From Polytrichum commune (lineage: Eukaryota > Streptophyta > Polytrichopsida > Polytrichales > Polytrichaceae): a stretch of DNA of 64,000 bases. A program made the position numbers and the translations under genes. The notes beneath the pieces are model-generated. The model ran no database searches and was not told the origin of the DNA. It was given only the letters and a program-made list of their open reading frames with translations. The DNA lies in NCBI GenBank assembly GCA_950295325.1, contig OX485808.1, positions 41,499,180 through 41,563,179 of the forward strand, written 5' to 3'. Below, piece by piece: positions 1 to 64,000 of the stretch (positions within the stretch are counted from its first letter, which is position 1; the number at the start of each line of letters is the position of its first letter).

Positions 1-1139
1 TCGTCAAAATCTAAAACTTTGTTAATTCCACTAGTGTCATATGTTTCAGGCGCCACCTTCTTCCTCCCCATCCTGCTCGACTTCAATTTCTTAGTGCTAC
101 TGAAATATAACTTCCCTCTCTTCTTTATCCTCTTGATAGGGGCCTGCATGTCACGTGTCACCTTTCCTGTGCATGTCTACTCCAACACTCGCAAACCCTC
201 CCGTCAATCAAACACGTCTTACGCCTCTCATGAAATTCATAACTTTTGACACTAAGTGAAAGGATATGAGTTTCACGAAATCTAAGACAAGACTTTCCAG
301 GTGTGACATTCCTTTATTTAATGCCTAATTGGGATTTCATTATACTTCCTATTCCTGTCCTAAAACGTCATGCCTAATTATGATTTCAGGCTTTATATCG
401 GCGCCAACTAATAATATGTAATTGCATGTCAAGTAGTATGTCTACCATGACTTGTACTCTCTTATTTTGTATATCGTGACAGCGTTACAAATTTTTAAAA
501 TATTAATGTTACTCTCGTTTAGAGTACCTCCGTCATGTGGAGCTTGTGCATCGCAGTTCTCTTTTGGCAGCACATTCCTAATAAATAGGTAGCCCACAAT
601 GTTGAGATTCCTCTTTCATATTTCAATTGTAATACATTCTAATCCTTCATGCTACAGTTTATCACAATTTACATAAATACATATTGACTCTATATTGATC
701 TAACAGGTTATCAAATATTCTAAGTGCATTGGTGTCTGCCCTAAGTGTATATAATACCCGATTATTTGTACCCATTCCTTCATGTAATCTACTCATATTC
801 TTCTCAAATGGGTACTGACGCAAGTCCCCCCAACCTTCCTCCGTCAGGTGCTCCTAGTTCCTCTGGAATTCACACCAAGTTGACCATCGATGGTTCTTCA
901 GACGTCAACATCATTAAGATTGCCAACCCACATGACTGCTCAGTTCCTCCGGCTGTCGTCGTTCACACTCCTCAACCACATACTCCATCTTTGCAGGCAG
1001 ATGTTGCAACGCTGAAAGAGGACAAATCTACTTTACAAACTCATGCCTATTCTAGAGCAGGGGTTATTAAACCGGGCACTTACTCTAGATCCCTGTTTAG
1101 GAATGCCAAAGGTCAGAAACTCGATTGCGCAGCATGCAT
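1..1139. other. Gene-poor left edge
   Basis: No recognisable gene. The first 800 bases are AT-rich with no long coding frame. From an ATG at 808 a Pro/Ser-rich frame stays open to about 1224 and runs into the transposase remnant that starts at about 1140. It could be a diverged upstream part of that element or chance; I do not recognise it. Confidence 0.4.
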
Positions 1140-2537
1140 TGCAGTTCATAGTTTGGGGATGTTGCTACAGTGGACGACTTTGTTCGAGGCTTCCTTCAGG
1201 TTGTCAATTACTACCAGTTCCTGAAAGGTGATGTTGGCGGTACAGGCCCTACAAAGAAAGAGCTCAAGCTAAGGTTGGTAGAGCGTAGGGCGAAGCAAAC
1301 GGGTAATCCTTTAGTCCTCGAAGACCCCATGATGGACATGCCTGGAGCAGAAGAGTTCTGTACCCGGGTGCCTTGTATGGCTGGGGAAGAGGTGTTCGGG
1401 TCCACGAAGCGCAAAGCATATCTACCTCTTGGAGCAGAAGAGGAGTCGCACAGACATGATAAGGTCAACTTCTCACATCCCCGTGCCTCTAGTAGGGCTG
1501 TCCGGACTCGTTCCACTGACATGCCCATAATTATTGAAGAGGAAGATTCCAATGTCCCGGAAGTTGCACCCCTGGCGCCACATGCGGACGATATCGTCCC
1601 GTCCCCCATCCCCGTGGGACGGATCAGCCACGTCACTGCCGTCGAGGAGACTAGGGTGAACGTGAAGGAGTGGCACATCGCTCGGTTGCCAAAGACTTCT
1701 GCCAAATGTTGTTGGGCACAGAGAGCCGTCACCAAAAAGAAGTGTACTGAGAGAATCGTAAGGGGTGCAAAATCAACCCCTGCCCCTACGTACACCGGTC
1801 TATGGCACAGCACTAGGAGAAATGTGAAAGAGACCACAGAGTTTTTCTTCTGCTCAGATGATATCCATAGGTGCGTTAAGGGTAGCAGGCGCAAATGGGT
1901 TGTTCAATACTCTGCGGAACAGGAGAGGCCAAGCATTCCGGATGTTTGGCCAGTGAAACTTGGGACTAACCTCAAGCAATGTGAGATCCTGGCCCTCGAG
2001 GCGGCCGGATTCCAACTGCCGCAGAAAGTGCCAGTCTCACCTAGAAGGCTCTTTTCCACTGCACCGTCTCCGGCAAATTTAGACTCCGTGCCGGTGCCAA
2101 CAGATGCGGACAGGTATCCTGGGAAGAGAGAAGGGAAGCTCGTTAAACGCACCGCAACCCGTCCAAACCCTCAGCAGCGGTTATCCATGGGCTCTGCGGA
2201 CTCTCTCAAAGCTCAACTCCGCTCGGTGACGATGATTCCTCACCCTGGCCATGGCTGCATCATTGCGCTAGACTCGATGACGCCACCCGACGTGACACAA
2301 TACCACATCACCATCAGTTCCCTCCCGGGTTGCACCTGCCCTGCATTCAGAAGACAATGACCAACTTTCGAGGGCGGAGTTAATTCTCGTATTGCAAGCA
2401 TGTTTACTATATTTTTTTAAAGGTTTGCCATCGCAATCCTGATGTAGACCTTTTCATCCACGCGCCAACCTTCAGCTTCAACGAGGTCAAAGTTATTCTC
2501 GAGAGTGGAATTTTAACTCACCCTTTAGATCGGGCCT
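1140..2537 (+). pseudogene. SWIM-type MULE transposase remnant (C-terminal half)
   Basis: A 396-codon open frame (1170-2360) aligns by eye along its length with the C-terminal half of the transposase at 44319-45689. Shared blocks in the same order are ATVDD, FGSTKRK, SHRxDKVN, ARLPxxSAKxCW, DDIxRCVxGS and WPVKxGTNL. It ends in the first half of a SWIM zinc finger (CTCPAF) and hits TGA at 2358. The C-x-H half that should follow is scrambled, but the family tail (FIHAPTFSFNEV) resumes at about 2455-2490 after a frame change. The N-terminal DDE region is missing. In the family the SWIM finger is a DNA- or protein-binding module of Mutator-like and FAR1-type transposases. I found no terminal inverted repeats. 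It is more GC-rich than the 44-kb relative, so it may be younger or another subfamily. Confidence 0.72.
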
Positions 2538-2951
2538 AGGATTTACTCTAAGTGTCCCTTTCTCCCATCAACATGATAAATGAAGTAGTGCCTATTCATC
2601 CATGTTTCTAATATAGTGCACCATATACTAAGTGATATAAGATTTTCATTGAATAATTAAATATTGTCAGCTCAAAAATATAATAAATATAATCCCATGG
2701 ATTATTTTTATTCAGCTCAAAAAGTTGGATTACAATACTCAACCGTATCATGTGTCTCTATACATATTGGGATCATCATTGGTTTTCATCATCTACTTAA
2801 TTATTATATCACAATTTTACGATCATTTTGGCACTTCACGGTTCTCAAACTAAATCAGACCATTTCAAATTCAGGGCATTTATTTTATTTAGTGCCCACA
2901 CATTCCACGGAAATAGGTCCCAAAAAATTTCTATTTTTGGCAGAATTTGGA
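2538..2951. other. AT-rich spacer
   Basis: This gap lies between the end of the transposase remnant and the broken 3' edge of the LINE. No coding signal or repeat was recognised, and it does not contain the missing LINE reverse transcriptase. Confidence 0.5.
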
Positions 2952-3900
2952 TTATTCTAAGTATATTCCTGTACTATTTTTAGGGAATTCTAAATTTAAT
3001 GCAGAATCTATCCTATTTTTACCACATTTCCGCTCTCCGCTCTCCAAATCACCACTCACATACAAGCCTCGTCCGTATGGGTTGGTGGGTTTCTTTCTAG
3101 GTTCATCTGCGAAGTGAAGAACTACACTTGCATGGTCCGAGATGTCGGGCAGGGTGGGAAGGATTTCAATTGTACCGCCCACATCCTCTATGTGGGTGGG
3201 CACATAGATTCTGTCTATACGGGATTGAACCATTGAGTCGTCCTTGTGCGCATTGGACCATGTAAAAGCCTTGTCTGACTGTTTGCGGAACGTGTTCATT
3301 CTGAATGCATCTCGGACTCCTAGTCTTGTAAGTAGCCTATTCCATGCCTCCATTTCTCTGTGACTAATGCTTGATTTGGAGGATCCTCCTTGTTTATCCC
3401 TAGATTGCTCTATGTTGTTAAAGTCCCCTGCTAGTATCCATTGTGCGTCAGCCAATTCCACTTGTGCTAGGTGATTCCATAGTACTGCCCTGGGTCCGGT
3501 ATGACTATATCCGTATACGTTAAGTATGCCTATGTGCAGGTGGGGGCTGAGTTGAAAGGTGGCGTATTGTGCTCTTCCGGGGTAAAGCACTCCGTGATGT
3601 GTTATGGTGGCAGTCAACTTTTCCGAGAGAATCATTCCTGTACCCCCCTTTGAAGTGTGCTGAATGCGCCGAAAAGGTTGCTTCATTCCATAAGTTGGTG
3701 CCCCCTCTAGTTTCTATGAGACGAGCTTGGTTGAGGCAAGCCGTCTCCGGGATTTTTGTTTCTTGTAAGAGTATAATATCAGTTGGAGGTAGTGTGTGTT
3801 TGAAAAGATCCTTCAATTCTTGTCTTTTCCTTCTGCCCATGAATCCTTGGCCCAGTCCTCTAACGTTCTGGGTTGCTATCGTAAGTCTGTCTCCTTTCAT
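2952..3900 (-). pseudogene. LINE ORF2, endonuclease domain only (frameshifted, 3'-truncated)
   Basis: The ATG at 3900 lies four bases after the ORF1 stop. The N-terminus reads IATQNVRGLG, then ILLQETK, which is the start of an L1-type endonuclease/exonuclease/phosphatase fold that nicks target DNA. The frame shifts in a C6 run (3643-3648). In the new frame follow ILAGDFNNIE, SRIDRIYV and ISDHASVVLHF, the GDFN, SRIDRI and SDH motifs of the fold, so all main catalytic motifs are visible. The frame ends at 2952. No reverse transcriptase or RNase H follows, although an intact ORF2 would have about another 1000 codons. Loss of the 3' part is unusual, because target-primed insertion normally truncates the 5' end; a later deletion or insertion at about 2950 is likely. 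Confidence 0.85.
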
Positions 3901-3904
3901 GAGT

Positions 3905-5798
3905 TTACGAAGTGGTAGCTTCCTCTTGTTGAAGCATTGAATATGGGTTGGTGGATGACATTGTGTTCGGTGTCTGGTAGGTGGGGTCCTTGGCCTCAGT
4001 CATGTCTCTCCAAATGGCTTCCATTTCCTGGTTGTCTTTGATGTTGTCTGTTGGTTGATCGGTTATCAGCCTTGCTACTGCTTCTGGTATTTTCCGCCAT
4101 TCCAAGCTTCTCCCTTTCCTGACTTTGATTTCCTGTTCTTGGACCGAAATATGGGCATACATGGTACATGTATGCTCTCCCTCCATATTGGTTGTCCATT
4201 GTGCATACCATTCTCCTTGTGACCATTTCTGAAAAGGTGACATGTTGGTGTTGTTGAAGATTAGGATTTTGTGGAGGGATTGCGTGACTTCGTTAACCAC
4301 GTGCTGGCGAGCTGTGTGTGTGGTCCAAGGTATCCCTGCTAGCAGTTCAGCCACCAGAACTGTTGTTATGATGGTAAGGGGATGCGTTTTTCTATCTACC
4401 AGGTATTCCTTCTTTTGGTTGATAAGGAATGGTATGATTCGCAGTCTTTTCCTGTGGGCATGTGGGGTGTTTGGCATTCCTAGCGTTATCCAAAAGCCCT
4501 CTGCTAATTGGCCTGTACGGTATCCTTGTCTTGTAATTGGTGCAGAGTCTCCTTGTTTCAACTGCTCCTTTCCTTTGTCAGTCGCTCTTCCTCCTTCTGC
4601 ATTTTTCAGTCTCCAGGCGAATGTGTTTGTTGGTGTGATTGCTTCCGGTGTTCTGCGCATTTGTGGTGGTTTGATGGGCGTGTCTTGTGTAGGTGATTGT
4701 AGTTGTGGGAAGTTCGTGTCATTGGGTTGTAGGGTCATGTTTGGAATGTTAGGTGAGGTTGGCTCTGGGGGCGTTTGCTCTACTTCTATCGGAGGTTGTG
4801 CTATCTCTACGTCTGCTTGTGCGGGTACTGGTTCCACTGCTATCTCCTTGTCTGCTGGTTGTGGGATGTCTTGTGTAGGAGTTGCGGTTTTTGGGATTTC
4901 CTTGTCTGCTGGTTGTGGGATGTCTTGTGTGGGAGTTGCGGTTTTCTCATCGTGTGTGGTGGTTGTCTCAGGAGGTGGTGGGTGGGTCGGCATGCGTTGC
5001 CAAGTTGAGGTCCGGTTGTCTCTTCGCGGGTGGTCGCTCTGTTTGTACTTGGTGTCCTTTTTGGGGTAGTTCCGCACCTGGTGGTCTCGAGACTGACATC
5101 TTCCGCACTGATTTGGTAACCCACTGAACTCTAAACTGTATTCTACCACTCCGTCCCCGTCTAGTCTGGGCAATACTACAGTGTTTGGCAGGTCCCTGAC
5201 CAAGAGTCGGATTCTTGGCCCAAATAATTTCGCCCGGTATGCATCGGAGTTGTCTACTGCTATCACTTGCCCTACTTGTTCCCCTACTATTCTAAGGAAA
5301 GCTTCATCTCTCAATATATGGCATAGGTCTACTATTTGCATCCACACTGGAGAATCTAACTGATCCGCCGCGTGAGGTGTTTTGGCGTCCAGGTGTGGTT
5401 TCCAGCTTGAAAACGTGATAGGCGTTGATTCGCATGTCAAGTCGGTTTGTGTGAGTGCGTGTATTCTGCCTTCCGGCAGCGTGAAGGTGACTTCGAACAG
5501 ATTATTAGCTTTCAAGGAAAGTAATGTGAGGGATGAGTGTAGGTTTTCTCGGGCCCAGGCTGTGAGGGCTCTGAGCCCGGCCGGGGTGCTTACCTTGGAG
5601 TCTCCCTATGAGAGAGAGGTTGGCTTTTGCTGCGCAAGTTGATCGTAGAGTTGTGAGGAGTGCGTCTGGGATCTCCGCGATTAACTTGCATGGTCTTGCT
5701 TGTGTGTCTGCCTCAGGATCGTTGCTCGTGGTTGTGGCATATTGCTGTTTGGTGGGTGGGCGGAGGATGGAGAATGATCGTCGGGTCGCGTGAGTCAA
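3905..5798 (-). pseudogene. LINE ORF1 (DUF4283/CCHC gag-like protein, frameshifted)
   Basis: This is a nucleic-acid-binding ORF1 of a plant L1-type retrotransposon. Translation from 5798 gives a basic start, then LIGRLQGKHPG of the DUF4283 domain. A one-base shift at about 5550-5590 moves the frame into the 536-codon frame that begins at 5515. DUF4283 continues to a zinc knuckle written CGRCQSRDHQVRNYP, in which the fourth ligand Cys is Tyr, so the knuckle is probably dead. A Pro/Thr/Gln-rich linker follows with a 16-residue unit (starting TATPTQDIPQ) repeated twice in tandem. The C-terminal half has no domain I can name. ORF1 stops at 3905 and ORF2 starts at 3900, the typical tight spacing of plant L1 elements. 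Confidence 0.85.
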
Positions 5799-6200
5799 TC
5801 TGGCTGCTGGTTTCGGGGGTATTACCGCTCCTGCCTGCGCGAGTGATCTTCTACAATGCGTACAGAGTTGGCCTTCGGCGGCTACTTGCTTGTTCCGATG
5901 CTTTCTAGTGGCCTCTATAGATTATCAAATTGCTTGTTTTTGGGCTCTCTAGACTCGTATTGACATCTGTAATCACATGGTAGCGACATCGATCCTCTAA
6001 TCTTCTCTATCTGCATGAACTATTGCATTCTTGCCTTCTCCCTAAAAATTCGGATCTCACCCGAATTTTGCGGAGCTCCGCCCTCGTCCGTCAGACCGTC
6101 AGCCGAGTGGCAAAAATGCCATGAGCCCTAACCACCAAGCCAAGGCCCGTGGTGCCTCATTGCCGGTTACCTTTAACCAACATCAAGAGCTACATAAAAT
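5799..6200 (-). mobile_element. Probable 5' untranslated region of the LINE
   Basis: This stretch lies upstream of ORF1 on the minus strand, is GC-richer than the DNA beyond 6200 and has no coding frame of its own. The composition change near 6200 is the only evidence for an end, so the border is approximate. No target-site duplication was found. Confidence 0.35.
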
Positions 6201-6211
6201 GTTTGCTTAGT

Positions 6212-6435
6212 TCAGTGATCATGGAGATTTTTGGGCACAATCGGTTGAAATTCTAGTGTTTGCAAGTCCAACCAGTTACATGTTCACATCCTCCAGTTTT
6301 CCTTCATTAAATTGGGGTATATTCTTTAAATTCCTCTAAAATGATCGGTAATTTTCCTGCAGTCTTGAACTTCAACCGGTTCATTTGTAACTAACTACCG
6401 GTTCTCCCCGATCATTGGCTTAGTTATAAATAAAT
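6212..6435 (+). repeat. Dispersed repeat family R1, copy a
   Basis: About 220 bases recur at 28768-29010 (same strand) and 61800-62045 (opposite strand). Shared landmarks are TTTGGGCA, AATCGGTTGAAAT, CAAGTCCAACCAGTTACATG and CTTGAACTTCAACC, in the same order and spacing. The copies start with a TG-rich edge and end near a TATA-like run (TATAAATAAATA at 6424), which fits a solo LTR with promoter or a TRIM. No target duplication was resolved. Confidence 0.65.
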
Positions 6436-8462
6436 AGCTATAAGATAGTTTATAGTTTCATACCAAACTAGCATTTAACTTGACTCTCAATGTAATTAAT
6501 TTGGTCAATTTTCATATCCTCCTCTCATGACATGTGAGCTAACAACTTAGAAGTGAGGGTTGGTTAGGTTAAGCTTAGCTAATGCTAACTATGGCAAAGT
6601 CCAATGCAGTCTCAAATTCTACTTAAAAACGATTGACTCCAAAATGGCAGTGTGGTTGGATCTTAACCTTGGAAATTAAAATAGGTTATGTAAGCTTTTG
6701 AAATCCTCCACACACGTTCAACCTCAACAATAATGCTATGAACTTACAGACCCAAATTAATTGAATCGTGAGGAACCGACGTATTCATTTGCATGCGTGT
6801 TGTGGTAATTTGCTTCCTTACATTTTAAGAATGTTGTAACATACGTGTTGAAATTTGATGGTTTAAATTTGTTGGATGTCTTAACAAGACAACTAAGGGA
6901 GTAATTACTTTATGTACTCTGGTTGTCATCTAACATAGGCCTTCTTGGTTGGTCTACAAAATGCTTCACACATGTCCAAGATATGTTTAGCTACAACTAA
7001 AACACAAACACATAGGTGTCTACATCTTTTGAGTAAGATGTGAGCATAAATGTAAGTTGTTTACAAAATGACCACTATAACCTAGGCAAAAACGCAAGCA
7101 TTGGTCTAACTTGTAGTCACTTATTCAAATATTTCTTGGAACTTACATTTCTAGATGAACCTAGACTTTTGTGTACCACCTAAATTATGACAAATCAAGA
7201 CGTTTTGACAAGATAAAATAACTCATTGATAACTTACAAAAAATCACCGTCCATATTACCCTACATGCTAATTTATGAAGGTACAAATCCTCCCCCTCCC
7301 CCCCCCCCCCCCCAAGAAAAGCCACATACTATCATGTGATTGCTTGGAACTTGTGATATGACATAGAATTTAAATATATGTAGAACATGCCCAATTGTAC
7401 CTAGACTTATGGTATTCATTTCACAAAATCTTTCATTTTGACCAATCAGCATGAAACCTATGAAGGAAAGCCAACTCCACCCATCGAAGTAAAGGTTGAA
7501 GGAGATCCAATGGGGTTAGCTTACAATAACCTCAAACCAAACTTGTGTTGGCATACATTATTGGTATTTATGGCACTCTTGAAGCATTGATGATGTCTAT
7601 TGCAAGAATTCCTTATCACTTTTCACCACGGGATGTAACATAAGGTAGCTTGCATCACAACAAAAGGAGATGCACCTCATCATCCATAGTTTTCACAAGT
7701 ACAAAGCTTTGACTCTCAAGGCTTTTGTTGAGTTGCTTCCCCCATTTTCTTTGGAAACCACCCATCACTCAACCTTCCAAGCACTAACTTAATATCAACA
7801 TTGCCTTACCCCCCAATCCTCCCCACCATTACATGGGCCCCCCATGTCCGTTACTCACCATACAAAAACACTTGCAACATAATCCAACTACACAACCAAT
7901 ACACAATTATAGTCACCAAAGACTCCTCCTAAATAGCACTCCCACCCTTCAAGAACTTATTGAAAAATTTCCATCCACCTCCCCCCCCCCCCACCAACAC
8001 ATACACACATAATTACTCCAAGAAACCATAAACAAAACACAACCATTACTCAGTTTCTCATAACACCCCTTCCTAGCTAGGAAAGGGCTCCCAAAAATCT
8101 CAATAGACCTAACCCACCCACACACACACATAGTACAACACATGGATCATATGGAATACCAACCACTTAAGCTCAAGCCTCCTAGGAATTCCCAAATCAC
8201 ATCACCCACAACCCTCCCTAATCGCAACATTACTTCTACAACATAAATTGAAAATAATGAATCTATAAAATTCATAGACAAACAATTCCCAATGACAAAA
8301 TTATATACAACAACACAAATGACATCCTCACATGCCTATGAAGACCATTCATACGGTATGCCCCCTACCTGCATAGGCATCCCGATCATGATCCACAAAT
8401 ACACCCTGGAACCACACCTATTGAGGTCTCCCCTTATCTAAAAATTAAACATAAAAATAAAA
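6436..8462. other. Gene-poor DNA, turning A/C-biased from about 7.2 kb
   Basis: No gene recognised. Up to about 7.2 kb it is plain AT-rich DNA. From there the plus strand becomes strongly A/C-rich with C-runs at 7290-7313 and 7979-7992. This bias is shared with the endonuclease-like fragment at 8.5 kb, so it may be untranslated or eroded parts of the same retroelement. Confidence 0.4.
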
Positions 8463-8917
8463 ATGAAAATTACAAACAAACTCCTCACCCCTTCCCCATT
8501 GTCCTTTTACACCCATACATGCCCTTGCGTGGAGAAAATATTACAACTCATCCTTATCATTAAAACACACATCATCAACACACTCAACACAAACACCAAC
8601 CACGGCCACTATATAGGCGGAGACTTTAATAAAGACATCGGCCTCATTGGTAGGATCACGTACCAAAGTCATAATCCACCCATGAGAGAAGATCACGAAT
8701 GGCACCAGTTCTTGGAAACTTGCAAAATGACCTCAGTTCAAAACAATATCACATGTTCACGACACGGAGGGCTTACTTACACATCAACAAGCATCATAGA
8801 CAAACAAACACTCCCTTGGAGCTCAACTCTTATCACTACCAAGTAACACTACACATTCCAAGAAACACCATCATAAACCCACATCTTCATCCAAAACCCT
8901 TCCTCAACCTAAAATAA
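8463..8917 (+). pseudogene. Endonuclease-like fragment of an A/C-biased retroelement
   Basis: A 127-codon frame contains YIGGDFNKDIG, then about 25 residues on FLETCKMTSV, then GLTYTS. This is the order GDFN, a helix ending in a Leu/Asp-rich turn, and YTW-like strand of endonuclease/exonuclease/phosphatase domains in non-LTR elements. Codons are almost all A/C-rich (Thr, Asn, His, Ile), unlike the LINE at 3-6 kb. The frame breaks at about 8846 and drifts downstream. The call is a resemblance of short motifs, so a chance match cannot be excluded. Confidence 0.45.
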
Positions 8918-9428
8918 ACTACCCCATCCCAAACACAAACCTCCACACTCAAAAAAATGTTCCACAAACAAGCATACATGGAAATTGCCAAAGTTGCCAA
9001 GAACCTAAATAACAAATACCAATTGAATTAGGATGAATGGATGGATGCACAAAACAAACTTCAAAACATCATTAAAACACTAAGGAAATGTGTATGCACC
9101 ACGTAACAACCTCAAAAAAGAATGGGGCTTCCTACCAAGAGCCAAACAACGCACATGGAAGAACTCCTCAAAACTTACCATGCCTTAAACGATCCATAAG
9201 AGTTATCAACCGCTACACTCTCCAATTGGCACCTACACTGAGACATAAAATAACTGGTCACCATTCCCGACATACCCTTGCTACTTAAAAAGTAACATCA
9301 ATGTATATACATTAACATGCAGTGTCCATTCACCAATTCCTACTATGCCCGTAAGGGAATGGGGTTGAAGGTGGCTTAGTGCCTATTTTTAGTATGTGGA
9401 CCATTATTTAGTTTAGATAGTGAAGTGA

Positions 9429-9470
<42 letters not shown>

Positions 9471-11337
9471 ATAAATATGTAAGTGTGTGTAGGAAGATGT
9501 GTGTGTTCTACAAGGAGATTTGGTGTTGGTTTCAATCAAGTGGAATTGGGGCTTGTTGTTTTTTTAAGTTTCCTTTTATTCAATATAATGTGTGTAATAT
9601 AGCGTAGGGAGATTTGTGAGAAGGTTTCCATGAGTTTATGGGATGGGTGTTTTGAGATCTTTAAGGTTTTGTGTGGTGGCATTGTATATGGAGCCTCGAA
9701 TGCATGTTGTGATGATTGTAGGGGTAAGCATTGTTCATCATAGTTGGGTAAGTAGTGGTAGAAGTATGTCGTATTTATCTAGTTTTTCTGGTACATTTGC
9801 TTGGGGGAAATCTATCATTGCAGTATGTGAATTCGAAGATTTGTACTTTGATGTATTGAATGGTCACCTCCAAATCACATAGTTGCCAAACTACCTGGCT
9901 ACCCAAATATCCTACAAGTAGATTTGTGCTCCCATACCTTTGTCATGTGGGCATCGGATTGGGGGTGGATCGAACAGACACTTAATTCACGTCGGTCTCC
10001 TCCGGAGACTGAAGTTTTTCTTCTTGAGTTATAAGTGTGGGTTATGCGGAAGTGGTCTATGAGGGTTTGGGTGATGTGGTATGTGGAGTTTGATGACAAA
10101 TTACATGTTAGATTTGTTTGAGTTTCTTCTATGGGAGAAGCGATTTGTATCTTTCATTGAGGTATGGGTCTCCATTGGGAAATCTTTTAGAGAGGGGTTT
10201 ACTTGTTTGCTTGCTTTGCTATGTTTCTAGAGTATTGTTCCCATAGCCAAAAAAATCATCATGTGGTAATTGCGGTTATGTATTGGCTATTGCTTATTTG
10301 TTGTTATGTACGTGTGCTAGTGGGGCAAATTCAAATTGTGGGTTAGTTTGGAACAATATCTATGTCTAGGTTGCATTATTGTAGTTGTAGTGTTAGGTTT
10401 GGTATTCCTATGGGTGGGTTGATGTGTCTTTGATCCATGGATATCTATGATTTGTGCAACTTTACACCACTATCTTTATTTTTCGAGTTGCTAGAGGGAT
10501 GCGATGCCTAACTTTAGGAGTTCATTTTGGTATTTGCGTGTATATATTTTGTGTTTGTTTGAGAGGGTATGGTATATAAGGCTTGAGTGCCAAGCGGGTT
10601 GAACACTAGAGGAAATCATGCCCAATTGAACTCTGTAGGGTAGTTGAAATTGCAATGAAAATGTTCACAAAAAATTAATTTGTGGAATATTGGGTGTAGT
10701 CTTGGTGGCCAAGTTGAAAGGTCAGTGTTATGATGGTGTTTAATGTTTAGTGACATAGAGTGATGTGAGCGTGAATGTCTACATTGTGGGTGATACATAC
10801 CGGTACCAAATGCCAAATACACCGATGAAGGGTGGATGTATTGAGTTTGGAGTGCACCTCTCCACCCCATCATTGGGCGGCGATTCATGTTTACAAAGCT
10901 TGTGTATAGGTATTGCTTGGTGGATGTTGGGCAATTGTAAGTGCTACCATGTTGGTGTTGGGTGGTTGTTGGATGCTACTTGGTGAATATTAAGTGGATC
11001 GTGGGTGTTGTCTAGTTGGTATTGGATGTATCTTGGGTGTTGCTTGGTAAATGTTAGGTAGATTGTGGGTGCTACCGGATTGGTGTTTGGTTGTTGTTGG
11101 GTTGGGTATCACTGGGAGTCATGGTTTAGGGTATTGTTGTGTGATTAGGTAGTTGATTTGGTATTTTTGGTTGTTGTTGAGTAACACATGATAAAAATCA
11201 GTAATAGTGCAATTTTATGTAGACAATTTTCATGTGACAACGTTCAACATGCAACATTGGGCTTATGTTGCAACATGCAACCCTCGAAATTATCTACCTA
11301 TGCTGGGTTTAAAAAAACCTACAAAAATATAACACTA
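8918..11337. other. No gene; abrupt switch from A/C-rich to G/T-rich strand
   Basis: Up to about 9.3 kb the plus strand is A/C-rich like the region before it. From about 9.35 to 11.17 kb it is G/T-rich, so the A/C-rich strand is the minus strand. The switch lies next to a long (GT)n run. Short minus-strand frames (9899-10099, 10616-10888) have the same Thr/His/Asn bias as the fragment at 8.5 kb but no motif I recognise. An inverted segment of the same repeat would explain the pattern. Confidence 0.4.
9432..9469 (+). repeat. (GT)n microsatellite
   Basis: About 19 uninterrupted TG dinucleotides. The cysteine/valine frame read through it is an artefact. It sits at the border where strand bias flips. 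Confidence 0.95.
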
Positions 11338-12200
11338 ATGCTTCAAAATATGTATCAAACATTCAACATCAACACACATTTAATCTCCTACACATTCAAA
11401 AAATCAGAACCAATAAAAACATAGCATTTGCACTTCAAAATATGCATTAAACATTCAACACTAGCACACGTTTAACATCCTACACCTTCAAAAGAACCAA
11501 AACCCCTAGAAATAAAGTTCTTGTGCATCAACGATTGAACATCACCACACATTTGACTTTCTACATGTTCAAAAGGCCAACACTCATGAAAACAAAGCTC
11601 TAAGGCTTCAAAGTAGGCCTCATTTAAACATTCAAAACAAACACCTCCTATGCCTTCCAAAGACCTAAATCCACAGATCTAAAGCTCTTGGGTTTCAAAA
11701 TATGTATCAACAATTGAACATCACCACACATTTGACGTCCTACACCTACAAAGACCAAAACCCACAAACATGAAGTTCTTGGGCTTCAAAATATGCTTCA
11801 AACGTTCAAAATCATCACATATTTGACCTCCTACATCTTCAAAAAAAGAAAACCCCACAAAACATAGCACTTGGGCTTCAAAATATGCATCAACAATTGA
11901 ACATCAACACACTTTGACGTCTTACACCTTCAAAAAACCAAAACCAACATTAAAAAAAGAGTTTGAGCTTCAATCTATCCATCAAACATTCAAAATCAAC
12001 ACACATTTGACCTCCTACACCTTCCAAAAAACCAAAACCCACAAAATAAAGCTTTTGGGCTTCAAAATTACCGTCAAACATTTTAAATCAACACACATTC
12101 AATCTCCTGCACCTTCAAAAAACCAAAACCCACAAAAATAAGGTTTTTGGGCTTGATAATATGCATAAACAATTGAACATCAACACATAATTCACCTTAA
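11338..12200 (+). repeat. Tandem satellite, 92-bp unit, about 9-10 copies
   Basis: The landmark CTTCAAAATATG and its variants recurs at about 11341, 11433, 11525, 11606, 11693, 11784, 11876, 11968, 12060 and 12152, a period close to 92 bases. Each unit also carries variants of AACATCAACACACATTTGAC, CCTACACCTTCAAAAA and CCAAAACCCACAAA. Units differ by many substitutions and small indels, so the array is old. The plus strand is nearly free of G. Confidence 0.9.
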
Positions 12201-12250
12201 AATCATATCTAAAGAACCAAACAAACACAAAAAAGTTACCTTGAAGATGG

Positions 12251-12659
12251 CACGGGGAGGTCACTTCATTGTCAAGTTGACACCACGTGCGGACAAAGTT
12301 TGCTACCCCTATATTACATGCCATATATAATTTTAAAATTTATGATATTTTTTCTACATATACATAACCATTGATAGTATCTTTTGTATACTTTTTTGAA
12401 ATTTTTGTTCATCTTTATTTTTTTAGTAATTGTTTTAGTTCAAATCTGTGTCATTCTAGTTAGAAATGGTATGTTTTATGAAAAAAACAAATCATCAAAT
12501 TTAGTTACCACTTTTGACTATGTCATAGGTACTGTGTATATCTACTCATGAAAAACATTTGATAAAATTTTGACCCATTTTGGTGGTGCAACTTACCAAA
12601 AGAAGATTTTTTTTGGTCGCACGTGGTGTTCAACTTGACAATGGAGTGATCTACCCGTG
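12251..12659. mobile_element. hAT-like MITE with perfect 8-bp target duplication
   Basis: A 409-bp element. The left end reads CACGGGGAGGTCACTTCATT and the right end, read inward from 12659, CACGGGTAGATCACTCCATT. Pairing of the arms continues through TGTCAAGTTG and CACCACGTGCG for about 40 bp. The flanks are identical: GAAGATGG at 12243-12250 and 12660-12667. An 8-bp duplication with ends starting CA fits the hAT superfamily. No coding frame inside, so it is non-autonomous. Confidence 0.88.
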
Positions 12660-12667
12660 GAAGATGG

Positions 12668-13278
12668 TCACTATGATCAAGAACACCAACTATACGTGTA
12701 TCAAAAGGAAGAGGGGAGGGAGGCAAAATAACAATAATAGAGAGGAGGGGGATAGATGATGGCAATGATGTTTAAATTTTAAGGTTTAGGGTTCATGTGT
12801 TGAAGTTATTCTTAATAGGCCATGGCACACCACCGCCAACACACAACAAGACTTCCACCCCAATGCCCACCCCACACAAATTGATAAAAATCGTCCATTG
12901 GGCATCCTCGTCACAAACATCTCCGCCTTTAAAATTACTCATATTAGGGTTTAGGTCTCTACTATCTTTAGATAATCACATGAGACATAAAATAACTTTA
13001 CTTTCATTCATTCATGACTTTAGGTTGAGCTTTCCAACGCACCAAATTTCCTAACATTTAGGTATTTTGATGATTATTTTTTCTTTCATTTAGGCCATCT
13101 AGCCCAATAGTTTCCAAAAAAATAGGCTTAATTATTTTGAATTATTTTCCGCCCAACTTGCTATGAACCTATGGTAATCACCACCATAGTACACCTCCTA
13201 GAAATGCATTCCATGAAAGCCACATATCAAAGTACATGCGGACATCTAAGGCAACGAGATAGCATACAACCTAGCCAA
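12668..13278. other. No recognised feature
   Basis: Low-complexity A/C-leaning DNA without a gene or clear repeat. Confidence 0.4.
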
Positions 13279-13500
13279 GCTTAGAGCAACCTCAAACTCA
13301 CGCAGTGAAATAGTCTCATTTATCCACGTCAGGCATACCTCACCATATTGGCTTAGAGCAAGCTCAAGCTCGGATGATGAATAGTCCCATTTATCTACAT
13401 CGAACATACTTCACCATGTTGGCTTAGAGCAAGCTCAAACTCAACCAATGAATAGTCCCATTTATCTACATCGGACATACCTCACCATATTGGCTTAGAA
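13279..13500 (+). repeat. Tandem repeat, 71-bp unit, about 3 copies
   Basis: GCTTAGAGCAAGCTCAA and its variants start at about 13279, 13351, 13422 and 13493. Between them ATAGTCCCATTTATCTACAT and CATACCTCACCATATTGG repeat. The second and third units are most alike. Confidence 0.88.
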
Positions 13501-13869
13501 ACCATCCCACATCAAGAGTACATGATGGATCAATAAAGGACCTAGAACTAAAATAGAGAAAGATGAAGTAGCATAACTAATCAACTATTCAAAAGCCAAA
13601 TTTAATTATGTAGACAAATAACTTAGTAATGACAATATTAACCTTGACCTCTCCAATTGATATTGGACATCCCCATGGATACATACGCTCAAATCACACA
13701 AACACTAAAAGTTTTGATACGCTCAATACCTAGGCAACCCAACAAAAAGAACATTTTCGCCCCAATACCCAACAATTAACTATACATTACGCACACAAAA
13801 TGCCATCGATACATGGCCACACCTCCTCCTAAAGTACATACACAAATTCATAAAATGATTAAGAGTGAA

Positions 13870-14440
13870 TAGATACATCAAAGAAGTGCTTGCCATTACC
13901 GCAACCTTGCAACATAACAAGAAACTACACCCTCGTTAATGTTGGCACAAATAAAAACACCCCTCGAGACAACATCATGCCAACATGGCTCTTACAATGT
14001 ACATGCACAACCCGTCATTGCACATGCGAGCTCACCTATGTCCAAACACCGCAACGTCCTTGGCATAGCCAAAGAAACCACACCCCTTCTTCTTAACACC
14101 AACAACCACCATCCAATTCATATAATTTATTTATTGCCGTGACGGGTTCATCTAAAACTTCGTCCAAAAAAAAAACATGACAAATACAACCCACTCATAA
14201 ATGCTCCTTGATGCAACCATTAGTCAACCCTTTGGGTGTACTAACAACTAGGGCTAGAGGATCAATCCACACCCACCTACGGAATACTTAAGGGAGCACA
14301 AAATACCCAACTCCTCACCAAAAAATGAATGGAAAAGATACACCACATATCTATCAAATGCCTAACTTACATCATCCTCAATAAAAGAAACCAACATCTC
14401 ATTCAACCCCCAACATTTCATGTAAACCACATGATATGAA
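13870..14440 (+). pseudogene. A/C-biased retroelement remnant, possibly C-terminal coding part
   Basis: Short overlapping plus-strand frames (13890-14096, 13939-14142, then to about 14430) are rich in Thr, Asn, His and Ile like the fragment at 8.5 kb. The stretch around 14100-14220 in shifting frames gives TTTIQFI and KYNPLINALLDA, which read like a real protein rather than chance. It may be the distal end of the same retroelement, split by the satellite and MITE between. No diagnostic reverse-transcriptase motif was found, so the assignment is weak. Confidence 0.3.
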
Positions 14441-14639
14441 GGACACGATATATGGCTACAACTGCAAAACCCTATTACTTACAAGTAGACATTACACCAC
14501 TAGGGAGACCATATATGCTCCGGTGCCGAATGGATTTTTATTCTTGCAAGTGCCAAGAAGCACTTGTGTTTCGCCTTATGCTTCTCCAACACCACACATT
14601 CAACCCAAGCGACCAGCTGAGTTGAGAGTTAACCCTGGT

Positions 14640-15348
14640 TAGGGTTTATGTTAGGGTTTCTTCAACCCCGTCTGAAGCCCCTTGAGAGCGGCAGGGAACG
14701 TGTGATATTTATGGGAACTCTGGGTAACCCTGGTTAGGGAGATAAAGGGAGCCCAGAGGGAACGGCGAAGACCACGCTCGCAGTACAATGGGAAATTCAC
14801 AATCAGCGTGCGAACATGTACGAGAACGTGAGGGGAACAAGTGAGAACGACCTACATGCGGAGGGCTGGGTCACCCGTTCCCGACAGGGGCTCGAGAGGG
14901 TTCGCGAAGGTTCCTAGGAACAAACTGCTGAGGGAACGTCATGAGAACGTGTGAGGAACATGTTCGATCGGAAACCCTAGCTCAAGGGCCACCACAGGCC
15001 GTCCGATGTCCATCTCACGCAAGGGGGGCCCGCGCGAGCGCCCTTAGGAGGGGAGGCGGAAAGCCGTCGGATGGCGCCGAGGCGAGATCTGGGCCGTCGT
15101 AGGGCCGATGCGGCGCAGGAGCCTTTTGGAATCGTTGCCCTTAGCCTACGCTTGGTAGAGTTCCAATCGAGGGTTGCAGGGAAGGAGGCTGGGGCCCGCA
15201 TCATCGTCTTCTTCTTCAAGTGCCGCGCTCGCTCTCCCAGGTGAAGCTTTGGTTTGGAGTTTCCACGCACTGGTCATTCGCTCGCTCTCAGTTTTGTGGA
15301 GGTTTTTTACGACGCGTCCGGAGACCCTAGGGTTGCTTAGCTTGAGCC
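14640..15348 (+). promoter_or_regulatory. Upstream region of cold-shock gene copy 1
   Basis: GC content rises sharply after about 14.65 kb. The stretch contains telobox-type AAACCCTA at 14972 and reverse-oriented TTAGGGTTT copies at 14641-14662, common in promoters of plant growth and translation genes. The motif GGAAC or GAACG occurs many times between 14690 and 14965. From about 15280 it resembles the region just before copy 2 (CTCGCT, then GTTGTGGAGG-like), the likely 5' leader. No certain TATA box. Confidence 0.4.
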
Positions 15349-15936
15349 ATGGCGGATGAGGTAGCAGCCGCTGGTGCCAAGAAGACCGGCAAGGTGAAGT
15401 GGTTCAACAGCAGCAAGGGTTTCGGTTTCATCACCCCAGATGACGGCGGCGACGACCTGTTCGTGCATCAAACGTCTATCCATGCCGAAGGCTTCCGGTC
15501 GCTCCGTGAGGGCGAGGTGGTAGAGTTCACCGTCGAGTCTAGCGATGACGGAAGGACGAAGGCGTTGGACGTAACGGGACCAGCTGGGTCGTTTGTTCAA
15601 GGAGCGAGCTACAGGCGCGACGGGTACGGTGGAGGAGGCCGAGGTGGAGCAGAGGGAGGAGGCCGAGGGTTTGGAGGCGGCGCCGGAAGAGGAAGAGGCC
15701 GCGGAGGACGAGGTGGAGGCGGGGGTTTTGGAGGTGAGCGCGCTGCCGGAGGCGGTGGGGACCGGTCTTGCTACAACTGTGGCGAGGGAGGCCACATTGC
15801 CCGCGAGTGCCCTAACGAGTCAACAGGGAATGCGAGACAGGGAGGTGGCGGAGGCGGGGGTGGCAACCGGAACTGCTACAACTGTGGAGAGGCTGGACAC
15901 ATGGCGAGGGACTGCCCACCGGCGGCCGCCGCTTAG
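15349..15936 (+). CDS. CSP: Cold-shock-domain glycine-rich zinc-knuckle RNA-binding protein, copy 1
   Basis: The 195-aa protein is complete and intronless. Residues 13-77 form a cold-shock domain with RNP1 (KGFGFI, 23-28) and RNP2 (LFVHQ, 37-41). A Gly/Arg-rich linker (about 93-138) follows, then two CCHC knuckles, [14 protein letters not shown] (141-154) and [14 protein letters not shown] (176-189). This is the architecture of plant CSP/GRP2 proteins, which bind RNA and single-stranded DNA, melt RNA structure and support cold tolerance and translation. The ATG lies in a good context (GAGCCATGGCGG), identical in copy 2. The protein is identical to that of 52189-52776. The first 132 bases differ at 12 sites, all third positions; the remaining 456 differ at only two. 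Confidence 0.97.
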
Positions 15937-16535
15937 ATGCTTCATCGAGGAAGCTTTTTACCTTTGGCTAGATGGGAAGACAAACCTGGGGAAGGCTTGG
16001 GCCTGACCAGATTCTTGCGGAGCATACTTCTGCTCGCTGGACAGTGAGGCCGCGGGGGCTCACGTTGTTGAAGCTTTGTCGTGTACCAGGCGGGAGAGGG
16101 TAGTGCTCTGTTGAATTCGTTTTTAATCGCTTCCGGTTTTAGTCCTCGTGGATGTGGCAAGGGTTTTCGTCTGCACTAAGGCCTGCTGGGGGCTGCAGGT
16201 GTGATGTAGTATCCAGAAGCTTTCATGAGTTCTGTTTTTTGTGTGGATGGTAAACGTCTGTGCCATTTGCGGGGTGGGAAAAAGATGCCTACGGGCGGTG
16301 GAGTCTTGGGGGCAAAAGCCCGGGGTTCTCCGCGTCGAAGCTTCGCCATTACCACCTCTGCAATCAGCATCAAGATGCAAGGGGTTCGATTTGACTGAAG
16401 TCTCTTGGTCTCTTGGAGCCTGGGAGATGAATGTCGAAGAAGGGCGTACGTGGTGTCAGGGTGTAGTGGAATAGACCAAAGCCTTATGTTTGTCAAGTCA
16501 ATCTTAAGCTTTGGATAGCATGCTACATCCAAGTG
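15937..16535 (+). other. 3' untranslated/downstream segment shared with copy 2
   Basis: About 430 bases after the stop are near-identical to 52777-53205 (roughly eight differences by eye). A more divergent stretch follows, including an indel at about 16370-16440. Similarity ends just past TAGCATGCTACATCC (16517). It probably marks the long 3' UTR; polyadenylation was not resolved. Confidence 0.65.
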
Positions 16536-18954
16536 AAATGTAATTGAAATTCATGGAAGGCAACTGTTTCAAGTAGTGAAATTTATCCAAAACTACAAAT
16601 GGCCTCCTGATCTGTATGAATGTATTCTACTCAACGTCTTTGTGCATCGTGGAATGAATACTGAGCCCTACTTTACATGGGATTGAGTCTTGTACGTGCA
16701 ATCAGTCTCCAAGATGCAAATTGTAGTGTGGGCTTTTCAAGTAATCGTTGCAAGGGTTTTTAGGTTTGCTCAATCGTCTGCGCACCCTCATCCTATCTGA
16801 ATGCCCTAGGGTTTTGTGAAGTAGTGCATGCTTTCATGTTCCTGTACCGATTCTACATAGGTTTGTTTTAGCAGGCAGTGGCTGAAGTTCCCTCTACTAT
16901 GTTGTAGCAGGGCATCCGCTAGTCAACGTTAGCCTTCTTCCATAACTTCTGGAAGATTCTGTATTCGTCGGTACTTTGTCTTGTTTGGCAGTAATGTATT
17001 TTGCGAACAGCATCTCATGTTTGCCCGATTACGTGGTCACCGTTATTTAATGCCAGTTAGCGCCATATCAAGGCCTAAAGCAGAAACGGACTGATGTGTC
17101 GGTGTTGTCATAAGTTACCGTATTATTACTTATACGAACTTCAATGATAAAAGCAAACATGTGGGAATGATGGAGCCTAATTGCTTGCCATCGACGATTC
17201 GAGACACTAAACATGAGTGGACAATATGAATGAATGTCAATCAAATGGTAATGAGCGTCTATGCTTTTGAAAATATTTAACGACAGGGGTTTTCTCTTGC
17301 TGACGTGAGTTGGTCAACGTTTGTACCATGAGTTCATCGCACCCAAATGGGCCGTTGACCATAGTTGTGGATATGGGGTCGCTCGCCACTTAGACGTATC
17401 CTGCCACGTGGGATTCCACAAAATGCAACGAATGAGGACATGTCTTGTGTCCGAGAATTCAACGTTTCTTCGAAGTGATGTCTTTCTCCTCAAAAATGAC
17501 GATGCAGGTGGATTTTTGAGTTGGAAATGGCAAGTCAAGGTTCTAGGAAGTTTGTAAAAGTATCTGTTCTGTGTGCAAGCATGCAGATGGGCCAAGGATT
17601 CGTGGCAGCACCCTATTGAAGGTGAAAACATTGGGAAACATGTTCTAGCTTGGAATTATTTAAAGCGAATTTGACCCTGAAATAAGCATCAGGGATCCCA
17701 GATTACTTTAATGAAATAAAGTTGGGATAACTCTATGGGGGGAGGTTTTTGTTGGACCCACTACATAATGTCACCCTCTGTAATGTCACTCCCTCTTTTA
17801 CATCCTGAAACCCTAGGAAATGGATGTGCTCAGTTTAAATATCCCTCCTTGTTGGCACATTTCCCTCGTATGTCATAAGCTTTGACATTAAACTAATCCA
17901 CCAAAGAAATCAAACCACATGTTCACACACATTACATTGTTATCATTGTCACGAATGCAATGCTGACTTTGTGTTATTCTGTAATAACACATGCTACAAT
18001 ACTTCTCTATTATCATGGATCCATCTTAACACTCCAAACCTCTTTAATAACACGTGCACTTTGGTTGCCACATGTATGATATAAGGGAGGTTAGAGTGTG
18101 TCATGGTTGCCATTAGTGATGAATTTTCATGGTTTTAGTTAGTGTTTAGGTTTTGGGATGCGCTTGGGTAAAAAAAAAAATTAATAAATTTTTTTTTATG
18201 TCCATGGACGTGTTACATTTTGTTTATTTTCTGAGGTTTGTCACATGTTTTGTTATGAAATTAATTTCTACTGAAATATTAATATGATAATCTATAGATA
18301 TAAACATTTCACTATTTCATCTTTGTGATATACTAAATTAACCAACAAAAATATTAGAACTAATTGGTTGACATTCACTTATTCATGTAGTTCCTTGCAA
18401 GAAGTCAAAACACAACAACAAGTTGTTGATGAAAAACACATGTGTACAAGCTTGTGATGATATCAAAATATTGGCCAAACCATCAAAGGTAGAAAAATAG
18501 TTTGCAATTTAGAAACTTACATGTATATCATATTGCCATATCATTCGTGAGGACTTATTTGCTAGTCCCTCATATTTCTCCACAACAATAAAACATTATC
18601 CCAATTAATTTCATCAATAAGAAACTTCGCCAATGAAATTTGCATCAATGCATCAAGAGTTCCATTTTCAGACTAGCTCGTAGATATGAAACATGCAATT
18701 AGTGCAATTTTTTGAATTTGTATAAATACCCCGTTCATTGTCACAAAATGAAGGATCTCCAAGTTATTGATCGACCACATAGGTCCCCCCATTTATGTTG
18801 GCTATTGCATCTAGAACAATTAACATACACGTGGCAATCCTTTTTCAACATGTGTCTTTTTGATGTCCATTCTTGGATTCACACCCAACCTATATCACAC
18901 AAATATAAGGGATGCATATGTTATTCTACTACTTTTCTTAATCAAACAACATTT
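16536..18954. other. Intergenic, no gene recognised
   Basis: Moderate-GC unique-looking DNA to about 17.7 kb, then AT-rich repeat-like DNA. Short frames on both strands show no domain. Nothing further can be supported. Confidence 0.4.
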
Positions 18955-19275
18955 AATTGGTGTGTTGTTCAGTGAGGATGAAAGATCAAACACCAAAAGA
19001 CACATGTAAAAGATATTGGACCATGTCTTCGAATTGAATCAACTACTACTTGACAATGAACGCTATTGAGAGAACTTATGTCGTCAGTTAAGGAAACAAC
19101 AAACATGTACTTTTGATAACCATAACTAAATCACAAAGGTCTGATTTTCAATTTTCAATTTGCCAATGCTTCATAGTTTATTTACCAATACAACTAAAAT
19201 TTCATTATATAAATCTAATAGGTAGAAGTTGGAGAACATGACAAACGAATTGAATAACACCCACAGACCTTAAGT
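18955..19275 (+). repeat. Dispersed repeat family R2, copy a
   Basis: Matches 28365-28690 on the same strand in ordered blocks: AAAGACACATGT, then ATGTCTxCxAA, GGAAxCAACAAACATGxACT, TCATAGTTT, TCTAATxGGTAGAAGTT, GAACATGA and AATAACACC. Divergence is high. No ends or coding capacity were identified. Confidence 0.6.
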
Positions 19276-19894
19276 GCTTGTTTATGACCATACACCAAAT
19301 TAGGCACATCTACCAAGTTAACATCGTTTTTCATATACTTAGTGGGTAAAAGTATTGAAAATTTGACCTATAACGGATCATGGCATCAAACAAAGTTAAG
19401 AGTACGTGGGTTGTAGGTGATCGGGCACTGAAGCTTCAACTTGTTCACTAAAGTGTTCCTTTCAATTTTCTTCCTGCAACCACTCTGCTATAAATTATAG
19501 GGTTGCTACTCCCATGAAATGATCGAGAGCTTGGGGGACATTACCACCCAACATTGATTATACTTGTGGCTCCGATCCTTCTAACGTCCACCCTTTGCAT
19601 GCTATTTGCCATCAGCAAGTCATGCGAGGTAATATTGAATTTGTTTTGGGTACAAAGTTTGGTTTGATTTTACGTTTGGGATGTAAATTGTTTTCAAACT
19701 TTAGGTTTTGGGATTTTTTAAAAAGAAAAGAAAAAAGAGAAACAAAGTTGTGCCATTTGGAGGTTTGGGACGGGGAACGCAAAAAACCTGAGTAAAATCA
19801 ATCTAGGTTGGCATGGATCCTAAGCCATGTTGATACGTCTCGGGTTTTGTGGCGTTTGAGTTAACTCATTCATCATGAATGAAACGATGTAGTG
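19276..19894. other. No recognised feature
   Basis: AT-rich spacer between repeat R2 and the 3' LTR of the gypsy element; no gene seen. Confidence 0.35.
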
Positions 19895-20229
19895 CTAAGT
19901 TTGTGTTCTCACTAACTTGTAATCACAACCAATCACGCTTGACCATGTGTTGTCTCTAAGAGTTGCTCGATCCTAGGATGATTTGAAGCCTAGGGTTGTT
20001 ACTTGTGCCATTAGATGAAGTAGACGATCATGGACGGATGTGGACAAGAGCAAAGGACTTAGTGAAGGAAGACAAAAGCTTGTATAATACGGCAAGTCTC
20101 CCAACTACTTGGAGGGTGAGATGGTTTGAGGTTGTTTATACGTTCACAAAAATGGGCCATCAAATAGTGTCTTAGGCTTTGCCATTGGTGGAGGCCAATA
20201 ATCAACATTATACAAAGAGTAGTGTTACA
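19895..20229 (-). repeat. 3' LTR of the gypsy element
   Basis: Matches 27301-27661 in ordered blocks: CTAAGTTTGTGTTCTCACTA, GATGTGGA, AAGGACTTxGTGAAGGA, GGCAAGTCTCCCAAC, GGGTGAGATGGT and GGTGGAGGCCAATAAT. On the minus strand it begins TGTAA, a normal LTR start. Strong divergence between the two LTRs means an old insertion. Confidence 0.75.
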
Positions 20230-20564
20230 TATGTAGTGCTACCCCATATTTGTGATTAGAGCACATGCTGTTTGATCTTATTGTAATGTAGGATGGACCA
20301 CCATTCAAAAACTTTCAACAGGCAAAAACTTGCTTCTCATGAAAATCCTTATGAAAAAAAAGGTTTGGTCAATTTACTCAAGTTTGTTAAAGTGTATGAC
20401 TGATTTAGGAACCCATAACACCTTTCTCCCAACTACATTCACATTGCTCAAGGCATTCTCCAAAGCACATTTCACCAAATCGAAGGCTCGAATCTAGAAC
20501 ATGATTTTAATGACCCCTACTCTTGTTGGCTTCACTAGAAGCTCGCACCTTTGGAGATGGAGCT

Positions 20565-21120
20565 TCATGAGCATATAGGGTCCCATGTATTGAGCTTTGG
20601 GTTTTCCTTACCTTTGCACTTCTTTTCCTTCTGATACGTGATCATGTCCCATACTGCAAATGTGTGATCATGCTTCAGTTTCTTGTCATGATTGGGCTTT
20701 TGTGCGGATTGTGTTCGTTGTATGATGGGGTGTGCCGACTCCATCATCCCTCTGCGCATCTTGTCAAAAGAGGCCACATAATCATCAAACGGGATAAAAT
20801 CATAATCTCTACTCTTCATTGAGTCATTGTAGATTGGATGGGTTGGTTTCCTTTCATAAAACAATTCGAATGGAGAGAAATTGGTGTTGGAGTGCATGCA
20901 TGTTGATCATGTATGCAAACAAGATTCCATGGAGAAGATTATTCCAATGGTTTTCGTAGGCCCATTCTTCTCTAACAATAGACACAAGGTCATGTTGAAC
21001 CGTTTGGTGAGGCCAATGCACTGTGATGATAAGGGTTTGTCGTTTAATTGAAGAGGCATGATATCCCATCAACATATTACTAAATGTTGTCCCATTGTTT
21101 GTCAAATCTTCTTTAGACAC
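20565..21120 (-). pseudogene. Gypsy integrase remnant
   Basis: Two overlapping frames hold the end of an integrase core. NNGTTFSNM resembles the D-x-G-x-x-F strand, WPHQTVQHD resembles the HPQTDGQTE motif, and the second frame starts with FSPFELFYERKP, matching the conserved SPFEL-Y-G-P segment after the core. A frame change joins them at about 20870. The first catalytic Asp is not visible. Not functional. Confidence 0.75.
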
Positions 21121-21457
21121 AAGTGTTGAAAAAACACTCTATCAAAGAAGAATTGTGCGATTAACTCGCAATCTTCGACACCAATGGTTGTAGCTCAACC
21201 CGATCAGTAAAGCAACCAATTGCTACTACTATGTAGAGGTGTCCAATAATGGTCGGTTGTAGTGGGCCAAGCATGTCCATCCAAACTCTTGGAAAGGGTT
21301 CAAACATGTGTAGCCCTTCCTTATTTGTCACCACATAGTTTTATTTTTTCTTTCAACTTTTGGCGTTGTTATGGAGGCACATGCTACCACCCTCTTTTCC
21401 CTCTCCCCAGAAAAAAATTGTTGACTTAAGATTGAAGCCACAACATCTTGTGAGGCA

Positions 21458-22089
21458 TTAGTTTTGGAGTAGGAAAGGAACATCAAAACTGGGATAAACT
21501 AGGCTTGGACTAGTACAAAGTGCCAATTTGAGGGTGTCAAAGGCATTTTTCTCCACTTGGTTCCATTTGAAGGATATACCTTTCTTGAGCATAATGTACA
21601 GTGGAGTGGCTATGGTTGCAAAGGATTTTTTTAATATCATGTAGTAATTGACCAAACCCGAAAATGATTGGACTCCCACAATGTTCTTATGTGCAAGAAA
21701 GGTTTGTACAACCTCTATCTTGGCATGGCCAGGTGTGATCCCTAAGGCATAGATTACATGACCCATGTATGTGAGCTCATCATCCATGCCTATGCTGCAT
21801 GTTTTTGGTTTCAACTCATACCCACATCAATTAGGTGTTGAAAGATTTAATCAAGGTATTGTAGGTGGTCATCAAAGTTCTTAGAATACATGTTGATGTC
21901 ATCAAAGTATACCAAAGCAAACCACCATCTCAAGTTGCCTAACCATGTATCTATAACTCTTTGGAAAATACTAATTACATTACAAGGAATGCTATCATGT
22001 GAGCGGTGAGTAGTGCACGGTAACATGCGATTTGTGAGAGCAAAAAAATTCTTTGGTAATAAATCCACTAGTATCCTATTACCGTGCAA
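21458..22089 (-). pseudogene. Gypsy reverse transcriptase / RNase H remnant
   Basis: The first frame contains IFQRVIDTWLGNL, then LVYFDDINMYSK with the YFDD catalytic box. After a break, the second frame gives YMGHVI, SFSGLVNYYM, FKWNQVEKNAFDTLK and the start of RNase H (SLVYPSFDVPF). This is the C-terminal half of a Ty3/gypsy RT. The N-terminal half, expected at higher coordinates, is cut off at about 21984 where a MULE-type terminus begins. The frame upstream of that point is translated MULE end, not RT. Confidence 0.88.
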
Positions 22090-22093
22090 TAGG
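21984..22093 (+). mobile_element. MULE terminus related to the 11-kb element
   Basis: From GGAATGCTATC onward this stretch follows 34997-35090 over about 100 bp: GAGCGGTGAG, CGGTAAC, a T-rich TTTGGTAAT block, CACTAGTATCCTAT and ACCGTG. It interrupts the gypsy RT frame, so this transposon end was inserted into the retroelement. Its partner end and a target duplication were not located. The ParB-like fragment at 24.1 kb may be cargo of the same copy. Confidence 0.8.
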
Positions 22094-23212
22094 ATAATAA
22101 TAACAACATTATATGATACACAACAACATTAGGATAAGTTGAAAAATTCAATTTGCAAAGTAAATTGCTACAAACCACATAAACATTTCCAACAATGATG
22201 AAGGCAAGAGGTGAATACTGCATTGTGGAAGGAACTATGATTAATAGTTTGCCAACTATGGTTACACAAATTAAAATTCATTCATGGTAGTTACTATATA
22301 AAAACCAAACAATTGCCACACAAATCCAAGAAACGTGCATAATTATCATACTCTATGTAAATCCATGTGTAGAACCTCCCCAACTACCATGATCATCTTT
22401 CATTCCCTCATCATCCTCACTATCACTACCATGACCGTTACATTCCTTTGCCTCTACATCCATGAATCATAACTGGACTATCTAATGTGACTGAGTGGTC
22501 ATTGCCATAGCTTGTGGCACAACCTCAACATGTGATGGGAGAATTATCGGGCGAAGGGAGGGCGGGACATTGCCTCCTTTATTTTTTTGCAAACAACATT
22601 GAGAATGGTTAGGAATCACTTATGTAGGATTAAACACAACACAACAAAACTAATTTAGAAAAGTTACCAACAAACTTACGCATTCAAATGGGATTTCCGT
22701 AGATATTTCTAAACATGCATCTTGTTATCCTTTGCTGCCATATTTTAGGTTAGTAAGCCACCAACAACAATAGATTGAGTAGTATCATACAAAGGGGGCC
22801 ATATATGGCATTCAAAATTGTAGAGTCTTTCTCAAATGCAATGAGGTGGCGTCCATTGATGCCGACAAGCATGAATAGATGCAACTACAACATACACAGA
22901 CATGGATACAATAAACTAGTGTCCATTGACAAAATATTTCATACCCGATAAATTATTTGTTCAAATCACAACACAAAGAAATTATCTCAAATAATTATTC
23001 GCATGCATAAGCACCAAAGACATCATCTCTGGGTTTAATCAATGCTTCAATAAGGGATTACAAAGATTACAGGTCTTTCCCATGTGCCTCACTCCATGGG
23101 CTATTGTTTGCATGAGTTGCATCTTTGAAGGGGTTGCAACAAAAGGAAATGTGCATTCACATTTGATGCTCAATTTGGTTTAACAAATTATATGTAGGAT
23201 GTGTAATTGAAC

Positions 23213-23880
23213 GAACCTGGAATTGTTTAGGCCGGGGTAGGGGTTGGCCAACCAACTGCCTTGCAGGCCTTTCCCAAATCTCTCATGCTTGTAAATTTTT
23301 CTCAAATGAAGGGCCAAAAATACGTGGAAACTCACTTTCGTCACTGGAACCATGTTTCCACGTATTTCTAGCCTTGTTTTCTTTCTCAAGCAACCAAAGT
23401 TTCTGCCAGGGCCTCATTTGAATATGGCTTTGCATTTTGAAGTGCTTGCAAAGTGAGGAGGTTGGTTAAGGTGCACATCAACCTCCCCTCCCCTCAGATT
23501 GATGGATGTGTGGTTGTTTATAATGTTGGGGTTAGGGTTGACCAACCAACCCCTTTGCAAGCCTTTCCCAAATCTTTCATACTTGCAAATAAAATAAAAT
23601 TGAAGAGCCCAAAATATGTGGAAACATGTTTTTTGTCATCGGAACCATGTTTCCAAATATTGCATGCCTTTTTCTTTTTCTTTTTTTTCTTTTCTCATAC
23701 AACCAAAGTTTTTGCCATGACCTCATTTGAATATGATTCTACATTTTGAAGTGCTTGTAGGATGAGGGGGATGTTTGATATGTACATCAACCTCCCCTCC
23801 CCTTAGATTGAAGGATGGAATTTAGTTTGTACTTTGGTTGGGGTTAACCAACCAACCCTTTTGCAAGCTCTCTCATATTC
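23213..23880 (+). repeat. Tandem repeat, about 300-bp unit, 2.2 copies
   Basis: The block TTGxCCAACCAAC recurs at 23244, 23538 and 23844 (spacing 294 and 306). Each unit also carries CAAGCCTTTCCCAAATC, GGAACCATGTTTCCA, GACCTCATTTGAATATG, TTTTGAAGTGCTTG and CATCAACCTCCCCTCCCCT. It lies inside the interval that interrupts the gypsy element. Confidence 0.88.
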
Positions 23881-24120
23881 CACATATATCTAGTTTTTGA
23901 TAGTGGTTCTTTCGCTATTGTTTGTTCAGTTGGTTATTTACTATTATTTTAAAAAAAACTTGGAGTTCTAGGATGATTCAACATGTGATGATGACATTTT
24001 GGGAGAACATGACATGCCCAAAAGAAGTTAGAGAAGACGGATTTCAACTCCATTATCAATAGCCTATGGATGTCACTAGTGTCTAAATTGCGTTCCTCTA
24101 TTCCCATTTGTCAATTGGAA

Positions 24121-24740
24121 CCATTGCCATTAGTTAGACCAATTCTAGAAATCAATGTACAATTGTTGGAGAACAAAATTGTGGGTGGGTATAGGAAAGG
24201 AGACCGTGTGTTATATATATTTTGGTTGTTAAAAACCTTGGTGTGAGTTCATTGGTGATAGACAAGAAGTGCAAATCTTGAAGTCCTTATTGCAACAGGT
24301 AAATCATGATTTTGAGTAGACGCTTTCAAGAGATGAGGATTTAATGGTCTTCAAAGGTAAAATGTTTTGGGTGTGTGAGGGTAACCATACGAGTATTGCA
24401 TGGCACAACCATATCGATCAATTTCATGCAAATGAAATTGATTGGCATTTTTGTGTTTAATGTAAGATGCCTTGATTTCCTATATGCCATGAACAACGTT
24501 ACATGTTGGTATTTGATTTCATTGTGTTTCATTTGAAAGTATTCTCATGTTGATGATAGTGACTTCTTGCCGGGAGTGCAAATCTATGAAGAATAACCAT
24601 GTCACGACAAACTTGATACATAAAATCCACCATATTCGTAGTTTCGAAACTTTGAAGCTCCATGAGTTCAAAACCCTCTTAACACATGATGATTATGCAA
24701 GATGTGAAAAGAAATGTGCAGGAAGCACTTGATACCCTCT
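24121..24740 (+). pseudogene. Fragment of the ParB/methylase-like transposon gene (second copy)
   Basis: Plus-strand translation in one frame with stops gives PLPLVRPILE, GGYRKGDRVLYI, KGKMFWVCEGNHTSIAWHNH and WHFCV. These align with MPIVRP, NGYRDGDYVFYI and KNKMFFIWDRNHR of the minus-strand gene at 38.3-38.7 kb. The next frame (24547-24732) gives NNHVTTNLIHKIHHI and DDYARCEKKC, matching exon 3 of that gene (NSHVSTNLVHTLYRM, KNYKRCEEK). Introns appear at similar places. This copy keeps the G-N-H of the ParB-like GNHR signature better than the 38-kb copy. The fragment is non-functional and may continue with unrelated-looking sequence to about 25.5 kb. Confidence 0.78.
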
Positions 24741-27282
24741 TACCTTGGATATTTTTGCAAGGTTCATCTATAAGGTAAAAAAAACCTCTTGCATGTATGT
24801 TGTATTTCATACTTATTATATTTCATGACTCGTGTATTCCAACATTGACAATTGATTTGACTGCAACATGATGTGGTGTTAGTCTCAGAGGAGGCATCTT
24901 GTAAATACAACAAGAGGATATTAGTGGACAAATGATCGCCAGTTTCCAAATTGGAAGTTATGAACAAAGCATAAGTTTTTTCGTGTTCATTGATTGAACT
25001 ATTTGTTTGCAGATTATTTCAACATTGGAGCTTCACTACTAAACTTGAAGTGTTTTTAGAGAAATTTGCAAAACATTGCAACTAATCATATTACAAAGAA
25101 AAATGGTGAATGTGGTAGGATACCTCTCTGATGTTACATAAGGTACTATAGTTTGCATCCCCTAAATTTAGAGATAATGAACTTGAAATTTGAACTTATA
25201 GTTTCCAAGTAATATAATGATTCTACATGTTCTTATATATATATTTAATTCATTCATTTAAGTTTCATGATTCAATAATGTGTATATTTTCTAGTTTTTT
25301 TCAATAACATTTTTATTTTGCCAGTTGAAAGAAGGCATCAATGAAGAATTTGATGACACATTACCTAAGCTAGGTGTGGTGAATTGGGAGAATGTTCTCA
25401 AGCATACGGACTTTGTGGAGAGATGGTGGTGTCTCATGTGGACCAAGGCTTTCACACCATTGCTTCAAAGGGGACACTATTCACAAAATCATCTTTTTCA
25501 AAAATTGCCACCTTTTGCGTCTTCACTCCCATTATATTGAATTTTTGTATATATCTCATCCATTTTTAAAGTGTCTCATGAAAGTTTCCTCCGATAGGTG
25601 GTCATTAATGCCTACCTTTGGCATTAGTTTGGTAGGTAATGATCTTATGAAGTGCGCTTTTGTGTCTACTTCATGAATGCAAACAAATATCTGGTGGTCT
25701 CCTTAGCATGTCTTAAGAACTCGGTAAAATATAGGTCCATGTTGTCCCACTTCAATGAGTTTAGGCAATCCCATGGCCTTGTGCTCTTGATCCAATGGAG
25801 TGAAGACTCGCATTGCGACCTCCCTCCACTCCTCCCAATTTGTGTCATCCAGTAGTTAAGCTTCAAGGATCTCCTTGACATATCCTATCAACATAGCTAA
25901 GTTGATAAGGTATCTCCTCAACTTTTGATAAGGTCAAGGAGCCACCTTGCTTATAGAAGTGGTGCACATAACTCATGTCACGAGTTTGGATTCTTTGTGG
26001 CTACATTCAATCAATGGTTGAACCTAACATTGAGTTGATGAAGCCCAAGTCTCCTTCTTACTTCTATTGCTATGCTTGCATGTGGATTTGTTGGATGGCA
26101 ACCACCAATGGCATGATGACCTGCATGATATAATATGTGACAATGAGTTTAGCAAGTTGTCAAGGAGAAAATATCAGCATAGACTCTTGGAGTCTATCCA
26201 ACATTTCTTCAAGCACCTCCACATGTTGGCTTAGGTTCACCATCTCCATTTGCAACTTTCCCCCTTCTTCTTTTTGTTTAGGTCTCCCTCCAACATTTCA
26301 TCTAACATCTTTCACAACCTCTTTCTTAATTTGCACTATGCCTACACTCACCTCACCTATCCCACGTAAGTCAACTTAGTCGTAGTTTGAAGGCTTGTTG
26401 ATTCAACTTACCTTACTTGCTACCACACACTGGGATCTTCTTACGCATGTGTGTGCTAAACATGGATGCCACGTGTATCTATACATCAATATGGAAGAAG
26501 CTTTCCATGTGTCGTAGAGCATAATCCTCTCTCATACCAAGCCAACGCTGCCTTGGCACTCAATTCGCTTCATGAATTGTCGATTTTCTTTTAGTGCAAG
26601 CAAAACATTGCCAACTTCAAACCCTCATTTGGTATCGATGTAGTTTTCTAGGAATACTCTTGGGTGCAGCAGACGAAGCTCCCCCAAAGAGGTCCTCACA
26701 TCATTGAAGTACACTCATAAGTTCTCAATCGGCATTGGGGATTTGTGCCTCTTAGTCACCTCTAGTCTCATCTCTCCCTTTGCATATGCCTCTCTCACCT
26801 TGTCTAACATGAGCACAACAACCAAGCTAAGGAGCTCAATTAACTATGACTGAGCTACGTCTCTCCTTTGCTTCCCAATGTCCTCACCGGTGGGTTCTTA
26901 TTTTTTGAATCTCTATCTTTGCCCTTGGTGTCATTGGCATTGTGTCTACCGAGCTGCAATGGATTGCTCTTTAATTGATCCTCTTAATGGAGCTCACTAA
27001 GAGTTCTTTTCAAGGCTCTCCATAGTTTGTCTCTCTTGTTTCTTCAAAAGTTGGTAGAACCTCCGTGCCCATTCCATCTACAATTTGATACATTGCACGT
27101 AATCCTTCGCCTAAATTGAATGGACAAGATTGAAGATCTCCACATGGACAATGCTCACCTCCCTCATCACCACACTTAATCAACCCCCACTCATGGTGAT
27201 GCTTGTCACTTTGATTTAAATGTTTCTTCAATGGCACAAAGCATGACCCTTCGATCGGTTGTATATCAAATGGCACATGGCC
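24741..27282 (-). other. Probable gag/leader region of the gypsy element, eroded
   Basis: On the minus strand short frames occur at 27010-27276, directly after the primer-binding site, and at 25666-25881, which is Trp-rich as gag proteins often are. No zinc knuckle or protease motif was found. The position between primer-binding site and pol is the main argument. From 24741 to about 25600 the DNA may instead belong to the inserted ParB-like fragment. Confidence 0.35.
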
Positions 27283-27298
27283 ATACCCCGCATCTCCA
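27283..27298 (-). other. Primer-binding site for tRNA-Ala
   Basis: On the minus strand, right after the 5' LTR, TGGAGATGCGGGGTAT is complementary to the 3' part of plant tRNA-Ala(AGC) as I remember it (ATACCCCGCATCTCCA before the terminal CCA). The three bases that should pair with CCA read TAG instead of TGG. Confidence 0.65.
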
Positions 27299-27300
27299 CT

Positions 27301-27661
27301 AAGTTTGTGTTCTCACTAACTTTTTAGGCATAACCACTTGCGTATGGCCACATATTTACAAGGGCCACTTGATCCAACGGTGATCCAAAGGCTAGAGTGG
27401 TTAGTAGCACCATCAAATTACGTCTACAAACATAAAGTGAACATGCGCAGATAGATGTGGATAAAAGTGAAGGACTTCGTGAAGGAGGATGAAAGCTTGT
27501 GTGATTAGGCAAGTCTCCCAACCACCTAAAGGGTGAGATGGTATGAGGTTGTTTTATATATCTACAAATGAAAAGGTTGTTAAGCTGCATTAGTATAGGT
27601 GTCTCAAGCTCTTAAATTGGTGGAGGCCAATAATTAGTGTTTTACAAATATTAGCATTACA
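27301..27661 (-). repeat. 5' LTR of the gypsy element
   Basis: Partner of 19895-20229 (see there for shared blocks). It ends against the tRNA-Ala primer-binding site, which fixes this copy as the 5' LTR and the element as minus-strand. Confidence 0.75.
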
Positions 27662-28364
27662 GATTGTATGGAAAGAGATACCTTCTATAACTTTGAGTTA
27701 ATTCTCATAGTAATAGAAACTATCATGTTGTAGAATAGTTCAATGCAATTTTACCTATTCAATGGATGAATTTATCTATATTTGAGGCATCATGAAGCTC
27801 CAACCGACGCAAACATTGGGATTGTTCACAAACTAGTTAACCAGACATAAAGAGTATTTGGAGGTTTGTGATAGCCTAGAGATGAAATGCAAGAGATGTT
27901 TTCAACCAATGAGAAGTGTTGTTTGAAAAGACTGTGAGTTGCAAAAGCCCTCGTTAAAGTAAAGATAATTGGACCTTCCAAGTGAGTCTTCTCATGCATT
28001 CGGTATTGCATGCACCTTCACTCCCACCTTCACCATCTTTTCCCATTGCAATCTCGTGCCTTTGCTAATGTCAGTGTCTAAACCTTTGCTACAAGTGGTC
28101 TTCATCATTGCTTCCCTTCCAAAACCTATCTTGAAACCCATCTTTTTGTACTACGTTTGAAATGTTTATACAAACATTATCTTTATTGTTGTTAGTCCAT
28201 CACATAAATTCAAATCTTTGCACATGGTCTCCCATCTTAAAATATGTCCAACAAATTGATTCATCAAGCCAACGCTTCCTCGAAAATTTGATTGTCGTTT
28301 CTTTAATTACTCTCCCTTGCAATATGCATAAAGTTTCCAGGTCTTATTCGATAACTATTTTTAA

Positions 28365-28690
28365 TCGGACACTTATGTTTGATTGTTGTGTGATTTGGTG
28401 ACGATCCAAGAACGAACAACGGAAAGACACATGTCTAAAAGAGATTGGATTATGTCTCCAAACTTGGTTGACTATGCACACACAATAAGTGAACAAAATT
28501 GAGAGGCTCATGTACTTCATTAAGGAATCAACAAACATGCACTCCGGATCACCGTAACAAAACCAGGAGAATCCAATCTTCAATCCAATTTTTAAGGACG
28601 CTTCATCATAGTTTTGCTTATGCAACATGTGTAGATCTAATCGGTAGAAGTTACAGAACATGAAAAATGAACGGATAACACCAACACACC
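28365..28690 (+). repeat. Dispersed repeat family R2, copy b
   Basis: Homologous to 18955-19275 on the same strand; blocks listed there. It lies about 80 bp before R1 copy b, a neighbourhood not shared by R2 copy a. Confidence 0.6.
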
Positions 28691-28767
28691 TCACACATTT
28701 CTCTAAGCATATTCTATTCCCCCCAAAAAAACACAAGGGTTTTGCACATGTTGTGTGTATAATATTC

Positions 28768-29010
28768 AGCAGTGTCCAAGGAGACCTTTGGGCATTATCG
28801 GTTAAAATCCTAGTGTTTCCAAGTCCAACTGGTTACATGTTGTGATATTTCCATGTTTCTTTATCGATTCGAGGAATGTTCTATAAAAAAAATGGTCGGC
28901 AATTTTTCTCAAAGTCTTGAACTTCAACTGGTTATTTTCTCAAACTCAAGCGGTTCATGTGTAGCTAGCTAGCAGTCGGTTCTCCCCATTCATTGGTATT
29001 TAGTTTCGCA
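28768..29010 (+). repeat. Dispersed repeat family R1, copy b
   Basis: Homologous to 6212-6435 and to the reverse complement of 61800-62045. This copy and the 61.8-kb copy share the start TGTCCAxGGAG, the best candidate for an LTR-type TG edge. Confidence 0.65.
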
Positions 29011-29201
29011 AGTCTTTGCTTAACACACAAGACAAGAGTGAGGTGGTTTGGTGGATTGAATTTCGTACTGCATTCGAAGATGGTTCGAAAGTGCAGGAAA
29101 TTAGTCGTTGTTGAGTGCTCCATATGAAGTTACCTTTTTGGTCAAGCTGCCTGGGCCGCTACCTAGCTATCATCTATGTATCTTACCCACACAAGAACAT
29201 A

Positions 29202-29514
29202 AGGTAGAGGGGCCCTTTCCCGCTCGGGTCCTTAAACCGCTCACTAGACCTATCCAAACAAGAGGTACATTATAGCTTCCAACCTCAAATTTCTATGTAA
29301 TCATGGTGTACATTTTTGGGGTGAGTGGTTTTGGGTACCCCTATGAGTTCTCCTTCCAAAATTCATAACTAATTCAATATTAATCCAAAATTAATTATTC
29401 CAATTGGTCCAATTTCCAATGTACTTTGCACATCTTCCAAGATTGATTCCCCCTTAATAACTCCCCAATGAACATGCCAATCTGAAATTTGAGCAGGAAA
29501 GGGCCCCTCTACCT
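29202..29514. mobile_element. MITE with 24-bp inverted ends and TA target duplication
   Basis: A 313-bp element. The ends read AGGTAGAGGGGCCCTTTCC from both sides, and the pairing runs 24 bp with one mismatch. TA flanks both ends (29200-29201 and 29515-29516), as for Tc1/mariner-type elements. No coding capacity. Confidence 0.8.
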
Positions 29515-29516
29515 TA

Positions 29517-30296
29517 GTACACTCTAACCTCATTAATACGACACTCATTTATACGACACCCTCGATATTACGACATATTTTTGCGAGACCCAACTTTTTA
29601 GTTCAAAACTCCCTCTTTTATACGACTACGGCACTCGATGATGCGACATTTAGAATCTCCGTTTTGTCATGTTAAAGAGGTAGTCGATGCTAGGATTTCT
29701 TTCATTTGTGTTATGGACATCTAACATACATCCGTTTTCACTTGGGAACGGCTTGGGAACTACACTTATCATTGGGAACTTAATGATAATTAGGGTTACT
29801 AGTGTAGAATGGACATGGTTAGGGTTAGAGTGGCCTCCCGCCTAGTATGTTGTCTTGTACAAAGGTGATATAGTATCACCAGTATCTTGATGTTGAACGT
29901 CATGCATCATTGTTGTCTAGTCTCGTATTAGAGAACTCTTCACATTTTGGTGTTAATGAAATTAATAGTTTTCAAAAGTTAGTAGGGAATTTAGATAAGA
30001 TGACAATTGCTAACTTGGGTAGGCGACACCAAAGATCTTTGGACTCCTATTTCAAGAGTTCTTGAGAATATTTGTATTTATTTAGAGTTTAAAAGTTATT
30101 ATTTCATACCATCTATATTGCGTAAACTTGTTGTGTATATATATATATATATATATATTTATTTATATTTAAGCCCATATTACTTATGTTTTCGTATTCC
30201 CTCGATAACACGACAACTTTACGCCATTTGTCATAGTAATGAGAAGACAACACCTTGATAATACGACTTTTTTTGCGTTTCTCAAACGTGTCACAC
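29517..30296. mobile_element. Candidate pogo/Tigger-like non-autonomous element
   Basis: The left part repeats ATACGAC or ATTACGAC variants (29538-29650). The right part carries the inverse, GATAATACGAC and GATAACACGACAAC near 30205-30270, in the style of pogo/Tigger ends. TA lies at both edges and the left TA is shared with the neighbouring MITE. The extreme ends match poorly (GTACACTC against GTGTGACA). A (TA)n run lies inside. No transposase frame. Confidence 0.45.
30135..30159 (+). repeat. (TA)n microsatellite
   Basis: About 12 TA dinucleotides followed by TTTATT repeats, inside the pogo-like element. Confidence 0.9.
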
Positions 30297-30460
30297 TAAA
30301 GAGGGAGAACAGTAAGCTAAGTGAACATTCAACTGCCAGTGGTTGTCAACATGGGCAGATTTTGGTGTCAGGAAGGTGACATGGAAGGCTGAGGCTTACG
30401 TTATAATCTACGAGAATGTGACTTTTGGAAGACATCCCAGCGTTAAAATGTTATAACTTA

Positions 30461-30977
30461 GGACCGCTTTACACCTAGAGGCCGAGTCAATTGGTTGAGT
30501 AAGAGGCTTGAAATCTTCACTTGTGATTGGTCAAAAGGCTGAAATCAGCCCCAACCCCTTTATACCTAGAGGCCGGGCCAATTTGGTGGTATGAAAATTT
30601 TAATCAAAAAATGCATGTCATGACATGGCCTGAGCTCGTTGAATTGGGTGCACCCAAAATGGAGGGCCAATTCTTGGCATCGGGACCAATGTCAGATTTC
30701 ATTTATTTTTTTAAACATTTTAAAATAAAATATGGTTTTTTCAGCGAACCGAACCATTGGATTTTGTGGAAATTTGAGTGGCTTTATGCTAGATTATGTT
30801 GGATCCATTGGATTATGCTAGATTTATTGAATCGGCCTGGCTTCTTGGTCCTAAGGCCTTTACATAAGGGAAAATTGGCCCCTGTGAAAATCTTATTGTA
30901 ACATGTAGTTGAGGTCGGCCTCCAACCCAAAAGGGGCTAAAATTGCATGCAACCGACCTCTAGGTGTAAAGCGGCCC
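30461..30977. mobile_element. Harbinger-type MITE, 3-bp TTA duplication
   Basis: A 517-bp element. The left end is GGACCGCTTTACACCTAGAG and the right end, read inward, GGGCCGCTTTACACCTAGAG; 22 of 25 terminal bases pair. TTA flanks both ends (30458-30460 and 30978-30980), typical of PIF/Harbinger. A second copy of the terminal motif (TTTATACCTAGAGGCCGGGC) lies inside at about 30559-30580. The 124-codon frame inside has no protein-like features. Confidence 0.85.
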
Positions 30978-31837
30978 TTATTACGTGACACTCATAGAAG
31001 CAATTCTCTTCTAAGATTTTATTCCACCTGCATGTATGGCTGCAAGATGAATCTGCACTCAACTTTTGCCTCAACTTATTTAATAACAGTGGACCTATGT
31101 AGGATATCCACCAAATATTCAGTAGGATTTCCTTAAGAGGTGCCACCTAGATCGGAAAGAGGGCTAACACCGATAAGGTAAGCATACCTAGAACCGACGG
31201 AATAAGCGCTGGGCACATGTTTTGTTATTGAATTTATTTTCCGAAGGTCAAGAGGATTTTGACGCATCAAAGAGCATATCATTTGGACATTGCATGCAAA
31301 AGTTATGAAGGTTCAAAGTTTCATTTGTAGGTGACCTTAAGATCAACATCTAGGTCAGTTGTTCGGATGGTGTACATTTTCATGATTACTATGCTTCTAT
31401 ATGGTGTACAAGATTTCTAAGTGTTGGTTTTGGGTATACTTATCTTATGTGAAATTATGTTGCCTTCTTGAATATGTTGTCTCTTTACCCATTCAGATTA
31501 TCTTGGGTTAAAACCGCATCACAAGAATTTATAACCTTGTTTATTCATCCGTGTAGCAACCACTGTAAAATCAAATAAAAACTTTTATGTTTGATTATGT
31601 GGTAGTAACTACTCAAAATAGTGTGTAGAATGTAGATAAAGTAGCGTGGGGCAACGTAATTGCACACATCAATGTACATATAAGCAGTTTACCAAAATTG
31701 TGTATCTACCTAAATTATATCGCAGCCCTCCTCCCCTCCTCGTTCTTCGTGATTCTCTCCTCCTCTTCCCTCCCCCCCATCTTATCTTATGCATTTCTTA
31801 AGTCTTCCCTAACCCTCTTACACATTATGCTCATTAA

Positions 31838-32231
31838 GAGCATCCTCAGTCGGTCTAGGTAAAGCTCACTGCAAACCAAGACCTATCTTGCTTAAAATTG
31901 CTCAAAATTTAGAGGGAGTGCACCAAATCTTGCTTAAAAATGGATAGATCCTCCCACACTCCCTCTAAATGTCAAAAATTTGGAGGGAGTGTGGGAGGAT
32001 CTTTCCATTTAAAGCAAGATTTGGTGCACTCCCTCTAAATTTTGAAAATGTGGTGTTTTCAATGAGGGATTTCACCTACGTCAAATTTTTACAATTCTTT
32101 GTTCTTGAGAAATATCTCACGTTTATTTAGGTGCGCTTCTAATGATGGTAAATTCAGTTTCTAATTTTAGGTCAGTCAAAAGATAGGTTTTGGTTTGCAG
32201 TGAGCTTTACCTAGACCGACTGAGGATGCTC
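31838..32231. mobile_element. Harbinger-type foldback MITE, TAA duplication
   Basis: A 394-bp element with 52-bp inverted ends (51 of 52 pair) starting GAGCATCCTCAGTCGGTCTA. TAA flanks both sides (31835-31837, 32232-32234). Inside is a further near-perfect inverted repeat (about 31910-31970 against 31978-32040) around GAGGGAGTG, so the whole element can fold into a long hairpin. The near-identical ends mean recent movement. Confidence 0.92.
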
Positions 32232-32234
32232 TAA

Positions 32235-33879
32235 GGCTAAATCGATAAGTTTCAAGATCAAGATTGTGTATTCCAAGGATTAAAAAAAAGGCATGCAAGA
32301 AGTGATCAATCCAATAACCAGGAGATAATAGAGTCATGCTACTACTACACCAATAATATCTAGTTCAAAGTGGCATCCAAATTGGTGTGCCATTTTGATT
32401 AGAGTGGAGTGGCCTTCATGACTTGGCATGGAGCACCGACTGTCATATGACACCCTCTCTAGTTGCCACCTAGTGTTTGCAAGACAATTAGCTAGGTCGA
32501 TGATGAAATATGTGGGTCACACTAACTCATATGTTAAAGTGTACTTCATGCAAGAACTGCTACATTACCAACCTTGATTGTTCACTACAATATTTGATAT
32601 AGTTTCAATGGTCACATGTTAACCAAGGAAGGTCCAAGGCACGCGCACATGGTGTCATAGATCCCTACCCTAGTTCTTCCATCCCTATCAATGGTCGTCA
32701 TAAAGTCTACCTTACTCTCTTTGCTTTTTGCTACTTTGTTGCTTAGTATTTGTGGGATAGTTGGACCTTTATAACCCAAACGAAGCAAGACCCGCAAAAT
32801 TTGATATCACAATTTGGTAGAGTGGCCAATTTTGAATATAAGCATCCCTTGGTATACTTGGAATAACAATGTATGTATAGGCATCACCGAAGGGCATTAG
32901 ACACATTAGGATTCTCCAATGCACTTCATGAGATTCTTTGAGTTCAATCATCATAGTGGTAACCCATGGGTAAAATTTTGGGACACTTATGTGTTGGGGG
33001 AGGGGGTGAAAATGCATAAAAACACCGTTGACCTACACTAAATATGATATTTTGTGTCATATGGTATTTTTTTGGGGGGTCAATATGGTAACTTTTTGAA
33101 TGACACTTCTTATGAATAAGTGAACAAATATTGTCATGGATGGATGCGTTCATCCATTGACCAAAACCCTACCTTCTCTTGTTAGGAACTTGTGATGAAA
33201 TACTGTATGATTAAAATTTTGGATGAAAAATCACTTGGTAAGTGATAGTAATTGCAACACTGTAAACCTAGAATGCCCTAAAACATTTACAAGGAATGAC
33301 AATAATGTTGTGTTAACATTTAGTGTTGGTGACACCACACTCCGTTTTACAATTAGTATAGAGCAAGACAAGTAGAATTGGTGGCACTAAATTACATGTT
33401 TAGTGTAGTTGTTTCTAGTTATAGCCAACTTAATTCCTAACTTGTAATTTGAGACCATGATTCAGTCTAGTGGGACCCAATTCAATGAATTCAAGAACAA
33501 ATTTGGGAGGGGAGGGATTTTACCCCCCTCCCCCCAAATGGTATGTATGTATTATGACCCAATTTTTGAGACACATGGCTAGATTTGGTTGGTTGCATGT
33601 ACATCCTCCTTGAATATATAAAAACATTTAACAATAATAAATCACACTCTTCCCTAGACTTTTAACTACCATTTGTTTGGATCGTTACAATGATAAAATT
33701 CTACATGATTGTGGAAATTATAGATCATTGATGAGTGTTTTGTTTGAGGTGTGAGTTGCAATCATATTGGTTTGGAGATTGAGATAGGTTACTATGCTTC
33801 CAATAGTGGACTTTCCTTAACAATATTTCATAGATCTTTGAGAGAAAGCAAATTCTAAAGAGGTGTCATGTCAAAAGTC
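32235..33879. other. Repeat-like DNA, no gene
   Basis: The segment at about 32360-32520 (GGTGTGCCAT, then CATGACTTGGCATG, then GTTGCCACCTAGTG) recurs at 48945-49060 and, inverted, at 51590-51715, a third dispersed family. The rest is AT-rich with scattered short frames and no domain. Confidence 0.5.
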
Positions 33880-34430
33880 ATACCGTTTATGGTATTCAGT
33901 GTGACGTACACTATTTGCAAAGGGCCTAAACTAGATGCCTAGAGGTCTCAAACTATCATGTCCGCTAATTGCTAGTATGATATTATTTGTCAACATAAGC
34001 TTTCCTTTAAAGTGAAATATTATCCACATTATAATATTTCACATAGCACATTGGGATATTTGAGATGATACTTTTGCATTTTAATATGCAAGGGGAAGAT
34101 TTTATTGACTTTACTAATTGCAAGTGCCATGAGTTTACATTTTAGTCTGCAAGACAAAGTTATTCTTGAGCATACCAATGACATATGTTGGTTTTGTACA
34201 CTTTAGTAAGCTTGTAGATCATTGTGTAACATACACATAGACCTCGTAACATTGATGAACATAATCATGCCAATATATTAGTAAGCGCACTTGAACACCA
34301 AAGTGTCATGAGGTGACACTAATGTTAAAGTTGTTGATCATTAGTGTAACCTAGCATACGCCACAAAATAAGGTATGTGACACTATTAGGCATGTGACAC
34401 TCAATAGCATAAATGGAGTATTCTTCCTAG
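33880..34430 (+). repeat. Dispersed repeat family R3, copy a
   Basis: About 550 bp are homologous to 50056-50620 in the same direction. Shared blocks include CTAAACTAGATGCCT, GAGGTCTC, CATGCCAATATATT and AAGTGTCATGAGGTGACACT (34301-34320), which is an interrupted palindrome. No coding frame; both edges fade rather than stop sharply. Confidence 0.75.
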
Positions 34431-34986
34431 TGCAACAAAAACTAGTACATCTATCTTAAGCTTAATCAAGGGCCACGACCATCTCTTCCTACATAGTCCC
34501 ATTGATTGAAATACAAATGGCAATTTTGCTTTGCTCCACACTAAGTCGCCAAAAGTAAGATTGATTGTGTCAAAGCACAAATAAGAAAGTGACATAGAAT
34601 CTTACATATGTTGATATAGATAATGTTTGATGGTCAACCGGATGTGAGGTGACTATCTTAACAAAATGACAAGGACCAGCCTCTTTACATTATATCATGT
34701 AGTATGATATTTTTCAAAGTGATGTGGATTTTTCTTTGTCATGACTTTGGACCAAGGAAATCACTTTTTCTCACAATCCTTGGTCACTATCAATGAAAGG
34801 CCCTTACTTGAATATAATGCATATGGAGCAAGAATAGATGGGAAGAAGACCCATAGAATGCAAAATGTAGGAAGGAACAAGAAGAGGAGCAAAGAATATT
34901 AAAGCAAAAGGATGAGGGGATGAAAAGAAGAAATGATGGTAGGGATGAGCCATGAGATCTATAGTCGTCATTCCAATTAATGCGTG
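34431..34986. other. No recognised feature
   Basis: AT-rich spacer left of the 11-kb MULE. No gene or repeat recognised. Confidence 0.35.
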
Positions 34987-34996
34987 TTATTATTCG
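34987..34996 (+). other. Left target-site duplication of the 11-kb MULE
   Basis: TTATTATTCG, identical to 46032-46041. A 10-bp duplication lies in the 9-11 bp range typical of Mutator-like elements. Confidence 0.93.
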
Positions 34997-35100
34997 GGGG
35001 AGTGCTATCTTATGAGCGGTGAGCGATGAGCGGTAACTTATGAGCAGTGAGGAAGATGAAAATTTTGGTAATAGGGCCACCAATATCCTATAACCGTGGA
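34997..35100 (+). repeat. Left terminal inverted repeat of the MULE
   Basis: Contains three GAGCRRTGAGC-like subunits in 50 bp, then AATTTTGGTAATAGGG and a CCGTGGAAT block. Closely matched by the solo terminus at 21984-22093. Confidence 0.85.
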
Positions 35101-38100
35101 ATTGTGTCCTTAAAAATGATGATTTTATGATTTAGTAATAAGAGGGTTGAGAAGGATAAACAACATGAAGTCCAAAAATTTATTTATCAGTAGTAGCACT
35201 AGACATGAAACTATCTTTTGCCTTGTCATCTATATATATTCGAGCACCTTTGCATTGCGAATTGATTTTGGAACTATAGCAAGATTCTTCATTTGGATCC
35301 GAATCTTCGAGATTCAACATTGCAATTGCAACATTCTCGGCATATGATGGGAGACGCGGGCTACGGCTTGGACTTCGTAGGAATTGTCTATGTGCCCAAA
35401 ACGGGAGACATGTCCTCTTTCCAATCATATTCCTGAAATCAAATCGATGAAACATGTAAATAATGTGAAGAAATAAAAATGAACCAATGAATTAAATGAA
35501 ACGAATGAATTGAATAAAAATTTATTATATTAAAACTTACTCACACTCAAATTCAAGCATCTCCTCATCCGAGAGGTTATCATCTTCTTTCGTGAGATCT
35601 TGTATATTCTCCTTAGATGACCCCTCTTTCAAAATGTTTTCCAAAAGCGGTTTCAATATGTGCTCAAACATGTCATTATCACCCTCAAATGCAAGAAGAT
35701 GTCTGCCACATGCGCGTGTTGCTAGGATAGAAGCTCCAGTGGAACATGTCAAATCAACAACGCGTCCATTCGATGGTGTAAACAATTCAATAAGATCTTG
35801 AAAAAAAACGCGGCGATTTTTTATATGGCCCCCTCCAAGGTCTTCCCGATTTTTGAAGAAGCATATTTTTTTCATCCACAAAATTGAAAAGCAAGTTTTT
35901 GCTTTTCAATCCAGTGCCAAAAAAAGTGGAGTTTGGTTGTCTCGTGGATTTTGTGGTAGTAAAATCCCTTACCAAGACATGAGCCATAAATGCCGGAGTC
36001 TACAAAAAAATGTAAATTATGTTAAAACTATATACAATGCAAATAACACCAAAATAATTAAATAGAAACAATTGTGATGTGTTATACTTATGGTGTAGGT
36101 TGGAGACTCCGGATCCTTGAACACCATGTACGAATTGAGGCAAATAAAAGTCCTAAGAACTTTCATATTGCCGTTGTGTAAGGTTGAATTCAAAACCTTT
36201 TTGGTTTGCATATCGATAGCAGAAAATACTATGAGGACGCCATCATCAGACAAGATGGACTTACACAAGGACATTGTTGCAACCATCCAGTTCTTGTCAT
36301 ATTTATTCCAAAGAGGAATTTCAGCAGGTCTATTGGAGAGGTTGAAGTCAAGACCGTCGGGAAATTGCAGAAAAACCAAGTCAACGGCAAATGGAGTCGG
36401 ACTTCCCATGACATCAAATTCGCGATTGTCTTTGAACTGAAATACCACAACATATCACAATATAAGACACAAAATAAAATCCAAATGAAAGTAAGAACAT
36501 TACAAAAAATACCAAAACAATAATACTTACGTTTTCAAGAAATGCCCGCCATTGGATCCACTCAGGAGGGCCTACTTCAACCCCTTCAGACTTGTTCTTG
36601 ACAGCAGTAGATCGAGCAAAAGAGAGCGTGAAAAGTTCTTCAGTATGAATAATTTTTTTCTTAAAACATTCGTTAGCGCACGATGAACAGCGTCATAGGT
36701 GCTCGAGTAATGAAATTCCAATACATCGCACCCAGACTTTGAACTTTCGCCTCCAAGTGGATTCTTATCCAAATCATTGGAAAGAACAAGCAATTCTTCA
36801 TGTTGTGAAATTTCCGATTGATCTTGTATTTTGGTTTCAGGAACATGTTTCCTCTTACGACGTTTTGTCTCTTTTGGTTCTGGCTCTCTAAGTTTAAGCT
36901 GCATAATTTGTGCTTGCAAAATTGCAGTATCACGAGGATCCACATTCTTAGCATCATTTATCTGACGGATTGTCTTCTCACTTGACGGACATGCATCTAT
37001 AGGACAATCAAGATACCAACCACAATCCTCATAGTGTGGGAGCGACCAATCCAAACAAATCTCAGTAGTGAACATGCATGAATCTCCTGCACCAGTGTCA
37101 CGCCAATTTGGGAAAAAATGAGGTTCCCCTATAACGCATTTATGTGGCATCAAAACATATCAAAAATACCTACACACAAAAATATTGTAAGTCAAATATT
37201 CCAAGACAATTTGACAAATGGAATCAAAAAAATAATAAGATCAGGTTGTACCTGTATAATACACGTTTCATAGCAAGATCAATATTAGGTTGCTCATCCC
37301 AACCGTTGTGTTTTTTAACTTTTCCGCTTTGGAATTCACGATAGAATATTGAATTGAAAGCCGCAAACTTCCAGATTTGGATATACTCGGAGAGAGTAGG
37401 CACATCTGCAGGCAATTGAAGAAGAAATGAAAGAATACTTTGAAGCTCTTCGATAGCTTTTTTTTCCAACTGTGCCCAATATGTACACTTTGATAACCAA
37501 TCATCAAGTGCAGAATCAGAGAGGGGCGATTTCGGGAAATGCAATGCATCTTTGTCAAATCTATTGCCAATCCAAAGCTTGAGCCATCCAACTTTGACTT
37601 CTGCATCCACATTACTGACAGCAACACGATGAAGTTTCTCTTGTAGCATTTCAGGCACCGAAAATGAACCCCAATGGTACTTAACTTCTTCAAGGAAAGC
37701 AGAGGTAAAGTTGATGTCGGCAATCGCTAGTTGTTTCGTAAAACTAGAAGATAACATTGCACGTTTTGTGTTGACAGCTGCGGACATTACTTTTGAAACT
37801 CCGTCTGATGTCCGTTTAAGAAGATAAGTTACATTGTACTGGTTGAGAGCAATATCGCTAGCCTCAACAAGTTCTTGCTAAAAAACCAAACAAAAGTCAA
37901 TATTTATAAGTACATATAAATGTAATGTAAAATGAAGATGAATAAACATAAGGCACATATTAGCAATGGTAGAAGAACTTACACTGTACATGTAATCCAA
38001 AAAAATTGGTCATGTCAAAGAATACCAAGTTTCGACGGACTTTTCCTCACATCGTTTATAATTCTTTGGATCCAGTTGCGTTCTAAAGGAAGTCAAAGGC

Positions 38101-39210
38101 ATGGTGCCAATACTTTGCATCCGATATAAAGTATGCACCAAATTGGTGGATACGTGAGAATTTTCGGTTGACCTGAAAAAAATATTAAATTCATTAGATT
38201 CATGATGATATAATTTGGAAAACAAAATATAAATTAGAAATAAATGTAAAAAAATAGGTAAGAACATTACTTGATGATGTCATGCATAGCAGTCAACAAA
38301 CTTGGAATGTCGTCAGGCTCGGGTGCCAAAATGATAGAATCCACAAAGACATGACGTTCATAATCTTCGGTATATACGCGGTCAATATAATTTTTCAAAG
38401 CAAAAAAATCTGTGATTTCTATCCCATATAAAAAACATTTTGTTCTTGTATGACGTCAATGACAAATCTGTATCCAATTGATATTCAAACATGGCATTGG
38501 CTTGAGCCCAATTTGGGCTCCAAGATGCGCGAACCTCATCATCCACGAATTGAAAGTTTCCCTTAGAATCGGTGGCCGATATATAAAACACATAGTCCCC
38601 ATCACGATAACCATTGAAAAAATCAGCCTCCAATTTAGTAATGTCACCCTTCAAAGCAGGACGCACAATCGGCATAGAAACCATGCGACATAAGACTACA
38701 CGCAAGCGAGCATTAGGTCCAGCACGGATTGAAGAAATTGTGGAAGTGGAATTGACCTTTCGTTTGTTCGTAAGCTTCCGCACTTTCTCTTGATAAGTTT
38801 TATTGTCACCATCATTATCTTCATCCGAGTCAAAATTATCGAGGGATTCATTTATTTTTTTCTTTTTCTTATTATGAAGATTTGACGATATATCCTGATA
38901 ATGATGAACTTGTTGAGATGGACGATCTTGAATTGAATGCATTCTGGAATCATCATCAGTAGAAATAGGAGTCGTTCTCTCCAAATCCATTGATTGGTCC
39001 TAAAACAAATGAAATAAGTTTCATAAATATTTCAAAACCAGTAGCAACACATTAGCAATAACATTACAAAAACAACAGCAATAGCAACAACAATAACAAC
39101 AGAATACCACGAACACAGGGAAGAATGACAAAAATTATTCTAGACACTGCCATTTGCACCTTTAAATATTATACGATTACGATGGCCGCTCAACCCAAAA
39201 CTACAAGGGC

Positions 39211-39903
39211 AGACCCTGTACGTTAACGCACAGGGTCTGTGTGTCCAACTACATGTCTACCAAAGTTGCACGCGAGGTTTGGGTCGAACGACCCAAACTG
39301 TCCACACGGTTTCGATCGAGCGACCCAAACCGCCTACAGCCAGTTTGGATCGAACGACCCAAACTTTCTGCGCGTGGTTTGGGTCGCTCGACCCAAACTG
39401 TGAGTGTGGTTTGGGTCGTTCGATCCAACTAGGCAGACAGTCTGGGTCGAGTGACCCAAACCATGCTCACAGTTTGGATCGTTCGACCCAAACTGTCCGC
39501 AATTTACGCCTGATTATGCGCAATTACCCAGTCATCACGAAAGTACAAATAAACCTTGTACTGCACCTGTAGATGAGAGAGCTTGCAGCGACGAGCTCAG
39601 GTCCGACAGATGAGAGAAAAAAGACTGAATGCTTTGGGGGTGTGGCAATTTATACTACTCGTCCCTACAGCCATATTTAGCGTTGCTCTTCGTGGCCCCG
39701 CATAGCCGCTAGAAAGTTGCCAGCGTAGACCCTGTGCGTTAACGCATAAGGTCTACTTGCCCAACTTTGCGAAGCCTCTAGCTAGGCAAGTAGACCCTGT
39801 GCGTTAACGCACAAGGTCTGTGGTGGCAACTTTAAGGCCACTGTGCGTTAGCGCATACACCCTGTGCGTTAGCGCATAGACCTTGTGCATTAACGCACAG
39901 GGC
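39211..39903. repeat. Scattered GTGCGTTAACGCAC palindromes
   Basis: Six copies of the palindrome found in the array at 40.3 kb, at about 39211-39239, 39726-39754, 39790-39820 and three back to back at 39840-39903. They carry an AGACC...GGTCT extension instead of AACCC...GGGTT, and the last group has a GCGTTAGCGC variant core. Confidence 0.88.
39276..39496. repeat. Array of seven TTTGGGTCG..CGACCCAAA hairpin units
   Basis: Units begin at about 39276, 39308, 39342, 39376, 39408, 39440 and 39471, each a 22-24 bp palindrome (TTTGGGTCG, two to four central bases, CGACCCAAA) followed by 8-10 bp of unrelated spacer. The pitch is 31-34 bp, close to three helical turns. Three more units lie at 44174-44261 in the transposase gene. 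Confidence 0.93.
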
Positions 39904-40319
39904 CGAGACATGAATTTGAAAAAAAATCTGGAATTCGTAGATTTGCCAAAACTTGTAAAATCTGGAAAAAATGCTAATGGGGTAAAAAAAAAACAAAAAT
40001 ATGCTATATTATCAAAATCTCCGTAGCTACAAATTCTTCTTATATTTTGTTTTGGTTTGAAATCATTTTTTTTTTTCATTCTTCTATCTATTTCCTTGTT
40101 TTGGGCCACCTCGTAGATTTTGGGTTTCGGGGCAAAAAAAAAATTATGCTATTTTGTGTCATTTTTTAGCTCCTATAATGTATTGCATGAATACTTGAGT
40201 AGACATATTTCTCATTTCTTGCATTCTAACCCCATTTTGAATAGTTTTTTTGCTCCTATGCTCTGAACATCGATTTAAATTCATACAATATATATTTGTT
40301 TTACTTTTAGGCTCTCCTA

Positions 40320-41030
40320 GTCGTTTTACCTCCCAACTTTGGCCTTCGTAAGTTGCGCTTACAAACCCTGTGCGTTAACGCACAGGGTTTCTCCTCCCAA
40401 TTTTGGTCTTCCTAAGTTGCGCTTACAAACCTTGTGCGTTAACGCACATGGTTTCTCCTCCCAACTTTTTGCCTCCTAAGTTGCTCTTACAAACCCTGTG
40501 CGTTAACGCACAAGATTTCTCCTCCCAACTTTTTGCCTCCTAAGTTGCTCTTACAAATCCTGTGCGTTAACGCACAGGGTTTCTCCTCCCAACTTTTTGC
40601 CTCATAAGTTGCTCTTACAAACACTGTGCGTTAACGCACAGGGTTTCTCCTCCCAACTTTTTGCCTCATAAGTTGCTCTTACAAACACTGTGCGTTAACG
40701 TACAGGGTTTCTCCTCCCAACTTTTGGCCTTCCTAAGTTGCTATTACAAACCCTGTGCGTTAACGCACAGGGTTTTAGCTCCCAACTTTTGGGCTCCCTA
40801 AGTTGTTCTTATAAACTCTGTGCGTTAACGTACAGGGTTTTACCTCCCAACTTCTCGCCTCCTAAGTTGCTCTTATAAACCCTGTGCGTTCTCCTCCTGA
40901 TTTCTAGCCTTCCTAAATTTCTGTTATATACCATGTGCATTAACGTATAGGATTTTTCTTCTCCAATTTATAACGTCTATTAATTGCTACTACATGACAT
41001 GTGAGTGAACGTACAAGGTTCTCCGTCCTA
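40320..41030. repeat. 64-bp tandem array with perfect palindromes
   Basis: The palindrome (arm AACCCTGTGCGTT, then its reverse complement, 26 bp) recurs with core starts at 40368, 40432, 40496, 40560, 40624, 40688, 40753, 40818 and 40882, a period of 64-65 bp. Two decayed units lie at about 40932 and 40998. The spacer reads CTCCTCCCAACTTTTTGCCT, CCTAAGTTGCTCTTAC. At 40882 the right palindrome arm is missing and the next unit comes 14 bp early. Confidence 0.95.
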
Positions 41031-41358
41031 ACTTACAACTTATGCACTATCAAATTATGTGAACGTTGAACTAACTTACCTTTTTGTTTGTCGTCTTCTT
41101 TGAACCCGTCTTCAATTTGGACTTTGATATACGATCGTCTACATCTTCTTTGGTCTTTGCAACTTCATCATCCTCCATCGCATCAAAATCCAGTGTCTTC
41201 ACAGTTTCTTCTACCGTATTCAACAAGTTTCTTTTCCCTTCCTTATTTGCATTCTTCTTTCCCACACTGAGTCTGAACCTCTTTTTCTCGGAAGTGAAAT
41301 ACAAAGCTTTCCTACGTCTTCTCTTCGGCCTCACGGGTGTTCTCTCTACATCGTCCAC

Positions 41359-42021
41359 GATCTTTGGTGTCTATGATATGTTTTCTATCAGGTACTATCA
41401 TTTATTCTTCCAATGTATCTATCTCACAAAATCCGGCGTATATTACGATCACATGTTGTAATTGGCGTTCAATGAACGAGATATTTCGACGCGTTTGTCA
41501 TTATGTGTTTATTTTTGTTATATCCGCCAAAATTTTCTGACACCTAATTTGTTCTATTCATAATTATCAATAATTTATTTTTACAACCAATTTTAATTCT
41601 TTCTACATCTACGTCAGTCCACACATATATATTTTAAATTTCTACCAATACTTTTAGTATTTGACGCCATTTTGTGTATATCCTGCTCGTAAATATTCTC
41701 TGACTATTATCGTATTATGTCCACTTCTATATTATTAGATTTTATGTATCACACGCTTTCATCTCCATCCATTAGTGTATCACACGTTTTCATTTCCATT
41801 CATTTCCTCACACAACTCTATACAAAAGTAACATTCACCCCATATTTTTGTGATGTGTTGTTCATATGTTCTTTTGATTTTCTATGGCTACCATTAGAGC
41901 TCATGGATCTTTTGTTCCCTTCATCTTGTCACTCCAAGCTGATGGTCATGTGAGTATTTTAGAGGATTTACTTAATTTGAGATTCAACCTCCAGATAGGA
42001 ACCATGTATTAAGAGCATGAG
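41359..42021. promoter_or_regulatory. Divergent intergenic region of the MULE
   Basis: The 663 bp between the first exons of the two divergent genes should hold both promoters. It is T-rich on the plus strand, with TATATATTTTAAA at 41625-41638 as a possible TATA element. Nothing else is clear. Confidence 0.35.
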
Positions 42022-45000
42022 ATGTACTCTGCAGATGGAGAGGTGTATGAAACGATTTTGGTTCCAAAAAATAGAACTGATGTTGGTTTTATTTGGATCT
42101 TAGGACCTAGTTCATTTAGGGTGATAGGACTTTCTGAGTCTCAGATGCAAGCTTCAACTATCATTTTGACAAACGAATCCGGTACATCCACAGTTCAAAT
42201 TCCCTCTATCGCACATGTTAAGATGAAACCCCTTGATGATAGTGTGTTTGTGCTATCAGATTCAGAAAATGACATTTATGCATCTGTTGATCTTTCAAAC
42301 ACATCGCCATTTCCATTTAGAAGTGTTCATTCTACTCCTTCCCAACTTCCTATACATGTAGCCAAATCCCCTTACGGGCTTATGTACAAGAAGGTGGTTC
42401 CCCAAATCTCACCTTCTCAACGTCCTCCACTATACACTTCATCTTCATCTACAGGGTTGACTATGGTTAATGCCTTGAAGCTGACAAAGTCAAGAAAAAA
42501 ATCAAAGTCCGATCTTACATCCATTGAATTTGACAGTATAGATGTTCGTGAAGTCAAGTACTTACCATCTTCTTTTAATGGTGATGTTTTGTTTCTCTTG
42601 CCTCCTGTGGCACTCAAAGCTCCAAGTACGTATGGTCGCTCAATGGACGGCATGGACAAGATGTGCGACAGTCACCCTTGGTACACCACCAAAATCACGA
42701 ATATCCAAAATGACTTTGGACTGTCCTTCCGGCGCTCTACTTGTGCTGGTCATCTCCAATGTCATAATGACTACTGTGATTACATGAACCGCAATGGGGG
42801 CCTCCGGAACAACACTGAATGGGCCGGTTCAACTCCTATCCCATTTGCTGGATGTTGTTCCTCCTACTAAGTCCACTGTCGAGTGTACGGTATGTCGTTC
42901 CACACCTGTGTGCATTGCTTTATGTAATGTTCGAATCATATACATCCACTCCACATCCGTTGGAATGTCCAGGGCTTGCATTCATCTTGGTGTACATGAT
43001 CACCCTGTGGCCAATGGCACATGCCGTGAATCATTGGACATGGCATACCAATGCGTTGCAAATGAAGTATTGAAAATACCCACAGCAAAAAATTCAGCTA
43101 TAGTTATGGCGGCGAGCAAACAATTCTTTGCCGATTACCTTCTCAAATCTCCCGCAAATATCGAAGGCCATTACTTGGTTGGTTCATCCCTAGAGGTCGT
43201 CATGGACAAATTCAGCACTCTTGCGTCTTCAAATTGTCGTAACTTTGTATCTGGATCAAAGTATTTTTTACGTAGTGGAATGGGAACTATGGATAGTATT
43301 ATGGCGCTCAAAGACCACTCTGCTTTCAAATTCGTCCATGGTAGTCGGTTCCCAGGGCAGTCAAAGGACAAAGTGTTTGTTTTCAAGATGTCTGTAGACC
43401 TTCCAGGTAGTGGTATGGAGCTTGTGAAGAGGATGCAAGTCGGTGGGGATATGGAGAATTCATGGATTATGTTTGACCCTTGTCAAACATTTGAAGGACT
43501 AGACGACCATGGCTTGCCATGTGTACGACAGTTGATACTGTAAAGTGTTGACTATTGCGTGTTGTGACATGCAAATCAAAAGATGGTGCAGTACAAATTT
43601 TCTTTTGGGAAATTTTAATGCTGTTATGGCAGAAAATGGTGTACCAAACGTAAACTTCAAAGGGTTTATGGCTGATAGTGCTCAAGCTAATTGGAATGCG
43701 GTGAAGGCGATTTATGGGGATGGTGATCCAACTCTACCCATGGTTGCACGTGAGCGTACATGTCTTTTTCATTAGTCCGCAAGCTTGGATAAGGTGACCC
43801 AAAAGTATATCAAACCATCATTGCAATTTCAACACAAACAAATATGCAAGGATTACAAAGACGCGAAAACAATGGACGACGCTGAGACCAAGTACCATGT
43901 GATTCGTTCTTGGTGGTTGTCATCTGGAGCTGCCTCCGAAGAAGGCATCCTTGGCCTTTCAGAGTGGTTGGGATTTTGGCACTTTCGTTACAGACAATGG
44001 GGTGGCCATATGCTACTTGTAAGTACATATCAAACTTCATTACTCAATGTAATATATCTTATGTTTTTCTTATCCTTGTCTTTTTGTGTTGTTTATAGGA
44101 TATGACAATAAAAGAGTGTGCGGGAATACCAACATGCAACCTTGCAGAGACTGTACACAACAAAAAAACAAACAGTTTGGGTCGTTCGACCCAAACCTTG
44201 TAGGCAATTTGGGTTGTTCGACCCAAATGTGGCAGCAATTTTGGGTCGAAAGACCCAAACCTAGATATATAATCTATCTTATGTTTGTCTTATCCTTGTA
44301 TTTGTGTGTTGTTCATAGGATATGACAATAGAAGAGCGTGCGGAAATGCCAACATGCAACCTTGCAGAGACTGTACACAACAAATGGCTCCAACAGTCCG
44401 GCAACAAGATGACTTGTTTATATGAAGCTACAGTGGACGACATGATCCGTGCCTTCATACAAATTATAAATTACCAGACATGGTTGAAAGGGGGGGGTCT
44501 GATGGTGAAGGTCATGATTCGGCCTCCTTGAAACTCAAAGCAACTGCCAGGTGTGGAGATCCAAAAATGTTGGCTGATGCCATGAAGTCTTACCCAGGGG
44601 CAAAAAACATCAACACTAGAGATTGTGCATTGGAAGGGTCAGAACTCTTTGGTTCCACCAAACGCAAACTCAACCTACCACCGGGTGCTGATTGTGACTC
44701 TCATCGACTCGACAAAGTGAACTATTCCATTCCTCGTCCCAACACTCGAGCAACTCGTCAACGCATAGAGGAATCGTTGAGTTCTACAACTCATGGTGTG
44801 GCTCATACTACATCCGTGTTAGAGACTGATTGTCTTGCTTCCAACTTGCACATTGCAAGATTACCACCCAACTCAGCCAAACGATGTTGGACACTGCAGG
44901 CCATTACAAGGACTATGTGCAATGCTAAAATCGGGACTGGGAAACATGGCACACCTGCCCCAACATACAAAGGGCTCAGGAAGGAATTTCGATCTCCCAA

Positions 45001-45689
45001 CAATGTGGAGTATGAATTTTGGTTTTACCCTGACGACATCAAGCGTTGTGTGAGTGGCAGTAAGAAGAAAATATGTGTTGGATTGGCCTATAGTACCCAA
45101 CACGTGGCCGGTGAAGATAGGTACCAATCTATCGAGAGAGGAGGTTTTGGCACTTGAAGATGTTGGATTTCAACTACAGCAGAGGGAGGCATTGTCCCCT
45201 CGTCGTAGGCTTTCAACAATTGCAACTCTCCCCATCCCTCACTCGCATTTTTCTATGCCACCAAACCCGGATGCCCACCCTACATTCAGGTTTGGGAAGA
45301 CAGTGCATCGTAATCCAACAACACCGCTAGCGGATCACAAAAACAAATGGGAGAGTGCCGGACTCATGGAGGGTTACTATGTGGTTGGGGTCACTACCAT
45401 TCCATATCCGGGCTTTGGAGTGATAATCAACATTGTCTCCAAGCAAGATATCACATACCATGTCACAATTGGCAACATCCCGCATTGCACATGCCCGGAT
45501 TTCACGAAAATGTCCTCTTATGCATTGGGAAAGAAAGGAAAATGGGTGTATTGTAAACATCTTTATTATGTGTTTAGATTTTTGTGCAAGGTGGATTACG
45601 AGAGTGACAAGTTCATTCATGCACCTACATATACCTATAACGAGGTCATGCGACTACTTGAACTTGCTGGTATTATAGAGTGTGAGTAG
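42022..45689 (+). pseudogene. SWIM-type MULE transposase (two exons, multiply broken)
   Basis: Exon 1 is about 42022-44018 (donor CTT|GTAAGT) and exon 2 is 44319-45689 (acceptor CATAG|GATATG), phase 0. After a Ser/Pro-rich N-terminus come a Cys/His block (CAGHLQCHNDYC) and CRSTPVC, a possible zinc ribbon. The DDE-type core holds GFMADSAQANWNAV and CLFH, the D..A and C-x-x-H hallmarks of MULE transposases. The C-terminus is a SWIM finger, CTCPDF then YCKH. The frame changes at about 42850, 43470-43500, in G8 at 44490-44497 and at about 45065. In-frame stops lie at 43500-43502, 43533-43535 and 43773-43775. The protein would bind the element ends and cut and paste the transposon. The start codon is uncertain. 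Confidence 0.85.
44099..44318 (+). repeat. 220-bp duplication carrying three hairpin units
   Basis: The intron end plus exon start (about 44049-44160) is repeated at 44275-44385, offset 220 bp. Between the copies lie three TTTGGGTCG-type palindromes (44174-44197, 44205-44229, 44236-44261). Using the second acceptor (44317-44318) turns the whole insert into a 300-nt intron and keeps the transposase frame; the first acceptor (44097-44098) would read into the palindromes. Confidence 0.85.
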
Positions 45690-45929
45690 TATTGCAAATG
45701 GTCTATTAAGTACCATATATTTGAATGTCAAAAAATGACATGTTTTGGTTTGGATTGTTATAATAAAAATTAGCAATGGACTGGAAGTATTTCCAATGAT
45801 CCACGGTAATACGATTCCTTTTTGCTTCATTTGAACTCTTTACATTTGAAAATCTTCAATTCATGTAGTACTATATTTAGTTCATGTACCCTAAACCCGT
45901 GCACCTTTACTATTTTTGAATTCATTATT

Positions 45930-46031
45930 CATATATTACCGCTCACTACTCATGTCGTATTGCTCACCGCTCATGTCTTACTGCTCACCGCTCACTGCTC
46001 ATTGCTCATCGCTTATAAGATAGCTTCCCTC
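45930..46031 (-). repeat. Right terminal inverted repeat of the MULE
   Basis: Contains at least five GCTCACCGCTCA-type subunits (45948-46016) before the outer TTATAAGATAGCTTCCCTC. It has more subunits than the left end, so the inner CCACGGTAAT block sits farther in (about 45801-45810). Confidence 0.85.
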
Positions 46032-46041
46032 TTATTATTCG
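46032..46041 (+). other. Right target-site duplication of the 11-kb MULE
   Basis: TTATTATTCG, identical to 34987-34996. Confidence 0.93.
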
Positions 46042-46571
46042 GAGTTACGCAAAGTTATAACTATTTAATGAGAATGTAACATTTTACCAAGCAAAACCAA
46101 TTATCTTCTAGAACGTCTAAACAATCTGCTTAACTTTTTCTATTAATATTGAACTCCCGAGTAAGATGTTATTGCATTGTGTAACTCCAAATAGTAATAA
46201 TAAATGTAGTAAGTTATGAAATTTTGACCATGTGTCTCAAGGAAAAAGTAGATGCATGCAAGAAACAATGAAGTGGAAATGGAATGATATGCAACTACAT
46301 CATTCACTTGAAATAGTGTGGACAACAAATAAAATAGACCGCATTAATTATTAAATGTTTTCATTACAATGGAGCATGTACAACAATGCTATATTAACAA
46401 AGTCACAACTAGCTTGATGTGTCGCATTATTATGGCAAGATCAAGCATTTTCCATATAATAAATGAGTAGTGATCTTGACAAATGGCATGATGGGGAACA
46501 CACCAATGGTTGATGTGCCACATGGCATACAAACAATATATTACATTGATGACTTCTGATATACATTTTAT
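46042..46571. other. No recognised feature
   Basis: AT-rich spacer between two transposons; no gene seen. Confidence 0.35.
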
Positions 46572-47999
46572 GGGCGGACATTGAAGTATCCTCTATGAAC
46601 TACTAGGGGTTCCCTATTCTGCCCACCATAAAAGTAGCAGGTCACTCAACCAGCGATGGAGCCGTACATGTTGGATGAATTTTTTCATCTACTCTCTTGT
46701 TCGTGGACGTTCATGGACGACGGGTGCATGTCCTGCATCGTATGTCATTCAATTCATGTCCTCCGACTTTGTGTCATTCCATACAAGATTTTCAAGTAGT
46801 TGTCCTACCACATATATTGGTAAGCTTCAAGTAAACCCTAAACCCTAAGCCTCCATCGATCCTTCACCATCATAAACATATGTGCTTATCCGATATGCCT
46901 TATCAATGACTTCAAGCTCACAATCTTCTCTCACTATAATGACATAGAAAAACAACAAAATAAATATAAAGAACATACCCATGACAATGAAGGACAATCA
47001 TACATGGTTTGGCTCACATAAGGGAAGAAAGAAATGATGCCCCAAAGTGAACCAAAATAGTGCCGGATGAGATGGCAATACATCAAACCTTACTACAAGA
47101 GCCAGATTGTGTGCATGGGGTGATCTCAACGAATTAGGCAAAAAAAATTCCCAATGACCATGGCATTAAGTTTGCGTGGGTAGAGTGGGTGATGTTGCTT
47201 GTTAGAGATGAAATCCTCTAACTTATCTCATAGGATCACAACCAACTTTGAGTACTTGTGTCAACCCCTCTCGTTGGTGACATGGTTTGTCCACACCAAG
47301 TCTTCCAACCCTAAACTCACCAAGAGGTGGGTTCTAAACCCTCTTTCCCATAGCCGTAATGATGTTGACTTGTTGTGCCCATAATGCAGTTAGGATAGTG
47401 TGATCCAAGTCATTCCCTAGTAAGATTAACCCTCTAGTGAGAGAAGATTATGAGCTTGAAGCCATTGACAGTCCAAAAAGAAAGGATGTGAATGCCTAAA
47501 AGGTGAGCTTCAAGTAAACCCTAAATCTTAAGCCTCCATCGATCCTTCACCATCATGAACAAATGTGCATATTCAATATGCCTCCATCCAACTGTGCCTA
47601 TGTGTATTGTGTAACTTGAAATGTGCAACAACAACAATTGTGTCACTTAATGTGTGCACAAAAACAAAGAGCCAAAGCCTAAGCCAAAACAACAACTCTA
47701 ACATGACAAACGCGCCACCGGAATGTACCCTAAACCCTAAGATCCTAGATCTGATATATGTGGCAGGTCAACTACTTGAAGGACTTGTAAGGAATGACAC
47801 AAAGTTGGAGGACATGAATTGAATGACATACAATCCAGGGCATGCACCTATTGTTCATGAACGTCTATGAACATGAGAGTGAATGAAAAAATTCATCCAA
47901 CTTGTATGGCTCCATCGCTAGTTGAGCAACCAACCATTTTTCTAGCGGGCAACAAAAGGAACTCCTAGAAGTTCGTATGGGATACTTTAACGTCTGCCC
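46572..47999. mobile_element. Long-TIR element (non-autonomous, MULE- or foldback-like)
   Basis: A 1,428-bp element. The ends pair over about 250 bp (46572-46820 against 47757-47999), starting GGGCGGACATTGAAGTATCC and, from the other side, GGGCAGACGTTAAAGTATCC. Landmarks in both arms include GCGATGGAGCC, GGATGAATTTTTTCAT, GTATGTCATTCAATTCATG and TTTGTGTCATTCC. Flanks ATTTTAT and ATCTTAT could be an eroded duplication. Inside, AGCTTCAAGTAAACCCTAAA with AAGCCTCCATCGATCCTTCA is directly repeated (46826 and 47505). No transposase. Confidence 0.85.
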
Positions 48000-50055
48000 A
48001 TCTTATGTTGAACACAAAAAATCTCATGTTGGTTGAAAGTCACACAACGATGACAACGACAGTGCTAGATGACACATACTCTAGATTTGTTACATTAATG
48101 GCTTTGTAATGCACCTTATTCAAAACATAAAAATGCCTTGCTTGGTAAACACCATTTCTTTGTAAGAAAATGTTGATGTTCATTTTATAATTATTGTGGT
48201 TCACATTGGTTTTAAAATATGGGTGTTATGCTAATTAGTATAGTATAAACTATTTTGAGGGCAGTCTTCAATTTAGTGTCAACATGGTATTCGTGAAAAT
48301 GTCACATGACATGCAAAAATATCACGTTGACCATTTTCTTGAACACAAAGAAGGCCAACTTGAATTGGTCTTTGGAGGCCACTTTTGTCAACTACATTTG
48401 GATGTTTTTACAAAATGCTAGTAGCATGTGCGAGTGATAATGAGGGAAGAAGTGATTTTATATCATGAATGTCACAATCTTCATTGTTACTTCAAATAAT
48501 CTTGATAGCAATCAAAACATAACATTCATGATATTAAAAAACTTCTACTATGAACTTGTACCATAGGTGCCCATATATACAAAATAAGTTTCAAAATGCA
48601 AATAAAATTGAAGTTGAAGTGCACTCTACAATACTAGAAACTGAATCAATCTTGAAAAAAACCACAAAAGGTCACATATAAATGTGACATTCTCGCGAAT
48701 ACTATGTTTTTCGATGCTCACGGGCCAATTATTGTAGCAATACACTTAGCTTCCACACGCTCATTGCCCTTGTTTGTTATTCTAGTTCAAATTTTGAATA
48801 CGTATGGAGCTCTCAACAGTGATGAACCCAAATGTAAGAGAAGCCAATAGCCTACAATTTAAGTCCTACATTCATTGTAAAGGCCTTTTTTTTGTGGTAG
48901 AATGCGGTTTTAATTGAAAATTGGTGTTGAATTTTTGTGCCATATTTTCTAGAGCAGTCTTCGTGACTTGTCATGTAGCACCAAGTACATCATGTGATAT
49001 CTATGTACATCACATTTAGTGTACTTATTATGTGGACCTACATAATGCTATGACTATTTATTGAAAATGTAATTTTCACCTATAAAGTCATTTATGTTCT
49101 AGAAATGTACGAATTCAACCTTTGTTGGTAAAAAAGAAATTATAGAGTAAGAAGTTATCACATTGTAGGATTTTGAGTAGTCAGTCACACTGAATATCAT
49201 AAACACTCTAGTTGTTATCTTGTGACTTCATGACAAACTAATGTGGGTCGACAAGGAATGGTGTGGGCCACACTCATTTAGATGTTTAATGCAATGAGAT
49301 AGGTAGCTAGAGTAGAGGAGCCCATAACCGATCACTGAAGAGATTCTAGGCCATAGCTTGAGAAGTGTCAGGTGGTGCAAATTTTTCCGGTGTAGGAAGA
49401 TAAAAATCATGAGGATTGCAAAATTTCCAGTAATTTTATTCTTCACATTGAAATTACTATGAATTTTGAAGCCAAAAGTTGACTCGCACATATTACCAAT
49501 GTATAAAGTTTGCCATAACCACTCATTTTAAATGGTCATTCCTCCTCACTTCAACACTCAAAGCCATGACATGTGTCATGGCACTATTGGTTCTAGCCTG
49601 ATTGAAATTCAGTCCCAACAGTATCGAAATTCAAGTCCAACTTGGTCGACATTCCAATACCTTAATAGATTGTGAATGGGGTCTTGATTGGGAATAGGCC
49701 CATCTACTGTACTTGTATTTAAACAATTGTAGAAAAGTTCTTGTATGTTGGGTAGCTTAAGGATAGCCTATGCACTTCATCCAAGGGGTGTAACCGGCGT
49801 TCAAATACAAAACGCAATGTGATAAAAGATTGGGTCACATTTATTATTTCAAAGTTAAGATGTAAAAGTATTAGAGTAATTTAGGGTGTTGAATCTTCGT
49901 TATGATAATACAAGAGGTATGTTTTAATAATATTCATCAAACATGTAAAATATCCCATGAAAATGCGCATCACTTCACAACCCCCTTGAAATTGCCCAAT
50001 TATTACACATGTGTCTTGCCTTTGTCCCCTGGTAACTTCATCAAAGAATGTACAT
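48000..50055. other. Repeat-like DNA, no gene
   Basis: Contains a member of the 32.4-kb repeat family at 48945-49060. Otherwise AT-rich with no recognised coding frame. Confidence 0.45.
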
Positions 50056-50620
50056 TGTTTAGGGTATTTAGTTTCATGTACACATTTTGCGAAGGGTCTA
50101 AACTAGATGCCTTGAGGTCTCGAATTGTCATGCCTGCCAATTGTCAATATGATTCCATTGTCAACATGAGTAACTTCTTTAAGTGAAGGAATATCTACAT
50201 TATGATACTTAGAGTAGCATATTGAGATACTTTACATGATAGTCTTGTGGTTTACTATGGAAGGGAAGATACTCTTGAGCGTACTAATGGCAAGTGTCAT
50301 GGGTTTATATTTTAGTATGGAAGAGGAAGATATTCTTGAGCATAATAATGGTAAGTGTCATTTGTGTACACTTTAGTGAACTTGTAGACCAAATAAGTAG
50401 TGTGTCTCCCCCTGCATTATGTAACATAAGCATGCACCTCAAAAATCTATTGAGCAAATTCATGCCAATATATTGAGTGAACACAATTGAATGCCAAGTG
50501 TCATGAGGTGACACTTATGATGAAGTTGTTAATTTCAGTGTACTACGCATATGCCTCAAAATAGGGCAAGTGACGCTCTTACGCATGTGACACTAAATAC
50601 TATAAATGGTGTAGTATGTC
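50056..50620 (+). repeat. Dispersed repeat family R3, copy b
   Basis: Homologous to 33880-34430 in the same direction; the GTGTCATGAGGTGACACT block lies at 50498-50515. One internal segment (TACTATGGAAG, ATACTCTTGAGC) is locally duplicated at 50256-50345. Confidence 0.75.
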
Positions 50621-51071
50621 TAAGGGAAAATGGTGTATATGAATACAACCCTCTTCCCTCCCAAGTCATTTCTTAACAATTTAAGGGGCCCAATGTACAA
50701 CCTATCTAGTAAACCATTTCTACAAGTCCTCATGAAGTCTTAATACGATAAGTTTTGTACTTTTGTGTTTGAAATTGTGTTTAGTGCATTATCTTACAAT
50801 GATTAATATAATATAAAGTATAGTCATAGTGACATGGACGACAATACATACTAAGTATGTATTTGAATCCAAGGGCACCCAAGTCATATATACGAACCCA
50901 ACACTTTGATTACATTGAGGAATTTAGCCAATCAAAGAAAGTGCACTTGATGAATGTTTTAATTTACGATAAAAGTAATTTTGACACAATCATTTTGAAT
51001 TGGAAATATGTAGCTCAAACATGTTTTAGTGCATGTCGAGGAGAAATCAAAAGCCCAAGTACAATCTCTTA
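50621..51071. other. No recognised feature
   Basis: AT-rich spacer. A 71-codon frame at 50857 has no recognisable domain. Confidence 0.35.
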
Positions 51072-51384
51072 GGGCCGGTTCACGTGGGTCCCAAGTCCCA
51101 AGTCTCAAGTCCCACTCATGCTAGCAGGTCCCAAAATGGAGGCAAAGTCCCAACTTTTGAGCCTCAAGAAACTATAAAAATATGGTCAATTATCATTCAA
51201 GTTGGATCTTGATTATTTTATGCAAAAATATTTGTGGGACTTGTGATGAGAGTTGGGTCTAGCTTTTTGCTTGACCCAACTACTCTCAACACAAGTCCAA
51301 AGCCTCATCTCTAAAACGTGTTGCCAAGCAGTCATCCATGTCATACTTGGGACTTAGGACTTGGGACCCCAAGTGCACCAACCC
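51072..51384. mobile_element. Harbinger-type MITE
   Basis: A 313-bp element. The left end reads GGGCCGGTTCACGTGGGTCC and the right end, read inward, GGGTTGGTGCACTTGGGGTC, with pairing continuing through CCAAGTCC. The flanks TTA (51069-51071) and TCA (51385-51387) fit a decayed TTA duplication. Confidence 0.72.
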
Positions 51385-51387
51385 TCA

Positions 51388-52188
51388 AACGCTTAGGTGT
51401 GAAAAACCATCCACCCTCTATGACCCACCAAGGGGAATAGTTTGCATTAAAATTAAAGCCTTTGACGATGCTAATCCCTATGTCAAGCAACTCTAAAAAA
51501 ACTAAGAGATTCTGAATGTAGAGGGTCCATAACATGACGATTGAGGCGTAAGTACTAGCATCCACAATACACTAACCATATGGTTTAGTGTGGCCCACAC
51601 TAATTATCTTGCAATCATTGGGTGGCAGCTCGAGGGGGTGACACTTGGTACTACATGACAAGCCACAAAGACCTCTCCAAATGACATGGCACACCAATTA
51701 TTCTAATGACACAATAATAATTAAGTAGATGGTTAGTGTAATGAGGTTAAGTGGGGTCCCTTTTTCCCATAACCCGTGTACTAATTTAGAGGAAGCCGCA
51801 CTCCATTAAGCCCAGGAAGCCAACTAGTGGGAGTAGTAGTTGGCTGCGGCCTGAGAAGTTTGTATTCCGCAGCCGCGACCAGGGGCCCACCACCCTACCG
51901 CGGCAGCGCGCGAAAAAGGCTCATGTCCAGGCTCCCCCGACACCGTCCGATCTTCACGCCCCGGGCCTCCTCCGATCGTGGCCGTCCGTGGCCTTCGTGG
52001 TGGCCATGCGGCGCTAGGCTCTTCGCTTCGCCTTCTACTCGTAAGGACCCCTCCGAAATTTCTCTTTCTCTTTTCGCATCGCGCCTTCGGAGCTCTTCAT
52101 TTTCCACAGGCCCGCCCGCCCGCTCGCTTCAGTGTTGTGGAGGTTTTTGCTGCGCCTCCGGGGAGCTTAGGGCTACGTAGTTTGAGCC
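51388..52188 (+). promoter_or_regulatory. Upstream region of cold-shock gene copy 2
   Basis: AT-rich repeat DNA (with an inverted member of the 32.4-kb family at 51590-51715) changes to GC-rich sequence at about 51.83 kb. The GC-rich part to the ATG is the likely promoter and leader. Only the last 80 or so bases resemble the copy 1 leader (GTTGTGGAGG, then TTTGAGCCATGG). Confidence 0.45.
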
Positions 52189-52776
52189 ATGGCGGATGAG
52201 GTCGCAGCGGCGGGCGCCAAGAAGACCGGAAAGGTGAAGTGGTTCAACAGCAGCAAGGGGTTCGGTTTCATCACCCCTGACGACGGCGGTGACGACCTGT
52301 TTGTGCACCAGACGTCTATCCATGCCGAAGGCTTCCGGTCGCTCCGTGAGGGCGAGGTGGTAGAGTTCACCGTCGAGTCTAGCGATGACGGAAGGACGAA
52401 GGCGTTGGACGTAACGGGACCAGCTGGGTCGTTTGTTCAAGGAGCGAGCTACAGGCGCGACGGGTACGGTGGAGGAGGCCGAGGTGGAGCAGAGGGAGGA
52501 GGCCGAGGGTTTGGAGGCGGCGCCGGAAGAGGAAGAGGCCGCGGGGGACGAGGTGGAGGCGGGGGTTTTGGAGGTGAGCGCGCTGCCGGAGGCGGTGGGG
52601 ACCGGTCTTGCTACAACTGTGGCGAGGGAGGCCACATTGCCCGCGAGTGCCCTAACGAGTCAACAGGGAATGCTAGACAGGGAGGTGGCGGAGGCGGGGG
52701 TGGCAACCGGAACTGCTACAACTGTGGAGAGGCTGGACACATGGCGAGGGACTGCCCACCGGCGGCCGCCGCTTAG
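52189..52776 (+). CDS. CSP: Cold-shock-domain glycine-rich zinc-knuckle RNA-binding protein, copy 2
   Basis: Encodes exactly the same 195 residues as 15349-15936: cold-shock domain (13-77) with RNP1 and RNP2, Gly/Arg-rich linker, and CCHC knuckles at 141-154 and 176-189. Intronless, same start context. The likely role is as an RNA chaperone in nucleus and cytoplasm, and it is probably redundant with copy 1 at protein level. The promoters differ, so expression may differ. All 14 coding differences between the copies are synonymous; 12 fall in the first 44 codons, which points to conversion of the 3' portion rather than simple duplication. Confidence 0.97.
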
Positions 52777-53370
52777 ATGCTTCATTGAGAAAGCTTTTTA
52801 CCTCTGGCTAGATGGGAAGACAAACCTGGGGAAGGCTTGGGCCTGACCAGATTCTTGCGGAGCATACTTCTGCTCGCTGGACAGTGAGACCGCGGGGGGC
52901 TCACGGTGTTGAAGCTTTGTTGTGTACCAGGCGGGAGAGGGTAGTGCTCTGTTGAATTCGTTTTTAATCGCTTCCGGTTTTAGTCCTCGTGGATGTGGCA
53001 AGGGTTTTCGTCTGCACTAAGGCCTGCTGGGGGCTGCAGGTGTGATGTAGTATCCAGAAGCTTTCATGAGTTCTGTTTTTTGTGTGGATGGTAAACGTCT
53101 GTGCCATTTGCGGGGTGGGAAAAAGATGCCTACGGGCGGTGGAGTCTTGGGGGCAAAAGCCCGGGGTTCTCCGCGTCGAAGCTTCGTCATTACCACCTCT
53201 GCAATCAGCATCGAGGCAAGGCGGTCGATTTGGCTGGAGTCTCTCGTGGCGGAGGCTGAGTCGAAGAAGGGCGTACGTGGTGTCAGGGTGTAGTGGAATA
53301 GACCAAAGCCTTATGTTTGTCAAGTCAATCTTAAGCTTTGGATAGCATGCTACATCCTAGGTGAAATGTA
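52777..53370 (+). other. 3' untranslated/downstream segment shared with copy 1
   Basis: Counterpart of 15937-16535. Near-identical to about 53205, then a divergent block, then similar again to about 53365. Confidence 0.65.
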
Positions 53371-56300
53371 ATTGAATTCAAGAAAGGCATTCAAGTTGGG
53401 AAAATCATTCAAAACCAGTCTCCTGTCTTTGATCTGGATGCATATTCACATGCCTTGAAGTCAGTCGCATGTGCGTTTTGATGTATGTGGGTGTTCTCAT
53501 GTATGACCCTAATCTGCAATCGATGGCTCTGTCATATGTGGGATATGGCACAGAATAAACTTTGTCGGCATTGGGAGGGTTATGAACGATGATGAATGCT
53601 TGTGTTTCTCACTACAGTAGAGGGATAGAAGTTTATCTTTATACACTTCGTGATGTTTTCGGCTCAATCCATGTTTTGATTGCTTGGTTTATGTATTACA
53701 AATGCAGTGACGTTTTTGGGTGGTATCTTTAATCGACAAGCAATGTTCCTTCCAGTTTATTTTGTTTGATGCTTTATCTGCAGTTTCTGGAAGTCCGCTG
53801 TTCCATATCGTTTTGTAACTCGGGTTACCTCTTTATATTACCTCTGATATCATCATGCCCTAGATTGGCACCAGCGGAATGCCATTTGAAGCTGGAGAAG
53901 TACACCATCGAGCATTCTCTGCTGTCGCTTGTATGGAAGATGTATTTTGCAAAGACGTCTCTCTTTCTTAACTCGGACACGGTGTACATGTAATGGCTCT
54001 CCAAGTCTCCAACCACCATCTTGCTGTTTGTCCTTTCGTTGTAAAGGACTTCAGATCATGTCTGCATGGAAAGTGTATTGGACTGACCTTAGGGAGGATA
54101 AAATGTGTCAGACTTACCCTATCTGGAATTATGCTGTAGTTGTCGTTTCTGTCACAACGTTTGGTATGGTCTGCGTGTCCTGGATTTTGTTGCACATCTC
54201 ATTTTCGTTATGAGTACAAGCTCATTCTGCTGGAGATCCAAAAATTCTGCATTGATTTTTCACCTGATGGTACTCAAGAATGAGAACTTTAAGCATCTAA
54301 ATCTCTCGAGACTGCTTCCTGGCAGTGTGAAGGGGACTGTCAAAAAGAAATTGTCAGAACAGAACAGAAGCAGGAGGATACTAATCTTAACAAGCTCAAG
54401 CTGCATAGCAAGTCTCACAATCGTTAACAGGTGCACAACACATGACTATAATGGAGTAAAGGAGTTGTTTACAGCACTTCAGCCTTCCTTTATCTTTGCA
54501 GGTAATACTACTTACACCTGGTCAGCATCTCCGTGCAGACATAAAGATGTTGGTATGTCTTGCCACCGAGGGATTAATAGGAAATAGTCTTACCTTGACA
54601 GGAAAGACGAATTTGCAAACACTAAAGCACTAAGAGAGTTGACAAAATCAACTTGTGCAAGCTATGTATAGAGCTTAGGGGAGAATTGTTGTCATGATGG
54701 ACAACAAAAATTTTCTTCAGATTGAAAATTTGAGATTAAACAGGGTTGCACAGACCCTGAGTACAATATAGTAGTGTCGGCACAAATTATCAACACTTGA
54801 AAATATAGGGCCTGACACTGCATGGCCAGCATGACAATACTACATCTGAATGACCTGACTTACGTACTTTCCAGCCCAACTGTCTTCATGTGTAGTCATT
54901 CACCAGATATTGCATGGAAAGCTTGGAAAATAAGGTGGAACTCAGTTTTCAAATCATTCCCAAACTCGAGAAATAATGCAGCGGTGTGGCTTTCCCTCCT
55001 ACTAGCACACGCATGGTCATCTTGGTCTCTCTTAAGGTATAGGAAAGAATAATGCTCAATAAGACACATACTTGGGAGCCAGATGTATATCGTAAGCAGC
55101 CACTTGAAAGACCTGTAAAGGTTGTGAAGAACGAATGTTGAAGAAGGCATCTTTAGTAGAATCCTAAAACATCTTAATGCGTTTCCACTCCATTTCCTGG
55201 TAAGCACATCAGCAACCCTTGTAAGGGCAGACGGGTAACTGGGTAATTGCAGAAATGTCTAACTAAGGTTCAATTCGGTTACTTGGTCAGGACTTAGTGA
55301 TATGTGAAAGTATTTCTAATCATTTCATAAAATGCCTACTTGCCTTGCAACAAAAAGAGAAAAATCCATATGATCTCCAGGCCATTGAACTCCATAAGAA
55401 ATTGTGGCAAAACATAGGATAACATGCACCAGATAAGGTTAAATTCCTAGTCCTATTGGTGTAGACATAAGGATTGAAAAGTTTCCAAGGGGTCTCAAGA
55501 TCAATATTCCTAAAAACCTCCTATGGAGATACTAAGTGATTAATGCACATATTGAAGACCTGCATGACTACTACCCATTTTAACACTCGCCAACTATCAA
55601 AAGCCAAGCAATGCTGCGTAAGAAACTCTCATCCTTCCAAATATCAATCTGTGGGAAATTGACAGGTCCCAATAACCCCCCAAGATGAAGAGCTATAACC
55701 CTACCTATTTTCTTCATCTGGGAGTCTGGATTCTTGTTGCATAGTGTCCATACTGCAGGAAACTTGGCTATGCATAGGAGATGATTTCAAACAAGCATAT
55801 ATACTCATCTATGAAACTAAGGCTTCTCGTAATCTGATCTGTCTACATCTAATCCAGGTGTATCATGAGCCAAGCCAGAGTTAAGAATACCACGAAGACC
55901 ATCCACCTTCTGTAGAGTTTATCTAAAAAAACCCTCAAAATCATTCAATGTACACCTTGCTAAATGAGAGCACTTTGTGTGATGGAAGCATATAACTTCT
56001 ACAGGCTTTGAGTTTTTTGAAGAACATAAATAACTGTCTCAAATCTTCAGTTCTCATTCAGAACTAAAGAGTCTGAGGATATGGTTTGGCAATTTGAGAC
56101 CTTCACTGTCGGCTCAAGACATGATGTGAACCAAACACCAGAAAATGATCAGGCTGGACAGTCGAAAACTTACAGTACATGTTCCTACAGATTGACTGCG
56201 GTTTGCAACACCCATGCAAAATCCTTGACCCACTATGTAGCAATTTGTCCGCACCTCAGCTTTGCTGAACACTGCATATTCAGAGAACAATTCAAATCTA

Positions 56301-57706
56301 TCAATACACAGCTGGCACTTGAGATGCGGATTGTGGGCGAGATTGTCCCAAACACCCTGCCTTGTAAGAAACCAAATGCTGAATTTGTGAGGCATGAGTG
56401 CACCAAGGAGGTCACACCTGTCCCAAAAGCAGGTTGAGGTCACATCATGATGTGGAGTGCTTGTCTGAGACTTTGTGAGATAACCAGAAAAATTCAGACG
56501 CCATGTTAGAAGTGGAAATAGGCAAGGAAAATTGGCTCCTAAACAGGCAACTTCCACTTCACTACTTTCATCCTTTGAAGAACTTCAAAGATAACTTAAA
56601 CAATAGATTCATACCCCTTTACAGCAAGACTTTTGGTGTTGGGAAGACAAGATGAGGCCATGTAGTTAGGTTCCAACTCTTTGATTTCTTTATTGTGAGA
56701 GCCCTTACAATTGGTAATCCTGCCTTCGGTCAGTACATTTATGTTGGTCACCGTCAAGTTCAATTGCGGCTTTCTCTACCTGAGGTCCACCCTATCAAAT
56801 CCGCAGTCATATTTTCTCATTTGAAATCCAGAAATAAGTGCAAAATCACCTAGGGCCTTTTTGGTCACTGGTTTGCACAGAATACAATGTTGATTCTTGT
56901 TTCTACCTTATCTATTTGTGTTCTCCTCTTTCAGTTCAAGATGACCGATGATATATATAGGTAAGCTGATAACCCTCAGCTTCTCATCCCCACCTGAACT
57001 GAAAACCTGAGATAAGGAGACTATAGACCAAATAGAATTGAATGACTAGATTCCCCACCTACAAAGCTTCTAGCCACCCTGCAGGTTCAAAAGCGTCACT
57101 TACATGACAAGAATTTGTAATGAACAGGTTTGAGATGCCCTTAGTAGATGCGACTATGCTGACAATCTGTGCCTGGACGTAGGATCCATACACACTTGTG
57201 CAGATAGCAGCAAGCTGGAAATTTATGTCGTCCCACTAGACCAGGTATTGTTTCGATTTCAATTTACTGCTCAGTGGGCCTACGGCCACATGCCCTGCTT
57301 TTGAAAATCCCAAAACCCTAAACCCTAAACCTTCCAATGGAGACTGAAAACTGTTGAAACTTGGGCAGCGAGATGCTATTTGTGGGCACATAGGCTCAAA
57401 CCTCAAGTAATTGTGGGGGCGTGCGTTCGTTTGGACGGACTGGCGACTCTGCTCCCACTCTCCTCTGGGTTCAAATTTGATCAAATATCAAAATTACATG
57501 TCGTCAAAAGATGCAGACAGCTGCATTTGTACCATTGAGTCTCCTATCTGCCACATGATGGAACTCAGAGAATCACCCCAGGCAATCAATTGATTGGGTT
57601 TCTTGAACCAGATATGTCAAAACTGCAATATACTAAAGTACAGAAGCAATATATGACAGATTGTAAAGCGGGAGGGGAGGGGGAGAAGGAGAGATTCATA
57701 CATACC
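53371..57706. other. Long intergenic region, no gene recognised
   Basis: Composition is moderate and repeat density lower than elsewhere. Frames up to 160 codons (54105-54587) and 147 codons (56114-56557, minus) show no domain. A telobox-like double CCCTAAACCCTAAA lies at about 57314. Non-coding transcripts or introns of an unseen gene cannot be excluded. Confidence 0.4.
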
Positions 57707-58699
57707 CTAATTCCCCTTGGGAGGGAAGATATTTTTCAAGTGTCTAAGAATCATCTCATAGCTTGTGAATGTGATGACTGCGGCAGGCGTGGTTCGCATC
57801 AAGTTGGCCGCGTAACCACGGTAAAAGCCTCCAAACCCTTCGTGGAGGGAGATTTTCTTGATGCAATCCACCACGCCAGTGTAACGGAGCTGTTCAAGCC
57901 TGGCAACTCCTTGCTCTTGCAACCTGGATCGGACAACCTCGTGGGGATATGTGATGGTGGATGCAATGACTTTAGCCGCCGACGTCGCCATAGCCACCTG
58001 TCGCACAGGCAGTTTCTCAACAGACGTCCCCTCTTTCTCCGCAAGATGGTTCTTGAAAAACTCAAACAAAGGAAACTGTATAGCCACATGACTGATCCCT
58101 GCCAGAGCTGGCACCACACCACTGTAAAGCCCCCGTGCTCCTTCCTCACGAAAAATCCTTCTGAGAGCCGAATACAAACCTTTGTAAGGAATAAGCTCCG
58201 GTCTCAACTGCTGTGTTTGGATGCGTGTCTTCACCACCCATAGTGGATTTGTCACCAAAATAGTGGTTGCCCCTGCCCCTGCAGATGCCAACATATTGGC
58301 CCCTACCGAGAGCTTCGGATACACACCACATTGATCAGATGCATTATTCCCATTCCTTCTTGCTTGCCGTGTTTGCAACACCTTCTTTAACTGCTCGTAT
58401 ACCGTGAAGTACACAGCCCAATTCACAAGCAACGCTACCATGGTGGACGAGAATCCGCAATAGAGGCCTTTCACTCCCTCCTCACGAAAAATCTTTCCAA
58501 GGTGGCCTAATATAACCCCGCCCCGCACACTCTGGGCCGATGCAGGCAGCCGGTTCACTTGGAGGCGTGTCTTCACCACATCCAGCGGACACACAAATGT
58601 CGCGGCCAACATCCCGGCCCCTGCACCGGCGGCCGCAGTTATCAGCCGCGTGCGTCGGTCCTCCCGCGCAACCGCAATCCTCTGGCTCTTGCTGCCCAT
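57707..58699 (-). CDS. NDT: NAD+ transporter, mitochondrial carrier family (NDT1/NDT2-like)
   Basis: A 330-aa complete carrier. From the ATG at 58699 (MGSKSQRI) there are three carrier repeats with signatures PLDVVKTRLQ (from residue 38), PLWVVKTRIQ (152) and PHEVVRSRLQ (252), each starting one of the three paired-helix modules. The Trp in the second signature, GISHVAIQFP and RTTPAAVITFTSYE match plant NDT1/NDT2, which exchange NAD+ with ADP or AMP in organelle membranes. Usual length is about 310-360 aa. A GTG-initiated extension to 58780 is open but not protein-like. No intron interrupts the frame, unlike plant NDT genes as I recall them. Organelle targeting cannot be read from sequence; the N-terminus is short and basic. 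Confidence 0.92.
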   Translation of the reverse strand: MGSKSQRIAVAREDRRTRLITAAAGAGAGMLAATFVCPLDVVKTRLQVNRLPASAQSVRGGVILGHLGKIFREEGVKGLYCGFSSTMVALLVNWAVYFTVYEQLKKVLQTRQARRNGNNASDQCGVYPKLSVGANMLASAGAGATTILVTNPLWVVKTRIQTQQLRPELIPYKGLYSALRRIFREEGARGLYSGVVPALAGISHVAIQFPLFEFFKNHLAEKEGTSVEKLPVRQVAMATSAAKVIASTITYPHEVVRSRLQEQGVARLEQLRYTGVVDCIKKISLHEGFGGFYRGYAANLMRTTPAAVITFTSYEMILRHLKNIFPPKGN

Positions 58700-59300
58700 G
58701 ATTGAATTGAGTTGCGTTCCGGGAAAAACCCTTTTAGGGTTTGCAAATCCCGTCCAGAATGACGGACATGATCGAGCCACTGGTTAACGAGTGCACCGAA
58801 CAATTCTTGCGATGGTCACGACTTGGCCCCGCATCGTGCTCAAGAGACGCGATGGGGTGAGTGTGGGATTGGAGCTTGCCTACCTGCGGGAACATAACCG
58901 AGTTGACGACGACAACAACAAGGGTTGATGAAAAGATGAGCGAAAACACGATAAGAATGAGGAAAAGGGGATAAATGAAAGGAGGAGGAGGAGGGTGGCC
59001 GGATTGGGCTTATGATGACGATGGTTCTTGCGTATTCGATGGTGAGTGCTGCAGATGAATGCATCAACCCTGGCACGACTTGGCAAAATGGGTTGGGCGG
59101 CGAGAATCAATCGTTCGGGGCTTTCAAAGAACTTGTTCGCAACCTACGCAATTCCAATGATTCTCCTCGCTTCGTCGTTGTTGTGTCGCAACTCGTAGGG
59201 CCTGTCCCCGGGGTGCCGCGTGCACCCGCGGGCCGCCGCGAGGTGCCGCTGGCCGCCCCTGCGGCCGGCGGCCACCCGTCTTCAGGTGGGCTTCATGAGC
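58700..59300. promoter_or_regulatory. NDT upstream region and GC-rich island
   Basis: The leader and promoter of the minus-strand NDT gene lie here. 59190-59290 is extremely GC-rich (CCCCGGGG, CCGCGGGC, GCGGCCGGCGGCC-type runs). A plus-strand frame (59012-59413) crosses it but resembles no family; it could be a first exon of a divergent gene or chance. Confidence 0.4.
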
Positions 59301-61799
59301 GCTTGGAAGTTTGGTGCTTGAGTTCCTTCCTTTTGGGGGGATTTGGTTTTTCTTCTTCAACCCGAACTTGGACTCGCAAACTTGACATTTTCTATGGTTA
59401 TTTAAATATCTAAGAAATCATAAAGCGGTTGCAAATGTTTCCTCACATTTTTTTCTTCCTTAAGCTTTGAAACCGAATTAAGATAGTTTATTGATTACCC
59501 TGTCACACTTGTAAAAAATCACAATACATGTGGATTAAAATGAGGGCTCTATGTATTCTTGAGAAGTAAATATTATACTTGAAATTGAAACAACAAAGCA
59601 CCAAGTAATCGCATACATTCAAATTATTCATTACAAAATGTTGAACCATGGAATGCTTGAAGTTAGATATTCTATTTATACTCCTAAAGTGTAATATGCT
59701 TAATGAGTCTGTAGACTGATTACATGCTGTGCACACTCCCATGCAGATTGATTGATGAGCTTCATGCAAGTGAATTGAAGTATGCCGGAAGATGCCGGAA
59801 GATGTCGGGGGAAGGGCCAAGGTGCCAAAGGTTCGAGTTATGGAGGAGGATGACAAGAACAGTCCAATTGGAGCCTCCTTCAAACGATGGCACCGATTGC
59901 ATGCAAGCACAAAGAACATGCATCCCCCGGGGGTGCATCCTTCATTCAAAACCCAAGAACCATGTGTGTTTGCAACATACATTACAAACCTCTATACACG
60001 ATTTGTTTTTGTCATAACATGTGGGTCGGTTCCATTATCTTGAAATATGTCAATCATGTTCTGCGGACCCCTAGAACAAACTGAGAATGATCATTTACTA
60101 TTCATACATGCAGATTGAACTTGGAAAATTAAGTGGAGTTATACTCCTAGCACTATGCGCATGAATTACTGTTCATTTCAAGAATATTCACGGGGGAAAC
60201 ACTATTCATCCCGGTATTGTTCCATGAAATTACTATTCATAGCAGCACTACCATTACACTTTTCACAATATTCTTACTATTCAAACCAACATTATGCATT
60301 ATTCGTACCGGCGTCAATTTTTTCATGTCTTCTATGTTTCTTTCCCATGAAGATAAGATAGTGGAGGCCCATGTCAAATACTAAATATAGAATGGGCACA
60401 TAACCATGCAACTAAATAATGTTATGGTAAAATCAAGAAATACATGTACAATTTCAATGATAAAAATACAAGGGACAATATGCATACGTAACAAACCTTG
60501 TATTTGTATATAGTCATTCACTTAATTATACAAATATATTGTTGAAAAATAATAAATCCCTATCATACGTATTATGTAAACCCTAGCTTTCATTACTGAA
60601 GTTGTTGAAGAATTTCTCATCCCCCGGATGACTCGTGAGCATCTAAGTCTAAAATATATGTCATAGACGTTGATGCAATTATTGTTTCTAAATCTACCAT
60701 CAAGTGTTCTAGAAGATCGTAAGTCTACTTATCGGTGGTTCCTTTTCGATACCAACATAAACCAATCTCCGTGCTTGATCCTAGAATGGAACCTTCTATT
60801 TTTGCCATCTTCAATATTGTCATAACGAGCAAGCTTATTACTTAAGTCCTACAATTGTGATGGAAGGTTGTCAACACTTCCTTAACTGGCTCTAAGGTAG
60901 TTAGCAAGGGTTTCTCCTAAGGATGTACATGCAATAAAAACTAAAAAATAATTGCATGCTCTTCCCATATAATGATTGTCAACAAAATTATTATACTATG
61001 TTGCATTTCTCTAAATGTAGACATGCTAACAATTCTATTCACGTTTTCTCTTGCTATAAGACCAAGTAAGAGGAGGCCAAGGATTCATGACACTCAAGTA
61101 GTCCTCCAGTATCGAAATCTAGATGGACTCTAGATGAGTCCATCAAGAGGCTCGGTTGAAGGCTTAGTTTAGGTAGGTAAATATCATGGAGTTGGCAGGT
61201 AACCACTTGTCCACTCCTAGTTGTTACGAAAGCACTTGCTATTTTGTAAAATAGCAAATACAGCAAATACAATAGGTGGTAAAGGGCCCTAATGTGGCTT
61301 TGGATACTCTACGAGTTGTTACCAAGGCTATGATGTGACATTGGATTCCACATATTTATTTTGATCAATAACATAGATATACACAATTCCACAAGGTAAG
61401 GAGGTTTAGCTAATTCATGAGGTGCTTGTAGTGTGGCCAAGCCCGAACCTCACCTATCCCGGTGCAGAGGACCTAGTTACAGAGCAGTGGTGGTTTCTAC
61501 GCCAGAGGAGTCCGGTAAGGCCCTATGTCAACTCCAACTTAACACTAGAAAAGCCTTGAAGATGGCATTTGCAGACTGTAAACAGGCCTTCAATCATGAA
61601 TTGGACTAAGTTTCTTGACATACCTTCATGCAAAATTCCCCAAGGTGCTCAGAAACATCATGCAACCCACGACGCAAGAGATCTTGCAAGAAATATCTGA
61701 CATTTTGATACAACCACCTGTACCTTCCACACTATCAACTACAGGATTCACTAACAGAAGTGTAAGAAGCAACAATGTTATGGGCATCTTGCTTACCAA
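59301..61799. other. Intergenic, no gene recognised
   Basis: AT-rich DNA. 60160-60300 repeats variants of ACTATTCAT several times. A near-palindrome around CATCCCCCGGGGGTGCAT lies at about 59921-59938. No gene. Confidence 0.4.
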
Positions 61800-62045
61800 A
61801 GTGAGTATATAGAGCAGCGAACAGGGGGAGCCAACAGCTACTGTAGTTACAGATGAACTGGTTGAGTTTTAAAATAGGTTGAAGTTCAAGACTTGAGGAA
61901 AATGACCAATCATTTTAGAGGAATCTATAGAATATACCTCAACTTAATGAAGACAAACCGAATGATGTCAACATGTAACCAGTTGCACTTGGAAACGCTA
62001 GGATTTTGGCCGATTATGTCCACGAACCTCCCTGGACACTGGTAT
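61800..62045 (-). repeat. Dispersed repeat family R1, copy c (inverted)
   Basis: The reverse complement matches copies at 6212 and 28768; blocks listed there. On the minus strand a TATATACTCAC box near the end resembles the TATA-like end of copy a. Confidence 0.65.
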
Positions 62046-62517
62046 AAAGGCATGCAAGCAGATTAAAAAAGAATATAGGACTGATGAGAAGGAAATGAGA
62101 ATCTACTGTGCAGTTTGTATAGTTTCACATGCACAGCATGTCACACATGACAGTGAGTGTATTAGAGTGCCCCCCTAAATCACAAGTCATCCATGCTCTA
62201 GTACTTTCGGTGCTTGGGATTGTTACAATGTATTGTTGAAATTGTAAAATTTCATGTCCACTTCAGATCATAAGTAACGATATCAACTGGACTCTGTCCT
62301 ACATATAGGAGTTACAAGCCACCCAAATCTGACGTATGTCAATACAAGCTGGAATCACAAACAAATACCATATGTGATATAGAAAAAAGCATTCTCAACC
62401 CATGTAAAGATAGACATGGGCAGATACCACAACAGAAGCACCCCACATAACTCTAATCCTCACTCTAAAATGCAAGTCTCTATGTGCTGGATCACCTCCT
62501 AATTTACACATGGAGAC
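62046..62517 (-). other. Likely 3' UTR of the SR45a-like gene and spacer
   Basis: Non-coding; it lies directly after the stop codon at 62518 on the minus strand. No polyadenylation site could be fixed. Confidence 0.4.
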
Positions 62518-63101
62518 TCATCGCCGGTATGGTGAGTATTGTGGTGACCGGGACCGTTCATGTCTGTGACCACGGTATGGGGAGTAGCGAGGAGATCGCT
62601 CCCTATCCCTGCCATCTCTTCCACGATCAGATGAATATCGTGGGCCTCTGCGATCCCCATACCCATCCCTACTTCCACCTCGACTGTAGTCTCCTCCATA
62701 ACCCCGAGAATGTGCTTGAATGGCAGCTGCATTGCACATTTATGATCAATCCCACAATCAGTACATATGAAAACTCCAAATACCACGTACTTTGAAAACA
62801 ACAATAAAATTCATAGTGCAAGATGCTCTCTCCAAATCATTCAAAATCTTTTCAAAATCATTATCTTGGAGGCTCTCTTGCCACATGCATGAATTGTCTA
62901 CTTGATGGCAACTTTTGCTATCTAACCAAAGCCATAAATTTGGACACAACCCATACTGAAAACATGCGTTTCCCATGAAGGTTAGCTATATTAGTTGATC
63001 TCTCTGAATCAAGCAAGCCCATGAAGAAATAAAGTGCCAAACACACCTCTTACACCCAGATACTCTCCTGGTGTTGGAGTTCTTGCTCGCTTCCTCTTAG
63101 C
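62518..63101 (-). CDS. SR45a/Tra2-like splicing factor, last two exons (partial)
   Basis: Exon 63101-63047 has acceptor CTTGGCAG|GCTAAG and donor AAGAG|GTGTGT and encodes KRKRARTPTPGEYLGVR, the linker that follows the RRM in plant SR45a/Tra2-like proteins. It ends in phase 1 and joins exon 62726-62518 (acceptor AATGCAG|CTGCC), which encodes a Gly/Arg/Tyr/Ser-rich tail with RDRERSPRYSPYRG and SRSPQYSPYRR before the stop. Both splice junctions keep the frame. The RS-like tail mediates contacts between splicing factors in the nucleus. The RRM exons were not found up to 64000, so the gene runs off the window or has a long intron. Confidence 0.72.
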
Positions 63102-64000
63102 CTGCCAAGATAAAATGGCACCATCAGAGAGGGATAGTACTAAAATTGAAATTCCTTGGCTAAGTCGATCATCTATAGCAGTATTTCACATAATTCAACA
63201 TAAGCCCCTCTCCACTGACACAACCACTTGTTGGCCACCTCATATGTATAGTCCATCCAATCAGCATCACAAAAGGAGATCACACAAAAGCAAGAAACTG
63301 CAAAATCTGGGGATGAGCTTCCTCACCACATCTCTTATTGCAGATGACAGGGAGGACCAATTTGTGCATTACCGGTAATGGATATTTCAAACTTCCTGTG
63401 CTGTCCATTGATCCTACCAAATTCTTCCTATGTTCTGTACATGTTTGAACTTCTTGCCAACCTCACCCATATGCCAACCTCACCTTCAAGAGAGTCATTG
63501 TAGTATAGAGAAACTCTTACGGAATGATGTCCTCAAACACATAAGGAGCCAGACAGAAAGTAAGAAGATACTAAGTACACCCTCAAAACAGGACAAAGGA
63601 CATCACTCACAACCTAAGTGGATACCTCGAGCTACTACCTACAATAATATCGCTGCCCAACCCACCTTAGGCCTGATGTCTGTCAGGCATGTCAAGATTG
63701 GAGACGTAGTTATAAGTTGGTGGGAACATTATCTGTTACTCTGTTGCAAGAGAAGTTGGTGCTATAGTTGTGCAATGGTTTGTGGAATGACAAGCTTGCA
63801 GAGCTTAGCACCTCGGCCATGGCAAGCTTGACAAATTTGACGTAAACTTGATCTGTCTGAGGCATATGACTAACCATCTTGCCGTCTAATTGACTGAGGG
63901 TTGTTGGCTCGCTCGAAAGGATGCAAAGGAGCGTGCTGAAGTAGAGAGCACAGCAGCGGTCTTTCATCCCCTCGGACTTCACTTTCGAAATTACATTCGA
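63102..64000 (-). other. Probable intron of the SR45a-like gene
   Basis: No RRM motif (RNP1 or RNP2) was found on the minus strand to the window end. Short frames on both strands show no domain. Confidence 0.4.

Follow-up and report, generated by a model that had tools for sequence, protein, structure and literature searches.

The 64,000-nt window (the whole stretch of Polytrichum commune DNA analysed here) contains, at positions 34997–46031, an intact-ended transposon, likely Mutator-like, in which a transposase gene is paired with a divergent second gene whose first intron carries arrays of short palindromes. As a whole, the data are best explained (we put the probability at roughly 55%) by the second protein being a self-targeting accessory protein that would act against silencing like VANC, a reading built on sequence comparison and analogy.

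Element ends, copies and transposase

The ends of the element are exact, and it is flanked by a perfect 10-bp target-site duplication, TTATTATTCG, located at 34987–34996 on the left and 46032–46041 on the right, as judged by direct reading and by comparison of copies. The element starts with GGGGAGTGCTATCTTATGAGCG and finishes with CGCTTATAAGATAGCTTCCCTC. Its 5′ terminal inverted repeat (GGGGAGTGCTATC..., 34997–35051, + strand) was matched in all 11 copies cut, including that of the window; in copies F and G it begins some bases away from the expected position. The 3′ terminal inverted repeat (...GATAGCTTCCCTC, 45977–46031, + strand) was found in 8 of the 11 copies, and in copies B, E and H it does not lie within the cut. 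The 48-nt arms (35004–35051 and 45977–46024) are 79% complementary. With the first 124 bp as the query, all 40 scored matches, from 437 candidates, were at least 98% identical. The same termini bound eight two-ended copies (the window copy counted), each with its own duplication, perfect in six cases and matching at 9 of 10 positions in two, and unbroken empty sites were recovered for four of the eight. Chance is ruled out as the origin of the termini. The first-pass annotation had described a single mobile unit with intact ends, as we find, and had expected both genes in further copies and constant boundaries at empty sites: every one of the 10 additional copies cut contains sequence from both genes, and the expected boundaries are seen at the four unbroken empty sites, but short deletion derivatives, with ends only 3.0 kb apart, seem to exist.

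The two genes form the divergent pair reported earlier, with the transposase on the + strand and the second gene on the − strand. Comparison of copies placed transposase exon 1 at 41884–44018, starting from the ATG at 41884, and exon 2, with a SWIM-like CxC...CxH motif, at 44319–45689; dN/dS values of 0.16 (exon 1, between subfamilies) and 0.05 were obtained, and both exons are broken in the window copy, which has frame breaks relative to the majority of copies. No Pfam MULE transposase model gave a match, whether with the transposase consensus or with the transposases of F8 and F4, and the SWIM model PF04434 scored 15.1, 12.6 and 11.1 bits, all under the cut-off of 19.6. A putative D...D...CxxH layout was made out by eye. 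The 10-bp duplication fits the range of 8–11 bp given for MULEs in PMC6446971, and terminal inverted repeats are present as well. Assignment to the MULEs, as originally proposed, is likely on account of the duplication, the termini and the SWIM-like motif, albeit with no Pfam MULE model in its favour.

The second gene and its protein

In the majority reading of nine copies the second gene is open and encodes 1,173 aa in eight exons, one more than the seven first annotated. The extra 5′ exon, the basic exon 1 (41361–41080), is open in the majority, present in 10 of 11 copies (absent from J) and spliced in frame to exon 2 across intron 1 (39000–41079), which has GT-AG borders. Exon 2 (38271–38999) encodes a conserved domain, marked in relatives by W(D/E)GNHR, and is followed by exons 3 (37983–38172), 4 (37252–37877) and 5 (36531–37169), exon 6 (36092–36436) with the methyltransferase motif IV region, in which hhalign places LQFPDG opposite DPPYG, exon 7 (35541–35999) with the SAM-binding motif I region (DLTCSTGAS, likewise by hhalign), and exon 8 with the stop codon (35180–35432), all on the − strand. 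Compared with the majority, the reading frame of the window copy is broken in exons 2, 5 and 7, exon 3 contains a stop, and the splice donor following exon 6 is altered; with both the second gene and the transposase broken, this copy is non-functional.

Selection acts on the second gene within the element: its dN/dS between subfamilies is 0.13 (1,163 codons), against 0.50–0.89 for the private changes in 8 of the 9 copies. Synonymous change within the gene amounts to 0.42–0.44 in exons 2–3 and is nil in exons 7 and 8, a gradient that suggests recombination between subfamilies. A recombination break immediately 5′ of the transposase ATG was also considered because similarity of the window DNA to F2, F7 and F8 starts at 41881–41884; it was dropped because noncoding DNA diverges faster, which suffices to account for the pattern.

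A first look yielded 1,039 candidate relatives of the second gene, of which 150 were scored. Exons 2–4 are present in all 8 divergent loci cut, with a transposase beside the gene in 7 of them; the eighth has no transposase in the cut, which is perhaps too short to reach it. The relative noted earlier at 24.1 kb is real, though decayed: it corresponds to exon 2, belongs to another family and lies at 24127–24470 on the + strand (about 24200–24457 in the scored search for relatives). MULEs capture host genes, so that the second gene might be a captured host fragment, the passenger of a Pack-MULE; set against this are its dN/dS, the complete eight-exon structure, its presence in every further copy and divergent locus cut, and the number of candidate relatives. 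We reject capture on the grounds of selection and spread and regard it as extremely improbable, and the first-pass view of a resident transposon gene that accompanies the transposase is supported.

By sequence comparison, the C-terminal part of the second protein is homologous to beta-class N6/N4 DNA methyltransferases (hhalign 94.6%, E 6.7e-8 over 190 columns), and it matches phrog_67 at 2e-7. PF01555 matched the F7 fragment with 31.2 bits, above the cut-off of 26.7; below the cut-off were its matches to F3 (0.00016), F8 (0.034) and a fragment of the window family (0.00077; 0.13 for the whole protein). A Pfam search with the F6 fragment and phmmer against the PDB with the methyltransferase part gave no match. 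In beta-class methyltransferases motif IV precedes motif I, and the consensus of the catalytic motif IV is (D/N/S)PP(Y/F/W). While SAM motif I is mostly retained, motif IV reads LQFPD, DLPE, DIPE, DVPD and DLPE in the five families read and is never DPP(Y/W/F); DPPY is present in the two prokaryotic proteins compared. The methylase-like part originally described thus stands as homology, and enzyme activity is doubtful because motif IV is altered.

The ParB-like part of the same description fared worse. Pfam ParB matched none of 24 members of the N-terminal domain family, and support was likewise lacking from PHROGs, NCBIfam and a PDB profile search; weak matches to the phage ParB-like family phrog_1033 from 4 of the 24 members (best E 0.075) and a G-x-x-R motif are the only ParB-like traits. 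Comparison with four prokaryotic ParB domains by hhalign gave 0.2%, and scores of 1.9–2.7 after removal of insert columns, under the eight best (4.7–8.8) of 60 reversed or shuffled controls. A single-sequence structure model made with no alignment was too poor for use (pLDDT 45). None of these tests supported ParB identity, which we do not adopt. Profile comparison of exon 2 found no link to a known DNA-binding family, searches of viral_contigs and genome_contigs with its domain gave 27 and 9 pattern matches, none of which was confirmed, and no relatives of exons 2–3 were found in phages.

Palindrome arrays in intron 1

Intron 1 (41079–39000) carries palindrome arrays that the first-pass annotation did not mention. 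Repeat analysis and copy comparison delimited, at 40329–40890, an array whose 64-bp units contain the 22-bp palindrome CCCTGTGCGTTAACGCACAGGG; imperfect copies of the palindrome lie at about 39209–39238 and 39729–39905. Repeat analysis also revealed a second array, of inverted half-sites GGGTCG-NN-CGACCC, at 39276–39498, which is absent from copies A and C and has imperfect units at 44176–44262; this second palindrome type of the window-type copies is unexplained by any family seen. The 22-bp palindrome has 444 exact sites genome-wide as compared to 0 for the reversed-pattern control. Among 50 listed of the 444, the sites form 11 clusters, all in element copies or at the expected distance inside them: 7 clusters with 32 sites are spaced from element markers as expected, and the other 4 (18 sites) have element sequence alongside. 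Copies A and C have 53-bp units with unrelated spacers and an identical palindrome, which suggests that the palindrome is kept under constraint.

In 16 of 29 loci, perfect palindromes upstream of exon 2 were more numerous than in any of 60 dinucleotide shuffles; in the other 13 they were not. Within the stretch read, seven loci (L042, L045, L050, L052, L053, L055 and L057) lack an array built on the palindrome core in question, F4, L043, L047, L051 and L058 have only half or near-palindromic units, and L056 has near-palindromic ones; F2 and F8 are above the shuffles, but with palindromes of a different kind. Seven palindrome types are distributed nearly block-diagonally over the loci and, in the loci having arrays, track the exon 2–3 tree of the second gene: P1 occurs in the window type and A, P3 in L048, L049, F1 and F6, P4 in L041, L044, L054 and F5 (two neighbouring clades), and P7 in L059 and F7. 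Since gene and array are physically linked, the correlation comes in part from shared descent alone. F5 has an additional array on the downstream side of exon 4, in the place expected for exons 5–8.

The centres of the palindromes bear on whether an active adenine or N4-cytosine methyltransferase marks them, the mark blocking silencing or steering transposition. The beta-class homology, the F7 match above cut-off and the retained motif I are in line with this, as are the P1 centre, GTTAAC in 50 of 54 sites, and those of P3, P6 and P7, mostly GATC or GTAC. The P2 centre, however, takes nine different dinucleotides and that of P4 five (AA, AT, TT, GT and AG), which leaves no fixed symmetric site for adenine; the P2 palindrome is read as half-sites. 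The variable centres and the altered motif IV make an active enzyme an unlikely alternative. About equally improbable, in our estimate, is a transposition helper or autoregulator that binds the arrays to control promoters or pair ends and has no part in anti-silencing: the arrays do lie between the divergent genes, within the second gene's own intron, and the copies and loci cut retain both genes side by side, but the arrays range widely in size (2 to 10 P1 sites among window-family copies, 27–28 P3 sites in F1 and F6), and the differences among families resemble a recognition race more than fixed promoter control. Hairpin RNA seems an unlikely purpose of the palindromes.

Proposed role and comparison with known systems

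Under the preferred reading, of a self-targeting anti-silencing protein, a Mutator-like family of the moss encodes a resident accessory protein, divergent from the transposase, in which a conserved N-terminal domain (W[DE]GNHR) precedes a C-terminal beta-class methyltransferase fold. We infer that a dimer of this protein most likely binds the half-sites, which are inverted, 2 bp apart and arrayed in the element's first intron, and that binding to its own arrays would single out copies of its own family alone. From this position between the divergent genes, the bound protein would most likely counter host silencing, as VANC does in the VANDAL elements of Arabidopsis; the methyltransferase part might either place a mark on bases or, as motif IV is altered, serve as a SAM-binding or structural module. 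Slightly short of an even chance, in our view, is the broader proposal that land plants have a second class of transposon self-recognition, of independent origin, which serves these elements as VANC serves VANDAL, with a possibly dead methyltransferase-derived protein and intron palindrome arrays co-diversifying over many families, perhaps in at least a thousand copies in one moss genome. If so, sequence-specific transposon anti-silencing would have arisen on at least two occasions, each time from a different protein, and a methyltransferase fold of prokaryotic type would have become an element-specific DNA-binding factor. The natural protein–palindrome pairs, many with open exons, would show how specificity changes, and the escape of transposons from silencing while the host is spared would become testable outside flowering plants.

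A second gene in a MULE has precedent in mudrB of MuDR. Neither mudrB nor mutB is known to be methyltransferase-like. The latter is described as the second gene of the MULE Mutyl in PMC6446971. Phage-type ParB-methyltransferases (phrog_67) occur on two small contigs of the same assembly, C12 and C10; they share the C-terminal beta-class methyltransferase with the moss protein, aligned by hhalign over 190 columns, but are prokaryotic, with DPPY and a recognisable ParB domain, and hhalign does not link the N-terminal domains.

VANC is not known to be methyltransferase-like; the moss protein, in contrast, has a methyltransferase fold, and the moss units, about 22 bp long, are inverted repeats. 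VANC-type anti-silencing comes with binding to specific sequences and a loss of host DNA methylation. As in VANC-type systems, family-specific motif arrays are present in the moss element's noncoding DNA (with a palindrome excess in 16 of 29 loci). According to PMC5735166 and PMC10398659, VANDAL is a MULE with an accessory gene, VANC targets are short motifs repeated in tandem in noncoding DNA and variable among related elements, and motif and protein both differ between such elements.

A likeness in protein architecture is seen in Sola1-1 of Ectocarpus, which, according to PMC12477816 (citing Iyer 2011 and Petroll 2025), has a ParB-like and DNA methyltransferase accessory gene, with similar genes in green and red algal transposons. 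As in the moss, the gene is long (about 1,100 aa), lies on the strand opposite the transposase and combines an N-terminal domain with an N6/N4 methyltransferase domain (PMC12477816). Transposon superfamily and host differ, the likeness is one of published description rather than sequence, and the moss gene has an altered motif IV and an unsupported ParB part. The earlier remark that its author knew of no described plant system of this kind is tempered accordingly, ParB-methylase accessory genes of transposons being already published for algae (PMC12477816); what is new here is the palindrome arrays in intron 1 of the second gene, of which the passages on Sola1-1 there make no mention.

Copies, ends and empty sites of the element

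The candidate MULE at 34997-46031, with the transposase on the plus strand and the divergent second (accessory) gene on the minus strand, is flanked on both sides by the duplication TTATTATTCG, and its 48-nt arms are 79% complementary, in agreement with the exact ends and perfect duplication proposed in the first-pass annotation. We searched the 408-Mb genome (64 contigs, mostly in seven large ones) with four marker queries, namely the first 124 bp of the element, a stretch of exon 7 of the second gene, the end of the transposase and the final 152 bp, and scored the best 40 of 437, 145, 879 and 411 candidates, respectively. The plastid PsaB of this genome has its best PDB matches in 6l35, 8htu and 7ksq (1,700.6-1,702.4 bits, against 1,665 and 1,628 for those that follow); these being Physcomitrium entries, a moss-like host is likely. 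Ten further copies (A-J) were cut where at least two markers stood 10-13 kb apart. In the main gene blocks they share about 90-97% identity with the window copy (W); for A and C the figure around exon 1 is 84%. Sequence from both genes is present in all ten. Since six (A, C, D, E, I and J) were picked without the second-gene marker and two (C and I) without the transposase marker, this co-occurrence is not wholly built in by sampling. The check whether the second gene always accompanies the transposase thus comes out positive for the cut copies but seemingly not for all: one pair of element ends is only 3.0 kb apart (a marker spacing from an uncut locus), and therefore deletion derivatives, and with them copies that do not have both genes, seem to exist.

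Other copies share the termini: in eight two-ended copies, the window copy included, the terminal bases agree and every duplication is distinct, being perfect in six (W, A, C, D, F and G) and matching at 9/10 bases in I and J. The 3' ends of B, E and H lie beyond the cuts, the right ends of which hold one common sequence instead of the element's 3' end; B and E have the part ...GAACCCGGGTTGATACAGACC..., and H the part that follows it. The search for empty sites, a check put forward in the same annotation, yielded unbroken ones for four of the eight copies (C, F, I and J; joined flanks, 91-99% identity over the junction), C's being an adjacent tandem copy of the target; for W, A, D and G there was none among the best 40 of 2,964 candidates. 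Transposase exon 2 has a duplicated start at 44085-44318 of the window. About three imperfect palindromes of the GGGTCG type separate the two versions, and the intervening stretch has no match in copies A, C, G and I.

The second gene and its wider family

Reading the second gene as the majority base of nine copies, exon by exon (no exon 1 was detected in J), we obtained eight open exons, and not the seven first proposed, with GT-AG borders and in-frame joins, totalling 1,173 aa. In the window copy both this gene and the transposase are broken. Between the nine W-type copies and the A + C subfamily, dN is 0.022 and dS 0.162 (ratio 0.13; 1,163 codons), both rates being lowered by setting A/C disagreements to the W-type base; for the transposase, with copy G excluded, the ratio is 0.16 (710 codons) and 0.05 (453 codons). 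Changes private to one copy, relative to the second-gene majority, give a dN/dS of 0.50-0.89 in eight of nine copies, and of 0.13 in H, which we take as a mosaic. Purifying selection thus acted on both genes during the family's activity, and individual copies decayed later. Synonymous divergence along the second gene is 0.21 in exon 1 and 0.42-0.44 in exons 2-3, then 0.17, 0.11 and 0.03, with zero differences in exons 7-8, a gradient from which we infer that the subfamilies probably recombined inside the gene.

The relative noticed at 24.1 kb exists, in decayed form. Used as a protein query, it had, by rough count, 1,039 candidates at first look, the best 150 of which, as scored, share 40-57% identity outside the query's own place, many being stop-free; together with the dN/dS of 0.13, this bears out the idea of a resident transposon gene. 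A degenerate copy of the element's 5' terminus (tgctatcatgtgagcggtgag) lies at 21985-22040 of the window, and the relative is therefore probably inside another, older member of this lineage. We cut eight divergent loci (F1-F8, 12.6 kb each), representing about six families because F1/F6 and F2/F8 are close kin. Exons 2-4 are present in all eight and exon 7 in six (undetected in F4 and F5); a transposase lies upstream and divergent in seven, with none in F5 within its cut. F8 is complete, with the window element's terminal bases and a duplication of 9-10 bp. Over the main pieces, the window's transposase shares 65-94% identity with those of F2, F7 and F8, against only 40-42% in exon 2; the second gene is thus faster-evolving or was exchanged.

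Protein domains of the second gene

The C-terminal part, originally labelled beta-class methylase-like, matches the phrog_67 DNA methyltransferase (2e-7) and PF01555 (0.00077 as a fragment, 0.13 as the whole protein, neither reaching the cut-off). Among fragments from four other families, F7 is above the PF01555 cut-off, F3 and F8 are under it, and F6 has no Pfam match and a weak PHROG match (0.004); the CcrM model gives a further match to F7 (6.5e-5), well under its cut-off. An hhalign comparison of five families with a pair of prokaryotic ParB-methyltransferases, both encoded on small contigs of this assembly, gave 94.6% (E 6.7e-8, 190 columns). Motif I is largely retained (DLTCSTG, DWQCGVG, DWQCGTG, DAYASTG; VAYASTG in F8). 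The catalytic motif IV is changed in all five families read: opposite DPPYG, the window family has LQFPDG and the four others have DLPEG, DIPEN, DVPDN and DLPEG. The methylase likeness thus stands, but it is unlikely that the methyltransferase part still works, since motif IV is altered.

The ParB-like label on exon 2 found no such support: Pfam ParB matched 0/24 members of the domain alignment, PDB yielded no confirmed relative (best E 0.33), and hhalign against four prokaryotic ParB domains gave 0.2%, with no improvement upon removal of the insert. By eye the motif spacing looks ParB-like, nothing beyond. The 24 members were chosen among 28 frames that a script had located by requiring (D/E)GNH(R/T) and a G..GD motif, so the invariance of these letters is partly due to the selection criterion. 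Prokaryotic fusions of ParB and a DPPY methyltransferase stand on two small contigs, C12 (L061:1468-2799, G000) and C10 (L063:230-2365, G000), the latter fusion seemingly interrupted by an intein-like insert; the contigs are likely bacterial or phage contaminants.

Palindrome arrays and a possible anti-silencing role

In the window copy, intron 1 of the second gene contains a repeat of 64 bp that carries CCCTGTGCGTTAACGCACAGGG. The units of A and C are 53 bp (in A also 66 bp), with spacers unrelated to those of the window copy and an identical palindrome. The exact 22-mer palindrome has 444 genome sites, versus 0 for the reversed control. Placement covered the 50 sites listed out of the 444, which form 11 clusters: for seven of these (32 sites) the distance from element markers is the expected one, as judged by placement and not by sequence reading, and the ~2.2 kb cut at each of the remaining four (18 sites) contained element sequence in every case.

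Other palindrome types occur at the divergent and further loci: GAGGCCTCGG-NN-CCGAGGCCTC at F1, F6, L048 and L049; CCTCTCGG-NN-CCGAGAGG at F5, L041, L044 and L054; GTCTCGG-NN-CCGAGA at L046; CCACGG-NN-CCGTGG at F3; and TTTCGG-NN-CCGAAA at F7 and L059. The matrix of type and locus counts is nearly block-diagonal, the strays being L046-type palindromes (single ones in F2, F4 and F8, two in F5), and the types track the exon 2-3 tree, with CCTCTCGG-NN-CCGAGAGG covering two adjacent clades. At 16 of 29 loci, perfect palindromes upstream of exon 2 are more numerous than in any of 60 dinucleotide shuffles, at F2 and F8 with palindromes of another kind. The other 13 loci show no such excess. The arrays of F4, L043, L047, L051 and L058 consist of half or near-palindromic units, and L056 has near-palindromic units with the core. 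No core-bearing array was found in the 1.4-1.6 kb examined at L042, L045, L050, L052, L053, L055 and L057; as that of F3 sits farther upstream, these seven may have one beyond that stretch.

A second type, GGGTCG-NN-CGACCC, is present with nine different centres in the nine W-type copies and absent from A and C. An array of it lies at F7 12255-12530 (L038), about 1.2 kb past the F7 3' end, which suggests that an unseen family owns it. F5 carries a second palindrome array at 1455-3010 (L033-L034), downstream of exon 4 in the expected place of the remaining exons. At F4 4754-9268 (L031-L032), where sister families have palindromes, a 75-bp unit is repeated 60 times without a perfect palindrome, possibly as a half-site array.

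Half-sites that are inverted around a freely varying 2-bp centre, form arrays within noncoding DNA of the element itself and vary by family with the accessory protein are the trace expected of a family-specific dimeric DNA-binding protein. The accessory protein would bind as a dimer to the inverted half-sites of its own family's arrays and, once bound, would counter host silencing of the element; by analogy, such an anti-silencing role is the most likely one.

The general idea of ParB-methylase accessory genes in transposons is already published, as PMC12477816 indicates, so the initial impression that no plant system of this kind had been described survives in narrower form: searches of the open-access literature, PMC6446971 and PMC12695648 included, turned up no MULE and no land plant with such a gene, and no palindrome arrays paired with one. 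One close comparison is with VANC, the anti-silencing protein of Arabidopsis VANDAL elements. According to the respective papers, VANC targets are tandem repeats that vary among related elements, protein and target evolve together (Hosaka et al., PMC5735166), and host RNA-directed methylation hits the same noncoding regions as the VANC targets (Sasaki et al., PMC10398659). The likeness lies in tandem target repeats that differ between related elements, as the palindrome arrays do here.
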